Below, one piece after another: positions 1 through 64,000 of a stretch of 64,000 nt of DNA. Both the position numbers and the translations under genes were made by a program. Source of the stretch: Bryum argenteum (Eukaryota; Streptophyta; Bryopsida; Bryales; Bryaceae); the NCBI GenBank assembly GCA_037043015.1, contig CM073321.1, forward strand, positions 13,648,001 to 13,712,000, read 5' to 3'. The notes under the pieces are model-generated. The model saw only the letters and a list, made by a program, of their open reading frames with translations, did not search any database and was not told where the DNA came from. The first letter of the stretch is position 1. The number at the start of each line of letters is the position of its first letter.

Positions 1-29
1 TGCCTCGGGGTCCTTCATGTACCCCTCTC

Positions 30-1555
30 TTATCCGCCGTTCCCAATTGCCTTCACCCTTATATACATGAGCCGCAAGACTTGGGTGGTGCTCATGGCAT
101 GAAACTCTTCCTTTCTACTTAGCGCATCCGGCACCACATTGTCACGGCCCGGTTTGTGGATCAAGTCCACATTCATGAGCGCCAAAGCATCATGCCACCT
201 CAATTGTTTGGCACTCATTTGTGCTTGTGTCTCAAAATACTTCAAAGACACATTATCGGTGTAGACCTTAGTCTTGTGCAACCCCAAGTAATGTTGCCAT
301 GTCTTCAAACAATGCACCACCGCAAAGAGCTCCTTCTCGTGAGTTGGCCATCTCCTTTGACACCCATCCAACTTCTTGCTCTCATAGGCAATTGGCCTAC
401 CATCTTGCATCAAGACGCCTCCAATGGCAAAGTCACTTGCATCTGTGTGGACCTCAAAGGGCTTATCAAACTCGGGGAACTTCAACACCGGTGGAGATGA
501 CAACTTGTTCTTGAGTTCCTCAAAGGCTTGGTAGCAAAATTCATCCCATACTTGGTTCACCCCTTTTTCAACAAGTCGGACAAAGGCTTGGCAATCTTAG
601 AGAAGTTGCGTATGAAGCGGCGATAGTAGTTTGCTAGGCCAAGGAATGACCTAAGTCCCTTTTGTGTAGAAGGCCGCTTCCACTCTTGAATTGCCTTCAC
701 CTTCTTCATGTCCGGCTTGATTCCATCTCCGGTAACCACATGGCCCAAGAACTCCATCTCAAGTTGTGCAAACTCACTCTTTTCCCCGTTAGCATAAAGC
801 TTGTTGTCTCTAAGCTTCATGAGTACCTCAAGGTGCCTTGCATGTTCCTCGGCCGTCTTGGAAAACACCAAGATGTCATCGATGTAGACAATCACAAAGT
901 CATCCATTTCCTCTCGAAAGATGGTGTTCATAAGGGTTGTGAATGTTGAGGGTGCATTGCACAACCCAAAGGGCATCACAAGGAACTCATAAGACCCATA
1001 CCTTGTGCGGCACGCGGTCTTTTCCACATCCGCATCCGCAATGCGGATTTGGTAGTAACCCGACTTCAAGTCTATGCGACTAAAGTACTTAGCTCCCGCC
1101 AATCTATCAAAGAGATCATCAATTCGAGGCAAAGGGTAGTTGTTCTTGATGGTCACCTTATTCAAGGCCCTATAATCAATGCACATCCTAAGCTTGCCAT
1201 CCTTCTTGTCCACAAAGAGGACCGGTGCACCATATGGTGACTTGCTTGGTCTCACATAACCCCTTTCCAACAAGTCGTTTAGTTGCTTCTTTAGCTCCAT
1301 CAACTCTTTTTGGTTTAACCGATAAGGTGCCTTAGAAGGTGGCTCGGCTCCGGTAGCACCTCGATCTTGTGATCCACTTCTCTTCTTGGGGTAGCTCTTT
1401 GGGTAACTCATTGGTAAGCACATCCTTGTACTTGGCCAACACCTCTTGAATTTCTTTGGGAAGTGGTTGTTGCACCCCTTCCCCTCATGCCCAAGTTGCT
1501 CTTCACGAGCCATCACCACAAATTGATGTTCCAACATTTGGTCTAAAGAGACCAA
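30..1555 (-). pseudogene. Reverse transcriptase-RNase H region of the Ty3/gypsy fossil
   Basis: The reverse transcriptase part carries the blocks [40 protein letters not shown] and the catalytic YIDD. The RNase H part carries AYESKKL, HEKELFAVVHCLKTW, VYTDN and PDALSR, in the usual gypsy order. These enzymes copy the element RNA into DNA. The region is a broken fossil. The family assignment is firm because four or more diagnostic blocks occur in order. Confidence 0.92.
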
Positions 1556-2016
1556 GTTTAATTTGCCCCCGCTATTGAAGGGCCACGAGTTAACTTCAAC
1601 ACTAACTCCTTGCCATCACGGCGCACCACTAACCGTCTTGGCTTGCGCCTCACATCCACCGTGTGTGCGCCTCAAAGAAGGTATCCCCTAAGATGAGGTC
1701 TACCTCATCCATCTCACATAATGTGAAATTCTCAACAAACTCCAATGTCCCACACTTCAAGGTCACTTGCAACGCCACTTCCTCCGTCTTGTGCGGTTCG
1801 CCCTTTGCAAAACGCACATTGATGGGCTTGCTTGCCTTTGCAAAGTGGCAAGCCCAACTCCCTTGCTAGTTTGGGACTCATGAAGGAGTGCGTTGCCCCG
1901 TATCAACCAAACATGAGACATCTTTGTCCTTCACTTGGGCCTCAAGAAACAAGAGGCCCGGCCTTGGCTTGAGGCTACTTGCCTTGGCCACAAAACCTCC
2001 TTCTAGTATGCGGTCT

Positions 2017-3210
2017 TCAACACAAGCAAGACTTGCAATGGTACTCACCTTCTTGTCGGGCACTCCGCAATGAAGTGGCCAATCTTGCCACAACCATGGC
2101 ACCTCTTGGCCTTGGTGTCATCACCTTTGTCTCCCCCTTTAGATGGCTTTCCCCCTTGGTGTTCCCTTTTGTTAGAGGCTCCACCATCCACTTGTCCCTT
2201 GTGTTTGTTGCCAAAGCCAAACTTCTTGCGCTCTTTGCCTCGAGCCGCATTCCTATTTGATCCGCTTTGTTGAGAGGGGCCACTTGACTTCCTCTCGGGT
2301 CCATCACCTCAATCCTTTCAACAATCTTGATGATGCCCGCCACATCCTCAGGAAGTTTTGGGAACTTGAACAAGGCATCCACCACCCACTTTTGAAGCCC
2401 ACCCAAAAAGATGCACTTCTTAGAGAACTCATCCATCTTGGGTGTGGCATTCATTTGGGCATTGAAGTCACGCACATAGGCCTTGAGAGACCCGGTGTGC
2501 CTCATTTGCACCAAGTTCATGCCTTCCCTCAACTCCCGATACTACGGTGTGAAGCGTTCACTCAACAAGTCTTTGAAGCCACCCCAAGTCAAGTTTGCCA
2601 CCAACTCCGGCTCTTGCTCCTTTTTGCTTGTCCACCATTGAAGAGCATGATCCTTGAGAAATGTCACCGCAATGGAAACCTTGTCCTCCTCATCCGGCTT
2701 TTGGACATCATAGTAGTTATCCATCTCAAGAAGGAATTCCTTCACCTTCCTTGCCTTACCAAGTCCCGAGAAGGTGCTTGGCATGTTTACCTTAGCCAAC
2801 TTTTTGGTGGAAGATGAAGGTCGGGACCCTTGCATCATGAGGTGTTCAATCAACCTCTCTTGGCGATCCCTTTCTTCCTTCCCACGCTTGAGCTCTTGAT
2901 TCACGGAGTCCATGAACTCAAGCATTCTCATTTGGAAAGCCAATTGAGGATCTTGTTTTTCCACCCCTTGGGAAGACTCTAGGCGTCTCGACCTAGAGCG
3001 CTCCTCTTCACCCAAGGGCTCCTCTTGAAGTGACAATTCCATTTGCTCATTGCCCTCACTAGTGGCAGCTTGCTCATTGGAGTCATGAGAATGAGCCTCA
3101 CTTGTAGGATCGGGGTCTTTGTTCCCCCTCGTGCGTGGCCGCTTGGAAGCTCCAGGCTCATCACCCTCAATGGTCTTCTTCTTGCCCATTGCTCCCTCAC
3201 AACTTTGCAC
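2017..3210 (-). pseudogene. Gag region of the Ty3/gypsy fossil
   Basis: The N-terminal part is acidic and charged. It is followed by a typical plant gypsy gag core with the block VTFLKDHALQWW near 2650, which matches the retrotransposon gag family. A CCHC knuckle (CHGCGKIGHF) follows near 2100-2053. The protein would coat the element RNA in cytoplasmic particles. It is a fossil with a few breaks. The family call rests on the gag core and the knuckle and is secure. Confidence 0.85.
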
Positions 3211-3227
3211 TTAGGTACTAAAAGCCT

Positions 3228-3239
3228 GCTCTGATACCA
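3228..3239 (-). promoter_or_regulatory. Primer-binding site for initiator methionine tRNA
   Basis: On the reverse strand the bases read TGGTATCAGAGC, the standard plant iMet-tRNA primer-binding site. It begins two bases after the LTR end (reverse strand ...GCGACA at 3242). This fixes the LTR/internal border and the orientation of the Ty3/gypsy element. Confidence 0.9.
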
Positions 3240-3557
3240 AGTGTCGCAACCCTTGCTAGCTCACCTTAGCTTACACCAACTCTTTCCCAACTGTAGCAAG
3301 TGTCACGAGCGCTAACTCTGCACATCCCCCACATGCACAAAGTTAGCTCCCCATACCAACCATTGGCTACCTACGAAGGGGTTGAGTCCCGGTTGCATGA
3401 GTAGGAGGGATTGATAACCAAGCGGTGAGCTTGGTGGTTGGTATGGGGAGCTAACTTTGTGCATGTGGGGGATGTGCAGAGTTAGCGCTCGTGACACTTG
3501 CTACAGTTGGGAAAGAGTTGGTGTAAGCTAAGGTGAGCTAGCAAGGGTTGCGACACT
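3240..3557. repeat. Perfect 122-bp inverted repeat made of an LTR 3' end
   Basis: The arms 3240-3362 and 3435-3557 are exact reverse complements around a 72-bp spacer. Both arms end in TGTCGC/GCGACA. The arm text resembles the 3' end of the solo LTR at 24709-26033 (shared CTAAC.CTGCACAT block). The LTR end of the Ty3/gypsy element is therefore present twice, tail to tail. Exact arms imply a recent event or an assembly fold-back. Confidence 0.9.
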
Positions 3558-3702
3558 CAAGAGCAGGAATACCTTCGTGCTTGCAGACCTTATGAAAGCT
3601 TTCATGCAGTCTCAAGAATTGTCGTTCATGCCGGAGTTTGTGCAGGAAGTTGCAGATTTCAAGTCTTACGTCAAGGGTTAGCAATGTGACGGAGCAAATC
3701 AA

Positions 3703-4220
3703 TTGATTGGACTTGGGGAGATGCATCTTTTCAAATTCTATGTTGACTCGGACGGCTGGCCGGTAATGAGATGGAAGAAGTCTGCGGTGGATTCCCAGTG
3801 GCAACCGCATGACAAACCACCGATTTGTCTTTGGAAAGAGGACACCAACGGGCTACCTTTACTACCGTCCGGTGATCCGAACCCCGTTCCTTTTAAGCAC
3901 ATGTGGGGTTGCGAAGTTCCATCTGAGACGGGGAATCAAGCGAAGGCGCATGAGGCTGCAACCAAAGCAACAGACCGACAAACTTCCATGATGCATGGAA
4001 TTCGTAAATACATTGGGTACTGGGAGAGTGGTCGGAGGAGGTGCTCAACGTTTGCTGCTGTATTCAAACCATATGTCGAGTACTGGTCTCGGGTGCTGAC
4101 AGAAATCCAGAAGCCTTTGCCCCCCACACCGTCTCGATTAGTTGAGGGCTTCTGGCCGTTACACGATTGGCGAGGGCCCTTGTTCCCCGTTCCACGCCTG
4201 ACTTTGCTACCTGTGGATGT
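3703..4220 (+). pseudogene. Unknown reading frame, left part, cut by an inserted element
   Basis: An open frame of about 170 codons up to the insertion point at 4220. It is rich in Trp, Pro and Arg (for example DSDGWPVMRWKK, GLPLLPSGDPNPVPF). I do not recognise the family. At 4221 a TG...CA element begins, flanked by the duplication GATGT (4216-4220 and 7367-7371), and coding-like sequence continues beyond it at 7372. The frame lies directly beyond the LTR palindrome, so it may belong to an older mobile element rather than a host gene. No function is proposed. Confidence 0.4.
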
Positions 4221-5089
4221 TGTCGTAACGTGCTTTCCCGATTCGTGCCCGGATAACCCTTTTTCGTGGTAAAAGAGGTTTCCCAAACAAGAACCCGAGT
4301 ATTCGTTCCACGGAAATCCTGTGAAGTGCAAGAACAACAATTTCCACCAGTTAGCTAACCCGGATTTGTGCTATCCGGGTACTGTCCTATCACCCCCGTG
4401 CCCTATATCCTGTCCTGGAAGAGCTACCCGGACAGGAGAGGAGAGGGGGTTTAGTCTTTGTGGTTTAGTTTAGCCTCTGTATTCACCTCAGAGGGATTTT
4501 CCCGGACTTAAATAAGTGGGGGGATTAGGCCACTTCTCCCGTTGATTAACGTGACCGGAAAGGTCACCGAGACTCTCTCTCTCCTTACCCTGTTAGGAAC
4601 TTCCCTTATACCTCCCTCTACGCCCGGACTATAGATCCACGCGCATGTCACAAAGGTCGGTATCCGGTTCTCCTATGGTCCGGTTATCGCAACTCTCTAC
4701 CCGGGTTAGTAGATCCCGGGTTACTGGACTGGGGGGTGGTGCGACTGACCCGGAGTTCACCGCGATTACCTAGACACCAACCCGCCTACCCGGACTTCAG
4801 CACCCAGGGGGACTCAACTGAGTGCGGCCTCGGGAGTCGGTTAAGCGGCCGGAATCCCTTCCTGGCCGCTGTAATCCTGGACGCTACACGGACAGACTAG
4901 GCGGTGCCCTAAGTAAGAGGTGCCGTTCGTTGGCCGCACTCCTCTCCTGCCAGCTTCTCTCCCCTCCTTACTACTCTCCGTTCAAAGACGGAACCGTTAC
5001 CTCTTGCCCGGACAGCAAGGGCCTCCTGGACTCCGCAATAACCCCGACACCGTATACAAGACAGGAAACTGGAAAGGATACGCAAACTC

Positions 5090-5135
5090 ACACCCACACA
5101 CTCACATACACACACACATACACACGGGGGATGGA
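5090..5135. repeat. CA-type microsatellite in the element 3' region
   Basis: A run of CACACA/CATACA units. A similar CA tract lies in the corresponding 3' region of elements A and C (near 38535 and 57825), which supports a shared layout. Confidence 0.6.
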
Positions 5136-5409
5136 AGAAAGGGCGTACTTGTAGCTGAATTAGGGTATTACAAAGGCACAGAAAAGACCCTGAGGGAGTA
5201 TCCTTCCCTCGGCTAAGTAGTGGATCCTCCCTGGCATCCCAGAAGAGGACAAAACCCCATGCCAGGGAATCTTTCTAAATCTAACCCTTGTCAACCTAGC
5301 GCCGTCATTCTCCTATCTGCAAACAAAAGTACTACTTCTAACCTAATCTTGATCCGGGATATCCGCCCACCGTTATCTCAGCCCTGACCGTCCTCCTCCA
5401 TTCTGACGG

Positions 5410-6945
5410 TCACAGCGCCTCGGCAGTCGCGGAGGCGTCGTCTTCCTGCTCCTTCGGCCCGGGTTGGGAGGTGACCTCCTCCTCTTCGTTTCCTGTCTCC
5501 TGGAGCACTGGAGCGGTCCCTCCGCTCCCCAGGACCTCAGTATCCCCTGAAGGCATCGGGGCTGAGGTGTCCGGGAGTGCCTCCCCTATTTCCGGGACAT
5601 CAATCAAGTCCTCGTGGATGAGGGGGGTAACCTCCGCAGTCAGCACCTTCTCGGGGAGGGCCTCGAGGTCAGAGGGCTCCGACGGATCGGCTAAACCCGG
5701 ACAGCGAGGTGGCCGCGACTCCTCTGCTCCCAATCCGGTTTGCCGGGTATCGGTCTCCCCCTCCTGTCCTGGTTGGATCGTGGCCTCTAGGGCAGAAATA
5801 GGACTCCTGTCCTCGGGGTCCACAGTCCGGTCCGGTGAAATGGGGGAGGGACTCCTTACCCGGGTGTCCTGTAACGCTACCCAGGAAACCTCCTCCGCGA
5901 CTATCCGGGGAGCCTCCTCTTTCAGGCTTGCCTCAGTGCTCTCCGGTACGTCCTTGCTGAGGGGGTGCAAAGTTCCTGTCTCCCTCGAGGTCTTCTCCGG
6001 GCTCAGGCTCATGGGCAAGACCGGCTCCTCCATTGCCGCGGGGTCGATGGGCTCTTCTTCCTCGGCCCTGGCCTCCTCGGTCGCTTCGGGGTTACCCTGG
6101 ATGGGGGTATCCTCTTCTACTGCGAGGGGGGGTGCCTCCCCGGGAAAAGTCCGGGCCATCTCCCCGATGAGGCCTCTCATCTCCTGGAGAGCTCCTTCCA
6201 TCCTTTCTGCAGCCTTCTTCATATACGCCGCCATCCGGGTTGGGAGGTCCGACCCTGAGGCCTGGAATTGGGCGTCGAGCAGCTGGGCCTTCAGCTGTGC
6301 CTCTCCGGGTGCATACAGGAACCTCCTGAGCCCGAAAAGATGCTGCCGAGCGTACCCCTGCTGCTTGGTCAGCTCCTCCTCCAGCTGCTTAATTTCCCGG
6401 GCTTGGCGCAGGATGATGAGGGACCCCTCACTGATACTTGCCCGGGCTGCAGCATTTTCGCGGGCTAAATCTCTCACCATGTCAGGGTACCGCTCCACTT
6501 GGCCGGTTCGGAGAGCCACGGATATACCGCGCAGGGCCTTGTGCATCTGGAGGTGCTCCTGCGTGCATACATGCAATGCATGCGCAATTGGTTGCAGAGG
6601 GTGCTCCTCTGTCATCCGGAATGGGGGTACAGGGAGGCTGGGATCGAACTCTGGCCTCTGCGGGGTGAAGTCGTCCCACCCTGGCAACCGGCCAGCGTTG
6701 GAGGGGGCCGCCTCTGCGCGTACCCGGGTAGCGTGGGCAGGCGAATGCGGTGCGGTGGCCTCCCCTTCCTCTGACTCATAGGACTCTTCCAGCACCCTCT
6801 TCCCCTTCCTCCGGATTTCTCCCTCCCCGGGAGTGTCGGCGCCGCCGCCGGTAGTTCCTCCGCCCGGCCCGGCGTTGCTACCTGGCCCGGCATTGCTGCC
6901 CGGGTCGGCAGTCATACCCGGACCGGTACCCGCCGGAGCAGTCAT
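5410..6945 (-). CDS. Coiled-coil protein of the family 1 TG...CA element
   Basis: 511 codons, open throughout, from the first reverse-strand ATG at 6945. The N-terminal 60 residues are Gly/Pro rich, followed by an acidic stretch. A Pro-rich block with the pattern PSLPVPPFR...HPLQP is followed by a helical region of about 150 residues (near 150-300) with heptad-like Leu/Ala/Gln spacing. The C-terminal 200 residues are acidic and low in complexity. The order Pro block, helical coiled coil, charged tail matches the 632-residue protein of element C, and several positions align by eye, so I infer homology. A large forward-strand frame over the same bases is Ser/Arg rich and looks like a shadow. 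Function unknown. Confidence 0.65.
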   Translation of the reverse strand: MTAPAGTGPGMTADPGSNAGPGSNAGPGGGTTGGGADTPGEGEIRRKGKRVLEESYESEEGEATAPHSPAHATRVRAEAAPSNAGRLPGWDDFTPQRPEFDPSLPVPPFRMTEEHPLQPIAHALHVCTQEHLQMHKALRGISVALRTGQVERYPDMVRDLARENAAARASISEGSLIILRQAREIKQLEEELTKQQGYARQHLFGLRRFLYAPGEAQLKAQLLDAQFQASGSDLPTRMAAYMKKAAERMEGALQEMRGLIGEMARTFPGEAPPLAVEEDTPIQGNPEATEEARAEEEEPIDPAAMEEPVLPMSLSPEKTSRETGTLHPLSKDVPESTEASLKEEAPRIVAEEVSWVALQDTRVRSPSPISPDRTVDPEDRSPISALEATIQPGQEGETDTRQTGLGAEESRPPRCPGLADPSEPSDLEALPEKVLTAEVTPLIHEDLIDVPEIGEALPDTSAPMPSGDTEVLGSGGTAPVLQETGNEEEEVTSQPGPKEQEDDASATAEAL

Positions 6946-7371
6946 ACCCTGACGCCGTATCCGCCCACCGATACCCTACTGTTGGTATCCGGTCGGGCTT
7001 ATCCGGTCGGGCTTATCCGGTCGGGCTTATCCGGTCGCGGCTAGCCGGTCTGAGGCAGTCGTTAGCCGGGTGGTACTCGGACCGCGAGGAGTCCTCCAAG
7101 TGTTGTCCGGGCCTTGTAGCGACCGGACTGGCACGGAGAGGCCGGACCCTTTCCTTTTAGCGAGCAAAATCCCCGAAAGAGGGTAGCTATCCTACCCTGC
7201 CTATTAGGCTTAAGGGTACTACTGGGTGGAAAGGTTTCTGGCTAAGCCAATCCTACCCGGTCATTACCCGGGTAAGCGGGAATGAGAGTTTTATTTCATC
7301 TAATTAGCTATTACTAAGTACTATCCGGACCGAATTGGGACAAAAACAAAAAATTGAGGTTTGACAGATGT

Positions 7372-7755
7372 TACTCTGGAGGACGAAGAAATCGAGGCAT
7401 ACTGCGGGCCTGCTAATGAGAGGCCTGAAGAAAGATTTAACCCCTGGCGCCAGATCGCTCCCCTTTGGAGGGTCCTCCTCTGACCTGAAAACCCAGCACT
7501 ATGCCATATGTGGCTAGGTCGGGCAGTGTCCGCTGTTTGTAGAGACGAGGGTGTTCCTGAGTACAGGAAGTTTCTTATCAAGTATTGGGAGCCCCAGAAC
7601 GCAGCGCGAGACATGGAAAAGAAGTACGAGAATTGTTGGTCTGCTAAGTAGGTTGTGGAGGACCGTCGTCCTGAGTGGATCGACGTTGGCGCCGTATTGT
7701 ATGTGTCATATTCGAAGAATAGTAACCCGAAGTCTCGTACTATTCCCAAGTAAAG
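7372..7755 (+). pseudogene. Unknown reading frame, right part, beyond the inserted element
   Basis: Coding-like sequence that follows the right duplication GATGT. Readable blocks include DEEIEAYCGPANERPEERF and KYWEPQNAARDMEKKYEN. It contains more than one break. It was continuous with 3703-4220 before the 4221-7366 element arrived, as judged from the duplication. I do not recognise the protein family. Confidence 0.35.
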
Positions 7756-7794
7756 CCCGTGCCCTGGACAACTTAAAAAGAGCCAACGTTGCTG

Positions 7795-7960
7795 ACCCGT
7801 AATGAAGGCATACCTTTGTGGGGCTCAGTAAAGTGCATCATCGGGCGATCCCCCGATGATAGATATTATTCTCAATGCTGTCCCGCAATGCAGGCATTTT
7901 TCTGTGGGGCTGACTGAAGTACACCATCGGGCAATCCCCCAATGACAGATATATTTCTTT
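7795..7960. repeat. Tandem duplication of about 85 bp with a hairpin
   Basis: Two diverged copies each carry the arms ATCATCGGG and CCCGATGAT (or close variants) around a short loop. They lie just downstream of the unknown frame. They could be a terminator-like or element-end structure; nothing more can be said. Confidence 0.5.
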
Positions 7961-8704
7961 TTGTTTCAGTGCCTTTGTCTACATCTTTTTTATATCCTGT
8001 TTCTTCTGATCAGTTGACGAGCTTCCGCTATAGTTTTATTTTGATATACATCAGTCCGTCCTACAGATCTTTTTTTGGACTTGTTTTTCCAAATCGACTT
8101 TATAAAGATTATACGTTTTGTCATAGCTCAGTACATGAGTCTTATCTGTATCAAATTCATTTGCATAACGTTTTCATATAAGAGTCTAGCTAAATCATAA
8201 TTTTAAGTACAACATGAGAGTTCGCCCTGCTTCTTCGCATATTGTCTTCCGGTAGGTCTTACCCTTACCTCTTTCACTTTTAGGAGCCTACTGATTAACC
8301 GTGTTTTTTTCTTTCCTAGTTCTACGGTGGACAAAGTAATTAGCTTACCTCTCTTTGCTTTTTTGCTTTAATTTCTATAATCACAAGGCTATCCGTCAGT
8401 ACTTTTGGCTTGATTCATTCATGCGTGACAATCTTATCGGGCGCTGTAAGTTTGACTTTACATCTTTGTCAAAGTCTTTGAGGGCGTCAAATGTTCATAT
8501 CATACGAAGGATATGATCTCGGGCCGGATTTGTTTATGTCCTTCTTATGATCACAAATGATGATTAGCTAAGCTAATGTTGCTTTCTGTCCCTAATGCAT
8601 TGGTAGTGTTTTATTAAGTACGTATTTCTCTCTTCAAGGACTTCTCTACTATTGTCCTTCGGGGCATCCATCGATCACTTCTTATAATATGGAATTGCAT
8701 TATT
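7961..8704. other. AT-rich stretch without a recognisable gene
   Basis: T-rich sequence between the hairpin duplication and the first sequence shared with MULE copy II (about 8705). I see no frame, domain or repeat end. The MULE copy II region that should precede this point (37020-38140) has no counterpart here, so copy I is truncated or replaced at its 5' end. Confidence 0.5.
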
Positions 8705-11373
8705 TTAAGGCCCATTAAAGATTATAGATGTGAAAGGAAAAAGATAGATGAGTTACTAGAAGAGCATGTTGACCTTAACCCTCAAGCAACAATTTCCAAA
8801 TTAGTTATGGAAACGAGCAAAGATTTGCTAGGTAACTTACTTCTCCGTGACAAAGATGACCCCGAAACTGGCAACCTTTCTCTCTAGCAGCTAGAACCTG
8901 TCTTTGAACAATGCAAAGAGTTAAGCTCTCCAAGCATGCGGAATCGTATCTACACTTTCAAGTACTTGCGTAGGTATGACATTCTCGATGGGATTACGAA
9001 GCTCACAGGTCTCAGCAACTGGGCATATGTGCAACGCAACATGTTCCCTAGCCAAGGAGACGAATCGGGGAAAGTCTTCATCTTCAAGATGCCCGAGGTC
9101 AGCCCCGGCAGCGGTGTTGACCTTGTTCGCCGTATGCAGCCTGGAGGAAACCTCTCCTACGCATGGATGATGTTTGACCATGTCAAACGCGTTACGGATT
9201 GGACCACCATGGCCTGCCACGTGTACGACTCACGTTACCAACGCATTCCAACCATTGCATGCTGTGATTTCTAGTCAGAGGACAAAGAAGCTGAAGTCGT
9301 CTTCTGGAAGAACCTTAACCACGTGATGGCAAGAAACGGAGTACCCAAACCGCAGTTTCAAGGATTTATGGCTCATAGTGCTCAAGCCAATTGGAACGCT
9401 GTGCGCATCATCGATGGCTCTCGAAACCCTGCTGTTCCAATAAAAGGCCGCGAATGAACATGTTATTTCCATTGGACGCAGTCTCTTGAAAAACATACGA
9501 AACAATACATTGTGCCCGAATTGCAAGGCCAAGACCAGATTCTCTGTAAGCAGTACAAGGATGCGCGCACTGTGGAAGAGGCTGAGACCCGATATTGGGC
9601 TATAAGAGCGTGGTGGGCATCCTTGAAGGCCACCTTCGAAGTTGGTTTAGAACACTTAGGTCATTGGCTTGCGTGCTGGCACTTCAGATACAGACAATGG
9701 GGTGGATTTATGGAACTAGTAAGTGTTCAATTTTTGTGGTGTCTTTGCTTATGACATGCTCTACGGCAGCTTCTCGAATGTTATGACAGTACCAAAGAAA
9801 TTGACAGTTATTTTTTTAATAATATATATTATTAGTTGATTTTTTATGTGGATTTATATATATTGTGAATCTGTATTAAGTACAAATCTAAATTCTGAAT
9901 AAAGTCTTAATACATCTGTACATTGCAAGAAAAAATATACTATGCAGAAGAACTCGCAGAGATGCCTTCATGTAATCTTGCGGAGTCAATCCATAACAAG
10001 TGGCTGCAAGCGTCTCGAAATAAGGGTAGGGATCTCTACGTCGCAGCCAATGATGAATACGTTCGGGCCTTCCTCCAAGTGGTCGGCTACCATCAATTCA
10101 ACAAAGGCGGTGCAAGTGGTTCTGGACCATCCGTAGAAAAATTTCGTCGGCGTCTTCATACCGCTCAACGTCGGGCTTATCGATCCGGCAATCCATCTTG
10201 CCTTAACAAGGCAGTTATGGACTTCCCTGAAGCTGAAGCTTACTGTACGCGTGACGCCCACTTGGAGGGGGCAGAGATTTTTGGTTCCAGGAAACGTAAG
10301 GCTGATGTTCCCATTGGTGCTGAAGATGAAACTCATCGACCTGACACCGTGAGTTACTCACGTCCTCGAATAGGAAGAAGAGTCACACGAGCTCTTGCTG
10401 AGAATCTCAGTCCTATCCACGAAGAAGATGAAGTTCAGGAGCAACCGCTGGAACCTCCCGCTTCTCCAAGACCCAGTATTCAGCGCGTCATTACTATGCA
10501 AGAGACGAGAGTGAATGAGCGTCTATGGCACATTGCTCGTTTGAAGGAATTCAAGGCTTGTTGGGGTATAATGGCTAAGACCAGGAAGAAATGCGAATCC
10601 CGCATTGTCCAAAACGGAAAGGCGACCGCAGCTCCAACTTACACCAGAGTATGGCAACGTCCTCAAGAAGGTCCTAAAAAAACTGATCAATTTTTTTTTG
10701 TCCAGACGACATTGAGCGTTGTGTAAAAGGCAACCGTCGTCAATGGATTGAGCCGTTCTCTCGGAAACAAGGTCGACCGCCTATTCCCTCTGTTTGGCCC
10801 GTGAAGATTGGGACTAATCTGACACTGGACAAAATAGAGGCGTTGGAGAATGCGGGTTTTCGGCTCCCACAAAAGGAACGCCTTCCTCTCAACCGCACAT
10901 TCAATTCTTCTACGCCACCAAGAGACTTGTCACATATTCCTGTGCCGGACAAGGCTGATCTGTACCCCAAATCACGCAAGTCTAAAGTTCTTTGACGCAT
11001 CAAGGCTATGACTCCGAAGCACATAAAGAACACTGACTCAGCTTGTGCCATGGAGGCAAAAATACTCGAGTTGACCATGATACCACAACGTGGTTTTGGA
11101 TGTTTCGTTGCTTTGGAGTCGGATTTAGAGTCTATCTATAAACTATCTCTAAGTGAGAACCCTGAGTGTTCTTGCTCGGTGTTCAAAAAAACCATAACTA
11201 AGTTAGGACAAAAAGGCAAACCGTATAGATATTGCGAGCACCTATACTTCGTGTTGTTATTGGTATGCAAATTTGATATTGATAGAGACCTCTTCATCCA
11301 CGCGCCCACCCTCAGTTTCAACGAGGTGAAAATGATTCTAGAAAGGGGAATCCTAGACCAAGTTAGAGAGTAG
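8705..11373 (+). pseudogene. Mutator-like (MULE) transposase, copy I
   Basis: The core (8936-9718) matches copy II almost base for base. It carries a MULE-type DDE region (MMFDHVKRVTDW, ACCDF-SED, FQGFMAHSAQANWN, CYFHWTQSLEKHTK). An intron spans 9719-9929 (GTAAGT...GCAAG) and the frame resumes with EELAEMPSCNLAESIHNKW. The C-terminal part (10700-11373) ends in a SWIM zinc finger with CSC near 11165 and CEH near 11233, typical of MuDR relatives; SWIM fingers bind DNA or protein. The copy is broken: in-frame TAG at about 8886 and 9272, a TGA near 9456, and a frame change near 10690-10725. The 5' third seen in copy II is missing. The family call is strong; activity is unlikely. Confidence 0.82.
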
Positions 11374-11800
11374 ACTACCTCAAGGTCACATTACGTAAAC
11401 CAACATCTACAACTACCCGTTCTATATGTTATTCCTATAATCGTGTGTTTCACACGTTATTTATTTTGATTTCAGCGTTTTACTAAAATCAATAAATGTA
11501 TCCCTAATTACAAAAAATTATAAATTGCTATACAACTTCGACTGTTGATTTCACAGTTATAATATACTAGTCTACTCTGTAAAATTCTTAAATGTCTCTG
11601 AATGTTTGAAGAACATGGTTTAAGTCCACCGAATTTCAAAAATTTTAGCCTTATCTCCACGGCCTTAGGAACACAAAACCACGGTAATAAGTCAAGAATA
11701 TTCGAATATTCCTGAGAATATTCGAGAAAAAATAGTAAAATATTATTTTTGGAATTTTTTTTACTAAAAATACCAATTCACCGCTCAAATTCCAGAAACA
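11374..11800. other. AT-rich spacer after MULE copy I
   Basis: No gene is visible. The block around 11645-11690 (CCACGGCCTTAGGAACAC) resembles 16555-16580 (CCACGGCTTTAGAGGTACAC). The start of the next locus is thus paralogous to the locus that begins near 16.55 kb. Confidence 0.5.
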
Positions 11801-11802
11801 TG

Positions 11803-11850
11803 ATGGCTCAACGCTCACCGCTCACCGCTCTCCGCTCACACCGTAGCTAC
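11803..11850 (+). repeat. CCGCTCA motif cluster
   Basis: Four or five close copies of GCTCACC/CCGCTCA in 50 bp, upstream of the frame at 11891. Similar clusters lie at 16640-16705 (same orientation) and at 22210-22235 and 61690-61805 (opposite orientation). Confidence 0.6.
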
Positions 11851-11890
11851 GTCCCTTAAGAGCAGAAATTTAAAATCAATTTACTGTGCA

Positions 11891-13066
11891 ATGGATCTTG
11901 TATCGGGAGCGGATGAATTTCTCGTTAGTGCAACATCGTACGCAGGAGAGGAAGTGTTTGGATCTGCAAAACGAAGGCTCGATTCCGAACCAGGTGGCAA
12001 AAACGACTCTCACATGTTTGACAAGGTGAACTTTTCGCAGCCAAAGACCATAAGGACACAGCAGCAAGGATCTCCCTCTACTCCGATTCATCTGGAGGGT
12101 GACGAAGACGACAATGACGATGTGCAAGTTGTAATGGAGACAAGCCCGGTTCAGGCTCGCAAGGGTGTGCAGCACGTCACGAGGGTTCTAGAACTAGAAT
12201 GCTCACCGAAGATGTGACACATTTGCCGAATGCCTTAGTTGGGAACGAGGATTTGTATGGCCATGATGTCAGACTGGAACAGGAAGTGCAATCGCGGGCT
12301 TCCAAATGGTAAACCTGCTCCAGCCTTCCCTGGCGTGAAGCACATTCGCACCAAGAATAAAAATTATGCGTAGTTCTTTTATCTCTGTAGAGACAATGCT
12401 ATAGGGTGCGTAGCTGGAAAAAGGCGTAGATGGTTCCCTGATTCGCCAAAGGTGTGACAAATTTGGCCTGTGCAAAAGGGAACTAACCTCACGACGCGGG
12501 AGATTCTGACTTTAGAGGAGGCAGGATTCCAGTTGCAACAAAAACCACCTCGGCCGACCGAGAGGCAGTTTGGAAATGACTTGGCAATCGCTGCAAGTAT
12601 TGCGAGCATTCAGGCACCGGAAAAATTGGACAAGTTTCTCAATATAAGAAGCTCTCGCCCTTGTCGTCGCAACGCTACAAAGAAGGTGGCCGCTGAGCAG
12701 TTGAACAAGTGGGAATCAGCAATGTTACTCGACCTCCTCCTAACTCGCATTATGTTGGTGCCAAGCCCCGGACTCGGGGCTGTGATTGATATAATATCCA
12801 AGAAAGGTCCTAAGAAAGGTGCTCAAAAGTACAAGGTGACCATTGGTACATTTCTAGAGTGCACGTGTCCTAGCTTCAAAAGCATGTACATTCAGTTCAA
12901 ATTGCGTGGATCGTACGGAAACTGCAAGCACATTTATCACATCTATCGTGTGGTTTGTAGTCTCCACCGAGAGAGAGACGGGTTCTTACACGCCCCGACA
13001 TCGAGCTTCAACGAAATCAAGCGACTTCTTCTCAACGGAATTGTCCAGCGTATTCCAAGCGCCTAG
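11891..13066 (+). pseudogene. MULE-type SWIM zinc finger protein, C-terminal part (copy III)
   Basis: Two blocks of frame. The first (11891-12217) begins MDLVSGADEF and matches the copy I segment HLEGAEIFGSRKRKADV through EEVFGSAKRRLDSEP. The second (12470-13066) begins TNLTTREILTLEEAGFQLQQ, parallel to TNLTLDKIEALENAGFRLPQ of copy I. It ends in a SWIM finger (CTC near 12863 and CKH near 12924) and the closing block FLHAPTSSFNEIKRLLLNG. The DDE core is absent. About 250 bases between the two blocks are not open. It is a diverged paralogue of copy I, probably a decayed MULE. Confidence 0.72.
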
Positions 13067-13430
13067 ACTGTTTTCTAGGAATTACGACGTCTTTAGTCTG
13101 CTTTAGGCTTCTAGACATTGAAGTTCAAGCAATATTCTACATGAGAAGTAATATGTAGTCTTAGATCTATGATCAAGTTAGCTTGAATGCTTACCTTCAC
13201 CTACCGTTCTATTTCTCAACCGTGACAGAGGTGACAACACATATGAATGTTGATACATGCCTTTCTGTTCCATCACACATAGATGTCCATTTCGTTTCGA
13301 ACAACCTCCACACGTTGTAGTCCAAAGATCTCAATTGCATGAAGCTAGTGTTGCTGAGTTTAGACCCTTTACTAACTGTAGTGCGTTGAAGCTGCGTCTA
13401 TCGGTAAGTGCGACGGCGGACCTACTTCAT
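13067..13430. other. Non-coding stretch after the SWIM frame
   Basis: Mixed-composition sequence between the SWIM stop codon and the GC-rich block. I see no domain, repeat end or RNA gene. Confidence 0.4.
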
Positions 13431-14435
13431 GTCTGTCCAAGGTTGTCATATCGGGCGTGTTGAGGTAATCGGGCGGGCAAAACGGGCGTACAAGTTGTCT
13501 GGAATGGACGGGCGTGCCCGCCCACCTTGATTGTAGGAGGTGTGCAATTTTTCGTGGGTAACAAATTATGCAGTAAAAAGCGTGTGTGGCGTTCCACGCG
13601 GCCCGTATGCGGCGGCCAAGTGGCTTAGTTTTCACCTAAACCCTTGCCACGTCGTTGTTTTTTTACCTAAACTAAAAGTCAACAGCCGTTTGACCCTATC
13701 GGGCGAGCTACAACTCAATCGGACGGACAAGGCAGACGGACGGGCGGGCGGCGTGCCTGCCCGGTATGACAACCTTGTGTCTTCTGGCGCTCGTAAAGGG
13801 TCTGCCGACCCCCTCCTCTTGTGTGCCGGCGCCGGCAAACCCCCGTTGGTGTCAGCTGACCTCTGGTGGTGCCCGCATACTCCATCTGGTGTCGACGGAC
13901 TCCTGCCTCTTGGTACCCCTGCTGGGGCCGGGGAACCCTTGTTGGTGCTGGCGGACCTCTGGTGGTGCCGGCATACCCATCGTGGTACCGGCGGACCCTA
14001 CGTGGTGCCGGCAGGTCCCTCGTAGTACTAGGTGGTACCAGCCCTGGAGCCTTTGTGGTGCCGGCGGAAGCCTCGGAGCTGTTGGCAGACCTTTCGTAGT
14101 ATGGACCTGCGAGACTTGGTGGTCCCGTTGCCGGGCACGGCGTGCCAACCCGAGTGCCGGCGCTAGCGCGCTAAGTCAAGTCCCGATGCTGGGGCGCAGC
14201 GTTCCAACCTGAAGGCCGGCGCGAGCGTGCTGTCAAGAGTGCTGTCGCGGGCGCACTTAGCCGGGCTCGGGAGTTGCGTGCAGTCCCGAGTCTGGGCGCG
14301 GCATGCTAACACGAGTGGCGGCTCCGCATCCAAGTGGGTCTCGGCGCGTCCCGCTCTCATGTGTGCCGGTGCAAGCATGCTAACCCGCGTCCCATCGAGG
14401 CCAGCTCTAACGAGTGCTAGCGCTAGCGTGCTGAA
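13430..14435. repeat. GC-rich degenerate repeat block
   Basis: About 1 kb of sharply higher GC. It holds many degenerate copies of GGTGCCGGCG/GGACCTCTGGTGG (13790-14100) and then CCGGCGCGAGCGTGCTG-like units (14110-14420). Long open frames cross it in several phases because of composition, and none looks like protein. It separates the SWIM end at 13066 from a second SWIM-tail copy at 14440. Confidence 0.6.
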
Positions 14436-14437
14436 CC

Positions 14438-14514
14438 GAATACCGACTCTTAGCTTCAACGACATCAAGCGACTTCTCCTAGGTGAATTTGTCCACTGTG
14501 TTCCACACGCTTGA
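14438..14514 (+). pseudogene. Remnant of a MULE SWIM-protein C-terminus
   Basis: The block PTLSFNDIKRLLLGEFVHCV ends in a stop codon. It parallels the last residues of copy I (PTLSFNEVKMILERGILDQV) and copy III (PTSSFNEIKRLLLNGIVQRI). Only about 25 codons remain, directly behind the GC-rich block. Confidence 0.65.
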
Positions 14515-14876
14515 TGCTCTTGTAGAGATTTAGTATGACAATGTAGAGAGCTTTAAGTTGATATTGAGGTTTGACAACATTCCACATTAAAAGTAAAATG
14601 TTGCGCCTGTTTTGATATCCAGTCAGCTTATACCTGACATATATATATTCATATATCTATCCATACTATTTTATGTGGACTGACATGCGTCACACATCTA
14701 CATTTACATTCAAGTTGTACTCACTAAGGGATATTGTTATCTTCAAGACATTCCTCTACGGCATCTTTCCAAATGGTAGGTGATAGTAGAGGATCATAGT
14801 TCTTTGCTGTGTCACGGAACTCTTCCCATGTCTTGGTCAATTCAGTGTACGTGGTGTTATCACAACTGAAGCACTT
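14515..14876. other. Spacer between convergent SWIM and ADD frames
   Basis: AT-rich. It separates the forward SWIM tail from the reverse ADD gene, so it would hold both 3' ends. No clear polyadenylation signal stands out. Confidence 0.4.
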
Positions 14877-15364
14877 TCAAATCTCTGCAGAGCGTTGGAT
14901 CTTTAGTATGTACTCGTCACCTTTGTTGTTCGATACACAACCAGTACACCACACCTTCGGGCACGTTCCACAGCTGATCATATTGTAGTGATGGTCGAAG
15001 CACCAAATGCAGTACTCTTCCTTCCTAGCCTCATTCTGCCGAACACAAGTGGAACACAAATTAGACCAATTGTCAGCATTCATTGCTCTGAAAGGAAACT
15101 GTAACATCACAGAGCAGGACGTCTACAACACATTCCATTCTGTTACATTCCTACCTTTGTCCACTTCTTCTTTGCATAGTCTGCATCGCATTGACAACAC
15201 ATACCAACTGCGAGACGTGGGTGCTGATCAAAGGAAATTTGAAACCTGGTATTTCCACAGACGTAACAATCATAGGTTGGACCATTGAGAGTGATTAAAG
15301 CCATACTTAAGAATCCCAGCGTTCTTGCAGCAACGACATACGAAAATGAACAATCCGTTGCCAC
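14877..15364 (-). CDS. ADD-type (ATRX/DNMT3-like) zinc finger protein 1
   Basis: A reverse-strand gene with two readable exons. The first (15364 to about 15162) carries a GATA-like CxxC pair (CYVCG), the block DQHPRLAVGMCCQC, and ends WTK before GTAGGAATG. An intron of about 110 bases follows, ending TTCGGCAG. The second (about 15050-14877) reads NEARKEEYCIWC, then SCGTCPKVWCTGCVSNNKGD. The spacing CxxC...HP.L...CxxC...C.WC...C..CP..WC..C..N.G matches the ADD domain, which reads the unmodified H3 tail and H3K9me3 in ATRX and DNMT3. It has no long partner domain in view and converges on a MULE SWIM gene. It may be an accessory gene of that element or a captured host fragment. The upstream start is uncertain. 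Confidence 0.72.
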
Positions 15365-16115
15365 TCTATATACTTATGTAACATGATCTCTCAACGACTC
15401 CTTGGTCAGAAAATATCTATTTGTCAGAAGTAGATCATGATCTCCCACAAAGATTTCTTCAATTTTCAAGTGCGCTACGTCCACCGCGTTGTGCGCCGAC
15501 CCCATTATAACTAGATGCAGGTGCTTTGATTTCAAACAGTACGACAGTATTTTGTTTTTTAGCGAGTAGATCGGTTTCCGACAGTGAGCAGGTTATTGGG
15601 TTGCAATGCATGTGAAGGGCATACATGTCGTTCTCTAATGGCAACTTTCTCAAGTAAATATGAGCCACCTATTTCAAATAAGTTTCTGTTGGTTACAAGT
15701 TCGCATCCGACAAAAGTATAACACATTCATCACACAAGTGCAGCATCTATACTTCCATGTAGATCATTCTACTTGTCAACTTTTAGTCCTACCAAGTCAA
15801 CCACAGTGATAGATAAATAGCTTGTGCCTTCAATTGATACTCAACCAACTCACATTTGATCATGAAATGCCAACGAAGTAATTGCCCAAGATGTATACGT
15901 TTGTAATTTGTATTCAAAACTTCCAGCACATTCAAAGCCAACTCTCTTTTCAATTATGAGTCGTGGCCATACAAGTACTAAAACTATCAAACAACTATTC
16001 ATAGTTGGAATCAGTCTCAGAATCACTGATGTTGCGATCACGAGCTTTACTTGAAGTGAATTCTACAAATCCTCCCAAATCGTCTGTAATGGCATTATTT
16101 CATACGTATTGCAGC
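15365..16115. other. Spacer between the two ADD genes
   Basis: About 750 bases with no convincing frame. Short frames in several phases look like chance. It could contain the 5' exons of ADD gene 1 and the 3' end of ADD gene 2. Confidence 0.4.
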
Positions 16116-16466
16116 TCAAGCACCCCCAATTCTTGCCATCATCTTCTTCACGTAGTCGTCTCCCTTGTTCCGTGCGATACACGCTGCACACCACACCTTG
16201 TTACAATGATCACAGGGGATCACAAACTCAACTCCCCCACACCAATTGCATTGCTCATCATCGTACTGGGCGTTCTTCGTGAATACAACGTCGTCCAACA
16301 CAAGTTTGCACGAAATGCAAATTCCAACACGGAGACGAGGATGCTCCATCAAACAACCACAGATGTTTCTCTCTCCACAAGCAGTGCAGGAATACAGCCC
16401 ATCTCCTCTCCAATACAAAAACTTGTTTTTCTTTATTGTAATCTGAGAACATGTTCTTTTTTTCAC
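16116..16466 (-). CDS. ADD-type (ATRX/DNMT3-like) zinc finger protein 2
   Basis: A single reverse frame of 116 codons with a complete ADD domain. It has a CTACG GATA-like pair, EHPRLRVGICISC, the linker YDDEQCNWC, then PCDHCNKVWCAACIARNKGD. The stretch from HP to RNKG follows human ATRX almost position by position (HP.L...IC..C...DEQC.WC.....C..C....C..C..RN.G). The protein is short, ends soon after the PHD-like finger, and has no helicase or methyltransferase part. It is a paralogue of ADD gene 1 about 0.8 kb away in the same orientation, so local duplication or repeated use within a transposon family is likely. No break is visible. Predicted role: a histone H3 tail reader in the nucleus (inference). 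Confidence 0.8.
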   Translation of the reverse strand: MKKRTCSQITIKKNKFLYWRGDGLYSCTACGERNICGCLMEHPRLRVGICISCKLVLDDVVFTKNAQYDDEQCNWCGGVEFVIPCDHCNKVWCAACIARNKGDDYVKKMMARIGGA

Positions 16467-16639
16467 ATAATTAGCTTAACCATTTGAGAGGCAAACAGCC
16501 GAAAATTCCAATTCATCACGGTTGTAGGGTCTTAATTATTCTTTATCGGCAGCTTTTCCACGGCTTTAGAGGTACACAAGTATTGCATTTGTTCAAATAA
16601 AATCAACTAATATTCACTTTTGGACGAGAATATACCCTC

Positions 16640-16705
16640 GAAATCTGCTCACTGCTCAAGAAAATCTGCTCACAGTTCACGGCTCACTACTCACCGCTCA
16701 CATCG
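16640..16705 (+). repeat. CCGCTCA-type motif cluster, second copy
   Basis: Repeated GCTCAC words (CTGCTCACTGCTCA, GGCTCACTACTCACCGCTCA) upstream of the frame at 16757. Position and orientation match the cluster at 11803-11850, including the following CATCGTAGC / CACCGTAGC. Confidence 0.55.
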
Positions 16706-16756
16706 TAGCACATTGTCTTTTTGAAGGCAATTTATTTTCCTAGGTCTGGCTAGGAG

Positions 16757-16990
16757 TTGTATGGAAGTCTTGAACCTTTGCCATTGCTAGAGCTTACTAA
16801 TCCTGCTTGGCCCGTTCCTGACATGCATACTTCGGAAGCCTTTTGTTTGAAACTAGCAATGGACATTGCGGCCGCAATGAAATGCGAAATTGGCAGCAAG
16901 GTTGCACGTGTGCAATGGTTTATGCCAATTCACGTGATGGCCAACCTGTTTGGTGTAGCAGATGATATCCAAACATTCGTGCTATGTACA
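16757..16990 (+). pseudogene. Unknown frame (left part) interrupted by a CACTA element
   Basis: About 78 codons, including AFCLKLAMDIAAAMKCEI and WFMPIHVMANLFGVADD, open up to the CACTA insertion at 16991. After the CACTA element (duplication ACA) and a copia solo LTR, coding-like sequence continues at 19642-19702 and 20120-20457. The protein family is not recognised. Its position behind a CCGCTCA cluster parallels the SWIM frame at 11891, so it may be the first part of a related transposon gene. Confidence 0.4.
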
Positions 16991-19638
16991 CACTATAAGA
17001 AAACCATCGAATTTTGGATGTCTTAAATAAGACATCTAAAGTCGATTAGACGTCTTAAAAACGACTTTTAGACTAAAAGTTGGGTTAGTGTCTAAGGAGA
17101 CATCAAAAAGACATTTGAAATACAGGAAGATGTCTTGGAAAATATGACGTATCAAGGTAAACTTGGGAGGGTAAGAAGTGCGTCACGTAGAGGACACATT
17201 AGCGCCATGTGGACGGGCAGTGCCACATGGAGATGAATTTCATCCTGATGTGGAGTTTTCCGTGGTCAATCAAAACCTGACGTGCCAGCGCCAAAATCCA
17301 ACGTGGACCAGTGGAAAATCTGACGTGGCACCTGGGAAAATCTGACGTAGCACGCGGGAAAATCCAACGTCGCATGCCACGTCAGCATAGTTTTGGCTGC
17401 TTTGATATTGAAATATTGGTCATAAAAGACATTGGAAGACATTTGAGGATGTTTTACAAGACATATAAGGATATCTAATGAGACATTTTGCAATGTTTTA
17501 TGAGACATCTTACAATGTCTACGGTGATGTGTTTAGTGGTTGAAGTGCATCGTCGAGGTTATCCATTTAGACATTGTAGTGATTACTTTTCATATTACAC
17601 GATGTCTTACATGATGCTTTGCAAGATGTGTATAGGATGTATTTTGTGGTCTTACAAAATGTTTTATAAGATGTCTTATATGATGTATTGAAGATGTTTG
17701 CAAGGATGTTTTAGAGGTGTTTTTTGTGATGTTTCAAAAAATGTTTCATAGGATGTCTTCAAAGACAATGTCCCTCTACGATGTCCCTCCACTACCATCA
17801 CTTGCTGTCGATACCTCTACGGTCCTGTGCATGTCATGTCGCTGCACATGTTCAATAAGCCAATATCGGCTGCATTTAAACGGGGGTTTGTAAAGGCAAA
17901 GAATCGTGATTTAGTTCCATTTAATTGCACTACCTAGGTTGAGATGGTATTCAACCGGACCTCAAGATATCGACACAATTAGACATTCTTGCGGACATCT
18001 GCTTACACATTCATGCAGGCATCCTTGAAGACATCATTGAAGACATCATTGCAGACAACATTATAGACATCCATGCAGACATTTGTTCGCGGCCTCAGAT
18101 CGTGTTTTGCTACTTCTCTGCAATTGTGAAAAACAACAACTCACTTACTCTGGCATATTTCTTCTATATTCGTGTGTTCTCTAAGCTTTCCTTACAACCG
18201 TACGTCATTTTAGACATCATTTTAGACATCTTCATAGACATGCTCTACGACATCTTTGCAGACATCATCATAGACATCTGATGACATCTTCAGGGTTTCA
18301 ACCACAATACATCTAAATAGAAGGTTTTTTTGTTGTCCTCTCTAACAAATCAAGCTTTAAAGTTCTTTCGACAACAAAGCATGTATTGTATGTCATAGAG
18401 TTTCTTCCTTAACAACTTTTAGGATTTCTTCCACAACAAATCAAATACTAGAACTCCTAAGGTTTCTACACTTCAAACACTAGCTCCTTGAAAAACTGAG
18501 GTAAAAATGAGCTTTGTGCAACCTCAACTTTCACTTAAACGGTCTATAACCTAACAATGGCGGCGGCAGCAAACCCTAGCCACATGAAGAAGCAAACCCT
18601 AACCTCTACACTCTAAACACTAACTCCTTCAAAAGTGAAGGGAAAAATGAGTTTCGTGCGGTTTCTGCTTCTACTTTAAGGTCTCATGACCTAATTATGG
18701 CGGTAGCAGCAAACCCTAGCCGCCTCTGTTCATCTATTAAAGTCGATGAAAATCATCCCAGTAATACAGTAATACAATGTTTTCTAAGATGTTTCATAAG
18801 ACATCTATTTAAATGTCTACAAAGACACTGCCATAGACATTGTATGACATGTAGACTTGTCCGACGTGGACTTTTGTTTACCATGTAGATAAACAGCTGT
18901 AAATTATGAAAGTAATGAAATATCCACGTATAATTTTGTTCATAAATATGCCAAAATTGCCGTATATATTAAAATAACTATATTTGCTAACTAAGTAACT
19001 TTACCAATTAATTAAATTTTAATAATAATATTCTAATATATTAATATTTTATAATAAATATTTTATAATTTTTTGGTTTTATTAATCTATTTTATTAGTA
19101 TTTATTATTAAAATATTCTCAAATATACATATTATATATATTTTAAATTAAATTATAATATTTGAATATTATTATAAAAATTGGACCAACGAAAAAATCA
19201 GGGATTACAAGATTAATATTATAAAATTTTTCAATATTTTTAGTTGTACAAAATAAATTTATGATGCACAAGTAACGAAAGAGTATTTAAAAGGATGAAG
19301 TTCCTCTTTTTTCCTCATGCAAACCGCTGTCCATTATCATACAACCGGACTACTTTCTACCCCCCTACCGGTAACTTTCAGGGTATTCAATTGGTAAAAC
19401 CGGAATTTCTTGCCAACTTGGCAGTTTCATGTCTAACGTGATGTCTCTATAGACATCTTATAAAACATGCACGTGTCTTTGAATGTCTTCAAGCCATACA
19501 ACACTCTTAGTTGAAGACATCTTCAAAACGACAAGATATCTTCTCATCTTACAAGACATTTTGCAAGATAGCAAGACATCTTAAAAGTAATAATCCCAAA
19601 TCTTAAGACATCTAAAATTCGTTGGTTTTCTTATAGTG
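16991..19638. mobile_element. Non-autonomous CACTA (En/Spm) transposon, complete
   Basis: 2648 bp with terminal inverted repeats CACTATAAGAAAACCA...TGGTTTTCTTATAGTG and a perfect 3-bp duplication ACA on both sides. The inverted match continues for about 35 bp with few changes. Both flanks are dense in AGATGTCT/AGACATCT words, more than twenty within the first and last 700 bases; CACTA elements carry such subterminal motifs as transposase binding sites. The middle holds two direct copies of a block of about 115 bp (18467-18576 and 18602-18722) and an AT-rich core (18900-19270). No transposase frame is present, so movement would need an autonomous partner. Confidence 0.93.
17165..17395. repeat. 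Short direct repeats with GACGT and GGGAAAATC words inside the CACTA element
   Basis: Four or five imperfect units of about 30 bp (TCTGACGTGGCACCTGGGAAAA and relatives, here described by their GACGT and GGGAAAATC words). They sit behind the left subterminal region and may be regulatory or structural. Confidence 0.5.
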
Positions 19639-19707
19639 ACATCTTCAATGGGTCCTTCGTAACGTTGCTTGCGAGTTTAATGGATGCTGGCTGAGATGAG
19701 AAGTGGA

Positions 19708-20114
19708 TGTTGAAGATTAGATTGCTCGTAGTTACTAAGGGTAACTAGAGTTGATTAGAGTATGTGGAGAGGGTTGGATGAATAGAGTCTTATCGTATAT
19801 GGAGAGTGTTGGATGAATAGAGTCTTATCGTATGTGGAGAGGGCTTATCCACAAGAGCCTTATGCTGTGCGAAGAAGGATGGACCACTAGAGCCTTATCG
19901 TATCTAAAGAGAGAAGGTCCTCTAGTGGTCTATCCTTTTGTAGAGTGATCTTGATCACTCAAACCTTATCTTTGTTGTAGCACCTAGTGCCTTCACTTGG
20001 ATATATAAGTAAGTGCTTGGAATGAGTGAGTATCTCATTCAAGTATTTTTTGCTCTACTACTTGTAAGCTTTGAGTGTGTTGTATTCTCTCTCTCCCTCT
20101 ATTGAATCTTAATA
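19708..20114 (+). mobile_element. Solo LTR of a copia family
   Basis: 407 bp, from TGTTGAAGATTAG to TTGAATCTTAATA, flanked by GTGGA (left) and GTGGG (right), a 5-bp duplication with one change. The same LTR is present with its internal region at 55435-55836. A TATA-like ATATATAAG lies near 20000. The family uses TG...TA rather than TG...CA ends in both copies. It lies inside the unknown frame that starts at 16757. Confidence 0.85.
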
Positions 20115-20119
20115 GTGGG

Positions 20120-20457
20120 AAGTTGGTCGTAACATGATGGAGATTGTAGTCAGCCGTGGGAGCATTAGATTTTGTTTCCATGTTGCCCGCCAGACGTTGT
20201 ATATGACTTTTTGTTATGTCAGGTACAGACGTGAGGCAATATAGAATTGGGTGGCCATGGATGAAGTGGTGATATCGGACATGATGTGGTGCACTGTGAT
20301 TTTGGGAGACCAGGAGCTACGAGTGTTTGAGATTGGTAAATCATGGCCAGTAGCGCACGTACGGGAGGAGATTGCCATTGTGCTGTCGCGAGAAAACATC
20401 TTAGAAGCTTACAACTTGGTTGTAGAGCATGCAGGGCAATGCGACAGAAAGGTGTGA
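20120..20457 (+). pseudogene. Unknown frame (right part) after CACTA and solo LTR insertions
   Basis: Coding-like sequence that reads RNMMEIVVSRGSIRFCFHVA, then has a stop codon near 20243 and reopens at 20251 as MAMDEVVISDMMW, DQELRVFEIGKSWPVA and EEIAIVLSRENILEAYNLVV. The last part has the look of a small beta-grasp or PB1-like fold, but that is a guess. It ends at 20457. Confidence 0.4.
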
Positions 20458-20819
20458 GGCCGAAATTCATGGGCTTGCAAGAAAAATGCGTTCTTAGGTG
20501 CAATGGACTACCTTAAACAGCAACACTTACAATAAAGCCATTCAGATTCAAAATTCGAGACAAAAGCATGTATGACGAAGGCATTGTGCAAAAGTTGCAT
20601 GTGATGATTAGTGTGCACATGTGTAATATGCACGCATGTAATATGAAGTCCTTGTATGTTAACCATGGTCCAAACTCTAAACTTGTAATTATAAGATCAT
20701 GTTTATAAAATCCCAAATCGTTAAATTGCACGCTTTGCAATAATCCATAGATTTGTCATGACTTCAATCAGTTGATGCACACACCTAGAGCTACTACTCT
20801 AGTACTTTGTCTCTTGTAA

Positions 20820-21016
20820 TGGATTCGGAATATCAACAGGTAGTCAAGGCACAATTGCGTTGTGCTACATTAGCTGAAGCAGACTCTGAGGCACCAACTT
20901 CTACTGCATGGCGCTTTGATACCTGCCATGCCATTGTAGGTGGCTCTACAAAGAACTGCAACACCTCCTCCGTTTTCTTTGCTGAGGCGTCTGACATTCC
21001 ATGTGGAGGCTCCTAG
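20820..21016 (+). CDS. Short unknown frame
   Basis: About 65 codons from an ATG at 20820 (MDSEYQQVVKAQLRC). It ends tail to tail with the reverse RING-like frame. Coding status is doubtful; it is listed because it parallels the convergent arrangement of the SWIM and ADD genes. Confidence 0.2.
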
Positions 21017-21297
21017 CTCAAAGCCAAGCAGCTAGCCCTGCTTGCTTGAATGCTTGCCATCATTGTCTCGTTGTTGATAGCAAATCCCCATTGCACCATC
21101 CTCGTCCTAGTTGGAGCCTGCTTACATGGGGGACAAGCAAGATTTGCGAGCAGTGCACTCTTGAACATGCAGTGTGGGTGGAACAAGCCTTTGCAACTGA
21201 AGGGGACAAATGCGTGGTCGGGAAAATACTTCTTGCAAGAAGCGCATGGGTCATACATCTTTATATTTCCCATATCTGTTACGACCGCAGGTAGCAT
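21013..21297 (-). CDS. RING-like zinc finger protein fragment
   Basis: 94 codons on the reverse strand. The core reads DPCASC, then FVPFSCKGLFHPHC and LACPPCKQ. The spacing CxxC-x13-C-x4-H-xx-C-x11-CxxC is close to a RING-H2 finger but lacks one ligand in the middle group, so it may be degenerate or a variant. RING proteins usually act as ubiquitin ligases. It lies about 0.9 kb from the TGAGCGG cluster that seems to close this locus and runs toward the forward frames, like the ADD genes relative to the SWIM gene. Confidence 0.45.
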   Translation of the reverse strand: MLPAVVTDMGNIKMYDPCASCKKYFPDHAFVPFSCKGLFHPHCMFKSALLANLACPPCKQAPTRTRMVQWGFAINNETMMASIQASRASCLALS

Positions 21298-22205
21298 AGA
21301 AAAGAAAGGCTGGGGACGGATATTGCTATTCTCAACCTTGATTGAAAGTGCTGTGACTTTGACATATTAGTGGGGAGTCCACTATTCTATTGTTGCCTCT
21401 ACTGAAGTTGACATGAGAAGTTGTACCACGGCAATCATATGGAATTTTGGATAGTGCTATTCCTCAGCCGACTTTGATCTCTCAAATAGACATGAGCAGC
21501 TAGCCTCAGGACGTGCCTAACATGCACTTTTTAGTCCAATGCAAAGACAATGATTCAACATAGTGGTTGAATTGCGTCTTGTTCTGTGTTATCATCGTGA
21601 GGTTTGCTTAATTATATTGCTCATATATTGTATAATTAAGATTAGTGCACAACAACAATATTGGTTTCTAGGTAAGCAAAGGAAGGAGTAGCTAAATTGA
21701 ATACACCATAAGTCCATAACTTCCTTAACCATTTGAGATTGAGAATCAAAATGAAAGATGTGCTCTAAAATGTTTGATGTATAACGAGTACAGAGATTAT
21801 ATGTACGCAAAGATGAGTTGTAAATGTCAATGTGTAGATCACATTTGTACCATCAAAGGTGAAAATTTGTGTGACTCATATTGGAAAGTTTTATATGGTT
21901 AGCTTTACTATCAAAGGTGAAAATTTGTGTGAGTAGTATTAGGAAGTTCGCAAGTTGTATATTGCATAACATGCTAATGGAGCCATTGTTCAAATGCAGA
22001 GTGTGGCAATTGCTGTTGAATGTGGCGCAACAAAGGTGCAGGTCAATTCAACTGTGGGACTCATTATTAATAATTTTTCCATAGTTTGCACTCGATTTGT
22101 TTAAATTTGCTCTTCAGTTTTGATGATTTTGATTTTGTTCGATTCTTGGAACTGTTTAGGTCGGTATTCATCCGACAGCAGCTGAGGAGCTGGTTAGCAT
22201 GCGGA
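21298..22205. other. AT-rich stretch without a recognisable gene
   Basis: No supported frame. A diverged tandem duplication of about 58 bp around CAAAGGTGAAAATTTGTGTG lies at 21856-21945. The rest shows nothing I can name. Confidence 0.4.
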
Positions 22206-22240
22206 TTGGATTGCACGGGTGTGAGCGGTGAGCGGTGATT
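22205..22240 (-). repeat. TGAGCGG motif cluster
   Basis: GTGTGAGCGGTGAGCGGTGA is the reverse-complement form of the cluster at 11803-11850. It is followed by a run of T. It may mark the right end of the locus that starts near 11.8 or 16.6 kb. Confidence 0.5.
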
Positions 22241-22884
22241 GGCAGAATGTTTTTTTTTTTTTTTCATGAAAGATTAAGACCCTGTTACCACTCAATGTAC
22301 TTGAGATAGTGACCCTATGACCATTGAGTTTAGGGTGATGAAATATATTTGGGAATAGTTTGATCGAAAAGAGTACCCCAAATCCGTGAAGTTAGATCCT
22401 ATTTCCGCGCCAAAGTACTGTTGGCTCCATTTCATAACTTCTCAAATAATAATTATTCAAAAGTTTTTACACTGTCGTCAATAAATTAGGGCTGAAGTCA
22501 TCGCTTCTCACCTTATACAAAATCGAAGCCAATTTTCCCCCTATAAAGATGTGAAGTTTTTTACACATATCGCTTTCAGTTATGGGATCGCGAGATTAGA
22601 TACACCAAATCATTGAAATTGGAGTTGAACGAGTTACATCAAAATTAGGGTTGACGTCATCGTAAGAGACAAGCATGGCTTTTATTACATAGTATTGACA
22701 TACTTAGAGTAATACTTGAAGCACTTGGTCTAGGTTTAGCTATAAATGATAATCACGATAAATAAAAATATAAAACCGCATATATTGAAAAACACATATA
22801 GATAGAATATGAGCAATAGATGATGGTAAACTAAGAATGTATGGCGCTACCATGTCCAGTACCTATCAGAAAACAAATCACACA
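22241..22884. other. Spacer downstream of the methyltransferase gene
   Basis: AT-rich. Two diverged copies of AAATTAGGG.TGA.GTCATCG lie about 150 bp apart (22485 and 22640). No frame is supported. Confidence 0.4.
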
Positions 22885-25800
22885 TTAGGCTGAAGGTGTA
22901 GTACCATTAAAGTGCTGATCACACTTATCAGCCTCAAAGTCTATAAACTTAAGCACACTATTGCTATAACGTAGACGTGGAGTGTCAGACAAAATAGGAG
23001 ATGGAGCTTGAACAAACTCTTGAGCAAGACGCTCTGTGTTTGATGGTAGGGTGAAGGTTGATGGAGGGCTATTGTAGAGATGAGCATTGCGAGTCAATCG
23101 CTCTTTCAGACCTGCGATCCTAAAATTACAGAAAAAGTCAATATAACCAATTTGTAAGCGCGTAATTTGAAATCAAGAAAGAGAATACAAGATGGTATTA
23201 CGCACCAATGAATTTTTGTGGCTTTTTACGACCGATTTGTCAGAGTCATAATTTGCGGGAGGGACTGATTCTCCACTTTCTTCATTACCGGGAGGACCAT
23301 TCTTGTAATCCGCTAGCACACCATCTAAGATTTCTTCGCCAGGTTCCATAACCATGAGGTGTCGGTTAGAGCGCGCGCAAGCAATTACAGATGCGCCTAA
23401 AGAATCAGAAGCCCACGTTAGAAATGCGAAATGTACAAACGAATTCTAATGTAGTGTTTATAGAAACATTACTTGTACTTGCGCTCCAGTCGAAGACTAT
23501 ACCACCGTTGTCCGTGAGACAATCCACAAAACATTGAATGAAAGAGAGGTCCTTCTCTTGTGAGCCTCGCCATGGCGTACCGTCCGGACGATAACGCAAT
23601 GTCTCTTTGTCTGCAAAGTTACAGAGGTGGTCTTCCTCATCAGGTACAATTGCGAAACCCGCGTATGCGTGAGCCACTTGCCGAGTTTGGGACTTCGAAA
23701 GATACTCTTTACGAACATAAACTCTGATATGAAAGCAGTGAGTCTGCAAAACACAAGTATAGATACATTAATATAGATGCATAGAAGGCAATAATCATGA
23801 ATTGTGAAATAGGAAACAAGAATCCGCTCTGTACCTCTTTCGGTTTTGGTACGGTAGAGGCCATAGGGAGGGGATTATACCCCCACCAGTCTTGAACCAG
23901 ACAAAAACTATATGTATGCGACTCAGAATCAAGAGTACGCTCGATTCAACGACATTTTGGATGCATCAGAAGAATGGCTCCAACATCTGTCAAATGATAT
24001 GCGGCTAAGAAGAAGAGGCTCTCAAAGTAGTTTTTGTCACGCTGGTTCCAGGATGGAACCTCTATTGGAGACACACCCGGTACATGCAAGTTCTGGGGAG
24101 CGTCTGCAAAAATGAGATCAATCCCTGAATGCTTGAGATCATACTCCATTGCCAAACACGGGTACTTTTGGTCTATTCCAGTCTGAGATACAAGTCAATA
24201 AATAGATAGTAGCTAATAGATTTACAAGTACAAAACGTAATTAGGGAGATTATAAATGACAAATGTATGAACTAATACCTTCTTGATGTGCTCGACGATA
24301 TCGAGGATTTGCGAATTCCAGTTTTGAGTCTTCAACGACTGATGAACCAAATCTCTAATGTTCCCCTTCTTAAGATACATAGGCAGAGTGACAGATATTT
24401 TTGACGACGAGCTGCTACCAATGTGTTGGGCTTTTGGAAGAGGGCGTTTGGCGAATATTGGCTGGCTGAGGCGACGTGGGGACTGCTGGGAGTTTTGGTC
24501 AATGGTGAATGATTGAGGAGAGGACTCAACATTCGTAAGTATACCTGTAGAAAGTTGAGTCAACTGTGCATCGCGTCGAATAGCATTGTTTGTGGCTCCC
24601 GCCGAAGCCTCAGTCAGATCAGCATCTTTGGGCCCTGCAGTGTCTTCTAGGGAGGGGCGCAATTTCTTGAAATTCTTGCTCAAGATTTACTACAGGGTCC
24701 GATGGCACTGTCACATCCCTTTCAAAAGGATGCCCGAACACCGTGGTGAGCCAAGAGGACCCCGGGAGTGACGTCCCGGGCTTGGCAAGAGACAAGGTGA
24801 AGTGACTAAGGGGAGTCCCGAGCAAACAGCACGCAATGGCGTCGTTCTCGGGACGAACTTGGTGGTGTGCTTTACATGGTTGGAAACCTTGTTTAAGCAC
24901 GCACCCATAGGTCCAAAGAACGCGCGATTTGGAGTTGTGAGTCATGAGATATGGCTCTCCAAAGTTGGAGCGCGTTCCGGGACACTCCGGGACTCGGGAG
25001 TGTTACCTTTCGGGACTCAAAATGTCGTCCTTCTTGGATGGCGGCATGTTGCATGTTTTTGGAAAGCTCTAGACAAGAGCTTTCCAAAATGCTAAGGCTC
25101 GTGAGGAGCAAAGCAATGCTTTGGGAGATATGGCTCTCCAAAGCATCGGGACTTCGGGACTCCGGGACTGCTGCCTCCTGGGACTCCCGAATGTTCAGAG
25201 GAGCATAGCTCCCACATAGAAGCTCCGATTGGGACAAGTGAGGAGTCTATCGACATCTACTCAAAGAGTAGATGTCGAAAATGGGCTCGCACGTCCCATT
25301 TGGATAACTGAGCTACAAGTTGGCCCGAGAAGAAGATACGGCCCGTTTTTGAGGCTAAGGCAAAAACGGGTGGTCTTCCAAAACAAAAGTGTGTCACGGA
25401 AGGCCCCTCAACACAAGAGGGGGGGGGGCCTACCGAAGACTCCAGAGAGTACTATGAGGAGGGGTGGTCTCCCTCCTCACTTCCACATGGTGCCGAGGAG
25501 AGCCGGGGTGGCTCTAAGGGGTGAGGCTTGGGATGGAGCCTCACTCCCGCACCTTGGGCACTATGGGATGCTTGTGGTGTGCATCCCGAAACATTGGGTT
25601 GGAAAAGTGTCCCGCTCCAAACTAGTCCCCGTGAAAAGTAGTGCCGGTTTCCGATAATGTCCCGAATGGAGAGTGTAGACATGAATGGAAGGGGACTAGT
25701 GGGGAGTTGGACAATATGCAAGGGCGGTGAGCTCCGGGGGTGAGTAGTGCCACCCTTGGGAGCTTGGACATGTGTGGAAGGCCGCCCCGTGCCGCCAAGT

Positions 25801-28564
25801 GGCATGCCCATGTGTTTTGTGGGAGTTCCGGTTTACGGGTTCCGGGTAATGAGTTGGGGGAGTCAAGGTGGGTTGGACACCTTGACTAGAAATGGTGCTA
25901 ACATTGTGTGTGCTTGGCATGTGCAGTGTTAGCTAAGTTGTGGCCGGTTGCTACCAACAAAGTAAGCCGCGATTCCGCTACCAAGTAAGGCTTACTTGAA
26001 GAAAAAGAGTTGGGAGTAATTAGGGCCGCGACAGGCACGTTGCGTCGCTTCCTGTTTGGTCGAGACTTTGGCAGTGCAACTATTGAAGAAGGTGAAGAGA
26101 TTGGATCAGTTGCGTCTAGTAAAATAGAGAGGTCGACATTGTCATCGTTGTCAATCACCATCGGTTCAGAGTCAGCTGGGTTTGAAGCGAGGTTCCAAAG
26201 AAGATGCTTCTCCTCCTTGTGCACGTAGTTGTCGTCGCACTCAAGGAACCATCCACCGGTTGTCAATTGGGAGTTGGTAAACCGCTCTTGCTGGGCTGAG
26301 GAGAAAAAGCTGCGGGGATCATTTGTGACTGAAACGTCTTCGAACTCCATTGGAATGGAGAACGAAGCTAATGCTCCCTTGGCAATGAGCTTTTGTTTTA
26401 AATACCTACAAAAATGTAAACAAATTAGACTGTGAAAATTGAATACATTGTACCATTTTTATTTATATTTTATAAGAAATTGGATACGTACCGGAATGAA
26501 AGTCGCTTAATTGAAGCTTTGCCTCCAGTAATCTTGTATATATCCGAGCCCTTGATGAACTTTGGACTTGCATTAGGAGCAAGATAGTTTCCGAATGCCT
26601 TCTCCCATAAGAGCAACCTCCACTTCTCCATATACGCTCATGGCTTTAGGACAACACTAGACGACTTAATGTTGAGGTTCTCGTTGTCAACCAGATTCCG
26701 CAATTCACTTTCAAGTGATTGCTCTAACTGAGAATACAAGAAACATGTTAGAATTTAAAGTTACAGATAAACTCAATTATTGTAATCACGGGATGAAATT
26801 GCAAGTTACCTGTGCCCAAAGAGAAGCCCGATGTAGAAATGCAACCAAAGCTTTATCTTTCATACGGCGTTCTTCTGGGAATCAAAATGATCGCCGAACG
26901 TCGCTTGGTGAGTTCCACCATTGCAGCCACTTTGCCTTGAAATCAAAGTGAACATTGGTAGTAGCTACCATGTGTAAGCGATCGATTGTCATATCGGGTT
27001 TCAGATTTTGGCTGTAATGGGAATAAATCTGCACATGAGACTCACAATTTTGATTAGAGCAATGGAACATAAGGATGGCTATAGTGATATGTAATTGAAG
27101 AACTGAGCCACCTATACCTCTTTTGGAAAAACTTTCCCAAGTTAGTTATTAGCCACAACGACCGTCTTGTCAAAATTCTTCCCATGTATTGATTTGATTT
27201 CAGCCTTGATGGCATTATCCATGGCACTCCATACTCCCGGTCCTGTTTGTTTCTCTTTTGGAACCATCGCATAGTACGTAGCTTCAGCATCGTCCGATGC
27301 TTTCTCTAACCTCCTCTATATACCAACCAGAATACAAATGAGAAGTTGTTTCAAAAAAAAATTTGAATGAGCAGAGTGAAGCACATATGTAGTGAACGTA
27401 CCGCGTATAGAAATTTTACGAAAACGTCAATTGTGACAGGATACCAAGTCTCTTTTTTTGCTTTTGAGTTCTTACAGATCCTGTAGTCTTCTGGAGAAAT
27501 GAGGTCTTTAAAATCTTCGAGTTTCAGTTTACCAAATTTCCTCATGCGTTGCAGTTTCGCACACAAACTGTTTTCGACATGATCATGTTTAGTGGACCTA
27601 CAAAATAGAACAAAAGATGAGAAAAATTGATTATGAGAAAACCATAAAATGAAATGATATTAAGAAATGCAAAATTTACTTACCAGTTTATGTTGTTCAT
27701 AGCATCGAGGAGGAGATTGCTTTCTCCACGAGCATCGAGTACGATGCAGTCAACCAAAATGTACCACAAGGGATCATTCTTGTGGTACCTCTCGATATGA
27801 CGCATCCATGGTGTAACACGGTGGTTGCCTTCGTAAACACAAAAGTATTTGTTGCTAAGGTCATGAAGATCTGGATCAGACCGCAACGTACTCTCGAACT
27901 CTTCATTCGCGGCTTTCCACAGCGGGTTCGTCCACAGTTCATCTTGAGTGTCAACGCTTTTTTCTCAGCCTTTCCTATCAAAGGGAGACACGTACATAAC
28001 CCGATCGCCCTCGCGGTATACTTTGTTGAACTCATTCTTGAGTTTTCTGATGTCTTGTTTTGAGATCGGGCGAACCTTCGGATAACAAACGAGACGGCAT
28101 AGTGGAATTAGCATACGAGACTTCTTAACAGGTTTGAAGCGTAACCTGTTTATGATTGCAATCAAATTACTCTTGTGGAGCATTCGCATCTCGTTCGCAC
28201 TCCAGTCGGGGTCCTTGTTCTGAAGATGTTGAGGCATGTGAATGATTCCAACATTGACACCTCCCGGCAATGTAGTTTCTTCATCATCCGAGAGGGATTG
28301 GTGGCCGTCATGGTCCTGGGACGGTAGATGAATATCTGCAGCTTCGAGAGGATTGTCACTTGCAAGTGCATTGCATTCGCCTTCCACAGGTTGGCGATCA
28401 GTTTCGGAAGGACTCTCTTGTAAAACTCCAGTTCCCAAGTCTTCAACATTTCCCATACTATCAAGTATGAGTTCATCCCCGTCGACAGGTACGGTTTGTG
28501 GAGGATTACGAAGAAGCGGGTTGGCTTCTTCAACTTGAATGAGATGGACTTGAGCAATGTTCAT
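22885..28564 (-). pseudogene. ParB-like plus DNA amino-methyltransferase gene, spliced, decayed
   Basis: About ten reverse-strand exons: 28564-27684, 27597-27402, 27315-27118, 27028-26810, 26727-26492, 26405-24279 (split by a solo LTR), 24182-23835, 23743-23473, 23396-23206 and 23119-22885. Most borders fit GT...AG well (for example GTAAGT at 27683). Exon 1 has YFCVYEGNHR followed by PLWYILVDCIVLD, the signature of a ParB/sulfiredoxin-type module. Exon 7 has DLIFADAPQN, in place of the DPPY catalytic motif of N6-adenine/N4-cytosine methyltransferases, then WNQRDKNYF and GAILLMHPK. Exons 8-9 give GGIVFDWSAS...ASVIACARSNRHLMVME, the SAM-binding motif I layout (DxFxGxG...R..G.E). This DPPY-first order is that of beta-class enzymes. 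Five in-frame stops (about 27966, 27148, 26895, 26641, 23947) make it a pseudogene; each is one C-to-T or G-to-A step from a sense codon. Confidence 0.62.
24709..26033 (+). mobile_element. Solo LTR (Ty3/gypsy type) inside the methyltransferase gene
   Basis: 1325 bp starting TGTCACATCCCTTTC and ending GGGCCGCGACA, flanked by a perfect 5-bp duplication GGCAC (24704-24708 and 26034-26038). Its 3' end shares the CTAAC.CTGCACAT block and GCGACA end with the LTR of the Ty3/gypsy element at the left of the window, so it belongs to a related family and lies in forward orientation. The intact duplication suggests moderate age. It has no internal region. Confidence 0.88.
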
Positions 28565-28703
28565 CTGGCAATCCAGAAACCAAATACAACGCAACACAAA
28601 AACAATAAGATAGTGTCAAATGAATAATAATATATAAAAAGTAATACATAATCTTTTTGTAATTAAGTATATAATAAACATATCATATAATGTGACGATA
28701 CAA
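28565..28703. other. AT-rich gap, probably an intron upstream of the methyltransferase start
   Basis: A good acceptor (CTGGATTGCCAG) directly precedes the ATG at 28564 on the reverse strand, so an upstream exon is likely. Confidence 0.4.
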
Positions 28704-29033
28704 CTAAGGAGATTGCAACTTTGTAGCAAGTCGCGGAGAACATCTGGGTACAAGTCTAGCTAATGCTTTTGCTTGGATACGTATAGATTTGGCCTCATTA
28801 TTTTTAATTCGCATGTTAACCGCTCGTCCAACCCGATCAACGTCAACACGTGAACTGTGACGGACAGGTGAGGTAGGAGGTGGAGTTTTCGGAACCGAAG
28901 ACAATGCTATTAGTAATCGACGGGACTCAACTATAGCCAACACATTGTCTCTCAAAGCGGATAGATCGCTATCCGCATCCGTTTCATCATCCTTGACAAC
29001 TCTTGCATCCTTCAGAGGATCTTGCCATACCAA
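28704..29033 (-). CDS. Unknown frame, possible upstream exon of the methyltransferase gene
   Basis: 109 codons, Ser/Arg/Asp rich, with KTPPPTSPVRHSSRVDVDRV and ALARLVPRCSPRLATKL. It has no recognised domain. It has the same strand as the methyltransferase gene and lies 140 bp upstream of its first clear exon. Composition resembles a disordered, basic N-terminal region. It may equally be a separate small gene cut off by the tandem array that starts at about 29.1 kb. Confidence 0.35.
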   Translation of the reverse strand: MVWQDPLKDARVVKDDETDADSDLSALRDNVLAIVESRRLLIALSSVPKTPPPTSPVRHSSRVDVDRVGRAVNMRIKNNEAKSIRIQAKALARLVPRCSPRLATKLQSP

Positions 29034-29139
29034 TGAAAACTTTAAGTACGTAAAATTTGATAAAACATATGTGAATAAAAAACAAAACTATGCATACGAG
29101 CCTTAGATCGGTCAGCTGCACAAGCACAAACAAATGCCG

Positions 29140-32100
29140 AATTCCGACGATCATGATGAAGGCAAGAGGTATTCTCATCGAGGAAATAAGAAAGAGCAAG
29201 ATGTAACGGCTGGCTCCCAGACTTGCGTATGGACGACGGTTTCAAAAAAAAACCATTCTCCGGTACCCCGGTACCCAGGCAGGGTCAACAAAACCTGCTA
29301 TATCGCCTACTTCACCCCCCTGCACCTAGCATCACGCCCGAAGGGACCGCAGCTAAGCCTTCCATTGGTCCGCTCTACAACCACAGACAAACGTCAAAAT
29401 TAACGAGTCTGATTAAGACAAGAGAAATTCACAGCGAGGATATGAACTCAACCCCCGAATCCTACCCAGGTACAGCAGAGACAAATAACAAAATAGACCA
29501 GCATGATGTCATTCTCCTTCACGAGAAAAGGTGCCAAAAATAAAACCCGGGGAGGATCAGAATCCAAAGCACTGCACAGAGGTTTAGGGAGTCTTACGAT
29601 AGGCTCCATCACCGACCTCACCCCATGCAAAATGGCATCTAGCCCGCAGCAAGAGGAGCTCAACCCGGAATCCTACGCAAATACTGCACAGACAAACAAC
29701 AAAATTGACCAGCATGATAAAGGTAGGAGGTATTGAGAGCGAGGAAAACAAAACAATTTCAAAAGGTATCCGATGGCTCCCAGACTTGCGTCAACGTCTG
29801 GCGTCTGGACGACACTTTCGAGAAAAATTCCATTCTCCTTCACGAAAAAAGGTGCCAAAAATAAAATTCGGGGAGGAATAGAATCCAGAGCGCTGCACTC
29901 GGGTTTAGTGAGTCTCCGGATGGGCTCCATCACCGACCTCACCCCCACGCACATCCGCATCTAGCCTGCAGCAAGGGGAGCTCGGCCCCTAATCCTATGC
30001 AAGTACAGCACAGACAAATAGCAAAACTGACGAGCATGATGAAGGCATGAGGAATTTAGAGCGTGGAGAACAAAAAAATTTCAGATGGTATCGGATGGCT
30101 CCCGTACTTGCGTCAACGCAAGTCTGGCGTCTCTACGACACTTTTGAAAAAGAATCCATTCTCCTTGACGAAAAAAGGTGCTAAAAATAAAACCCGAAAG
30201 GAATAGAATCCAGAGCGTTGCACTAGGGTTTAGGGAGTCTAACCCCACGCACATCGGCATCCAGCCCGCTGCAAGAGGAGCTCAGCCCCGAATCCTACAC
30301 AGGTACAGCACAGACAAACAGCAAAATCGACCAACATGATGACGGCAAGAGGTATTGAGAGCGAGGAGAACAAACCAATTTCAGAAGGTATCGGGTGGCT
30401 CCGAGACTTGCGACGACGCAAGTCTGGCGTCTGGACAACACTTTCGAGAAAAATTCTATTCTCCTTCACGAAAATAGCTGCCAGAAATAAATCTCGCGGA
30501 GGAATAGAATCCATAGCGCTGCACTCAGGTTTAGTGAGTCTCATCCCACGCACATCGGCATCCAGCCCGCAGCAAGACGAGCTCAGCCCCGATTCCTACG
30601 CAGGTACAGTACAGACAAACAACAAAATAGAACAGCATGATGAAGGCAGGAGGTATTGAGAGCGAGGAGAACAAAAAAGTTTCAGAAGGTATCGGATGGC
30701 TCCAAGACTTGCGTCGATGCAAGTCTGGCTTCTGGACGATATTGTTGAAAAAGATTCCATTCTCCTTCACAAAAAAGGTTCCAAAAATAAAACCTGGGGA
30801 GGAATAGAATCTAGAGCGATGCATTGGGGTTTAGCGAGTCTCAGGATGGGCTCCATCAACGACCTCACCCCCACGCACAGCGGCATCGAGCCCACAGCAA
30901 GAGGAGCTCAGCCACGAATCCTACGCAAGTACAACACAGACAAACAGCAAAATCGACCTGCATGATGAAGGCACGAGGTATTGACAACGAGGAGTACAAA
31001 AATTTCAAAAGGTATCGGATGGCTCCGAGACTTGCATCGACGCAAGTTTGGCGTTTGGACGAAACTTTCAAAAATAATTCCATTCTCCTTCACAAAAATA
31101 GGTGCCAAAAATTAAACCCAGAGAGGAATAGAATCCTGAGCGCTGCACTGGAGTTTAGCGAGTCTCGGGATGGGCTCCATCAACGACCTCCCCCCCACGC
31201 ACAACGGCATCAAGCCCGCAGCGAGAGGAGCTCAGCCACGAATCCTACGCAGGTACAACACAGACAAACAGCAAAATCGACCTGCATGATGAAGGCACGA
31301 GGTATTGACAACAAGGAGTACAAAAATTTCAAAAGGTATCGGATGGCTCCGAGACTTGCATCGACGCAAGTCTGGCGTCTGGACGAAACTTTCAAAAATA
31401 ATTCCATTCCCCTTCACGAAAATAGGTGCCAAAAATAAAACCCAGAGAGGAATAGAATCCAGAGCGCTGCACTGGAGTTTAGGGAGTCTCACCCCTACGC
31501 ACATTGGCATCCAGCCCGCAGCAAGACGAGCTCAGCGCCGAATCCTACGCAGGTAGAGTACAGACAAACAGCAACATCAATCAGCATGATGAAGGCAGGA
31601 GGTATTGACAGCGAGGAGAACAAAAAAATTTCAAAAGGTATTGGATGGCTCCCAGACTTGCGTGGACGCAAGTCTAGCCTGTGGACGACACTTTTGAAAA
31701 AGAATTATATTCTCTTTTACGAAAAAAGGTGCCAAAAATAAAACCCGGGGAGGAATAGAATCTTGAGCGCTGCACTGGGGTTTAGCGAGTCTCAGGATGG
31801 GCTCCATCAACGACCTCACCCCCACGCACAGCGGCATCGAGCCCACAGCAAGAGGAGCTCAGCCACGAATCCTACGCAGGTAGAACACAGACAAACAACA
31901 AAATCGACTTGCATGATGAAGACAGGAGGTATTGAGAGCGAGGAGAACAAAACAATTTCAAAAGGTATCGGATGGCTCCCAGACTTGCGTCGACGCAAGT
32001 CTGGCGTCTGGACGACACTTTCGAGAAAATTTCTATTCTCTTTCACGAAAATAGCTGCCAAAAATAAATCCCGCGGAGGAATAGAATCCAGAGCGCTGCA

Positions 32101-33300
32101 CTCAGGTTTAGCGAGTGTCACCCCCAAACACATCGGCATGCAGCCCGCAGCAAGAGGAGCTGAGCCCGGAATCCTACGCCGATACATCACAGACAAACAA
32201 CAAAATGGACCTGCATGATGAAGGCAAAAGGTGTTGAGAGCGAGGAGAACAAAAAAGTTTCAGAAGGTATCGGATGGCTCCGAGACTTGCGTCGACGCAA
32301 GTCTGGCTTCTGGATGACACTTTTGAAAAAGATTCCATTCTCCTTCACGAAAAAAGGTGCCAAAAATGAAACCTGGGGAGGAATAAAATCCATAGCGCTC
32401 CACTAGGGTTTAGTGAGTCTCAGGATGGGCTCCATCACCGACCTCACCTCCACGCTCATCGGCATGCAGCCCGCAGCGAGAGGAGCTCCGCCCCGAATCC
32501 TACACAGGTACAGCATAGACAAACAGTTAGATTGACCAGCATGATGAAGGCAGGAGGTATTCAGAGAGAGGAGAACTAAAAAATTTCAGAAGGTATCGGA
32601 TGGCTCCCTAACTTGCGTCGACACAAATTTGGCGTTCGGACGACAGTTTCGAGAAAAATTCCATTGTCCTTCACAAAAAAAGGGGTCAAAGATCAAACCC
32701 ACGGAGTAATAAAATCCATAGCGCTGCACTGGATATTAGTAAGTCTTTGGATGGGCTCCATCACCGACCTCACCTCGACGCACATCGGCATGCATCCCGC
32801 AGCAAGAGGAGCTTAGCCCCGAATCCTGCGCAGGTACAGCACAGACAAACAACTAAATCGACCAGCATGATGAAGGCATGAGGTATTCAGAGCAAGGAGA
32901 ACAAAAAAATTGGAGATTGTATTGGATGGCTCCCAGACTTGCGTCGACGCAAGTCTGGCTTCTGGACGATAGTTTTGAAAAAAATTCCATTGTGCTTCAC
33001 AAAAAAAGGTGTCAAAAATGAAACCCGGGGAGGAATAGAATCCATAGCGCTGCACTGGGGTTTAGTGAGTCTCAGGATGGGCTCCATTACTGACTTGACC
33101 CCCATGCACATCGTCATCCAACCCGCTGCGAGAGAAGCTATGCCCCCAAATCCTACGCAAGTATAACACAGACAAACAGCCCACGCACATCGGCATCTAA
33201 GCCCCACGCACATCGACATGTAAGCCCACAATGACAGGACCTCAGCCCCTGAATGCAACAATGTTAGAGCACAGACCAACGCCAAAATTGGACGAGCATG
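29140..33300. repeat. Tandem array, unit about 300 or 325 bp
   Basis: The landmark CATGATGAAGGCA recurs at 29713, 30035, 30335, 30636, 30961, 31285, 31585, 31912, 32214, 32540 and 32866, giving spacings of 322, 300, 301, 325, 324, 300, 327, 302, 326 and 326. Long units contain a segment of about 25 bp (GATGGGCTCCATCA.CGACCT) that short units lack. Each unit also carries a palindromic block ACTTGCGTCGACGCAAGT or a close variant, and the landmark TTCCATTCTCCTTCAC. More degenerate units flank both ends. Open frames across the array are by-products of the repeat. Confidence 0.9.
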
Positions 33301-33564
33301 ATGATGATGGACTTAACTATCTGCAAGAATATGAATAGATTTTGCTACATCGCCGACACCACCCCTCTGCACCTGGCACTCACGCCCGCGGGACCAAAGC
33401 TGAGCGATGGAACGGTACGATGTACCAGCACAGTCACTAGCAAAATTCGGCACAATCTTTGCTAGTCGCATTGCGGTGTTCAACAAGCATTTCAGATGAC
33501 TGAGAGGGAGCTTGGCAGAGACCATGAATTAAATACGTTCAATACACAGACGAGAATTACGACT
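33301..33564. other. Array edge
   Basis: The block TGCTACATCGCC...CTGCACCTGGCA (33340-33380) matches 29295-29335 at the left edge of the array, so related sequence flanks the array on both sides. No gene is visible. Confidence 0.45.
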
Positions 33565-33571
33565 TTAGGGT

Positions 33572-33763
33572 TTAGTTTTTCGCAAACCAAGCTTCCAACC
33601 CCGCACGCGTCTTAATCGCCTCTTTTGGTTGATACCGATGGCATCTGTAAAATTCTGCAAAAAAGCTTGGATCTGATGATTCTGTACTCACATTTTGTAA
33701 ATCCACCTCGACGTCCTCTCTGTTGCGCCGCATCGTCACCTCTTCTTCGCCCAAATTCGCCAT
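33572..33763 (-). CDS. Small unknown frame
   Basis: 63 codons from the ATG at 33763 (MANLGEEEVTMRRNREDVEV), charged, ending AGLEAWFAKN. A GTGAGT donor and a TTTTTTGCAG acceptor lie only about 40 bp apart inside it, shorter than usual plant introns, so splicing is doubtful. No family recognised. Confidence 0.3.
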   Translation of the reverse strand: MANLGEEEVTMRRNREDVEVDLQNVSTESSDPSFFAEFYRCHRYQPKEAIKTRAGLEAWFAKN

Positions 33764-33919
33764 TGTATTTGCAGCTACTTCCTTCAAACAAAACTGGACA
33801 TCGATAAGTTCTGCGTTGCTGATAAGTTAAACTAGGGCAAACGAGACCATCCTGAGCAGCTTTATTGTCAACATCCATTCTATTCTTGGCGGCAGCCATC
33901 TCTCCTAACAATGTTCAAA

Positions 33920-34600
33920 AATAGGAGCCTGCCGAGCTTTTTACTCGGCGATTCCAACCTGCTCGGCGGCTACTTCCTGGATTCTATTTGGTGGATTAGG
34001 GTGCGGCGCTGCGCAGAGGCCTGCATATGCCGAAGGTCGCTGGCAAAAGTCACGACGGCGTTGTCATAAAGATTGTTGTGCATCCGGGTAAGCGCGGGGC
34101 TTCTTGGTACAGTAGTTAGTATGACTTATGGAGGTGAATCTTCTATCAACCTATTCACTTCAACACTTTTACAACCTCCCGGCCACTTCAGGCCTTCATT
34201 TCTCCTTGCTCCAGATAGCTCCTTGCATGAAGCCACCTCTCACAAGTAGAATATCTTGCCTTCTAACACCTCCTAAAACCTCTCCTCATGAAACCTCTCC
34301 AAGCAAAAGATACGGCTCAAAACGTAAGATGAAAAGTTTTGCTCCCTTTATAGCTCATGAGAGAAGATACAAGCTAGATGCTTTGTGCATCTCCTCACCC
34401 CTCCAACCAAACTCAACACCTTCTAAACCTCTATTGAAGAATACTTAGAGACACTCAAAATCCCACTCCCAACTCACACACACACACTAATCACTTGTTG
34501 TTCATGCCCAACTCCAAACTCCTAGCCAATTTATACTAATCTACACCCAAGCTCTAACCAATAAGAAACCACCACATATTAGGTTACACAAAGAGGATTT
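33920..34600. other. Sequence without supported gene
   Basis: Pyrimidine-rich on the forward strand (many CCTC and CTCC words), like a leader or LTR region, but I could not fix any element end or duplication. The forward frame at 34128-34448 looks like chance. Confidence 0.35.
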
Positions 34601-34604
34601 TTGC

Positions 34605-34796
34605 AAGATCGGTCCAATGAGAAGCCTCCACATCGCCAACTTGATGTTTTTTCTTGGTCAGTCCAATGGTAAGCCTCCACATGGTTGACTTTAAGCCTTC
34701 CTTGGTCGGTCCAATGGTAAGCCTCCACATGGTTGACTTTAAGCCTTCCTTGGTCAGTCCAATAGCAAGCCGCCTCCTTCGCACCACCTTATCCAA
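34605..34796. repeat. 48-bp tandem repeat, about 3.5 copies
   Basis: TTGGTCAGTCCAATGGTAAG starts units at about 34653, 34701 and 34749, with a diverged partial copy before them. Two units are nearly identical. Confidence 0.8.
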
Positions 34797-34979
34797 CTAA
34801 ATATCTAACTAAATATCTACTCTACCTAACAACCAAACGTCGGTTCTCAACCTTAATATCAACATAAACAAAGGCTAATCATGATCTCAACATAAACTAA
34901 ACCCTAGCTACAACATAAAATCAATCCCACATTAACCACATATAAATTAGTACTAAACACCACTAAATAAATAATCACA

Positions 34980-35260
34980 ACTACTAAACGGCCCACATTA
35001 CGACAGCGCCGGAGCCGGTAGCGGACGACGCTGGGCCGGGGCCGTCAGTGAGATCTGACCTACCTGGATCCTGGGGATTCGGTACCCGGATACCCGGCTA
35101 CTTTGATGCTTCACCCTACCCGGAGCCGGTTATTCCTCAACCTCGATATCCGGAGCCGGTTACTTTGATGCTTCACCATACGCGGAGCGAGTCCGATGCT
35201 TCACCATACGCGGAGCGAGTTTGATGCTTCACCATACGCGGAGCCGGTTATTATATCAAC
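34980..35260. repeat. GC-rich short tandem repeats
   Basis: GATGCTTCACCATACGCGGA recurs three times at about 35168-35240, with related CGGAGCCGGTTA units from 35100. This GC-rich patch with CCGG words resembles the composition of the family 1 TG...CA elements. Confidence 0.65.
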
Positions 35261-35880
35261 CCCGTTGTAAGCAATACCCTTACCTACTAGGGGTCTATAC
35301 CCTTCAATCCATTATATTATCATACTGAACCTGTATTATGCACGGGTCTTTACACTTGTACCACATTTTTTCTATATCGATATTACCTATTTGAAACATA
35401 ATATTAACACTCAAAGTTTTGATACTTATACTATTATTCCTCTAACGAGCTATTGAAGACATTCTAACTAATCATGTAACATTAGACATAAAGTGATAAG
35501 GTGATTTAAGACTTCAATAATACATCCTCTTCGATATGCTACGTCGTCACCCAAAAACTATTCAAGTACTTTAGATCGCATACTGTATTATATACTTGTA
35601 AAATGCACACTCCGTATAAATTTTACATACAAAGGAGTATAGTACTTATATGTATCCCGAACTCCTTACTTAGTCACTGCAATCAAAATGGACATGATTT
35701 ATAATTATCGAAACAAATCAAACATATATTAAATAATTGGCTATATTCTTCTTACTACAGCAATACTTAATCGAAATCTACATAGGCGTACCATGCAAAC
35801 ATAATTGCATATCTAATCTATGAAGGTGAATGCTAAAATGTGCCCAGACTCCTTCATGACACTTAAGAAAAACGTCATGT
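35261..35880. other. AT-rich stretch before the reverse-strand acidic gene
   Basis: Strongly AT-rich. It would contain the 3' end of the gene at 35885-36545. No other signal is seen. Confidence 0.4.
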
Positions 35881-35884
35881 CATT

Positions 35885-36545
35885 TACCTCCTCTAAAATG
35901 CAATCAGTGGTATCTTCATCTTCTTCAACATCTACCAACTTCTTCATTTTGTCCATCTGCTTCTCGTTCTCAGAACAATCCTTGAAATCTTTCTCTGTAT
36001 CGTCAAAACTTAAACCATCTATGCCATCTTCCTTGAGCCCTTCCTCGACATCACCCTAATATGCAAACATTCAACTCATTAAACTCAAACTGCAAAAACT
36101 TAATGGCAATAAGTCTTGAATACCACCGTACCTGCTTCTCGGAATCTTGTGCAGCCTCATCACCTCCTACGTAGTAACATATAGATTCGCTCGATGTCGA
36201 TTCACTTCTACCATGCTCCTGCTCCTCTATAAATCTCTTGAATTCGTTCACATCTTCAGCTGTATCTTTCTCGGCAATCTCGATCACTGTGTCAAGATTG
36301 ATCGATCGCATCTTGAGATTCCGCCTATACTGGGGTCCGACTTCATCATCGTTCAGATCAAAATCAGGAGGCCCTCCCTTATCTCCACTCGACCTAGACG
36401 CACCCACCTTTCGCAATGCGCTTCGTTTGCGCGCTTTCGTGTTACTAAAATGAGTACCCCCTCTCTTCTTCTCCTTAGGCACACTCTCATTGGATCTTTC
36501 AAACCCCATGCTCATTGCGTTGAAAACGTTCAAGACTCTATTCAA
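35885..36545 (-). CDS. Acidic protein of unknown function, two exons
   Basis: Exon 1 (36545 to about 36133) begins MNRVLNVFNAMSMGFERSNE, has a basic patch (KKRGGTHFSNTKARKRSALR) and the motif PDFDLNDDEVG, and ends DSEKQ before a GTACGG donor. Exon 2 (about 36056-35885) continues GDVEEGLKEDGIDGLSF and is strongly acidic, reaching a GTAAAT donor, so more exons may follow. FDLNDDE resembles the DLN repression motifs of plant regulators, but I would not claim that role. The gene lies head to head with MULE copy II (ATG at 37020), about 0.5 kb apart. It could be an accessory gene of that element or an unrelated gene beside it. Confidence 0.5.
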
Positions 36546-36549
36546 ATGG

Positions 36550-37001
36550 ACACAGATCGTACCGTCTCAATACCTTACCAACACCAACAAAGACCATATC
36601 GTCGTCCTACTCCTTTTTAACAAAAATTACAAGCCGCCCCTAACGTAATTTGCGCAGTTGATCATTAATTATTGCAACAACTATGACGGCTCATGGGCTG
36701 CCAAGTGTGATAGTCTCTGACATGAGATGCTAATTTATTTTTTGAATTTGCAAACAAATGCTCTGCCATTGACGGCCGCCGTCACTTTTCCAAATTTGAG
36801 ACTGTCTACACTTGCACATTAATGACACTAATTACAATTGCCTAATGGTACACACCATTAACTATTCAATATGGTAATTGTCTGATTTATTCACTCTATT
36901 GTCCTCATTTACTTCATTACAAGTTCCTACTACCAATTTTCTCATATAAACTACATCATTCCTAGTCTGTATCCTTTTCTCACATACCCTGTCGATGCTC
37001 G
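36550..37001. other. Spacer between divergent frames, possible shared promoter
   Basis: AT-rich. It would hold the promoters of the reverse acidic gene and forward MULE copy II. No clear TATA box or terminal inverted repeat stands out. Confidence 0.35.
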
Positions 37002-37019
37002 TTGGTTCTGTCATTCATC

Positions 37020-38265
37020 ATGGCTTCCTCCGCAGCCAAACCCACTCCTTCAAACATCGTTGAGATTATGTCACAGGGTGCACTTGTTCCCATTTGCATG
37101 TCCGTAGGGCTTAAAGGTGTCGTAGAGATCACTGCATTGTGGCTTGGAGTTCGATTCGGCTACGATGCATCTTCCCTGTGGTTAGAGAGGGAAGTTCTTG
37201 AACCTGTTACTAATCATGTTCAGTATTCCATGGTCGTAGATCTAGTCATCATAGAAAATAATACTACAATCTGGAAGCTGAGAGCAGGAAAGTATCGATT
37301 GTATGGCTTGACAAAGTCCGTCATGAACGCCTCAACTGTTCTCCTGACCCCACGTAGTTCTTCTACTATCTCCACGGTCGCTCCATCTCTTGCTCGTGTC
37401 AAGGTCGAACCAGGTCTTGAAGTCACCATTGAATTTTATCGGATTCATCAGAAGACGAGAAGAAGTCTCCTCTGCAGCCATGTCGTCCGTCATCTCATAT
37501 TCCATTGCCACCTTTTGTTAGGGATAACTATCCAAGAGCCATCCCTCCTTCTTTACTTTCCACGCAAATTGTAAAACCCCAAAAAATTCTTCTATCCCTA
37601 TGCAATCTTGCTAGAATGCCCAGTCGTAAGAGTCTCCTCAAAAAATTGATTTCAAAACCATCCGCACTATGAACGTATCTTTCTTGCCTCCGTCTTTCAA
37701 TGGCAATGTTCTCTTCATATTCCCTCCTACTATTCCGTCTGCAACTCACAAGGTCGCGAAGTCCATGGAGGGGATGGATAAACGATACGACGGTCATGTA
37801 TGGACTAGGACCATGACCACCAACATCAGCAACACCCAAGGGTTGTCTTTCCGATACTCGAGTTGAGTAGGTCATCTACAGTGCGACAACCCAAACTGCA
37901 ACTTCTTGCGACGGCCTGATCGTGTTGCTGGAGTGAACAACGTGGAGTTTAAAGGCATAACCAAAGACCCCTTCCCAATAGGCGGAGCGCCTCCGTCCTC
38001 CTCTACATTAGTCTGTAAGCTTTGCAAAGAACCTCGTCTGTGTGTTGCGCCTTGTTCTGCCAAAATCTTTTACGTAGTTGGAGAAGATGGTCAAGAGCGT
38101 GCATCTGTCCATATAGAAACCCACAAACACCCTGTCAAAGTCGGAGATTATATATGTCAAAGGAAAAAGATAGATGAGTTACTAGAAGAGCCTGTTGACC
38201 GTAACCCTCAAGCAACCTTTCCAAAATAGTTATGGAAACGAGCAAAGACTTGCTAGGTGACTTAC
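37020..38265 (+). pseudogene. MULE copy II, N-terminal part
   Basis: The forward frame starts at the ATG at 37020 (MASSAAKPTPSNIVEIMSQG) and runs to about 37574, then resumes with breaks at about 37669-38229. The second half has a Cys cluster (CDNPNC near 37881, CKLCKE near 38015, then C...C) followed by HIETHKHPVKVGDYICQRKK, a block I have seen N-terminal to plant-type MULE transposases. From about 38140 it matches MULE copy I (8705 on). It is cut at 38265 by element A, with the duplication CTTAC at 38261-38265, and resumes at 53858. Confidence 0.65.
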
Positions 38266-40110
38266 TGTCGGATGCCATGTATTCACTTTATCTTCCCTTA
38301 CACGTTTATTAGTGTAATACCCGTGTTTAGGTGACTCGTGTATCGTTCCAGGGATTTTGAGAAGTGACTAAGACAAAGTAGTACTAAAACACCCAACCAC
38401 CAAACGTTCTAGTCCCAACTTATGTTTTAGCCTTGCATGGCAAGGGTATCCCTTTGCAACAGGGGATGCATAAAGACTCTTTCCTTTATATTTACGGTGG
38501 CGGAAACTTCCACAATTAGACTCTTCTCATACACACACACACACCCACTTGGGTAAACATTACGTCCTCACAACTAATCCGTCCTAGCCGTCCGAATTAG
38601 CAGGTCACTCAGGCCGTCCTGGTAACTCTATCACCCTTACTACAATGACAGACTCCAAGAGCTCCGAATCCGGCTAGAGGACGTCTGCACGTATTCTGGT
38701 CACGTACTGCGCTTGATTCGTCCTCTGAGACTACAGAGGAACCCAAGTCCGTAGCAGTTGGAGGCCGGATTGGAATCCGGCCTCGCACACTCTACTCCCA
38801 GACCCTCCCAGACCGTAAAGTGTTTACCATAGCAGTTTCCCTCTCTCAGACACCTAGACCAGCTCAAGACACAAGGCACTCAAGAATATGCCCAACCCGA
38901 CTTCAACTCCACAGAAACGATCTAACAAAGAATCCGGATTCCTAACTTCCAACTCACGACCCAACATAGTAGATAGGACTTCTAAGTACTCAACCTAAAA
39001 GGGAGACAGAGAAAGGATCACACTGAATATGCGCATAAGAAGGTTTTGATTAACACTTAAGCAAGGAATGTTTTAGGTGACAAAACTTTCACCTATAAGT
39101 ACTTCTAAGTCAACGACTTAGAAACCTAACTGGATTGCGGCACCGGCCTACACGGCCTACTCCTCAAAAAGCGGCTCGCATCCCAAAAAAGATATTTCTA
39201 ACTATCCTAGGCCGGATTCCAATCCGGCTTCCTAACCCTGGCCGACTTCTAACTTCCGGCCTCTAAGTACGTCCTACCTTTTCTTCCTCGAACTAACTCC
39301 GCGCTTCGGCCGTTTCTGTGGCGAGGCTGCAATCTGACCTGTCTTGACCCTCTTGCCCGCATCAGTGATCATGTACTCGTCATCGCTTGCGTCCTCGTCT
39401 GTGTCGTCCCCGCTCTTCAATTCCTCCTCCTCCGAATGTTGGAGGCCGATGTCGTGAAGCTTCTGGGCTCTAGGGGACTTCTCGTACTCCTCGGTTGTAA
39501 GCTTCCTCTTCGCTGTGTGGGTATTCTTGGCCGGAGAATCCGCCGGGCCGAATTCACCTTCCCTCGTCTTCACCTTGCTTTTCCCTTTTGTATCGGTCCG
39601 ACTCGAGGGTCCAGCATCCGTCCTCTCAACATTGACCGGATTCGGCCTCGGAGTCTGCGCAGGAGTAGACGTAAAGGCCGGAGTTACCATCTCCGCCATC
39701 CGCTCTCGGACGGAGTCTAGCAGCACCTTTACTTCGGCATTGCTCTTCTTGATCTTGGTGGCGTACGTCTTTGCTGCCAAGAGAAACTTCCGGAAGGTCT
39801 CTGCCTTGAAGACTTCCGACTGCAAGATTCCGGCCTCGTACAGGTTTGCCTTTTGTAGCACCTCGGCCGGAGTCTCGCAAATCTCCAGAAGTTTTCCGAC
39901 CTGCTCGTTAGCAGTCATCACGGCTTGCCGGCCGATCAAGAGTTCTTCCTCCCTTCATTTGACCGTATCTCGTAAACGCCAATTGTCAAGTGTGAGCTTT
40001 GTCACCTGCCTCTCCATCTGCTGGTATTGCTCCTCGGTCGGCTTTGAGTCCCAAGGTCTGCACTCCAAAATCTTTGCACATCTGCGCAATTAGCCCTTGG
40101 TAAAAGAAGT

Positions 40111-43100
40111 TGTCGGACCCCGTTTTTTCGATTTTTGGCCATTATGTTCTAATGCGCATTAAGAATAAGTATAGTGTCTAGAATCCGACCTATGCATTTG
40201 CTAAGCCGTATACTATAAGGCAATTACGTTTTTACAAATAAAGGAATTAGTTAAACTCTAGTTTGTGTTAAGTAGGACGTATTTGCCAATCCGTACTCTG
40301 TCCCCATACGGCTAGGACGTGCTGTAAGAGGACGGATTAGGAGTTATGATGGTAGGTGAAGGACGGAGTGGCGAAGAATTTAATAATGGCGAGAAATCTA
40401 GAAGGCGACTCCGTACGGGGAGGACAATGATGGCGGCGGACCATGTCATGATGGTCAGACTTAACTCCGGCCCCCTCGATATAAGGCAACCCGTCCGCCC
40501 TTGTCGTCACCTGCCTCCTCGTTTTCTACGCCCCTTGTCGTCTTGCGCTCCTGCCCTCCGTCTTCCTGCTTTCCGTCCTTAGCTGCGATCCGGCCCACTG
40601 GCCGATCTCAGCCCGGCGACTCTCTATTTCCTTGCGCACTTCTTTCCGATGGCAGGAACGGCGTCCACTTCCGCTCAGGAGCAAGAGGAGCTGAAGATTT
40701 CCATCAAGCTCGTGTCGCCGTGTACTCCGATCGAGGAGAATGAGAAGAAGTCCTTGACGGAAGACCTCGAAAGGATGGGGTTAGCCGGCCTGCTGGATAC
40801 GCCCTCGAGTTTGCGCGACGCGGAGATGGTGCGCGAGATCAAGGTCGGCGCGCCAAACCAGTTCGAGGGGACGGTTAGAGGGAAGCCGGCTTCCTGGACG
40901 GCCGAAAGACTGGAGAGTCATTTACGGCCTGACCGTAAACAACGGAGTAGGGTTGTGCGGCCGGAAACACAAGTGGGCGAAGAAGGCGTTCCACGGGGAT
41001 CCGCACAGGAACAATGACTACTCGATTGAGGATTGCAGGAATCCGAGGGAGCGCGCCGTCATCAAGTTCTTGGCGCCGATTATTCACGGAGAGAAGCCGC
41101 ACAGATCACCGTGACGGCCGGCCAACACCGTCCCGGGCTCCTTGCGCGCGCGAACGGGAGACGGATCGGGGATGATCATCCGCGACTTGGTCGCCCGGCT
41201 TGTGGAAAACGTAGGTAAAACCCGTCCTAGCCCTATTACTCCTTTTCTCTACCACCGTATGTCTAAGGAGGAGGTGCTTGACGGAGGAGGAGGAGTCGAA
41301 CTATGAGATCGCTACTGTCGCCGCAAAACAACGGCGTGTTCGAGTCGGAGGAGAGTACGGATAGCAAGGCCGTGTACTCGGAAGAGGAGGAGGACGAGGT
41401 CGGATCGACGAAGGGGACGTTCCACCCGACGCACTGCAGGAGCCGGCTCGGAGGCAACCCCACCGCGGACGCGTCCCGCAGGTAATCATCCTTCCGTCCC
41501 CGTCCCCTCCCACGAACCCGACCGAGGCCGAACTCGGGGCGAGGAGGGCGGCCTTGAGGCCGGTGGATGAAGGGGAAGTTACGGCCGATTGGGAGAACCC
41601 CATGAATCCGAACGACCCCGACTCCCCACCTCTCGGTCCGTCCGCCAATCACCCGGATCCCATGAGGCGAGCATGGCACCACTTCACGGAAGCCAGGTGC
41701 CAGTACTTCTTCTACCAAGGACTGCTGGCGAAGCTATGCGAAGAATTTGGAGTAAAGACGTTGCTGGAGGTCAAGGCGAAGTGGGAATCCAAGCCGGACG
41801 CGGAGCAGTTTCGACAAATGGAGAAGCAAGTGACCAAGCTGATTCTGGAGAATAGACGTCTTCGCGAGACGGTCAGGAGAAGGGAGGAGGAACTCCTGGT
41901 CGGAAGACAGGCCGTAAGCACGGCAAACGAGCAGGTCGTAAAGCTCGTGGAAATCTGCGAGGTTCCGGCCGAGGTGCTGCAGAGGGCGAACCTGTTCGAG
42001 GCCGGAATCCTGGAGTCGGAGGTTTTCAAGGCGGAGACATTCAAGAAATTCCTCTTGGCAGCGAAGACGTACGCCACGAAAGTAGAGAAGAGCAACGCCA
42101 AGGTCAAGGTCTTTGCTCGACGCCGTCCGGGAGCGAGATGAAGGAGGTAGTGATGCCGGCCTTCACTTCTACTCGGCCAAGACTCCGCGGCGGATACAAC
42201 GAGGACGGATGCCGGGCCTCGGTCCGACCGACCGACACAAAGGGCAAGGCGAAGGTGAAGACGGAGTCGGATGCACCCGCCCAAAACTCGCCCGCCCAGA
42301 ACACGCGCACCGCGAAGAGGAAGCTCACGGCCGAGGAATACGAGAAGTCCCCCGGGGCGCAGAAGCTTCACGACATCGGCCTCGAGCATTCTGAAGAGGA
42401 AGAGTTGAAGAGCGGGGACGAGACTAACTCCAGCGAGGACGAGTACGTGATCACCGACACGGGCAAGAGAGTGAAGGCAGGACGTATCGCAACGACGCCA
42501 CTGAAGCGGCCGAAGCACGGAGTTAGTTCGCGAAGGAAGAGGTAGGACGTCTTAGAGGACGGCTGTTATAGGACGGCCAGGGTTAGGAGGCCGGATTGGT
42601 ATCCGTCCTAGGTCAGTATAGTGTTTTCTTTTTGGGGAATGCGTGCCGCTTTTTGAGGAGTAGGCCTGATAGGCCGGCGCCGCAATCCAGTTAGGGATCT
42701 AAGTCGTTGACTTAGAAGTACTTATAGGTGGGAGTTTTGTCCACCAAAACATTCCTTGCTTGAGTGTTAATCGAACCTTCTTATGCGCATATTCGGTGTG
42801 ATCATTTCCCTGTCTCCTTTTCAGTTGAGTGCTTGGAAAGCCGGATCTACTTTGTGTGTTGTGAGTTGGGAGTGAGGAATCCGGATTCTTTGTTAGATCG
42901 TTTCTGTGGAGTTGAAGCCGGGTTGGGCGTATTCTTGAGTGCCTTGTGTCTTGAACTGGTCTAGGTGTCTGAGAGAGGGAAACTGCTGTGGTAAACACTT
43001 ACGGTCTGGGAGGTTCTAGGAGTATAGTGTGTGAGGACGGATTCCAATCCGGCCTCCAGCTGACACAGACTTGGGTTCCTCTGTAGTCTCAGAGGACGGA

Positions 43101-43546
43101 TTAAGAGCAGTACGTGACCAGAATACGTGTAGACGTCTTCTAGCCGGATTCGGAGCTCTTGGAGTCTGTCATTGTAGTAATTGTGATAGGGTAACCAGGA
43201 CGGCCTGCGTGACCTGCTAGTTCGGAAGGATAGGACGGATTAGTTGTGAGGACGTAATGTGTGCCTTCGTGGGTGTGTGTGTGAGTAAAGTCTAAGTGTG
43301 GAGGTTTCCGCCACGGTAAATATAAGGGAAAGAGTCTTTGTGCATCCCCTCTTGCAAAGGGATACCCTTGCCCTGCAAGGCTAAAACATAAGTTGGGACT
43401 AGAAACGTTTGTGGGTTTGGTTGTTTTAGCACTACTTGTCTTGGTCACTTCACAGAATCCCTGGAACGATACACGAGTCACCTGAACACGGGGTTTACAC
43501 CAATAAACGTGTAAGGGAAGATAAAGTGAATACATGGCATCCGACA
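40111..43546 (+). mobile_element. Element B: TG...CA coiled-coil element (family 2), inserted in element A
   Basis: 3436 bp, from TGTCGGACCCC to GGCATCCGACA, with the perfect duplication GAAGT (40106-40110 and 43547-43551). It lies inside the coding part of element A in the opposite orientation. A TATA-like GATATAAGG at about 40478 precedes the frame by 170 bp. The frame starts at 40649, corresponds to the 632-residue protein of element C, and is broken by several breaks. About 1 kb of 3' region with a CA-poor, CT-rich leader-like texture follows. No gag or pol is visible. Confidence 0.9.
40649..42545 (+). pseudogene. Coiled-coil protein of element B, broken
   Basis: It begins MAGTASTSAQEQEELKISIK and ends KRPKHGVSSRRKR at 42545, matching both ends of the intact-looking protein of element C. 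The strongest conserved stretch is the helical region at about 41800-42110. The fossil frame has several breaks. Function unknown. Confidence 0.8.
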
Positions 43547-44679
43547 GAAGTATTGACACCGGGCTTCCGTAAAGTGGTACCATGCTCGCCTCATCGGGTC
43601 CGGATGGTTGGCGGACTGGTGGGTGGAGGAAGTCGGAGGTCGTTGGGCTGCATGGGATTCTTCCAGTCGCACGTAACCTCGTCATCTTCCACAACCCTCG
43701 AAGCTTGGCCGCGCTCGGTCTGGACTCCGGCCGAGGTCGGCTTCCCAGGAGGGGACGGGGACGGAATCACAATTACCTCCCGTTTCGCTCGTGGCGGGGT
43801 TGCCTCGCGAGTCGGCTCCTGCGGCGCATTTGGCTGCGTGTCCTCTTCGTCGGATCCGACCTCGTCCTCTTCGTCATCCGAGTAGATGGCCTTGCTGCCC
43901 GCGTCCTCCTCGGACTCAAACACGTCGTTGTTTTGAGACGACTGCGCGATATCGTAATTCGACTCCTCTTCCTCCGTCAGGACTTCCTCCTTTTTGTATA
44001 AATGCTAAAGGAATGGAGTGATCGGGCTAGGTCGGGTCTTACCAACGTTCTCCACGAGCCGGACGACTAAGTCACGGATGATGATGCCCCAGTCGACTTC
44101 CCGCTCTCCTCGTACCGACCCCAGGACGCTATTGGCGCACTAGTACAAAACCACGATTATTTGACTGGGGGCACTTGACTGCCTAGTCAAATTTTTAAAA
44201 ATGAGTCAAAAATCGGAGTCAAATTGTCCATAGTCAAGGCTTAGTCATATGTGTAGTCAACAAATAGCGGCACCTCGATGGGAACGCTGGGGAACAGAAT
44301 TTCAGTGTGTTCCCCGACGGACGTCATCTCCTTCGACGCAGTCCTCCCCGAAATATGACTGCACACAGTCATAAGACATTACTACAAAAAAAATTGGGAT
44401 TTTTCAGATGCTCTCCTTAATGCTGAGTGAGTTTGAGAATTGAGGTTTCGCTTCGGTTAAGCCCAAATCCTGGTCTCTTTGCATAATTATTTTATTCGTC
44501 ATTGTACAAATTTTATTTGCAAGTAACTATCTAGGACATCAAAATCACAGAAGGTTGTATCTCTGTTAGAAATAAGATTTCAGATGTAAATTAATGTGAA
44601 TACCGGCAAGGAGATAGTGACAAGTACTAATTAAAGACTATCTTCTGAAATCATGTTGCTTATGCAAATGGTTACCGCC

Positions 44680-44831
44680 ATGCCAGTACGAGCACACGGG
44701 TGAGGCCATAAGAGAGGGTGCCGGCACCAGCAGGGTCAAAAGTGGGCATTCCAAGTCTCAAGTATGAGCACGCGGCCGAGGCCATAAGAGAGGCTCCTGG
44801 TACCAGCAGGGTCAAAAGTGGCCATTCCAGC
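44680..44831. repeat. Two tandem copies of a 75-79 bp unit
   Basis: GAGGCCATAAGAGAGG...CAGGGTCAAAAGTGG occurs twice (about 44680-44755 and 44759-44831), just before the 190-bp array. Confidence 0.75.
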
Positions 44832-44856
44832 TCATTTGGTTGCAAAACTGTCTACT

Positions 44857-46083
44857 TTCCATGCTTTGAAGAGCCGCCAAATCCTCATACGATGTCCGAT
44901 TTTGACGAAATTTGTTGGGTTGGGTTGCAAGTCAAGTCTAGTTTCAATTCTGAAAATGAAAACTTCTCTCAAGACCCCATGAAAAGATTGAGTGAAAAAT
45001 GATGAAAGTTGCACTGCCGGTACCGGCAGTGCAATTTTCATGAAGTTCTCCATGTTTGAAGAGCCGCCAAATCCTCATACAATGTCGGATTTTGACGAAA
45101 TTTGTTGGGTTGGGTTGCAAGTCAAGTCTAGATTCAATTCCAAAAATGAAAACTAATCTCAAGACCCCATGAAATGATTGAGTGAAAAATGATGAAAGTT
45201 GCACTGCCGGTACCGGCAGTGCAATTTTCATGAAGTTCTCCATGTTTGAAGAGCCGCCAAATCCTCATACAATGTCCGATTTTGACGAAATTTGTTGGGT
45301 TGGGTTGCAAATCAAGTCTAGTTTCAGTTCTAAAAATGAAAACTTATCTCAAGACCCCATGAAAAGATTGAGTGAAAAATGATGAAAGTTGCACTGCCGG
45401 TACCGGCAGTGCAATTTTCATGAAGTTCTCCATGTTTGAAGAGCCGCCAAATCCTCATACAATGTCCGATTTTGACGAAATTTGTTGGGTTGGGTTGCAA
45501 ATCAAGTCTAGTTTCAATTCAAAAAATGAAAACTTATCTCAAGACCCCATGAAAAGATTGAGTGAAAAATGATGAAAGTTGCACTGCCGGTACCGGCAGT
45601 GCAATTTTCATGAAGTTCTCCATGTTTGAAGAGCCGCCAAATCCTCATACAATGTCCGATTTTGACGAAATTTGTTGGGTTGGGTTGCAAATCAAGTCTA
45701 GTTTCAATTCAAAAAATGAAAACTTATTTCAAGACCCCATGAAAAGATTGAGTGAAAAATGATGAAAGTTGCCCTGCCGGTACCGGCAGTGCAATTTTCA
45801 TGAAGTTCTCCATGTTTGAAGAGCCGCCAAATCCTCATACAATGTCCGATTTTGACGAAATTTGTTGGGTTGGGTTGCAAGTCAAGTCTAGTTTCAATTC
45901 TAAAAATGAAAACTTATCTCAAGACCCCATGAAAAGATTGAGTGAAAAATGATGAAAGTTGCACTGCCGGTACCGGCAGTGCAATTTTCATGAAGTTCTC
46001 CATGTTTGAAGAGCCGCCAAATCCTCATACAATGTCCGATTTTGACGAAATTTGTTGGGTTGGGTTGCAAATCAAGACTAGTT
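44857..46083. repeat. 190-bp tandem array with a palindrome in each unit
   Basis: Full units start at 45001, 45191, 45381, 45571 and 45761, exactly 190 bp apart, with partial units at 44857-45000 and 45951-46083. Identity between neighbours is very high. Each unit contains a 38-bp near-perfect palindrome whose centre is CTGCCGGTACCGGCAG (first at 45003-45040). The unit length is not a multiple of three, so the short frames seen in each unit are not a coding repeat. The array lies inside the CACTA element, where arrays may hold protein-binding sites. Confidence 0.95.
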
Positions 46084-46412
46084 CAATGTTTCCCACACGT
46101 CATAGTCTCCTCAGTCACAAACACATCCAGGCCCAAAAAGGCCATTTCAAAGAGGCCGAGAACGTGTTTCAGAGTCCAATTCTACCCTGTACAACAACAC
46201 ACGAGCATGAGATCAAACATGAAATCAATATTCTGGTAATGGTCCACATGCAAGAGACATATAGGAAAAAGAAATAAGAATGTGAGTGGCAGGAAGTCTG
46301 TGCATCTGTTAGTATCATTGAAAATCAAGTTTGCAAATCGTATTCCTTTATTGATTCACATGATAGAAAGTATACAACTCATCTCCAACTGCAATGTCTC
46401 GGGTTGCGACGG

Positions 46413-46990
46413 TCATTGTGTACCCTCATTCGTGTGTACACCATGGTCTAGGTAAATCAATGTACTCCCAAATGCAATTTCGTGTCGTCCTTTACTACTG
46501 TTGATGAAGCCCGCAACATTTCCATTTAGTACATCACCATCCTGATAGACATTATTCTGCAGTTGCAAGATGTATCGTTTGAATCGCGGATTGGAAGTAC
46601 ATAGTGAACGATACTCAGATCGAGAGTGGAGAGTGCCCACAAACGGCAGCAACTCATCGCCTACAGCTGCTGGCTACATGGCAAACAAACCCCATCCCAT
46701 GAAAGGGAACTTCGAAACTTTAATCTCCCAAGTACGGCCGAAAAATGTAAATTGCGTCAACTTTGGGATAGGACCTGGATGCCATTGTCCGTGTAATCTT
46801 GTCGACGTTGAAGCGCACGCGTTAGATTCTGTAGGTGTTCTATCAACGAGCTTTCCTATTATAGGGATCTTTGCCGAAATAGTCCCTTGCAGCGCGTCTG
46901 TAATTGCAGCAAGAACAAGCGGCCGACGCTGTTCCTACATTGTTAACACTTGGTCTGCATTAAGTTCCGCTATGTTCTTTGAAGGAGAAA
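46413..46990 (-). pseudogene. SET-domain-like fragment inside the CACTA element
   Basis: One reverse frame runs from about 46990 to 46413 with two in-frame stops (near 46950 and 46690). It reads SKFPFMGWGLFA, then GDELLPFVGTLHSRSEY, then YILQLQNNVYQDGDVLNGNV and AGFINSSKG. The order GWGLFA...GDE..PFVG...GNVA.FINSS is the SET fold (usual form G.GlfA...GE...Y.G...GN.aRFiNHSC). The canonical NHSC is NSSK here, so catalysis as a lysine methyltransferase is doubtful. It directly follows the transposase-associated segment at 47256-46960 on the same strand, so it may be the tail of that gene or a captured host exon set. Confidence 0.55.
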
Positions 46991-47256
46991 TTAAGGGAAT
47001 CTCTGACAACAAATTGCAAAGGCCGAAACTGAGAGAGGGTTGTAGATAGGTCACTAACCAGTAAAGATTTCGTGAGTTGGGGATCGCGTTTGTACAACCG
47101 CAGATGCTTCCGGATTGTCTCGCGACGCATACGTCTCCCCCCCATGCATCGCTTGCAGGGACATGAGTAACTAGTGAGTCCCTGTGCGTCAGCCTCTTTT
47201 TCCTCCTCTTGCCACAATGTCAAGTCCGCCAGCTCCCTCCGCGATTGTGTGTCCAT
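46960..47256 (-). pseudogene. Transposase-associated zinc-binding domain of the CACTA element
   Basis: 98 codons, starting MDTQSRRELADLTLWQEEEK. The motif SCPCKRCMGGRRMRRETIRK followed by HLRLYKRDP fits the transposase-associated domain (CPC..C...........HL) at the N-terminus of plant TNP2-type CACTA transposases. The catalytic transposase does not follow; a SET-like frame does. It starts 430 bp from the forward gene at 47689, head to head. Confidence 0.65.
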
Positions 47257-47259
47257 CGA

Positions 47260-47465
47260 TTAACGCATGAAAATGATGAACCACTTGACTAAGAGTATGA
47301 CTATCTTGACTGACAGTAGTCACAGTGTGACTAGAACGGGTCACTAAGAAGGGTTAATTTGACTACCCATAGTCAACACAGTCATCTTAGTCATTGGGGA
47401 TGACTGTACAGGCTCAGGAAGATGACTGCAATTTTGAAGAACAACGGCTATTTGTAGTAGCCAGG
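47260..47465. repeat. Internal cluster of TGACT/AGTCA motifs
   Basis: More than ten TGACT/AGTCA words in 200 bp, ending in GGCTATTTGTAGTAG. This is the same word that fills the element's terminal regions, but here it lies between the two divergent genes. It may be a regulatory site bound by the element's own protein, or the end of a smaller nested relative that starts at TTACTACAAA near 44389. Confidence 0.6.
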
Positions 47466-47688
47466 GGTGCCTACGAGTAGGTTGGTAGGTGGCTGCCAAC
47501 CCTAATTGCATTTAAAGCAACGCCGTCATTTGAAATCTTCTCTGATTTGAGTGTCAAATCGAGTAACATCAACGAAGATCATAGCCGCCTACGCACATGA
47601 TGTTCTTCTTCCTCCTTGCACTCCTATTTTCCGCCATGGCTGTCATTTTGCAGCAAAATCTGTATTTTTCTGATCGATTTGGAGAGAG

Positions 47689-50600
47689 ATGGAGTCAAGT
47701 GAGGGAACGACAGTAGTGGGAGCGAGTGACGAGGTTGGAGAAGAAGAGATCGTGGAGGAGACGCTCATTACCGTCACAGCATCCGGCAGCACCGATAATG
47801 ACAAATCAGACGCCGATTCTGACGCCAAAGCGGCCGGCGAGAACAGCGACGGATCTGACGATAGAAAAAGTGACGACGACGAGGGCCACAGTGAGAAGGA
47901 GGACGTCGGCGACGGGTGAAGCAAACAAAGAAAGGTGACGGTGACGAAGGCGAGGTGACGAGGAGAGTGTAGGAGTAGTTCGGCCACAGAGAGTGACGGT
48001 GAGGAGGGCGATGGTGAGGAGAAGGCCGAGGGTACACACAACGACGGTGAGGAGGGCGAGGGTAAAGAGTGTGAGGACGACGTCGGCAAGGGAAGAGCCA
48101 ACAAGAGGGCGAGGGGGCTCGGGCGATCGTGAAGTAGCTCCGCCAAGATAGCGACGCCGAGAGCCCGACGCCAAAGAAGGCACCGATAAGGCCGAGGGTG
48201 TAGAGAGCGACGGTGACGAGGGGGACGAGGGTGAGGAGGGCGACACGGAAGATTACACCCCCTCCAACGAAGGAGACGACACCGACTCCAGCACAAAGTC
48301 CTCCGCTGAGTCAGTCGACACAAGCAGCACATCCACATCCGACAGCTCGTCGAAGAGGCGAAAGACAAAGCGAGGTAAACGGGCACAGCCAAAGAAGAAG
48401 GAGGTTCCGGCACCGGCCTGCGCGTACGAGCTCCAGAGGCAGAAGAACTTTGAGCGCAATCAGGCCTACCTGAAAGAGCTCGGAATCCCGGGCTTCTTTG
48501 CGGGGTGTCTTGACAAAAATTCAGTCCCCTTCAAGTCATCACCAAAGATCATCGAAGAGGTTAGAGCACGAGTCAAACTCTCTCATCAATCTTTGGTCAA
48601 TCTATGCAAGTTCAAAGGGTCTTTGCACCATTGCAAATCTCGGTGACTGAAGTTCAACACATTTTTCGAAATGTAGCTTTATTTCCACAAATTTCTGCGG
48701 AGTGTTAGAGAGAACTCGCAATCCTTCTCACCGATGTGTTTGAGGACTCCAGAACGTATCGACGAAGACCGATCCGTCCGCCCAGAAGGTCTACGCGTTT
48801 GAGACCTGAACGGGATTTGTCGCCGCCTGTGAGGAGGTCTGGACGCAAGATCACGAAGGACGAGTCAAAATTTTTGACACCGCCGAAGAAGCAGCCACCA
48901 AGAGCTGTCAAGAAGGGCAAGAAGGTTGCTTCGGAGTCGGAATCCACCGCGGACTCAAAATCCAGCGCTGAAGAGGAGGACGAAGAAGAGAACAAGTCGG
49001 TAGGGGAGGAACGACCGTTGGAGCCTCCCGTGAAACGGGCACATCCGTCTTCACCATCACCGAAAGTGACCCAAGAATCTGCTCCCAAGACTCCAAAGAG
49101 AGCAATTCAATTCGACACACTCGCAACCAATCCGCAGGAGTGGAGTGTGAAGAAGCGGGACAACCTTCCCAGCGCTAGAGGTACCACGATACCGCCAAGG
49201 CACCCTCGGCCATTAGCAACACCGCCAAGGCCCCCGACCGTTCTTTGTTTCCTTGATTGAGGATATTATCACAGCTACAATACCCACCAAGATGTCAGAG
49301 GATACGTGGTCCGGAGATGGCTGCCACCTTGACTTCACGACGCCGAATGAGCCGTTCGCGGAATCTAATGTTCGAAGAGAAGTGGTGGATTTCCTACCAA
49401 GTGCAACACAGAACATGGACGCTCGCGATCATGAGATTGCTGACTTGGACTTGGCAATTGAGGAACAACAACTCCAACTCCTCTGGAAGAAAAGGGCGGC
49501 CATGCAGGCACGACAGGGTGAGCTTCAACGAGCCAGCGGCAAAGGCCCAAGTAGTCCCGCTCCGGTCAGGTCCTACGATGCTCTTCAGAAGGCCAAGAGG
49601 AGGCAAGTACTCAAGCAACAAGTGGATGTGCTTCCAATCCGAGAAGGCAAGGGGCAAAAGAGGTTTGTTGTGGAGGTGGACTACCAGGGATTCCCGGTGG
49701 AGGATTATCGACAAACGTGGCTAACATGCTTGCGAGGTCAAACAGGAGACATCGACTTCAGCGTCGACAATTATTCGCAGCATGATATGGGGATGTTGAT
49801 GGCTGTGAAGGAATTGGTGGACAAAGTCTTCGAGTACAAGGGAGGCTTGCAGAGGGTGACGGATAAGGCTTTCCACACCATGTTGAAGGGCCAGCTCAAG
49901 AGTGCAAGGTACCAGCTCAAGAAATTGATGCTAGAAGGATCTCCCAAGCCTCCTCATATTAGACAGGATCACTGGGTAAATCTTTCGAAACTCATAGTGG
50001 ATGAGCGGAAGATCATGGAAGCGAGAAGATGCGAGCAAACCGGGCACACGTGAAGAGACTCTCAAAGGTGGTCGCACGGAAGGGGCCGTGAAGGCCAATC
50101 TGTAATGGCCACTCTCACTTAATTATGTCATATTGTGATCGATTAGGTTGAGAGCCCATGCAGTGACAATGCGATGATTGATTGACTAATATTCAACTAC
50201 AAGATGGATTTGTGGCAAAGCGATGGAACTTCAAAATGGTCTCCAAGTCGGGAAGAATTAGAGAGAGAAATGGCTCGTGAGAAAGGGGCCTGAAAGCGGA
50301 AGGTGGGCGGTGGCGTGGTTAGGGAGGTGTCGGGAGGAAGCGCACTAGAGCCCGATCACCATCAAGCCGAGTAACTCATTTGGCGTCGGAGACGAACCTC
50401 GGCCTCTCGCATGTCCGGTATAGAGGCGAGCATATCGCTCATTATGGAGCATCCGAGAATCCCCATTCCAGTCCATCATATGCGGCGCAAAACAACTCTC
50501 CAACCCTCCGAGTACGCTGCTGCTGCAATGAAATCCACACTCGGCCAAACACCCTCGCCTTTGCATTCGGCACCTCAACTTAGCTTCTAACCGGGTGGGA

Positions 50601-52024
50601 AAATCATCACCCAACGGATTATTTTTTTTTTTGCACCCATTTGAGATGATGAAACTAATCGTAATGTTTCATTTATCGTGTTTATCGTGTTGAAGATGCC
50701 CGAATGTGAAATTCGACGACACAATCAAATGCGTGCTTCTGCACACAGGTAGCTGAGCGTCCTCCTTCCAGAGCAGATGTCGATGATGGCACACCGGACT
50801 TGGAGGTGCTCCGTGAAATCGACGCCATTGGAATTGTTGCATCAACTTCGCCTACCCCGTTGAAAGAAGACAATGCGGCTCCAAAGGCCGCTCGGAAACG
50901 GCCAAGAATGACGGAGGTGGAGAAGCTCCAAGCAGAACCCGCGGAGCAACGCCAGACTCGGGCAAGATCCGACACTACAGGTAAGGGTGTAGACCCTGTC
51001 TGGAAGGCACCGAAGCAGAAGAGGACCGCTGAGCCGCAGCGTAAAGATAAGGAGGCTAGTGCGAAGGCAGGGAACGAGGGGAAAGAGAAGGCCCCTGCCT
51101 CTGCCAGCAAAGCGAGGAAGGAGAAGAACCTCAACTCCCCCACTAAAGGTAAAGAGGCAGTTACGAAGGCGGGGAAGGAGAAGGCCGATGCCCTAGCAAG
51201 GGCGACGGGGAAAGAGAAGGCCGACGCCCCAACGAGCAAAGCGGGGAAGGAGAAGGCCGATGCCCAAGCGAGCAAGGCGGGGAATGAGAAGGCGGACGCT
51301 CCAACGAGCAAAGTGGCGAAAAAGAAGCCTGATGCCCCAGTGAGCAAAGCGGGGAAGGAGAAGGCTGCTGCCCCTGCGAGCAGAGCAGGGAAGGAGAAGG
51401 CGGTTGCAGCTGCCCCTGCAAGCAAAACAGGGAATTCAAAGGAGAGGGCCGATGCGCTTACAAGCAAAACCAGGAAGGAGAAGCCTTTAGAGGAGACCGC
51501 AAAAGCAGCCACGAAGGAGACCAAGAAAGGAGCCACGAAGGAAACGCCAGATTCCAATGCCGCCGCAAAGGAGAAGGCCCGGGGGATAAACAACAATAAA
51601 TTGGGTGAGGATGGAAAACACCGCCGAACGTCGACTTCAACCGAGGTCCGGCAATAACTCCTTTGGAAATTCAGTTTATGGAACTGCATTTTAGCAGTTT
51701 TCTCTAACATGTGTAACTTACCACCGTTTGCAGGTTCAATTCGAACCCGGTGACCAAGTGCACATCATGGGCGTTGACGAGGGTGAAGAAGACAAGATTG
51801 TAGCCGATGGAGAAGTGCTCAGCGTGGAGGGGGGCACATTACATGGCAGGCAACTAACGGAGGGTATGGTATCAATACAAGTCCTGAAATGCTACGACAA
51901 CGACTACGTACTCTATCAGCCCATCACCCTCGATGATCCACCAGTGACTAAGATGGGCGAGGCACATTTACAGTGGATTGCATGGCCAACCGAATTCCTC
52001 CGTCACCTAGAGTGTTTTCTCTAA
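47689..52024 (+). CDS. CACTA second gene (TNP1/Ptta type), multi-exon
   Basis: Forward coding blocks in order. At 47689-47919 and 48200-48590 there are acidic, Ser/Asp-rich stretches with frame changes, then CAYELQRQKNFERNQAYLKE, a helical motif common in plant transposon proteins. At 48736-49256 there is a Pro/Arg-rich linker. At 49289-50053 a conserved domain includes DYRQTWLTCLRGQTGDIDFS and ends DHWVNLSKLIVDERK, like the plant Ptta/En-Spm domain. At 50753-51657 there is a Lys/Ala/Glu-rich repeat region. At 51732-52024 the block VADGEVLSVEGGTLHGRQL...AWPTEFL is like the C-terminal domain of TNP1-type proteins. Acceptors CACACAG (50752) and TTTGCAG (51731) support splicing. Such proteins bind subterminal repeats. 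The N-terminal frame changes suggest decay. Confidence 0.65.
50060..50745. other. Probable intron of the CACTA second gene
   Basis: About 690 bases without a supported frame, between the Ptta-like block and the Lys/Ala-rich block. It ends in a good acceptor (CTGCACACAG). The donor could not be fixed. Confidence 0.4.
51157..51480 (+). repeat. 36-bp coding repeat (12-residue AGKEKADAPTSK units)
   Basis: Eight or nine degenerate units, AGKEKADAPTSK / AGKEKADAQASK / AGNEKADAPTSK and so on, within the CACTA second gene. The result is a Lys/Ala/Glu-rich, histone H1-like or LEA-like stretch that may bind nucleic acid. Confidence 0.8.
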
Positions 52025-52029
52025 GTTAG

Positions 52030-52490
52030 AACGCCGATGCAGATTTATAGCACAGAACTTGCATGCATGTATTCTAGACTGTGTACAATTACATGTGGTA
52101 TATGCGGCTTGAACAACATACACCTAAAATTTTGATTCAATTGCAAACCCATAATCACAAAAGATTCTTTGATTGATATTTAGCAATACTCGTAGCCTAT
52201 TCTTTCTAGACTCCACGAAAACACATAACACCATAATTAACAACTCACAACCACATGACAAAAATTAGTCATCGCCGATGACACCACATCGCCACTACTC
52301 GACTATATACACAATCATCCGAGCCGATCGTTGTCATCACAATTGACTCCAACCAAATAACTTTGAATCCCTACCGACTCCTCAAAGTCATATTCACACA
52401 ATATACGCTCCTTAAAACCGCGACGATGATGATCGCATGCGATCAAGAACCTTTTAGATGGCAATGAATCCATTGACTGAATTATGTAAA
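52030..52490. other. 3' flank of the CACTA second gene
   Basis: AT-rich sequence after the stop codon at 52024. No further frame is supported before the subterminal AGTCA region begins. Confidence 0.4.
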
Positions 52491-53857
52491 GTCGTATGAC
52501 TGCAAATAGTCGTAGTATTATAAGCCACACTCTGCCAGCATGACCAGACTTAGTCAACCGAATTCACGTAATTCACAGACGACTGTTGACTGGTTGCAGT
52601 CATAAGTTTTGACTAATCCGAGTCATTCAAACGAAGTCCCAAGTCCAGCCCAATCGAGGTCCCAAAAATTGTCGGGAACGCAGCGCATGGGAACGCCGAT
52701 GTCCGTTTTTGACTGCGAGTCAAAATGTCCGCAGCGACTTGTCCTTTTTGACTCGAAATAGTCTTAGTCAAGTTCGAAAAACATGTCCGTTTTTGACTGC
52801 TGGCTAGTCAAAAATGCAGTCAAAAAATCCGGGATTTGTACTAGTGGCAAGCCGGACGGTGATCCGATGCGGCTTGTCTGCGTGGATGATCGGCGCTAGA
52901 AATTTGATCATCGCGCACTCCCTTGGCTCCTTACAGTCCTCCACCGAGTAGCCGTTATTCTTGTGCGGATTCCCGTGGAAGGCCGTCTTCGCCCACTTGT
53001 GTTTCCGGCCGCACAACCCTACTCTGCTGTTTACGATTAGGCCGTAAACTGCCCTCCAGTGATCGGCCGTCTAGAATGCCGGCTTCTCTCTGACCGTCCC
53101 CTTGAACTGGTTGGCGCGCCAACCTTGATCTCGCGCACCATCTTCGGATCGCGTAGTCCCCAAGGTGTGTCCAACAGGCCGGAAAGTCCCATCTTGTCGA
53201 GGTCATGGGCTAAAAACTTCTTCTCCTCTTCATCGGCCGGAATGATCAGAAGTACTAACTTTATCAATATCTTGGGCTCCTCCTGCGCCGGGGCGGAAGC
53301 GGAAGCTGATCCTGCCATAGGAAAGAAAACTGACAGAAAGTAGCGAGTGGCCGGGCTGAGATCAGCCAGGGGGCCGGATCGGAAACTAAGGGACGGAAAG
53401 CGAAAAGACGGAAGGCAGGGGCGCAAGAAAGCGAGAAGGCAGAAAAGCGAGAAGGCAGGTAACAACAAGGGCGGACAGGTCGCATTTTATAGGGAGAGTC
53501 GGATTCAAATCCGAACATTATGACCTGTCCGTCCGCCATCATTACCGTCTCCGTACGGAGACGTCTTTGGCATTGTTTGTCATTATTATCCTTCCAGCCA
53601 CTCCGTCCTCCAGCCGCTGTCTTTACCCTGATTCCGGCTTCTGACAGTACGTCCTCGCCGTTTGAGTGCGGAGTACGGGTTCGCGAACCTGTCCTTATTA
53701 TTATAAACTACACTCTAAAGATAATACTTATTTGTAGAACGTATTTGCCTTACAGTATACGGCCTATCACATACTTAGGTCGGATTCTTGACACTATACT
53801 TATTCTTAATGCGCATTAAAACATATTGGCACACAATCGAAAAATTAGGGTCCGACA

Positions 53858-55434
53858 CTTACTTCTTTGTGATGAAGGTGACCCCCAAAACCGGCAATCT
53901 TTCCCTTGAGCAGCTAGAACGAGTCTTTGAACAATGCAAAGAGCTAAACTCTCCGAGCATGCGGAATCGTATCTACCCTTTCAAGTACCTGCGTAGATAT
54001 GGCATCCTGGATGGAATCACAAAGCTAAGAAGTCTTAGCAACTAGGCGTATGTGCAACGCAACATGTTCCCTGGCCAAAGAGACAAATCGGAGAAAGTCT
54101 TCATCTTCAAGATGTCCGAGGTCGGCCCCGGCAGCGGTGTTGATCTTGTTCGCCGTATGCAGCATGGAGGAAATCTATCCCACGCATGGATGATGTTTGA
54201 CTATGTCAAACGCGTTACGGATTGGAATACCATGGCCTGCCACGTGTACGACTCACATTACCAACGCATTCCAACCATTGTATGCTGTGATTTCTAGTCA
54301 GAGGACAAAGAAGCTCAACTCGTCTTCTGGAAGAACCTTAACCACGTGATGGCAAGAAACAGAGTACCCAAACCGCAGTTTCAAGGATTTATGGCTCATA
54401 GTGCTCAAGCCAATTGGAACGTTGTGCGCATCATCTACAGCTCTGGAAACCTTACTGTCCCAATCGAAGGCCGCGAACGAACATGTTATTTCCATTGGAC
54501 GCAATCTCTTGAGAAACATACGAAACAATACATTGTGCCCGAATTGCAAGACCAAGACCGGATTCTTTGTAAGCAGTACAATGATGCGCGCACCATGGAA
54601 GAGGCTGAGACTCGATATTGGGCTATAAGAGCGTGGTGGACATCCTCGAAGGCCACCTCCAAAGTTGGTTTAGAACACTTAGGTCATTGGCTTGCGTGCT
54701 GGCACTTCAGATACAGACAATGGGGTGGATTTATGGAACTAGTAAGTATACAATTTCTTTGCGATATTTTTGCTGATTTCATGCTCTATGGTAGCATCTG
54801 TAATGTTATGACAGTACTAATGCAATTAACAGTTATTGTTTATATATTATTAGTTGATTTTTTATGTGGATTTATATTCTCTGAATCTGTACTAAGTATA
54901 ATATAAAATATGAATAAAGATCTAATACGTTTGTACATTGCAAGAAAAAAATATTCAGCAGAAGAACTAGCAGAGATGCCTTCATGTAATCTTGCGGAGT
55001 CAATCCATAACAAGTGGCTGCAAGCGTCTCGCAATAAGGGTAGGGATTTGTGCGTCGCTCCAATTGACCATATGTTCGGGCCTTCCTCCAAGTGGTCGGC
55101 TACCATCAATGCAACAAACGCGGAGCAAGTGGTTCTAGACCATCCATAGATGAACTTCGTGAGCGTCTTTATAACGCTCAACGTCGAGCTCATCGATCCG
55201 GCAATCCATCTTGCCTCAACAAGGCAGTTATGGACTTCCCTCAAGCAGAAGCTTACAGTACGCGTGACGCCCACTTGGAGGGGGCAGAGATTTTTGGTTC
55301 CTAGAAACGTAAGGCTGATGTTCTCATTGGTGCTGAAAATGAAACTCATCGACCTGACACCGTGAGCTACTCACGTCCTCAAATAGGAAGAAGAGTCATA
55401 CGAGCTCTTGCTCAGAATCTCAGTACTTTCCACG
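53858..55434 (+). pseudogene. MULE copy II, transposase core
   Basis: It continues MULE copy II after element A. It matches copy I throughout, including MMFDYVKRVTDWN, VCCDF-SED, FQGFMAHSAQANWN, CYFHWTQSLEKHTK and the intron (donor GTAAGT near 54740, acceptor near 54950), then EELAEMPSCNLAESIHNKW. In-frame TAG codons occur at about 54044 and 54295, and further breaks after 55050. The TAG after CCDF is shared with copy I at 9272. It is cut at 55434 by a copia LTR at CCACG; copy I continues past this point (CCACGAAGAAGATG, near 10420). Confidence 0.8.
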
Positions 55435-55836
55435 TGTTGAAGATTAGATTGCTCGTAGTTACTAAGGGTAACTAGAGTTGATTAGAGTATATGGAGAGCG
55501 TTGGATGAATAGAGTCTTATCGTATATGGAGAGTGTTGGATGAATAGAGTCTTATCGTACAAGGAGAGGGCTTGTCCACAAGAGCCTTATCGTGTGTGAA
55601 GAAGGATGGACCACTAAAGCCTTATCGTATGTAGAGAGAGAAGGTCCTCTAGTGGTCTATCATTTGTAGAGTGATCTTGATCACTCAAACCTTATCTTTG
55701 TTGTAGCACCTAGTGCCTTCACTTGGATATATAAGTAAGTGCTTGGAATGAGTATCTCATTCAAGCATTATTTGCTCTACTACTTGTAAGCTTTGAGTGT
55801 GTTGTATTCTCTCTCTCCCTCTATTGAATCTCAATA

Positions 55837-56559
55837 GTTTATGGGCCCACTACTCTTGTCGTGAGGTTGAGTTTGAGTACTTTTGGAGGCTTAGAGAGGT
55901 CAAGGATGTGTTGCATGCACATGTAGGGCTCATTTGCACTACTTGGAGTCTCTTGGAGATTTGGAGGTGCACTTGGAGTCATTTGAAGGTGTTTGCAACC
56001 ATTTTGAAGGAGGTTTGAAGCATTGGAGGCAATAGAAGCAATTTGGAGGTGTTGGAGGTGACTCAAATACTTGTAAGATTGTATGCTTGTTGTTTGAGTC
56101 CTCCTTGCACATTATAGGTGCTTCTTTGCATTAAGGGCTCTCAAATCCATTGTTTGAAGTGTTTTGAGCTTAGGAGTGTGTGTTGTAATGTTTACTTGAG
56201 TGCACTTAGAGTTGAGAGGGCCGAATCTAGCATTTGGAGTGCATATGTGCACACATAGGGCTGATTTCAGCATTTGAGGTGCAAAAGTAGGTGTTTTGAG
56301 ACTCCTAAGCTTAGATTTGAGTGATTTGTGGATCTACAAGCTTTGTTGACATAGTTTGAGAGTTGATCTAGTGTAAAGAGTGCAAAAGTGCTCATTTGCA
56401 TGCATCGCGGGTTGATTTGAGTGCTTTGAAGTGCAACCACACCTTGTGTGTGTGTAAGAGATCTAGATATTCTATTTGGAGGTCAAATAGCTTGAAGAAG
56501 ATCAAATTTAAGTAGGAGCAAGTGTATCTTGCTTGTTTGAGTGTTGTAGGGGCAACATT
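55837..56559. other. Copia leader region
   Basis: Untranslated leader between LTR and gag. It is rich in TTTGAG and GGAG words, with diverged short repeats. No primer-binding site of the usual plant type was found. Confidence 0.45.
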
Positions 56560-57440
56560 GGAGCTATGCTATGGCTTTCTGTGGAAGGTGAGAGTGTTAG
56601 AGTGCTTGAAAGGTTCAATGGCACCAACTTCAACTTGTAGAAGTTCAAGATGAACTTGGCACTTTCTTCCATAGACTTGTGGGAGATTGTTGAAGGTATG
56701 GAGGAGGCTCCACCATCCGAAACAAGTGGGAAGGACAAGAAGGACTACCAAAAGAGGGTGCACAAGGCGATGTCCATGATTGGGCTCAACTTGGTGGATG
56801 CGCAACTTGCGCACATCAAAAGTTGGAAGGGTCCGGCGGAGGCATGGAGCGTGCTTTGTAACATCCACGAGACAAGAAGCTTGTCCAACATACTCTATTT
56901 GAGGCGCAAGTTCTTCACAATCAAGATGGAGGAAGGGGCGGACTTGTTGGAGCACATCAACAACATCAAGACACTTGCGGATCAACTCGCATGCTTGGAT
57001 GTGCCCATGAGCGAGGATGACATTGTCATGACATTGCTTGATAGTTTGCCACCTTCATTTGAGAGTTTGATTACGGCATTGGAGACTTCAAAACTTGCTG
57101 ACCTTAAGATGGAGTTTGTTGTGTCAAGGTTGATGCATGAAGTGTCTAAGAGGAAGGAAAAGGGTGCTCCAAGTGGTGACGTAGCGTTGGTGGCGGCCCA
57201 AAACAAAGGGAGGATGCAAAATGGCCCAAGAATGTGCTAAAACTGTGGCAAACCGGGCCACATTGCAAGGTATTGCTTTCGAAACAACAAGAAGGAGAAG
57301 GAGAGTGCCAATGTTGCAAGCAACAACGACAACGAGGCCGATTATGCGTTTCTAAGCGCCGTTGTTGCAGGCAAAGAGGAGATGGAAGTGGAGCATGTCT
57401 TTGCAATCAATGATGGAGATGACAAGACCAATGCCAAGTG
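56560..57440 (+). pseudogene. Copia-type gag with zinc knuckle
   Basis: Typical copia gag blocks include DLWEIVEGMEE, LSNILYLRRKFFTIKMEEGA, TLADQLACLDVPMSEDD and LLDSLPPSFESLITAL, with a knuckle NCGKPGHIARYCF near 57245. Such gag proteins package element RNA. It is a fossil with a few breaks; the long central frame starts at 56650. Confidence 0.85.
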
Positions 57441-57441
57441 G

Positions 57442-57559
57442 CACTATAAGAAAACCCTGTTTTTTGTGATGTCTTGTGTAATGTCTAATGTATTTTGTGA
57501 TGCCTTACTGTCTTAAAAGATGTCTTCGAAGACGGGAGGATGTCTGTACGTGTAACGGG
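57442..57559. mobile_element. End of a second CACTA element (same family as 16991-19638)
   Basis: CACTATAAGAAAACC is identical to the first 15 bases of the complete element at 16991. GATGTCTTG-type subterminal words follow. Only 118 bp precede the insertion of element C at 57560. The opposite end was not found before 64000, so it is either beyond the window or lost. Confidence 0.75.
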
Positions 57560-60500
57560 TGTCGGATGCCATGTATTCACTTTATCTTCCCTTACACGTT
57601 TATTGGTGTAAACCCCGTGTTCAGGTGACTCGTGTATCGTTCCAGGGATTCTGTGAAGTGACCAAGACAAGTAGTGCTAAAACAACCAAACCCGGAAACG
57701 TTTTCTAGTCCCAACTTATGTTTTAGCCTTGCAGGGCAAGGGTATCCCTTTGCAAGAGGGGATGCACAAAGACTCTTTCCCTTATATTTACCGTGGCGGA
57801 AACCTCCACACTTAGACTTTACTCACACACACACCCACGAAGGCACACATTACGTCCTCACAACTAATCCGTCCTATCCTTCCGAACTAGCAGGTCACGC
57901 AGGCCGTCCTGGTTACCCTATCACAATTACTACAATGACAGACTCCAAGAGCTCCGAATCCGGCTAGAAGACGTCTACACGTATTCTGGTCACGTACTGT
58001 GCTTGATCCGTCCTCTGAGACTACAGAGGAACCCCAGTCTGTGGCAGCTGGAGGCCGGATTGGAATCCGTCCTCACACACTATATTCCCAGACCCTCCGA
58101 GACCGTAAGTGTTTACCACAGCAGTTTCCCTCTCTCAGACACCCAGACTAGTCCAAGACACAAGGCACTCAAGAATACGCCCAACCCGACTTCAACTCCA
58201 CAGAAACGATCTAGCAAAGAATCCGGATTCCTAACTCCCAACTCACAACACACAAAAGTAGATCCGGCTTTCCAAGCACTCAACTGAAAAGGAGACAGGG
58301 AAATGATCACACCGAATATGCGCATAAGAAGGTTCGATTAACACTCAAGCAAGGAATGTTTTGGTGGACAAAACTCCCACCTATAAGTACTTCTAAGTCA
58401 ACGACTTAGATACCTAACTGGATTGCGGCGCCGGCCTATCAGGCCTACTCCTCAAAAAGCGGCACGCATTCCCCAAAAAGAAAACACTATACTGGCCTAG
58501 GACGGATACCAATCCGGCCTCCTAACCCTGGCCGTCCTGTGACAGCCGTCTTCTAAGACGTCCTACCTCTTCCTTCGCGAACTAACTCCGTGCTTCGGCC
58601 GCTTCAGTGGCGTCGCCGCGATACGTCCTGCCTTCACTCTCTTGCCCGTATCGGTTATCACGTACTCGTCCTCGCTGGAGTTAGTCTCGTCCCCGCTCTT
58701 CAACTCTTCCTCTTCGGAATGCTCGAGGCCGATGTCGTGAAGCTTCTGCGCCCCGGGGGACTTCTCGTATTCTTTGGCCGTGAGCTTCCTCTTCGCGGTG
58801 CGTGTGTTCTTGGCCGGCGAGTCTGCTGGGGCGGGTGCGTCCGACTCCGTCTTCACCTTCCCCTTGCCCTTCGTGTCGGTCGGGCTGGAGGGCCCAGCAT
58901 CCGTCCTCGCTGTATCCGGCCGCGGAGTCTTGGCCGGAGTAGAAGTGAAGGCCGGCATCACTACCTCCTTCATCTGCTCCCGGACGGCGTCGAGCAGCAC
59001 CTTGACCTCGGCGTTGCTCTTCTCTACTTTCGTGGCGTACGTCTTCGCCGCCAAGAGGAACTTCTTGAAGGTCTCCGCCTTGAAAACCTCCGACTCCAAG
59101 ATTCCGGCCTCGAACAGGTTCGCCCTCTGCAGTACCTCGGCCGAAACCTCGCAGATTTCCACGAGCTTTACGACCTGCTCGTTTGCCGTGATTACGGCCT
59201 GTCTTCCGACCAGGAGTTCCTCCTCTCTTCTTCTGACCGTCTCACGAAGACGCCTATTCTCCAGGATCAGCTTGGTCACTTGCTTCTCCATTTGTCGAAA
59301 CTGCTCCGCGTCCGGCTTGGATTCCCACTTCGCCTTGACCTCCAGCAACGTCTTTACTCCAAATTCTTCGCATAGCTTCGCCAGCAGTCCTTGGTAGAAG
59401 AAGTACTGGCACCTGGCTTCCGTGAAGTGGTGCCATGCTCGCCTCATGGGATCCGGGTGATTGGCGGACGAACTGAGAGGTGGGGGGAGTCGGGGGTCGT
59501 TCGGATTCATGGGGTTCTCCCAATCGGCCGTAACTTCCCCTTCATCCACCGGCCTCGAAGGCTGGCCTCCCTCAGTCTGAGTTCCGGCCTCGGTCGGGTT
59601 CGTGGGAGGGGACGGGGACGGAAGGATGATTACCTCTGGACGCGTCCGCGGTGGGGTTGCCTCCGGAACTGGCTCTTCTGGCGCGTCCGGTGGAACGTCC
59701 CCGTCGTCTGATCCGACCTCGTCCTCCTCCTCTGAGTATACGGCCTTGCTATCCGTACTCTCCTCCGACTCGAACACGCCGTTGTTTTGCGACGACAGCG
59801 CGATCTCATAGTTCGACTCCTCCTCCTCCGTCAGCACCTCCTCCTTCTTGTACAGGTGGTAGAGAAAAGGAGTAATAGGGCTAGGACGGGTTTTACCTAC
59901 GTTTTCCACAAGCCGGGCGACCAAGTCGCGGATGATCATCCCCCAGTCCGTCTCCCGTTCGCCGCGCAAGGAGCCCAGGACGGTGTTGGCCAGCCGTACG
60001 GTGATCCTGTGCGGCTTCTCTCCGTGAATAATCGGCGCCAAGAACTTGATGACGGCGCGCTCCCTCGGATTCCTGCAATCCTCAATCGAGTAGTCATTGT
60101 TCCTGTGCGGATCCCCGTGGAACGCCTTCTTCGCCCACTTGTGTTTCCGGCCGCACAACCCTACTCCGTTGTTTACGGTCAGGCCGTAAACAGCTCTCCA
60201 GTGCTCGGCCGTCCAGGAAGCCGGCTTCCCTCTAACCGTCCCCTCGAACTGGTTTGGCGCGCCGACCTTGATCTCGCGCACCATCTCCGCGTCGCGCAAA
60301 CCCCAGGGCGTATCCAGCAGGCCGGCTAACCCCATCCTCTCGAGGTCTTCCGTCAAGGACTTCTTCTCATCCTCCTCGATCGGAATACACGGCGACACGA
60401 GCTTGATGGAAATCTTCAACTCCTCTTGCTCCTGAGCGGAAGTGGACCCCGTCCCTGCCATCGGAAAGAAGTGCGCGAGGAAATAGAGAGTCGCCGGGCT

Positions 60501-60999
60501 GAGATCGGCCAGTGGGCCGGATCGGAGCTAAGGACGGAAAGCAGAAAGACGGAGGACAGGAGCGCAAGACGACAAGGGGCGCAGAAAACGAGGAGGCAGG
60601 TGACGACAAGGGCGGACGGGTTGCCTTATATCGAGGGAGCCGGAGTTAAGTCCGACCATCATGGCATGATCCGCCGCCATCATTGTCCTCTCCGTACGGA
60701 GTCGCCTTCTAGATTTCTCGCCATTATTAAATTCTTCGCCACTCCGTCCTTCACCTACCATCATAACTCCTAATCCGTCCTCTGACAGTACGTCCTAGCC
60801 GTACGGGGACAGAGTACGGATTGGCAAATCCGTCCTACTTAACACAAACTAGATTTTAACTAATTCCTTTATTTGTAAAAACGTAATTGCCTTATACTAT
60901 ACGACTTAGCAAATACATAGGTCGGATTCTAGACAGTATACTTATTCTTAATGCGCATTAGAACTTAATGGCCAAAAATCGAAAAAACGGGGTCCGATA
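57560..60999 (-). mobile_element. Element C: TG...CA coiled-coil element (family 2), looks whole
   Basis: 3440 bp from TGTCGGATGCC to GGTCCGATA, colinear with element B over its full length. A TATA-like sequence lies near 60629 and the 632-codon frame is open. The left flank is ACGGG; the right flank begins CTTACTACAAGCA before ACGGG recurs at 61013, so the right junction is atypical. It sits in the CACTA end at 57442, the deepest layer here. Intact coding suggests that it is young. Confidence 0.85.
58563..60461 (-). CDS. Coiled-coil protein of the family 2 TG...CA element
   Basis: 632 codons, open throughout, from MAGTGSTSAQEQEELKISIK. Residues 60-230 form a conserved globular block (WTAEHWRAVYGLTVNNGVG, CGRKHKWAKKAFHG, IKFLAPIIHGEKPHRITVRL, ITPFLYHLY). 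Residues 240-340 are acidic, then Pro-rich. Residues 350-490 are helical, with strong coiled-coil character (QMEKQVTKLILENRRLRETV). The tail is charged and ends in a basic cluster (KRPKHGVSSRRKR) that looks like a nuclear signal. The globular block resembles, in general layout, the putative plant transposon protein domains found in accessory frames of some plant retroelements, but I cannot confirm that. The same protein is coded, in broken form, by elements A and B, and a shorter relative by 4221-7366. No enzyme motif is visible. Confidence 0.8.
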   Translation of the reverse strand: MAGTGSTSAQEQEELKISIKLVSPCIPIEEDEKKSLTEDLERMGLAGLLDTPWGLRDAEMVREIKVGAPNQFEGTVRGKPASWTAEHWRAVYGLTVNNGVGLCGRKHKWAKKAFHGDPHRNNDYSIEDCRNPRERAVIKFLAPIIHGEKPHRITVRLANTVLGSLRGERETDWGMIIRDLVARLVENVGKTRPSPITPFLYHLYKKEEVLTEEEESNYEIALSSQNNGVFESEESTDSKAVYSEEEDEVGSDDGDVPPDAPEEPVPEATPPRTRPEVIILPSPSPPTNPTEAGTQTEGGQPSRPVDEGEVTADWENPMNPNDPRLPPPLSSSANHPDPMRRAWHHFTEARCQYFFYQGLLAKLCEEFGVKTLLEVKAKWESKPDAEQFRQMEKQVTKLILENRRLRETVRRREEELLVGRQAVITANEQVVKLVEICEVSAEVLQRANLFEAGILESEVFKAETFKKFLLAAKTYATKVEKSNAEVKVLLDAVREQMKEVVMPAFTSTPAKTPRPDTARTDAGPSSPTDTKGKGKVKTESDAPAPADSPAKNTRTAKRKLTAKEYEKSPGAQKLHDIGLEHSEEEELKSGDETNSSEDEYVITDTGKRVKAGRIAATPLKRPKHGVSSRRKR

Positions 61000-61011
61000 C
61001 TTACTACAAGC

Positions 61012-61211
61012 AACGGGGTAGCAGTCAATCTTCCTACATCAGTGAGGATCCAAATCGACCTGCGTTCATATACTCGCACTTCGTTGTGGCAACAAAATTC
61101 GACCTCCCAGTAGCTACACATTGCCAGAAAGGAGGACGAGGAGGTATCCAAGTATACAAACTCACGGATGAGGCTGAAGCTCATATTTATTTTCAGTTTT
61201 TAGTAGTTTTG
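61012..61211 (+). pseudogene. Short coding remnant of unknown family
   Basis: About 65 codons without a start: SSYISEDPNRPAFIYSHFVV, then KFDLPVATHCQKGGRGG and KLTDEAEAHIYF, ending at a TGA near 61211. The composition is protein-like. It lies directly beyond element C, so it belongs to whatever C or its CACTA host was inserted into. No family recognised. Confidence 0.4.
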
Positions 61212-62514
61212 TGAGAGAATACCGAGTACCGTCAGTGTAGATGTCAGTTTTCTTTTATGATTGGTTTATGCTTTTGTAGAGGCTCTTTTTTCCTGGGATT
61301 TAGTGGAGGCCTAGGATTCAAGTTTTCTTTTGTATGTTCAATTTCAGGTGGACTTTGTATTGGGTTCACGTCCATTGAGCTTTGCATGATTGGCGCTGAG
61401 TATCTGAGATTGATACATACATCTGTGAATGGCTATTTGGACTGTACAGACCTGTATAAAACCTTCCATGGCATGCTCCAAAAGAAATTTCCTTTTTTTG
61501 TACATGCTATACGAAATTATCTTATATTGATTGTCTTTTATTGTTGCTTTTGTGCAATTCCTGATTGTTGTTGTGCATTCCTTACCTATGATAGAATCAC
61601 CTTGTAGGAAGTACATGACTATTTAGATGATATGTCGTTCGTTCTACAGTTCTTTATTGGATAAGCATCGAATACACTGCTCCAACCAGGGTTGCATGGC
61701 GGAGAGTGAGCGGAAAACTGAAGAGAGCGGGATGTTATTTGTGCGGGAAACCGAAGAGAGTCGAAAAGTGATGTGAGCGGGAAATTGAAGTGAGCGGGAA
61801 AGGCTATTCAGAGCACATTCGATGCAAAGTTTGACTTTTGATTCCGTAATTGTTTTGGATAATGTCGTTATATATACCTTTGGTGATAACCCTTCAACTT
61901 AAAAACATAGATATTTTGTTAGAGGAAATGGTCATTTAATGGTTTGACTTTTCATTCCTTTTTTTTTTGGAATACAACAGAGTTACTTCTATGTATTTAA
62001 GACTGTCCAATCCAAAAACATATCTATATGCATGTTATAGTGTGTTTGGTTTTTATATCTTTCCGTGTTCTATTTTTGGAATTATTTAATATCAAACCAC
62101 TATAGTGTGACGGAATATGAAGGTCCAAGCATTTATTCTTTCCCAAAAACATCTATAAAAGGCATTTTACTTTACATACTTTGAGAGTAGAATTTCATTT
62201 GCTTCTTTGACTCAACCTAAATATTTGTCTTATAAACGTGTATAAAATAAGATAATCTAGATTGGTGTAAAATTGCTAAACCATTTTAGGTGATGTTTCA
62301 AATTTAGTTAAAATAATAGAGACCTTATCAATAAGCTACCATAGTCATTAGAAACAAAATAATGGAAACCATACAATCTTCTCAACATGGTGTCCAATTT
62401 CATTGGAATATTGCTACAATTAGCAGTGATTGTGGATTACCAATAGAATTCCAATAGAAAGACCTTGCAAAATCATTTCAAAGAAAATAAGAAATAATTA
62501 TAATAAAACCATCG
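61212..62514. other. AT-rich stretch
   Basis: No supported gene. It contains the TGAGCGG cluster at 61690-61805, listed separately. The rest is AT-rich and featureless to my reading. Confidence 0.4.
61690..61805 (-). repeat. GAGCGGGAAA motif cluster
   Basis: Five or six copies of GAGCGG/GCGGGAAA in 115 bp. The word TTTCCCGC (reverse strand) equals the E2F consensus, but the regular repetition and the resemblance to the clusters at 11803, 16640 and 22210 suggest an element-end motif instead. Confidence 0.5.
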
Positions 62515-63070
62515 GGGTTTCATCCGAGCATAGGCTTTCATCTTGGTATTAGCGGATGTTTTATCCGCACACAGGGCTTCACGTAGGTACCAACGGATGT
62601 TTCATCTGCGCACAAGGCTTCACCTAGGTACTAGCGGATGTTTCATCCAAGTACTGGGTTTCACGTGGGTACCAGCAGATGTTTCATCCGCGTACAGGGC
62701 TTCACCTGGGTACCAGCGGATGTTTCATCCGCGCACAGGGCTTCACCTGAGTACCAGTGGATGTTTCATCCGAGCACAGGGTTTCACCTCGGTAACATTG
62801 GATGCTTCATCTGAGTATTTGGTTTCATCTTAGTACCAGCGGATTTTTCATCAAAGTATATGGGGTTTCATCGAGGTACCATTGGAAGCTTCATCCAAGC
62901 ATACGGGGTTTCATTGAGGTACCAGCGGATTTTCATCTAGGCAATGCAGGCAAATGGGGTTTCATTGAGGTACCATTGGATGCTTCATCCAAGCACATGG
63001 GGTCTCATCGAGGTACGAGCGGATTTTCATCCAAGCATATGGGGTTTCATCGAGGTACCATTGGATGATA
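62515..63070. repeat. Minisatellite, unit about 47-50 bp
   Basis: About eleven units with the landmarks GCGGATGTTTCATCCG and AGGGCTTCACCT.GGTACC. Units on the right use ATGGGGTTTCATCGAGGTAC, showing two sub-types. The forward frames across it are repeat-derived. Confidence 0.88.
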
Positions 63071-63098
63071 CCTGAGGCAAGCTTGCTTCCGGCCCTTG

Positions 63099-64000
63099 TG
63101 TCGTGAGTTACCGAACCGAGGAGACCAAAATTAACTCAATTTACCCTTACAACCTAGCAAGATGGTCCACCTTCCGGGTAACGTTCCACGGAGATTCTGT
63201 GAAGTGTGAAGACAAGACGAAATCCGGATTGATCACCGGGTTGACGCTACAACGACCAACACGTTCTAGTGTACCGGATCAGGGAACGCAAGAGTTTAGA
63301 CCTGACTGGTTCCTTAACCCAAAACCCCAGGGTGACCGGTTGATTCTGATCCGGTTGCTCTCCCCAACTAAACTATTACTTTGACCGGTTAGGGCATGTT
63401 AGTGAGTGATGATTTAATTTAACCTCCGTAAGTCCTCGGAGGGTTTCTCCCCGTAAGTTTTTAACAGAGCACGGAATGGGCACTCTCCTCCGGTTGATTA
63501 GGGTGACCGGAGTTTCACCTATACTCGTATCCTTCTCTCTCTCTCTACCCGGGTTCCTCCCTTACAACCGCCGCTATCGTCGGGTGATTTGTTTAAACGG
63601 TAGGTCACACCGCAACCGTCCGGTTCTCTCCTTCTCTCTCGGGCGACACAACTTGTGATCCGGTCTGCAGGTGAGTAGCATCCCACTACCCCGCCCCACG
63701 AGATTTCTACTAACGTATATCGGGGTTAGGCGGCACCCGGGGTTACGTGCAACTCCCGTCGTGGACTTTCCTCACCCGAATATCCCATCCGGGGTGGTTA
63801 TGCGGGGTGGCTTTACTCGCCAATCCCAACTCCTCTGTCCCGATCCGGTTGGAATCACAACCCCCTTGGCACTCGCTAAACACCTCCAGGACGCTCGGAC
63901 TCCTCTCACCGGGACCTCTTCGACGTCGTTACTCCTCCGGCTATCCCCTCCTCGGATATCTCGGACTCGTAACTACCCGGACCAACAAGGGACTTCCTGT
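63099..64000 (-). mobile_element. Left end of another family 1-like TG...CA element
   Basis: It starts TGTCGTGAGTTACCG, like TGTCGTAACGTGC at 4221. It then shows the same diverged layout as 4221-5100: a Cct.CG.AGGGTTT.CCCG block near 63425, TCCGGTTGATTAGGGTGACC near 63490 (compare CCGTTGATTAACGTGACC at 4538), a CTCTCTCT tract, and CCGG-rich sequence. The coding region would lie beyond the window edge. Confidence 0.65.

Follow-up and report, generated by a model that had tools for sequence, protein, structure and literature searches.

MULE transposons have terminal inverted repeats (TIRs) and target-site duplications (TSDs) of 8-11 bp, and long TIRs are generally said to be absent from the VANDAL elements. 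To our knowledge, few plant systems with transposon-encoded anti-silencing proteins are known, and loading on parS-type palindromes, of the kind practised by ParB proteins, is known only from prokaryotes and their elements; VirB is placed in the ParB family. Eukaryotic adenine methylation, which is relevant to the topic, was reportedly treated by Iyer et al. in 2016. According to the accessible portions of the reports cited here, VANDAL elements of Arabidopsis (MuDR/MULE superfamily) encode VANA, VANB and VANC and carry, in a VANB intron and other non-coding parts, tandem repeats that change fast between related copies and contain a motif read by VANC (PMC5735166, PMC12730594). The same portions describe ParB-N6_N4 methyltransferase fusions, in which a ParB-CTPase fold is joined to PF01555, as frequent in phages and prophages, in line with the earlier note on this DNA, and report the ParB fold from all domains and phages (PMC12704722); they further describe the bdelloid rotifer N4CMT, an intron-containing, transposon-linked PF01555 amino-methyltransferase of the nuclear genome (PMC8885841), VirB as a regulator offsetting silencing (PMC10653881), and fungal DNA transposons carrying a TET/JBP dioxygenase (PMC12730594).

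The locus described here lies in a window of 64,000 nucleotides, the whole stretch of DNA analysed (Bryum argenteum assembly GCA_037043015.1, contig CM073321.1, 13,648,001 to 13,712,000), and belongs to a transposon family with a divergent gene A ORF, a small gene B and a ParB-like/amino-methyltransferase gene C. Like the VANDALs as reported, the family has several genes beside the putative transposase and fast-changing non-coding tandem repeats holding a motif, but it differs in gene C itself, in its 20-26-bp palindrome and in its imperfect TIRs, and anti-silencing is here only proposed. Gene C appears to share with the reported phage fusions a putative ParB-type part joined to a PF01555-type methyltransferase, whereas it is a spliced plant transposon gene whose product of ~1170 aa has a long middle region and, in the window's own family A, has lost the motif IV aromatic residue. 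It likewise resembles N4CMT as a PF01555-type amino-methyltransferase with introns and a transposon link in a eukaryotic nuclear genome; N4CMT, however, is described as belonging to the host and as having SPPY and a chromodomain, while gene C is transposon-encoded with DAPEN and a ParB-like domain, and would be a second eukaryotic setting for such an enzyme beside the bdelloid one. VirB offers the possible parallel of a ParB-family protein opposing silencing, but is bacterial, acts against H-NS and has no methyltransferase part; the fungal elements, as reported, similarly bear a DNA-modification enzyme of phage-linked ancestry on a DNA transposon (PMC12730594), although enzyme, hosts and transposon lineages are others. 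We recognised no description of a eukaryotic transposon with a ParB-methyltransferase in the open-licence PMC literature, where a prior mention is possible.

The gene C family numbers hundreds of copies in the land-plant host genome (259 Mb), in which the ParB exon and the exon-7 peptide each gave 150 scored matches, out of 968 and 881 first-look candidates, respectively. In each of the 20 ten-kb copies fetched, all ten exon templates were matched in the right order, several exon matches being partial and exons 9-10 of L028 belonging to an outer copy in which it is nested; because of this order and the 150 scored matches per exon query, gene C is not a chance reading. The two elements measured are 11.5 and 16.3 kb long and end in imperfect TIRs. 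Three of the four elements examined have 10-bp TSDs (CCATTCTACG, ATTCTTCTGA and GTTATCTGGG), a length within the MULE range; one of these flanks an element nested inside another copy, and that of L028 can reach 12, through two more Cs, when the 3' end is placed earlier. The 3' terminal word has 232 genomic copies at ≤1 mismatch (reversed word, 0), and the ParB exon and gene A pair up 43 times in opposite orientation, gene A being 5' (0.75 expected at random), and never on the same strand. The element is a TIR DNA transposon, probably MULE-like, and we infer that gene A is its transposase; since the 741-aa gene A ORF and the next ORF of 271 aa have no Pfam match at E≤10, the MULE transposase domain included, this placement rests on TSD length, layout, and DDE- and zinc-type motifs read in gene A by eye. 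Pfam frame scans for an endogenous virus, which covered the 5' stretches of L039 (7.5 kb) and, apart from two plus frames, of L037 (2.8 kb), but not those of L017 or L025, were empty at E≤0.1. A retrocopy was also considered and rejected: two matches spanned exons 7-8, and the better one, L041, the only one examined, is a decayed copy with a deletion.

Table 1. Features of the transposon copy in the window, in window positions.
Feature	Position	Strand	Remark
Element 3' end: CCGCTCA repeats and CACCCGTGCAATCC, a decayed form of CACCCGTGCATTCCCC	22206..22300	-	by alignment, not by TSD
Gene C exon 10 and stop codon	22885..23111	-	borders by eye
Gene C exon 9, remainder of motif I region, RSNRHLMVMEPGEE	23206..23396	-	
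Gene C exon 8, C-terminal methyltransferase core as far as FDWSAS (motif I start)	23473..23743	-	
Gene C exon 7, motif IV region DLIFADAPQN (family form DAPEN)	23835..24182	-	one stop
Gene C exon 6	24279..26405	-	split by insert at ~24700-26039
Gene C exon 5	26492..26727	-	one stop; borders by eye
Gene C exon 4	26810..27028	-	one stop; borders by eye
Gene C exon 3	27118..27315	-	one stop; borders by eye
Gene C exon 2	27402..27597	-	borders by eye
Gene C exon 1, variable acidic N-terminus, then ParB/Srx-like domain	27684..28564	-	in-frame TGA at 27967-27965
Gene B last exon, ending SPRLATKLQSP-stop	28710..29033	-	matched in 21/21 loci
Tandem array, unit ~326 bp, between gene B pieces	29510..33178	undefined	holds palindromes
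Nine palindromic sites CTTGCGTSNACGCAAG, parS-like candidate	30107..32953	undefined	≤1 mismatch
Gene B exon piece (up3)	33578..33763	-	
Gene B exon piece (up2)	35825..36001	-	
Gene B exon piece (up1)	36123..36533	-	
Putative transposase (gene A), N-terminal part	36990..38266	+	decayed
15.6-kb insertion	38267..53856	undefined	apparently splits transposase exon
Putative transposase, C-terminal part, and sequence towards element 5' end	53857..55434	+	

The window copy of gene C (28564-22885, minus strand, stop at 22887-22885) has ten exons with GT-AG borders placed by eye, and YEGNHR in exon 1, DLIFADAPQN in exon 7 and FDWSAS...ARSNRHLMVME across exons 8-9 lie where the earlier note had put them. 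This copy is a pseudogene, with at least five in-frame stops (exons 1, 3, 4, 5 and 7), a 1-base shift, seen by eye, shortly before exon 9 ends, and, in exon 6, a 1.33-kb insert that has a 98% identical counterpart over 1328 bp in L027 (7996-9317). The aligned part of exon 1 is stop-free in 18 of 20 other copies (exceptions L030 and L036), and of the paralogues that were to be looked for in the same genome, copies with open frames do exist. Upstream, positions 3664 and 3670 of the L017 element abut the two sides of the 15.6-kb insertion; a search for the 5' terminus of the window element did not find it.

At the N-terminus, the blocks I-P-L-x-R ... V-R-P ... E-x-D-V ... Y-V-x2-G-N-H-R, which we take to be the ParB/Srx boxes, are invariant in three aligned family A/B sequences and are kept between family A and its distant paralogue family B, the two being 38% identical. 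A single profile match, to PHROG ParB-like (E 0.0099, weak), was obtained with family A and none with family B; PF02195 (ParB_N) had no match at E≤1 across the genome, hmmscan against Pfam and the NCBIfam and PDB searches returned no ParB, and a single-sequence AlphaFold model of the window ParB region gave no usable fold (pLDDT 37.1). The ParB-like module claimed from YEGNHR is less well supported than the methyltransferase: motif, context and one weak profile match hint at a ParB-like N-terminus.

We propose that gene C is a self-recognising anti-silencing or partition-like module that loads on the element's own palindromes, a reading to which we give a probability of about 0.47, a little under one half. 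The palindrome in the element's array would be recognised by the putative ParB-like domain at the N-terminus, together with the conserved stretch encoded by exons 2-5, and the protein would load on it as ParB does on parS and then spread or cluster across the element. The methyltransferase-derived domain, which in family A has lost its usual aromatic catalytic residue, would not methylate in the standard way but might bind DNA, or block or read a modification. The outcome would be an element shielded from host silencing, or marking itself, comparable to VANC on VANDAL or VirB versus H-NS. More tentative still is the wider view of a eukaryotic nuclear transposon with its own ParB-parS-like system, in which palindromes in fast-changing arrays and the protein coevolve and the element is unsilenced or clustered, so that phage-type parts would here have yielded the VANC principle a second time, independently; with its many subfamilies in a single genome, the family is a natural setting in which protein and repeats may have coevolved.

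The proposed target is a near-palindrome that recurs in arrays adjoining the last exon of gene B. Array sequence differs between subfamilies, and yet a related palindrome of 20-26 bp, imperfect in about half, is present in 19 of 21 loci, mostly once per unit, with related sites spanning 10 of 11 array-sequence clusters; shuffled arrays hold 0.0-0.2 sites each. The nine window sites are 300-327 bp apart, save for one gap of 652, and their pattern, written after the sites were seen, occurred in none of 100 shuffles. Exact sites number 400 genome-wide (reversed pattern, 0), and among the 19 site clusters listed, 12 are situated 5' of a listed family exon (~0.43 expected). We regard the recurrent near-palindrome as a candidate parS-like site; it and the conserved protein make a pair whose interaction can be tested directly. 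Perfect related palindromes whose arms reach at least 7 occur in only 9 of 20 arrays, and the arms vary jointly at 5 of 12 pairs, but the two covariation measures that the program rates as least prone to relatedness were not significant (5 pairs versus 3.5, 39/500; 8 types versus 7.5, 247/500). Because these two stricter measures were non-significant and about half of the palindromes are imperfect, our confidence in the proposed explanation is slightly lower. Alternatively, the transposase or the product of gene B might use the palindromes, or these might form RNA hairpins in a gene B intron, with gene C independent of them, as would fit their place between gene B pieces and the presence of array and gene C without a palindrome in L017 and L020; we nevertheless find this rather unlikely, as cis palindromic sites are a hallmark of ParB loading and we know of no MULE transposase with a parallel to them. 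The protein that reads the palindrome may also be the product of gene A or gene B.

A catalytic role is another possible reading. Searched individually, the exons of the window copy gave no Pfam hit at E≤10 to any methyltransferase or ParB family, so that the profile check proposed in the earlier note failed for this copy and succeeded only for better-preserved relatives. Family A copy L019 scored 16.5 bits against N6_N4_Mtase (PF01555), below the cut-off of 26.7, family B, spliced by eye, reached 32.2 bits over profile positions 1-214 of 221, and two genomic exons were barely over the cut-off (26.8 and 26.7 bits). In hhalign the family profile aligned with six phage methyltransferases, themselves taken from earlier family search matches and hence not independent of that search, at 97-98% probability over 208-221 columns, co-linear and with motif IV before motif I; the reversed control gave 0.4%, and the best of 100 column shuffles scored 24.6 versus 76.7. 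A profile of families A and B matched DpnA-like and CcrM chains in the PDB, where a single family A sequence had no match at E≤10. The beta-order methyltransferase assignment is therefore upheld, and sequence comparison makes the homology appear solid at the family level. The departure of DAPQN from [DNS]PP[YFW] is likewise real, DAPQN being an altered DAPEN: A-P-E-N is identical in all 20 ten-kb copies (L017-L036), its preceding D in 18 (N in L024, H in L026), while decayed copy L041 reads DAPKN and distant copy L042 DVSEN. An active amino-methyltransferase that marks the element with 6mA or 4mC and takes its specificity from the ParB-like part would accord with the retained domain and motif order, the conserved E that closes the motif I region, the DTPF of family B (D, one P and an aromatic, in a protein over the Pfam cut-off) and the bdelloid N4CMT, reported in the accessible text as a captured amino-methyltransferase able to act in a eukaryote (PMC8885841). 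We consider it improbable, however, given the E in place of the motif IV aromatic in 20 of 20 family A ten-kb copies and a motif I reading DWSASTG, unlike the DP[FN]xGSGTT type of the phage enzymes.

Whatever its biochemistry, gene C is under strong purifying selection at the protein level, with median dN/dS of 0.05 in the ParB region, 0.06 in exons 2-5 and 0.12 in the methyltransferase region. The eight diverged copies compared were selected because they lack stops, which favours low values. Capture of host sequence by MULEs is known, and gene C might be passenger cargo with no role in the element's life, but these values and the fixed layout make this very improbable. Least credible of all is the lone spliced plant gene of the earlier note, captured from a bacterial or viral ParB-methyltransferase fusion, for despite plant-like exon structure and domains typical of phage proteins, it is ruled out at this locus by copy number and family TSDs, the gene being instead a multicopy transposon gene, with terminal repeats and a linked gene A, whose window copy is broken.

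The domain families are consistent with the suggested ancestry in bacteria or viruses, but searches for close phage, viral or prokaryotic relatives found none, nor was a phage relative of the ParB-like part found; in their annotation, the phage methyltransferases retrieved stand alone as genes, with no ParB part. The plant origin of the host genome is borne out by the LOB domain (PF03195), with 22 matches over cut-off (best 149 bits) and none in 14 control genomes.

The gene C of the window, in which a ParB-like part is joined to an amino-methyltransferase-like one, belongs to a multicopy family (family A) carried by a DNA transposon with terminal inverted repeats, together with a putative transposase gene (gene A) and a small second gene (gene B). 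In the surrounding 258.8-Mb genome of 25 contigs, which is that of a land plant as judged from the LOB domain PF03195 (22 matches over cut-off, best 149 bits, and 0 in 14 control genomes), a first look yielded 968 candidates for the ParB exon and 881 for an exon-7 peptide, both lower bounds; 150 of each were scored and all matched. The ten inferred exons of the window once encoded a product of about 1170 aa (1166 aa in the spliced L019 copy). The window copy is broken, with stops in exons 1, 3, 4, 5 and 7, a frame shift, read by eye, near the end of exon 9, and a 1.33-kb insert interrupting exon 6, whose far part is unaligned in the exon-template alignment. This insert has a 98% identical copy near another element. 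Among 20 copies of 10 kb each, hand-picked from the exon match lists, the aligned exon parts are stop-free in eight (L018, L019, L021, L023, L024, L029, L032 and L033), with some exon aligned partially in several of them. Median pairwise dN/dS in these eight, a choice of copies that favours low values, is 0.05 in the ParB region, 0.06 in exons 2-5, 0.20 in the linker, 0.12 in the methyltransferase region, 0.14 in exon 10 and 0.55 in the N-terminal 84 aa (pairs with dS below 0.05 or saturated were dropped, leaving 20-28 of 28), which argues that the gene C protein is not simply decaying. Median dS in the same copies is about 1.2-1.4 in exons 1-5 versus 0.3-0.5 in exons 6-10, as if the two halves of gene C had been exchanged between subfamilies.

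The N-terminal part of gene C is likely ParB-like. Family A and a distant paralogue family (family B, L049-L051) are 38% identical over 232 aa of this part (E 7e-49), and the blocks IPLCR, VRP, DV, YVS, Y-V-x2-GNHR and AW are common to both in an alignment of three sequences. In PHROGs, family A has a ParB-like match (E 0.0099) and family B has none; PF02195 has no genome match at E ≤ 1 and none in hmmscan of the window, family A and family B sequences, and no ParB was returned by NCBIfam and PDB searches. Single-sequence AlphaFold prediction of the window ParB region did not yield a fold (pLDDT 37).

For the C-terminal part, PHROG methyltransferases match family A with E down to 1.4e-5, a family A copy scores below the cut-off of Pfam N6_N4_Mtase (E 0.0087), and tblastn at E ≤ 1 yields 97 phage records, the best 20 of which comprise 16 annotated as methyltransferase or methylase, 2 hypothetical and 2 unannotated. 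A family profile of 14 copies plus the distant copy L042, compared by hhalign with six phage methyltransferases picked from the tblastn matches, aligns with 97-98% probability over 208-221 columns; the probability falls to 0.4% when the alignment is reversed, and the top score among 100 column shuffles is 24.6, compared with 76.7 for the real alignment. A single family A sequence has no PDB match at E ≤ 10, and a combined family A and B profile recovers PDB chains, DpnA-like ones at 1.2e-5 and CcrM at 7.1e-4. The fusion of the two domains had been proposed in the earlier note from the window's own exons; a Pfam search with the individual exon translations at E ≤ 10 gave neither a methyltransferase nor a ParB family. 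The methyltransferase assignment is supported by family B, which when spliced by eye reaches 32.2 bits against N6_N4_Mtase (cut-off 26.7), covering positions 1-214 of the 221 in the profile, and matches a PHROG methyltransferase at 1.5e-10. Two family B copies on contigs C4 and C7 are identical over 72 aa, and further matches include one at 75% and 49 weaker ones (E 7.5e-6 to 9.5e-4). Some of the weaker matches come in equal-scoring pairs, and these pairs and the duplicates are perhaps further mobile families.

At the position of catalytic motif IV, [DNS]PP[YFW], family B has D-T-P-F and family A has DAPEN, with A-P-E-N in all 20 ten-kb copies and D in 18 of them; variants are DAPQN in the window, DAPKN in the decayed copy L041 and DVSEN in L042. 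The replacement of the aromatic residue by E, together with a motif I reading DWSASTG, makes standard methyltransferase catalysis by family A appear doubtful.

Sharp element ends are common to the near-identical pairs L025/L028 (98.0% over 6224 bp) and L017/L020 (97.7% over 6709 bp), the L028 element being nested inside another family copy. Target site duplications of 10 bp flank three of the four elements examined (CCATTCTACG, ATTCTTCTGA and GTTATCTGGG), a reading that sets the 3' end at TTCCCC, with that of L028 also readable as 12 bp, extended by two Cs; the fetched stretch of L020, the fourth element, did not show the 5' end. The 5' end approximates GGACGT[TA]GCTAC[CG][GT]TGTGAGCG and the 3' end consists of CCGCTCA repeats followed by CACC[CG]GTG..TTCCCC, the two forming an imperfect inverted repeat. 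The terminal word GGGGAAACCACCGGTGTGAGC occurs 232 times in the genome at up to one mismatch (backwards control word, 0), and element length is 11.5 kb for L025 and 16.3 kb for L017. A second element of the family lies in the window and runs into a piece of the putative transposase; from its 5' terminus, at 11854, it is 93% identical to the L017 element over 234 bp.

Gene A of the L017 element is a 741-aa ORF near the 5' end, on the strand opposite gene C, with 109 scored matches out of 1397 genome candidates. Across 150 listed ParB exons and these 109 listed places, the ORF lies 5' of the exon, at a distance of 3-20 kb and in opposite orientation, in 43 pairs (0.75 expected at random, maximum 3 in 200 trials); no pair has this placement with a shared strand, and in 2 the ORF is 3' of the exon. 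The ORF has no Pfam match; zinc-type and DDE-type motifs are recognisable by eye (GFMADSAQANW, and NLAESIHNKW in an apparent next exon), and it is a putative transposase, probably MULE-like. This ORF has no match in the 5' part of either the L025 or the L028 element, and gene C is thus also retained in elements lacking gene A. Between genes A and C, on the gene C strand, lie the conserved coding pieces of gene B (up1, up2, up3 and upC), of which the last exon, upC, is present in all 21 loci and up3 in 11 of them, some stretches being too short to reach up3 and the copies divergent.

Positions of features in the window and in other loci
Feature	Sequence	Position	Strand	Remark
Gene C, window copy, 10 inferred exons	window	28564..22885	(-)	GT-AG borders set by eye
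Insert in exon 6	window	24700-26039		
Copy of exon 6 insert	L027	7996-9317		
Apparent next exon of putative gene A transposase	window	9911-10723	(+)	ORF with NLAESIHNKW, read by eye
Second element	window	8719-11854	(-)	element orientation
Palindrome sites	window	30107-32953		
Inserted stretch	window	38267-53856		
190-bp tandem repeat	window	44858-46087		
ADD-like ORF	L037 (5' stretch of L025 element)	6611-7015	(-)	
ADD-like ORF	window	16116-16397	(-)	
Family B copies L049/L050		C4:20498302, C7:9878433		

A tandem array is found by TRF 5' of upC in 20 of 21 loci (not in L029, small in L027), and it sits between up3 and upC in all 11 up3-positive loci; the same holds for the L017 element and the window. 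By sequence, the 20 arrays form 11 clusters (blastn, E ≤ 1e-5, at least 60 bp), and a site related to the palindrome CCAGACTTGCGTCGACGCAAGTCTGG, a candidate parS-like sequence, recurs in 19 of 21 loci, L029 included, mostly once per array unit (at least 7 of 10 arm positions paired, and no more than 7 bases of the 20-bp core mismatched). Paired arm positions number 9-10 of 10 in some subfamilies and 7-8 in L022/L025/L026/L028, L023/L034/L035 and L024. Within TRF arrays, sites at up to 6 mismatches occur in 17 of 20 (mean 0.0-0.2 in shuffled arrays), and no site falls in the 3' halves of the loci; 9 of 20 arrays contain a perfect palindrome that is related and has arms of at least 7, and of the remaining arrays L024 has an unrelated perfect palindrome and the others have none. 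L017 and L020 possess both array and gene C, the palindrome site was not found in them, and their recognition site, if any, would be different or lost. The window holds nine sites within one mismatch of a pattern composed after inspecting those sites. Genome-wide, GACTTGCGTNNACGCAAGTC occurs at least 400 times (backwards control, 0), and the first 50 listed sites form 19 clusters, 12 of which, one being the window itself, sit 5' of a family exon in two exon lists, a 13th counting only via a match outside these lists; 0.43 are expected at random (maximum 3 in 1000 trials), in a test for which about 150 family exons were available out of some 900.

Covariation of the arms was assessed in 13 hand-chosen sites from 12 loci, with duplicates within a subfamily and the identical window site left out and the palindrome structure taken from the tested sites themselves. 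In this set 94.9% of cells pair, 15 cells are changed on both sides versus 6.8 when shuffled (0 of 500 shuffles), and covariation is 0.300 versus 0.149 ± 0.027 (0 of 500). The measures least inflated by relatedness are pairs changed on both sides (5 versus 3.5, reached in 39 of 500 shuffles) and pair types (8 versus 7.5, reached in 247 of 500); given these stricter values and the site-derived structure, symmetric change of the palindrome arms is not established, and the sequences are suggestive of it.

ParB proteins load at palindromic parS sites. The parts, their arrangement, the selection on gene C and the recurrent site are observed; in the proposed model, the gene C protein would read the palindromes arrayed within its own element, through binding and loading, and would shield or mark that element, with a putative effect on silencing. 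Arabidopsis VANDAL elements are reported to carry genes A, B and C and tandem repeats holding a short motif read by VANC (PMC5735166, PMC12730594), with one repeat set in a VANB intron and VANC causing DNA methylation loss in its own VANDAL family (PMC5735166); the array described here likewise lies between gene B pieces, whereas gene C here is a ParB-like/methyltransferase protein. VirB is described as offsetting H-NS silencing in a manner requiring CTP (PMC10653881), ParB-N6_N4 methyltransferase fusions as frequent in phages (PMC12704722), and a captured PF01555 enzyme as a host gene in bdelloids (PMC8885841). In the portions available of the open-licence literature we recognised no description of a eukaryotic transposon with a ParB-methyltransferase or parS-like arrays.

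A 15.6-kb stretch of the window, apparently inserted into the putative transposase exon, contains a 190-bp tandem repeat (6.5 units, 97% matches). An ADD-like zinc-finger ORF, with Pfam matches below cut-off to ADD_ATRX (E 0.011) and ADD_DNMT3 (E 0.017), occurs both in the window and towards the 5' end of the L025 element. Of 282 genome candidates, 150 were scored as matches, some of them partial; near several copies it sits 3' of gene C instead, and it is possibly a chromatin-reading module or a separate repeat.
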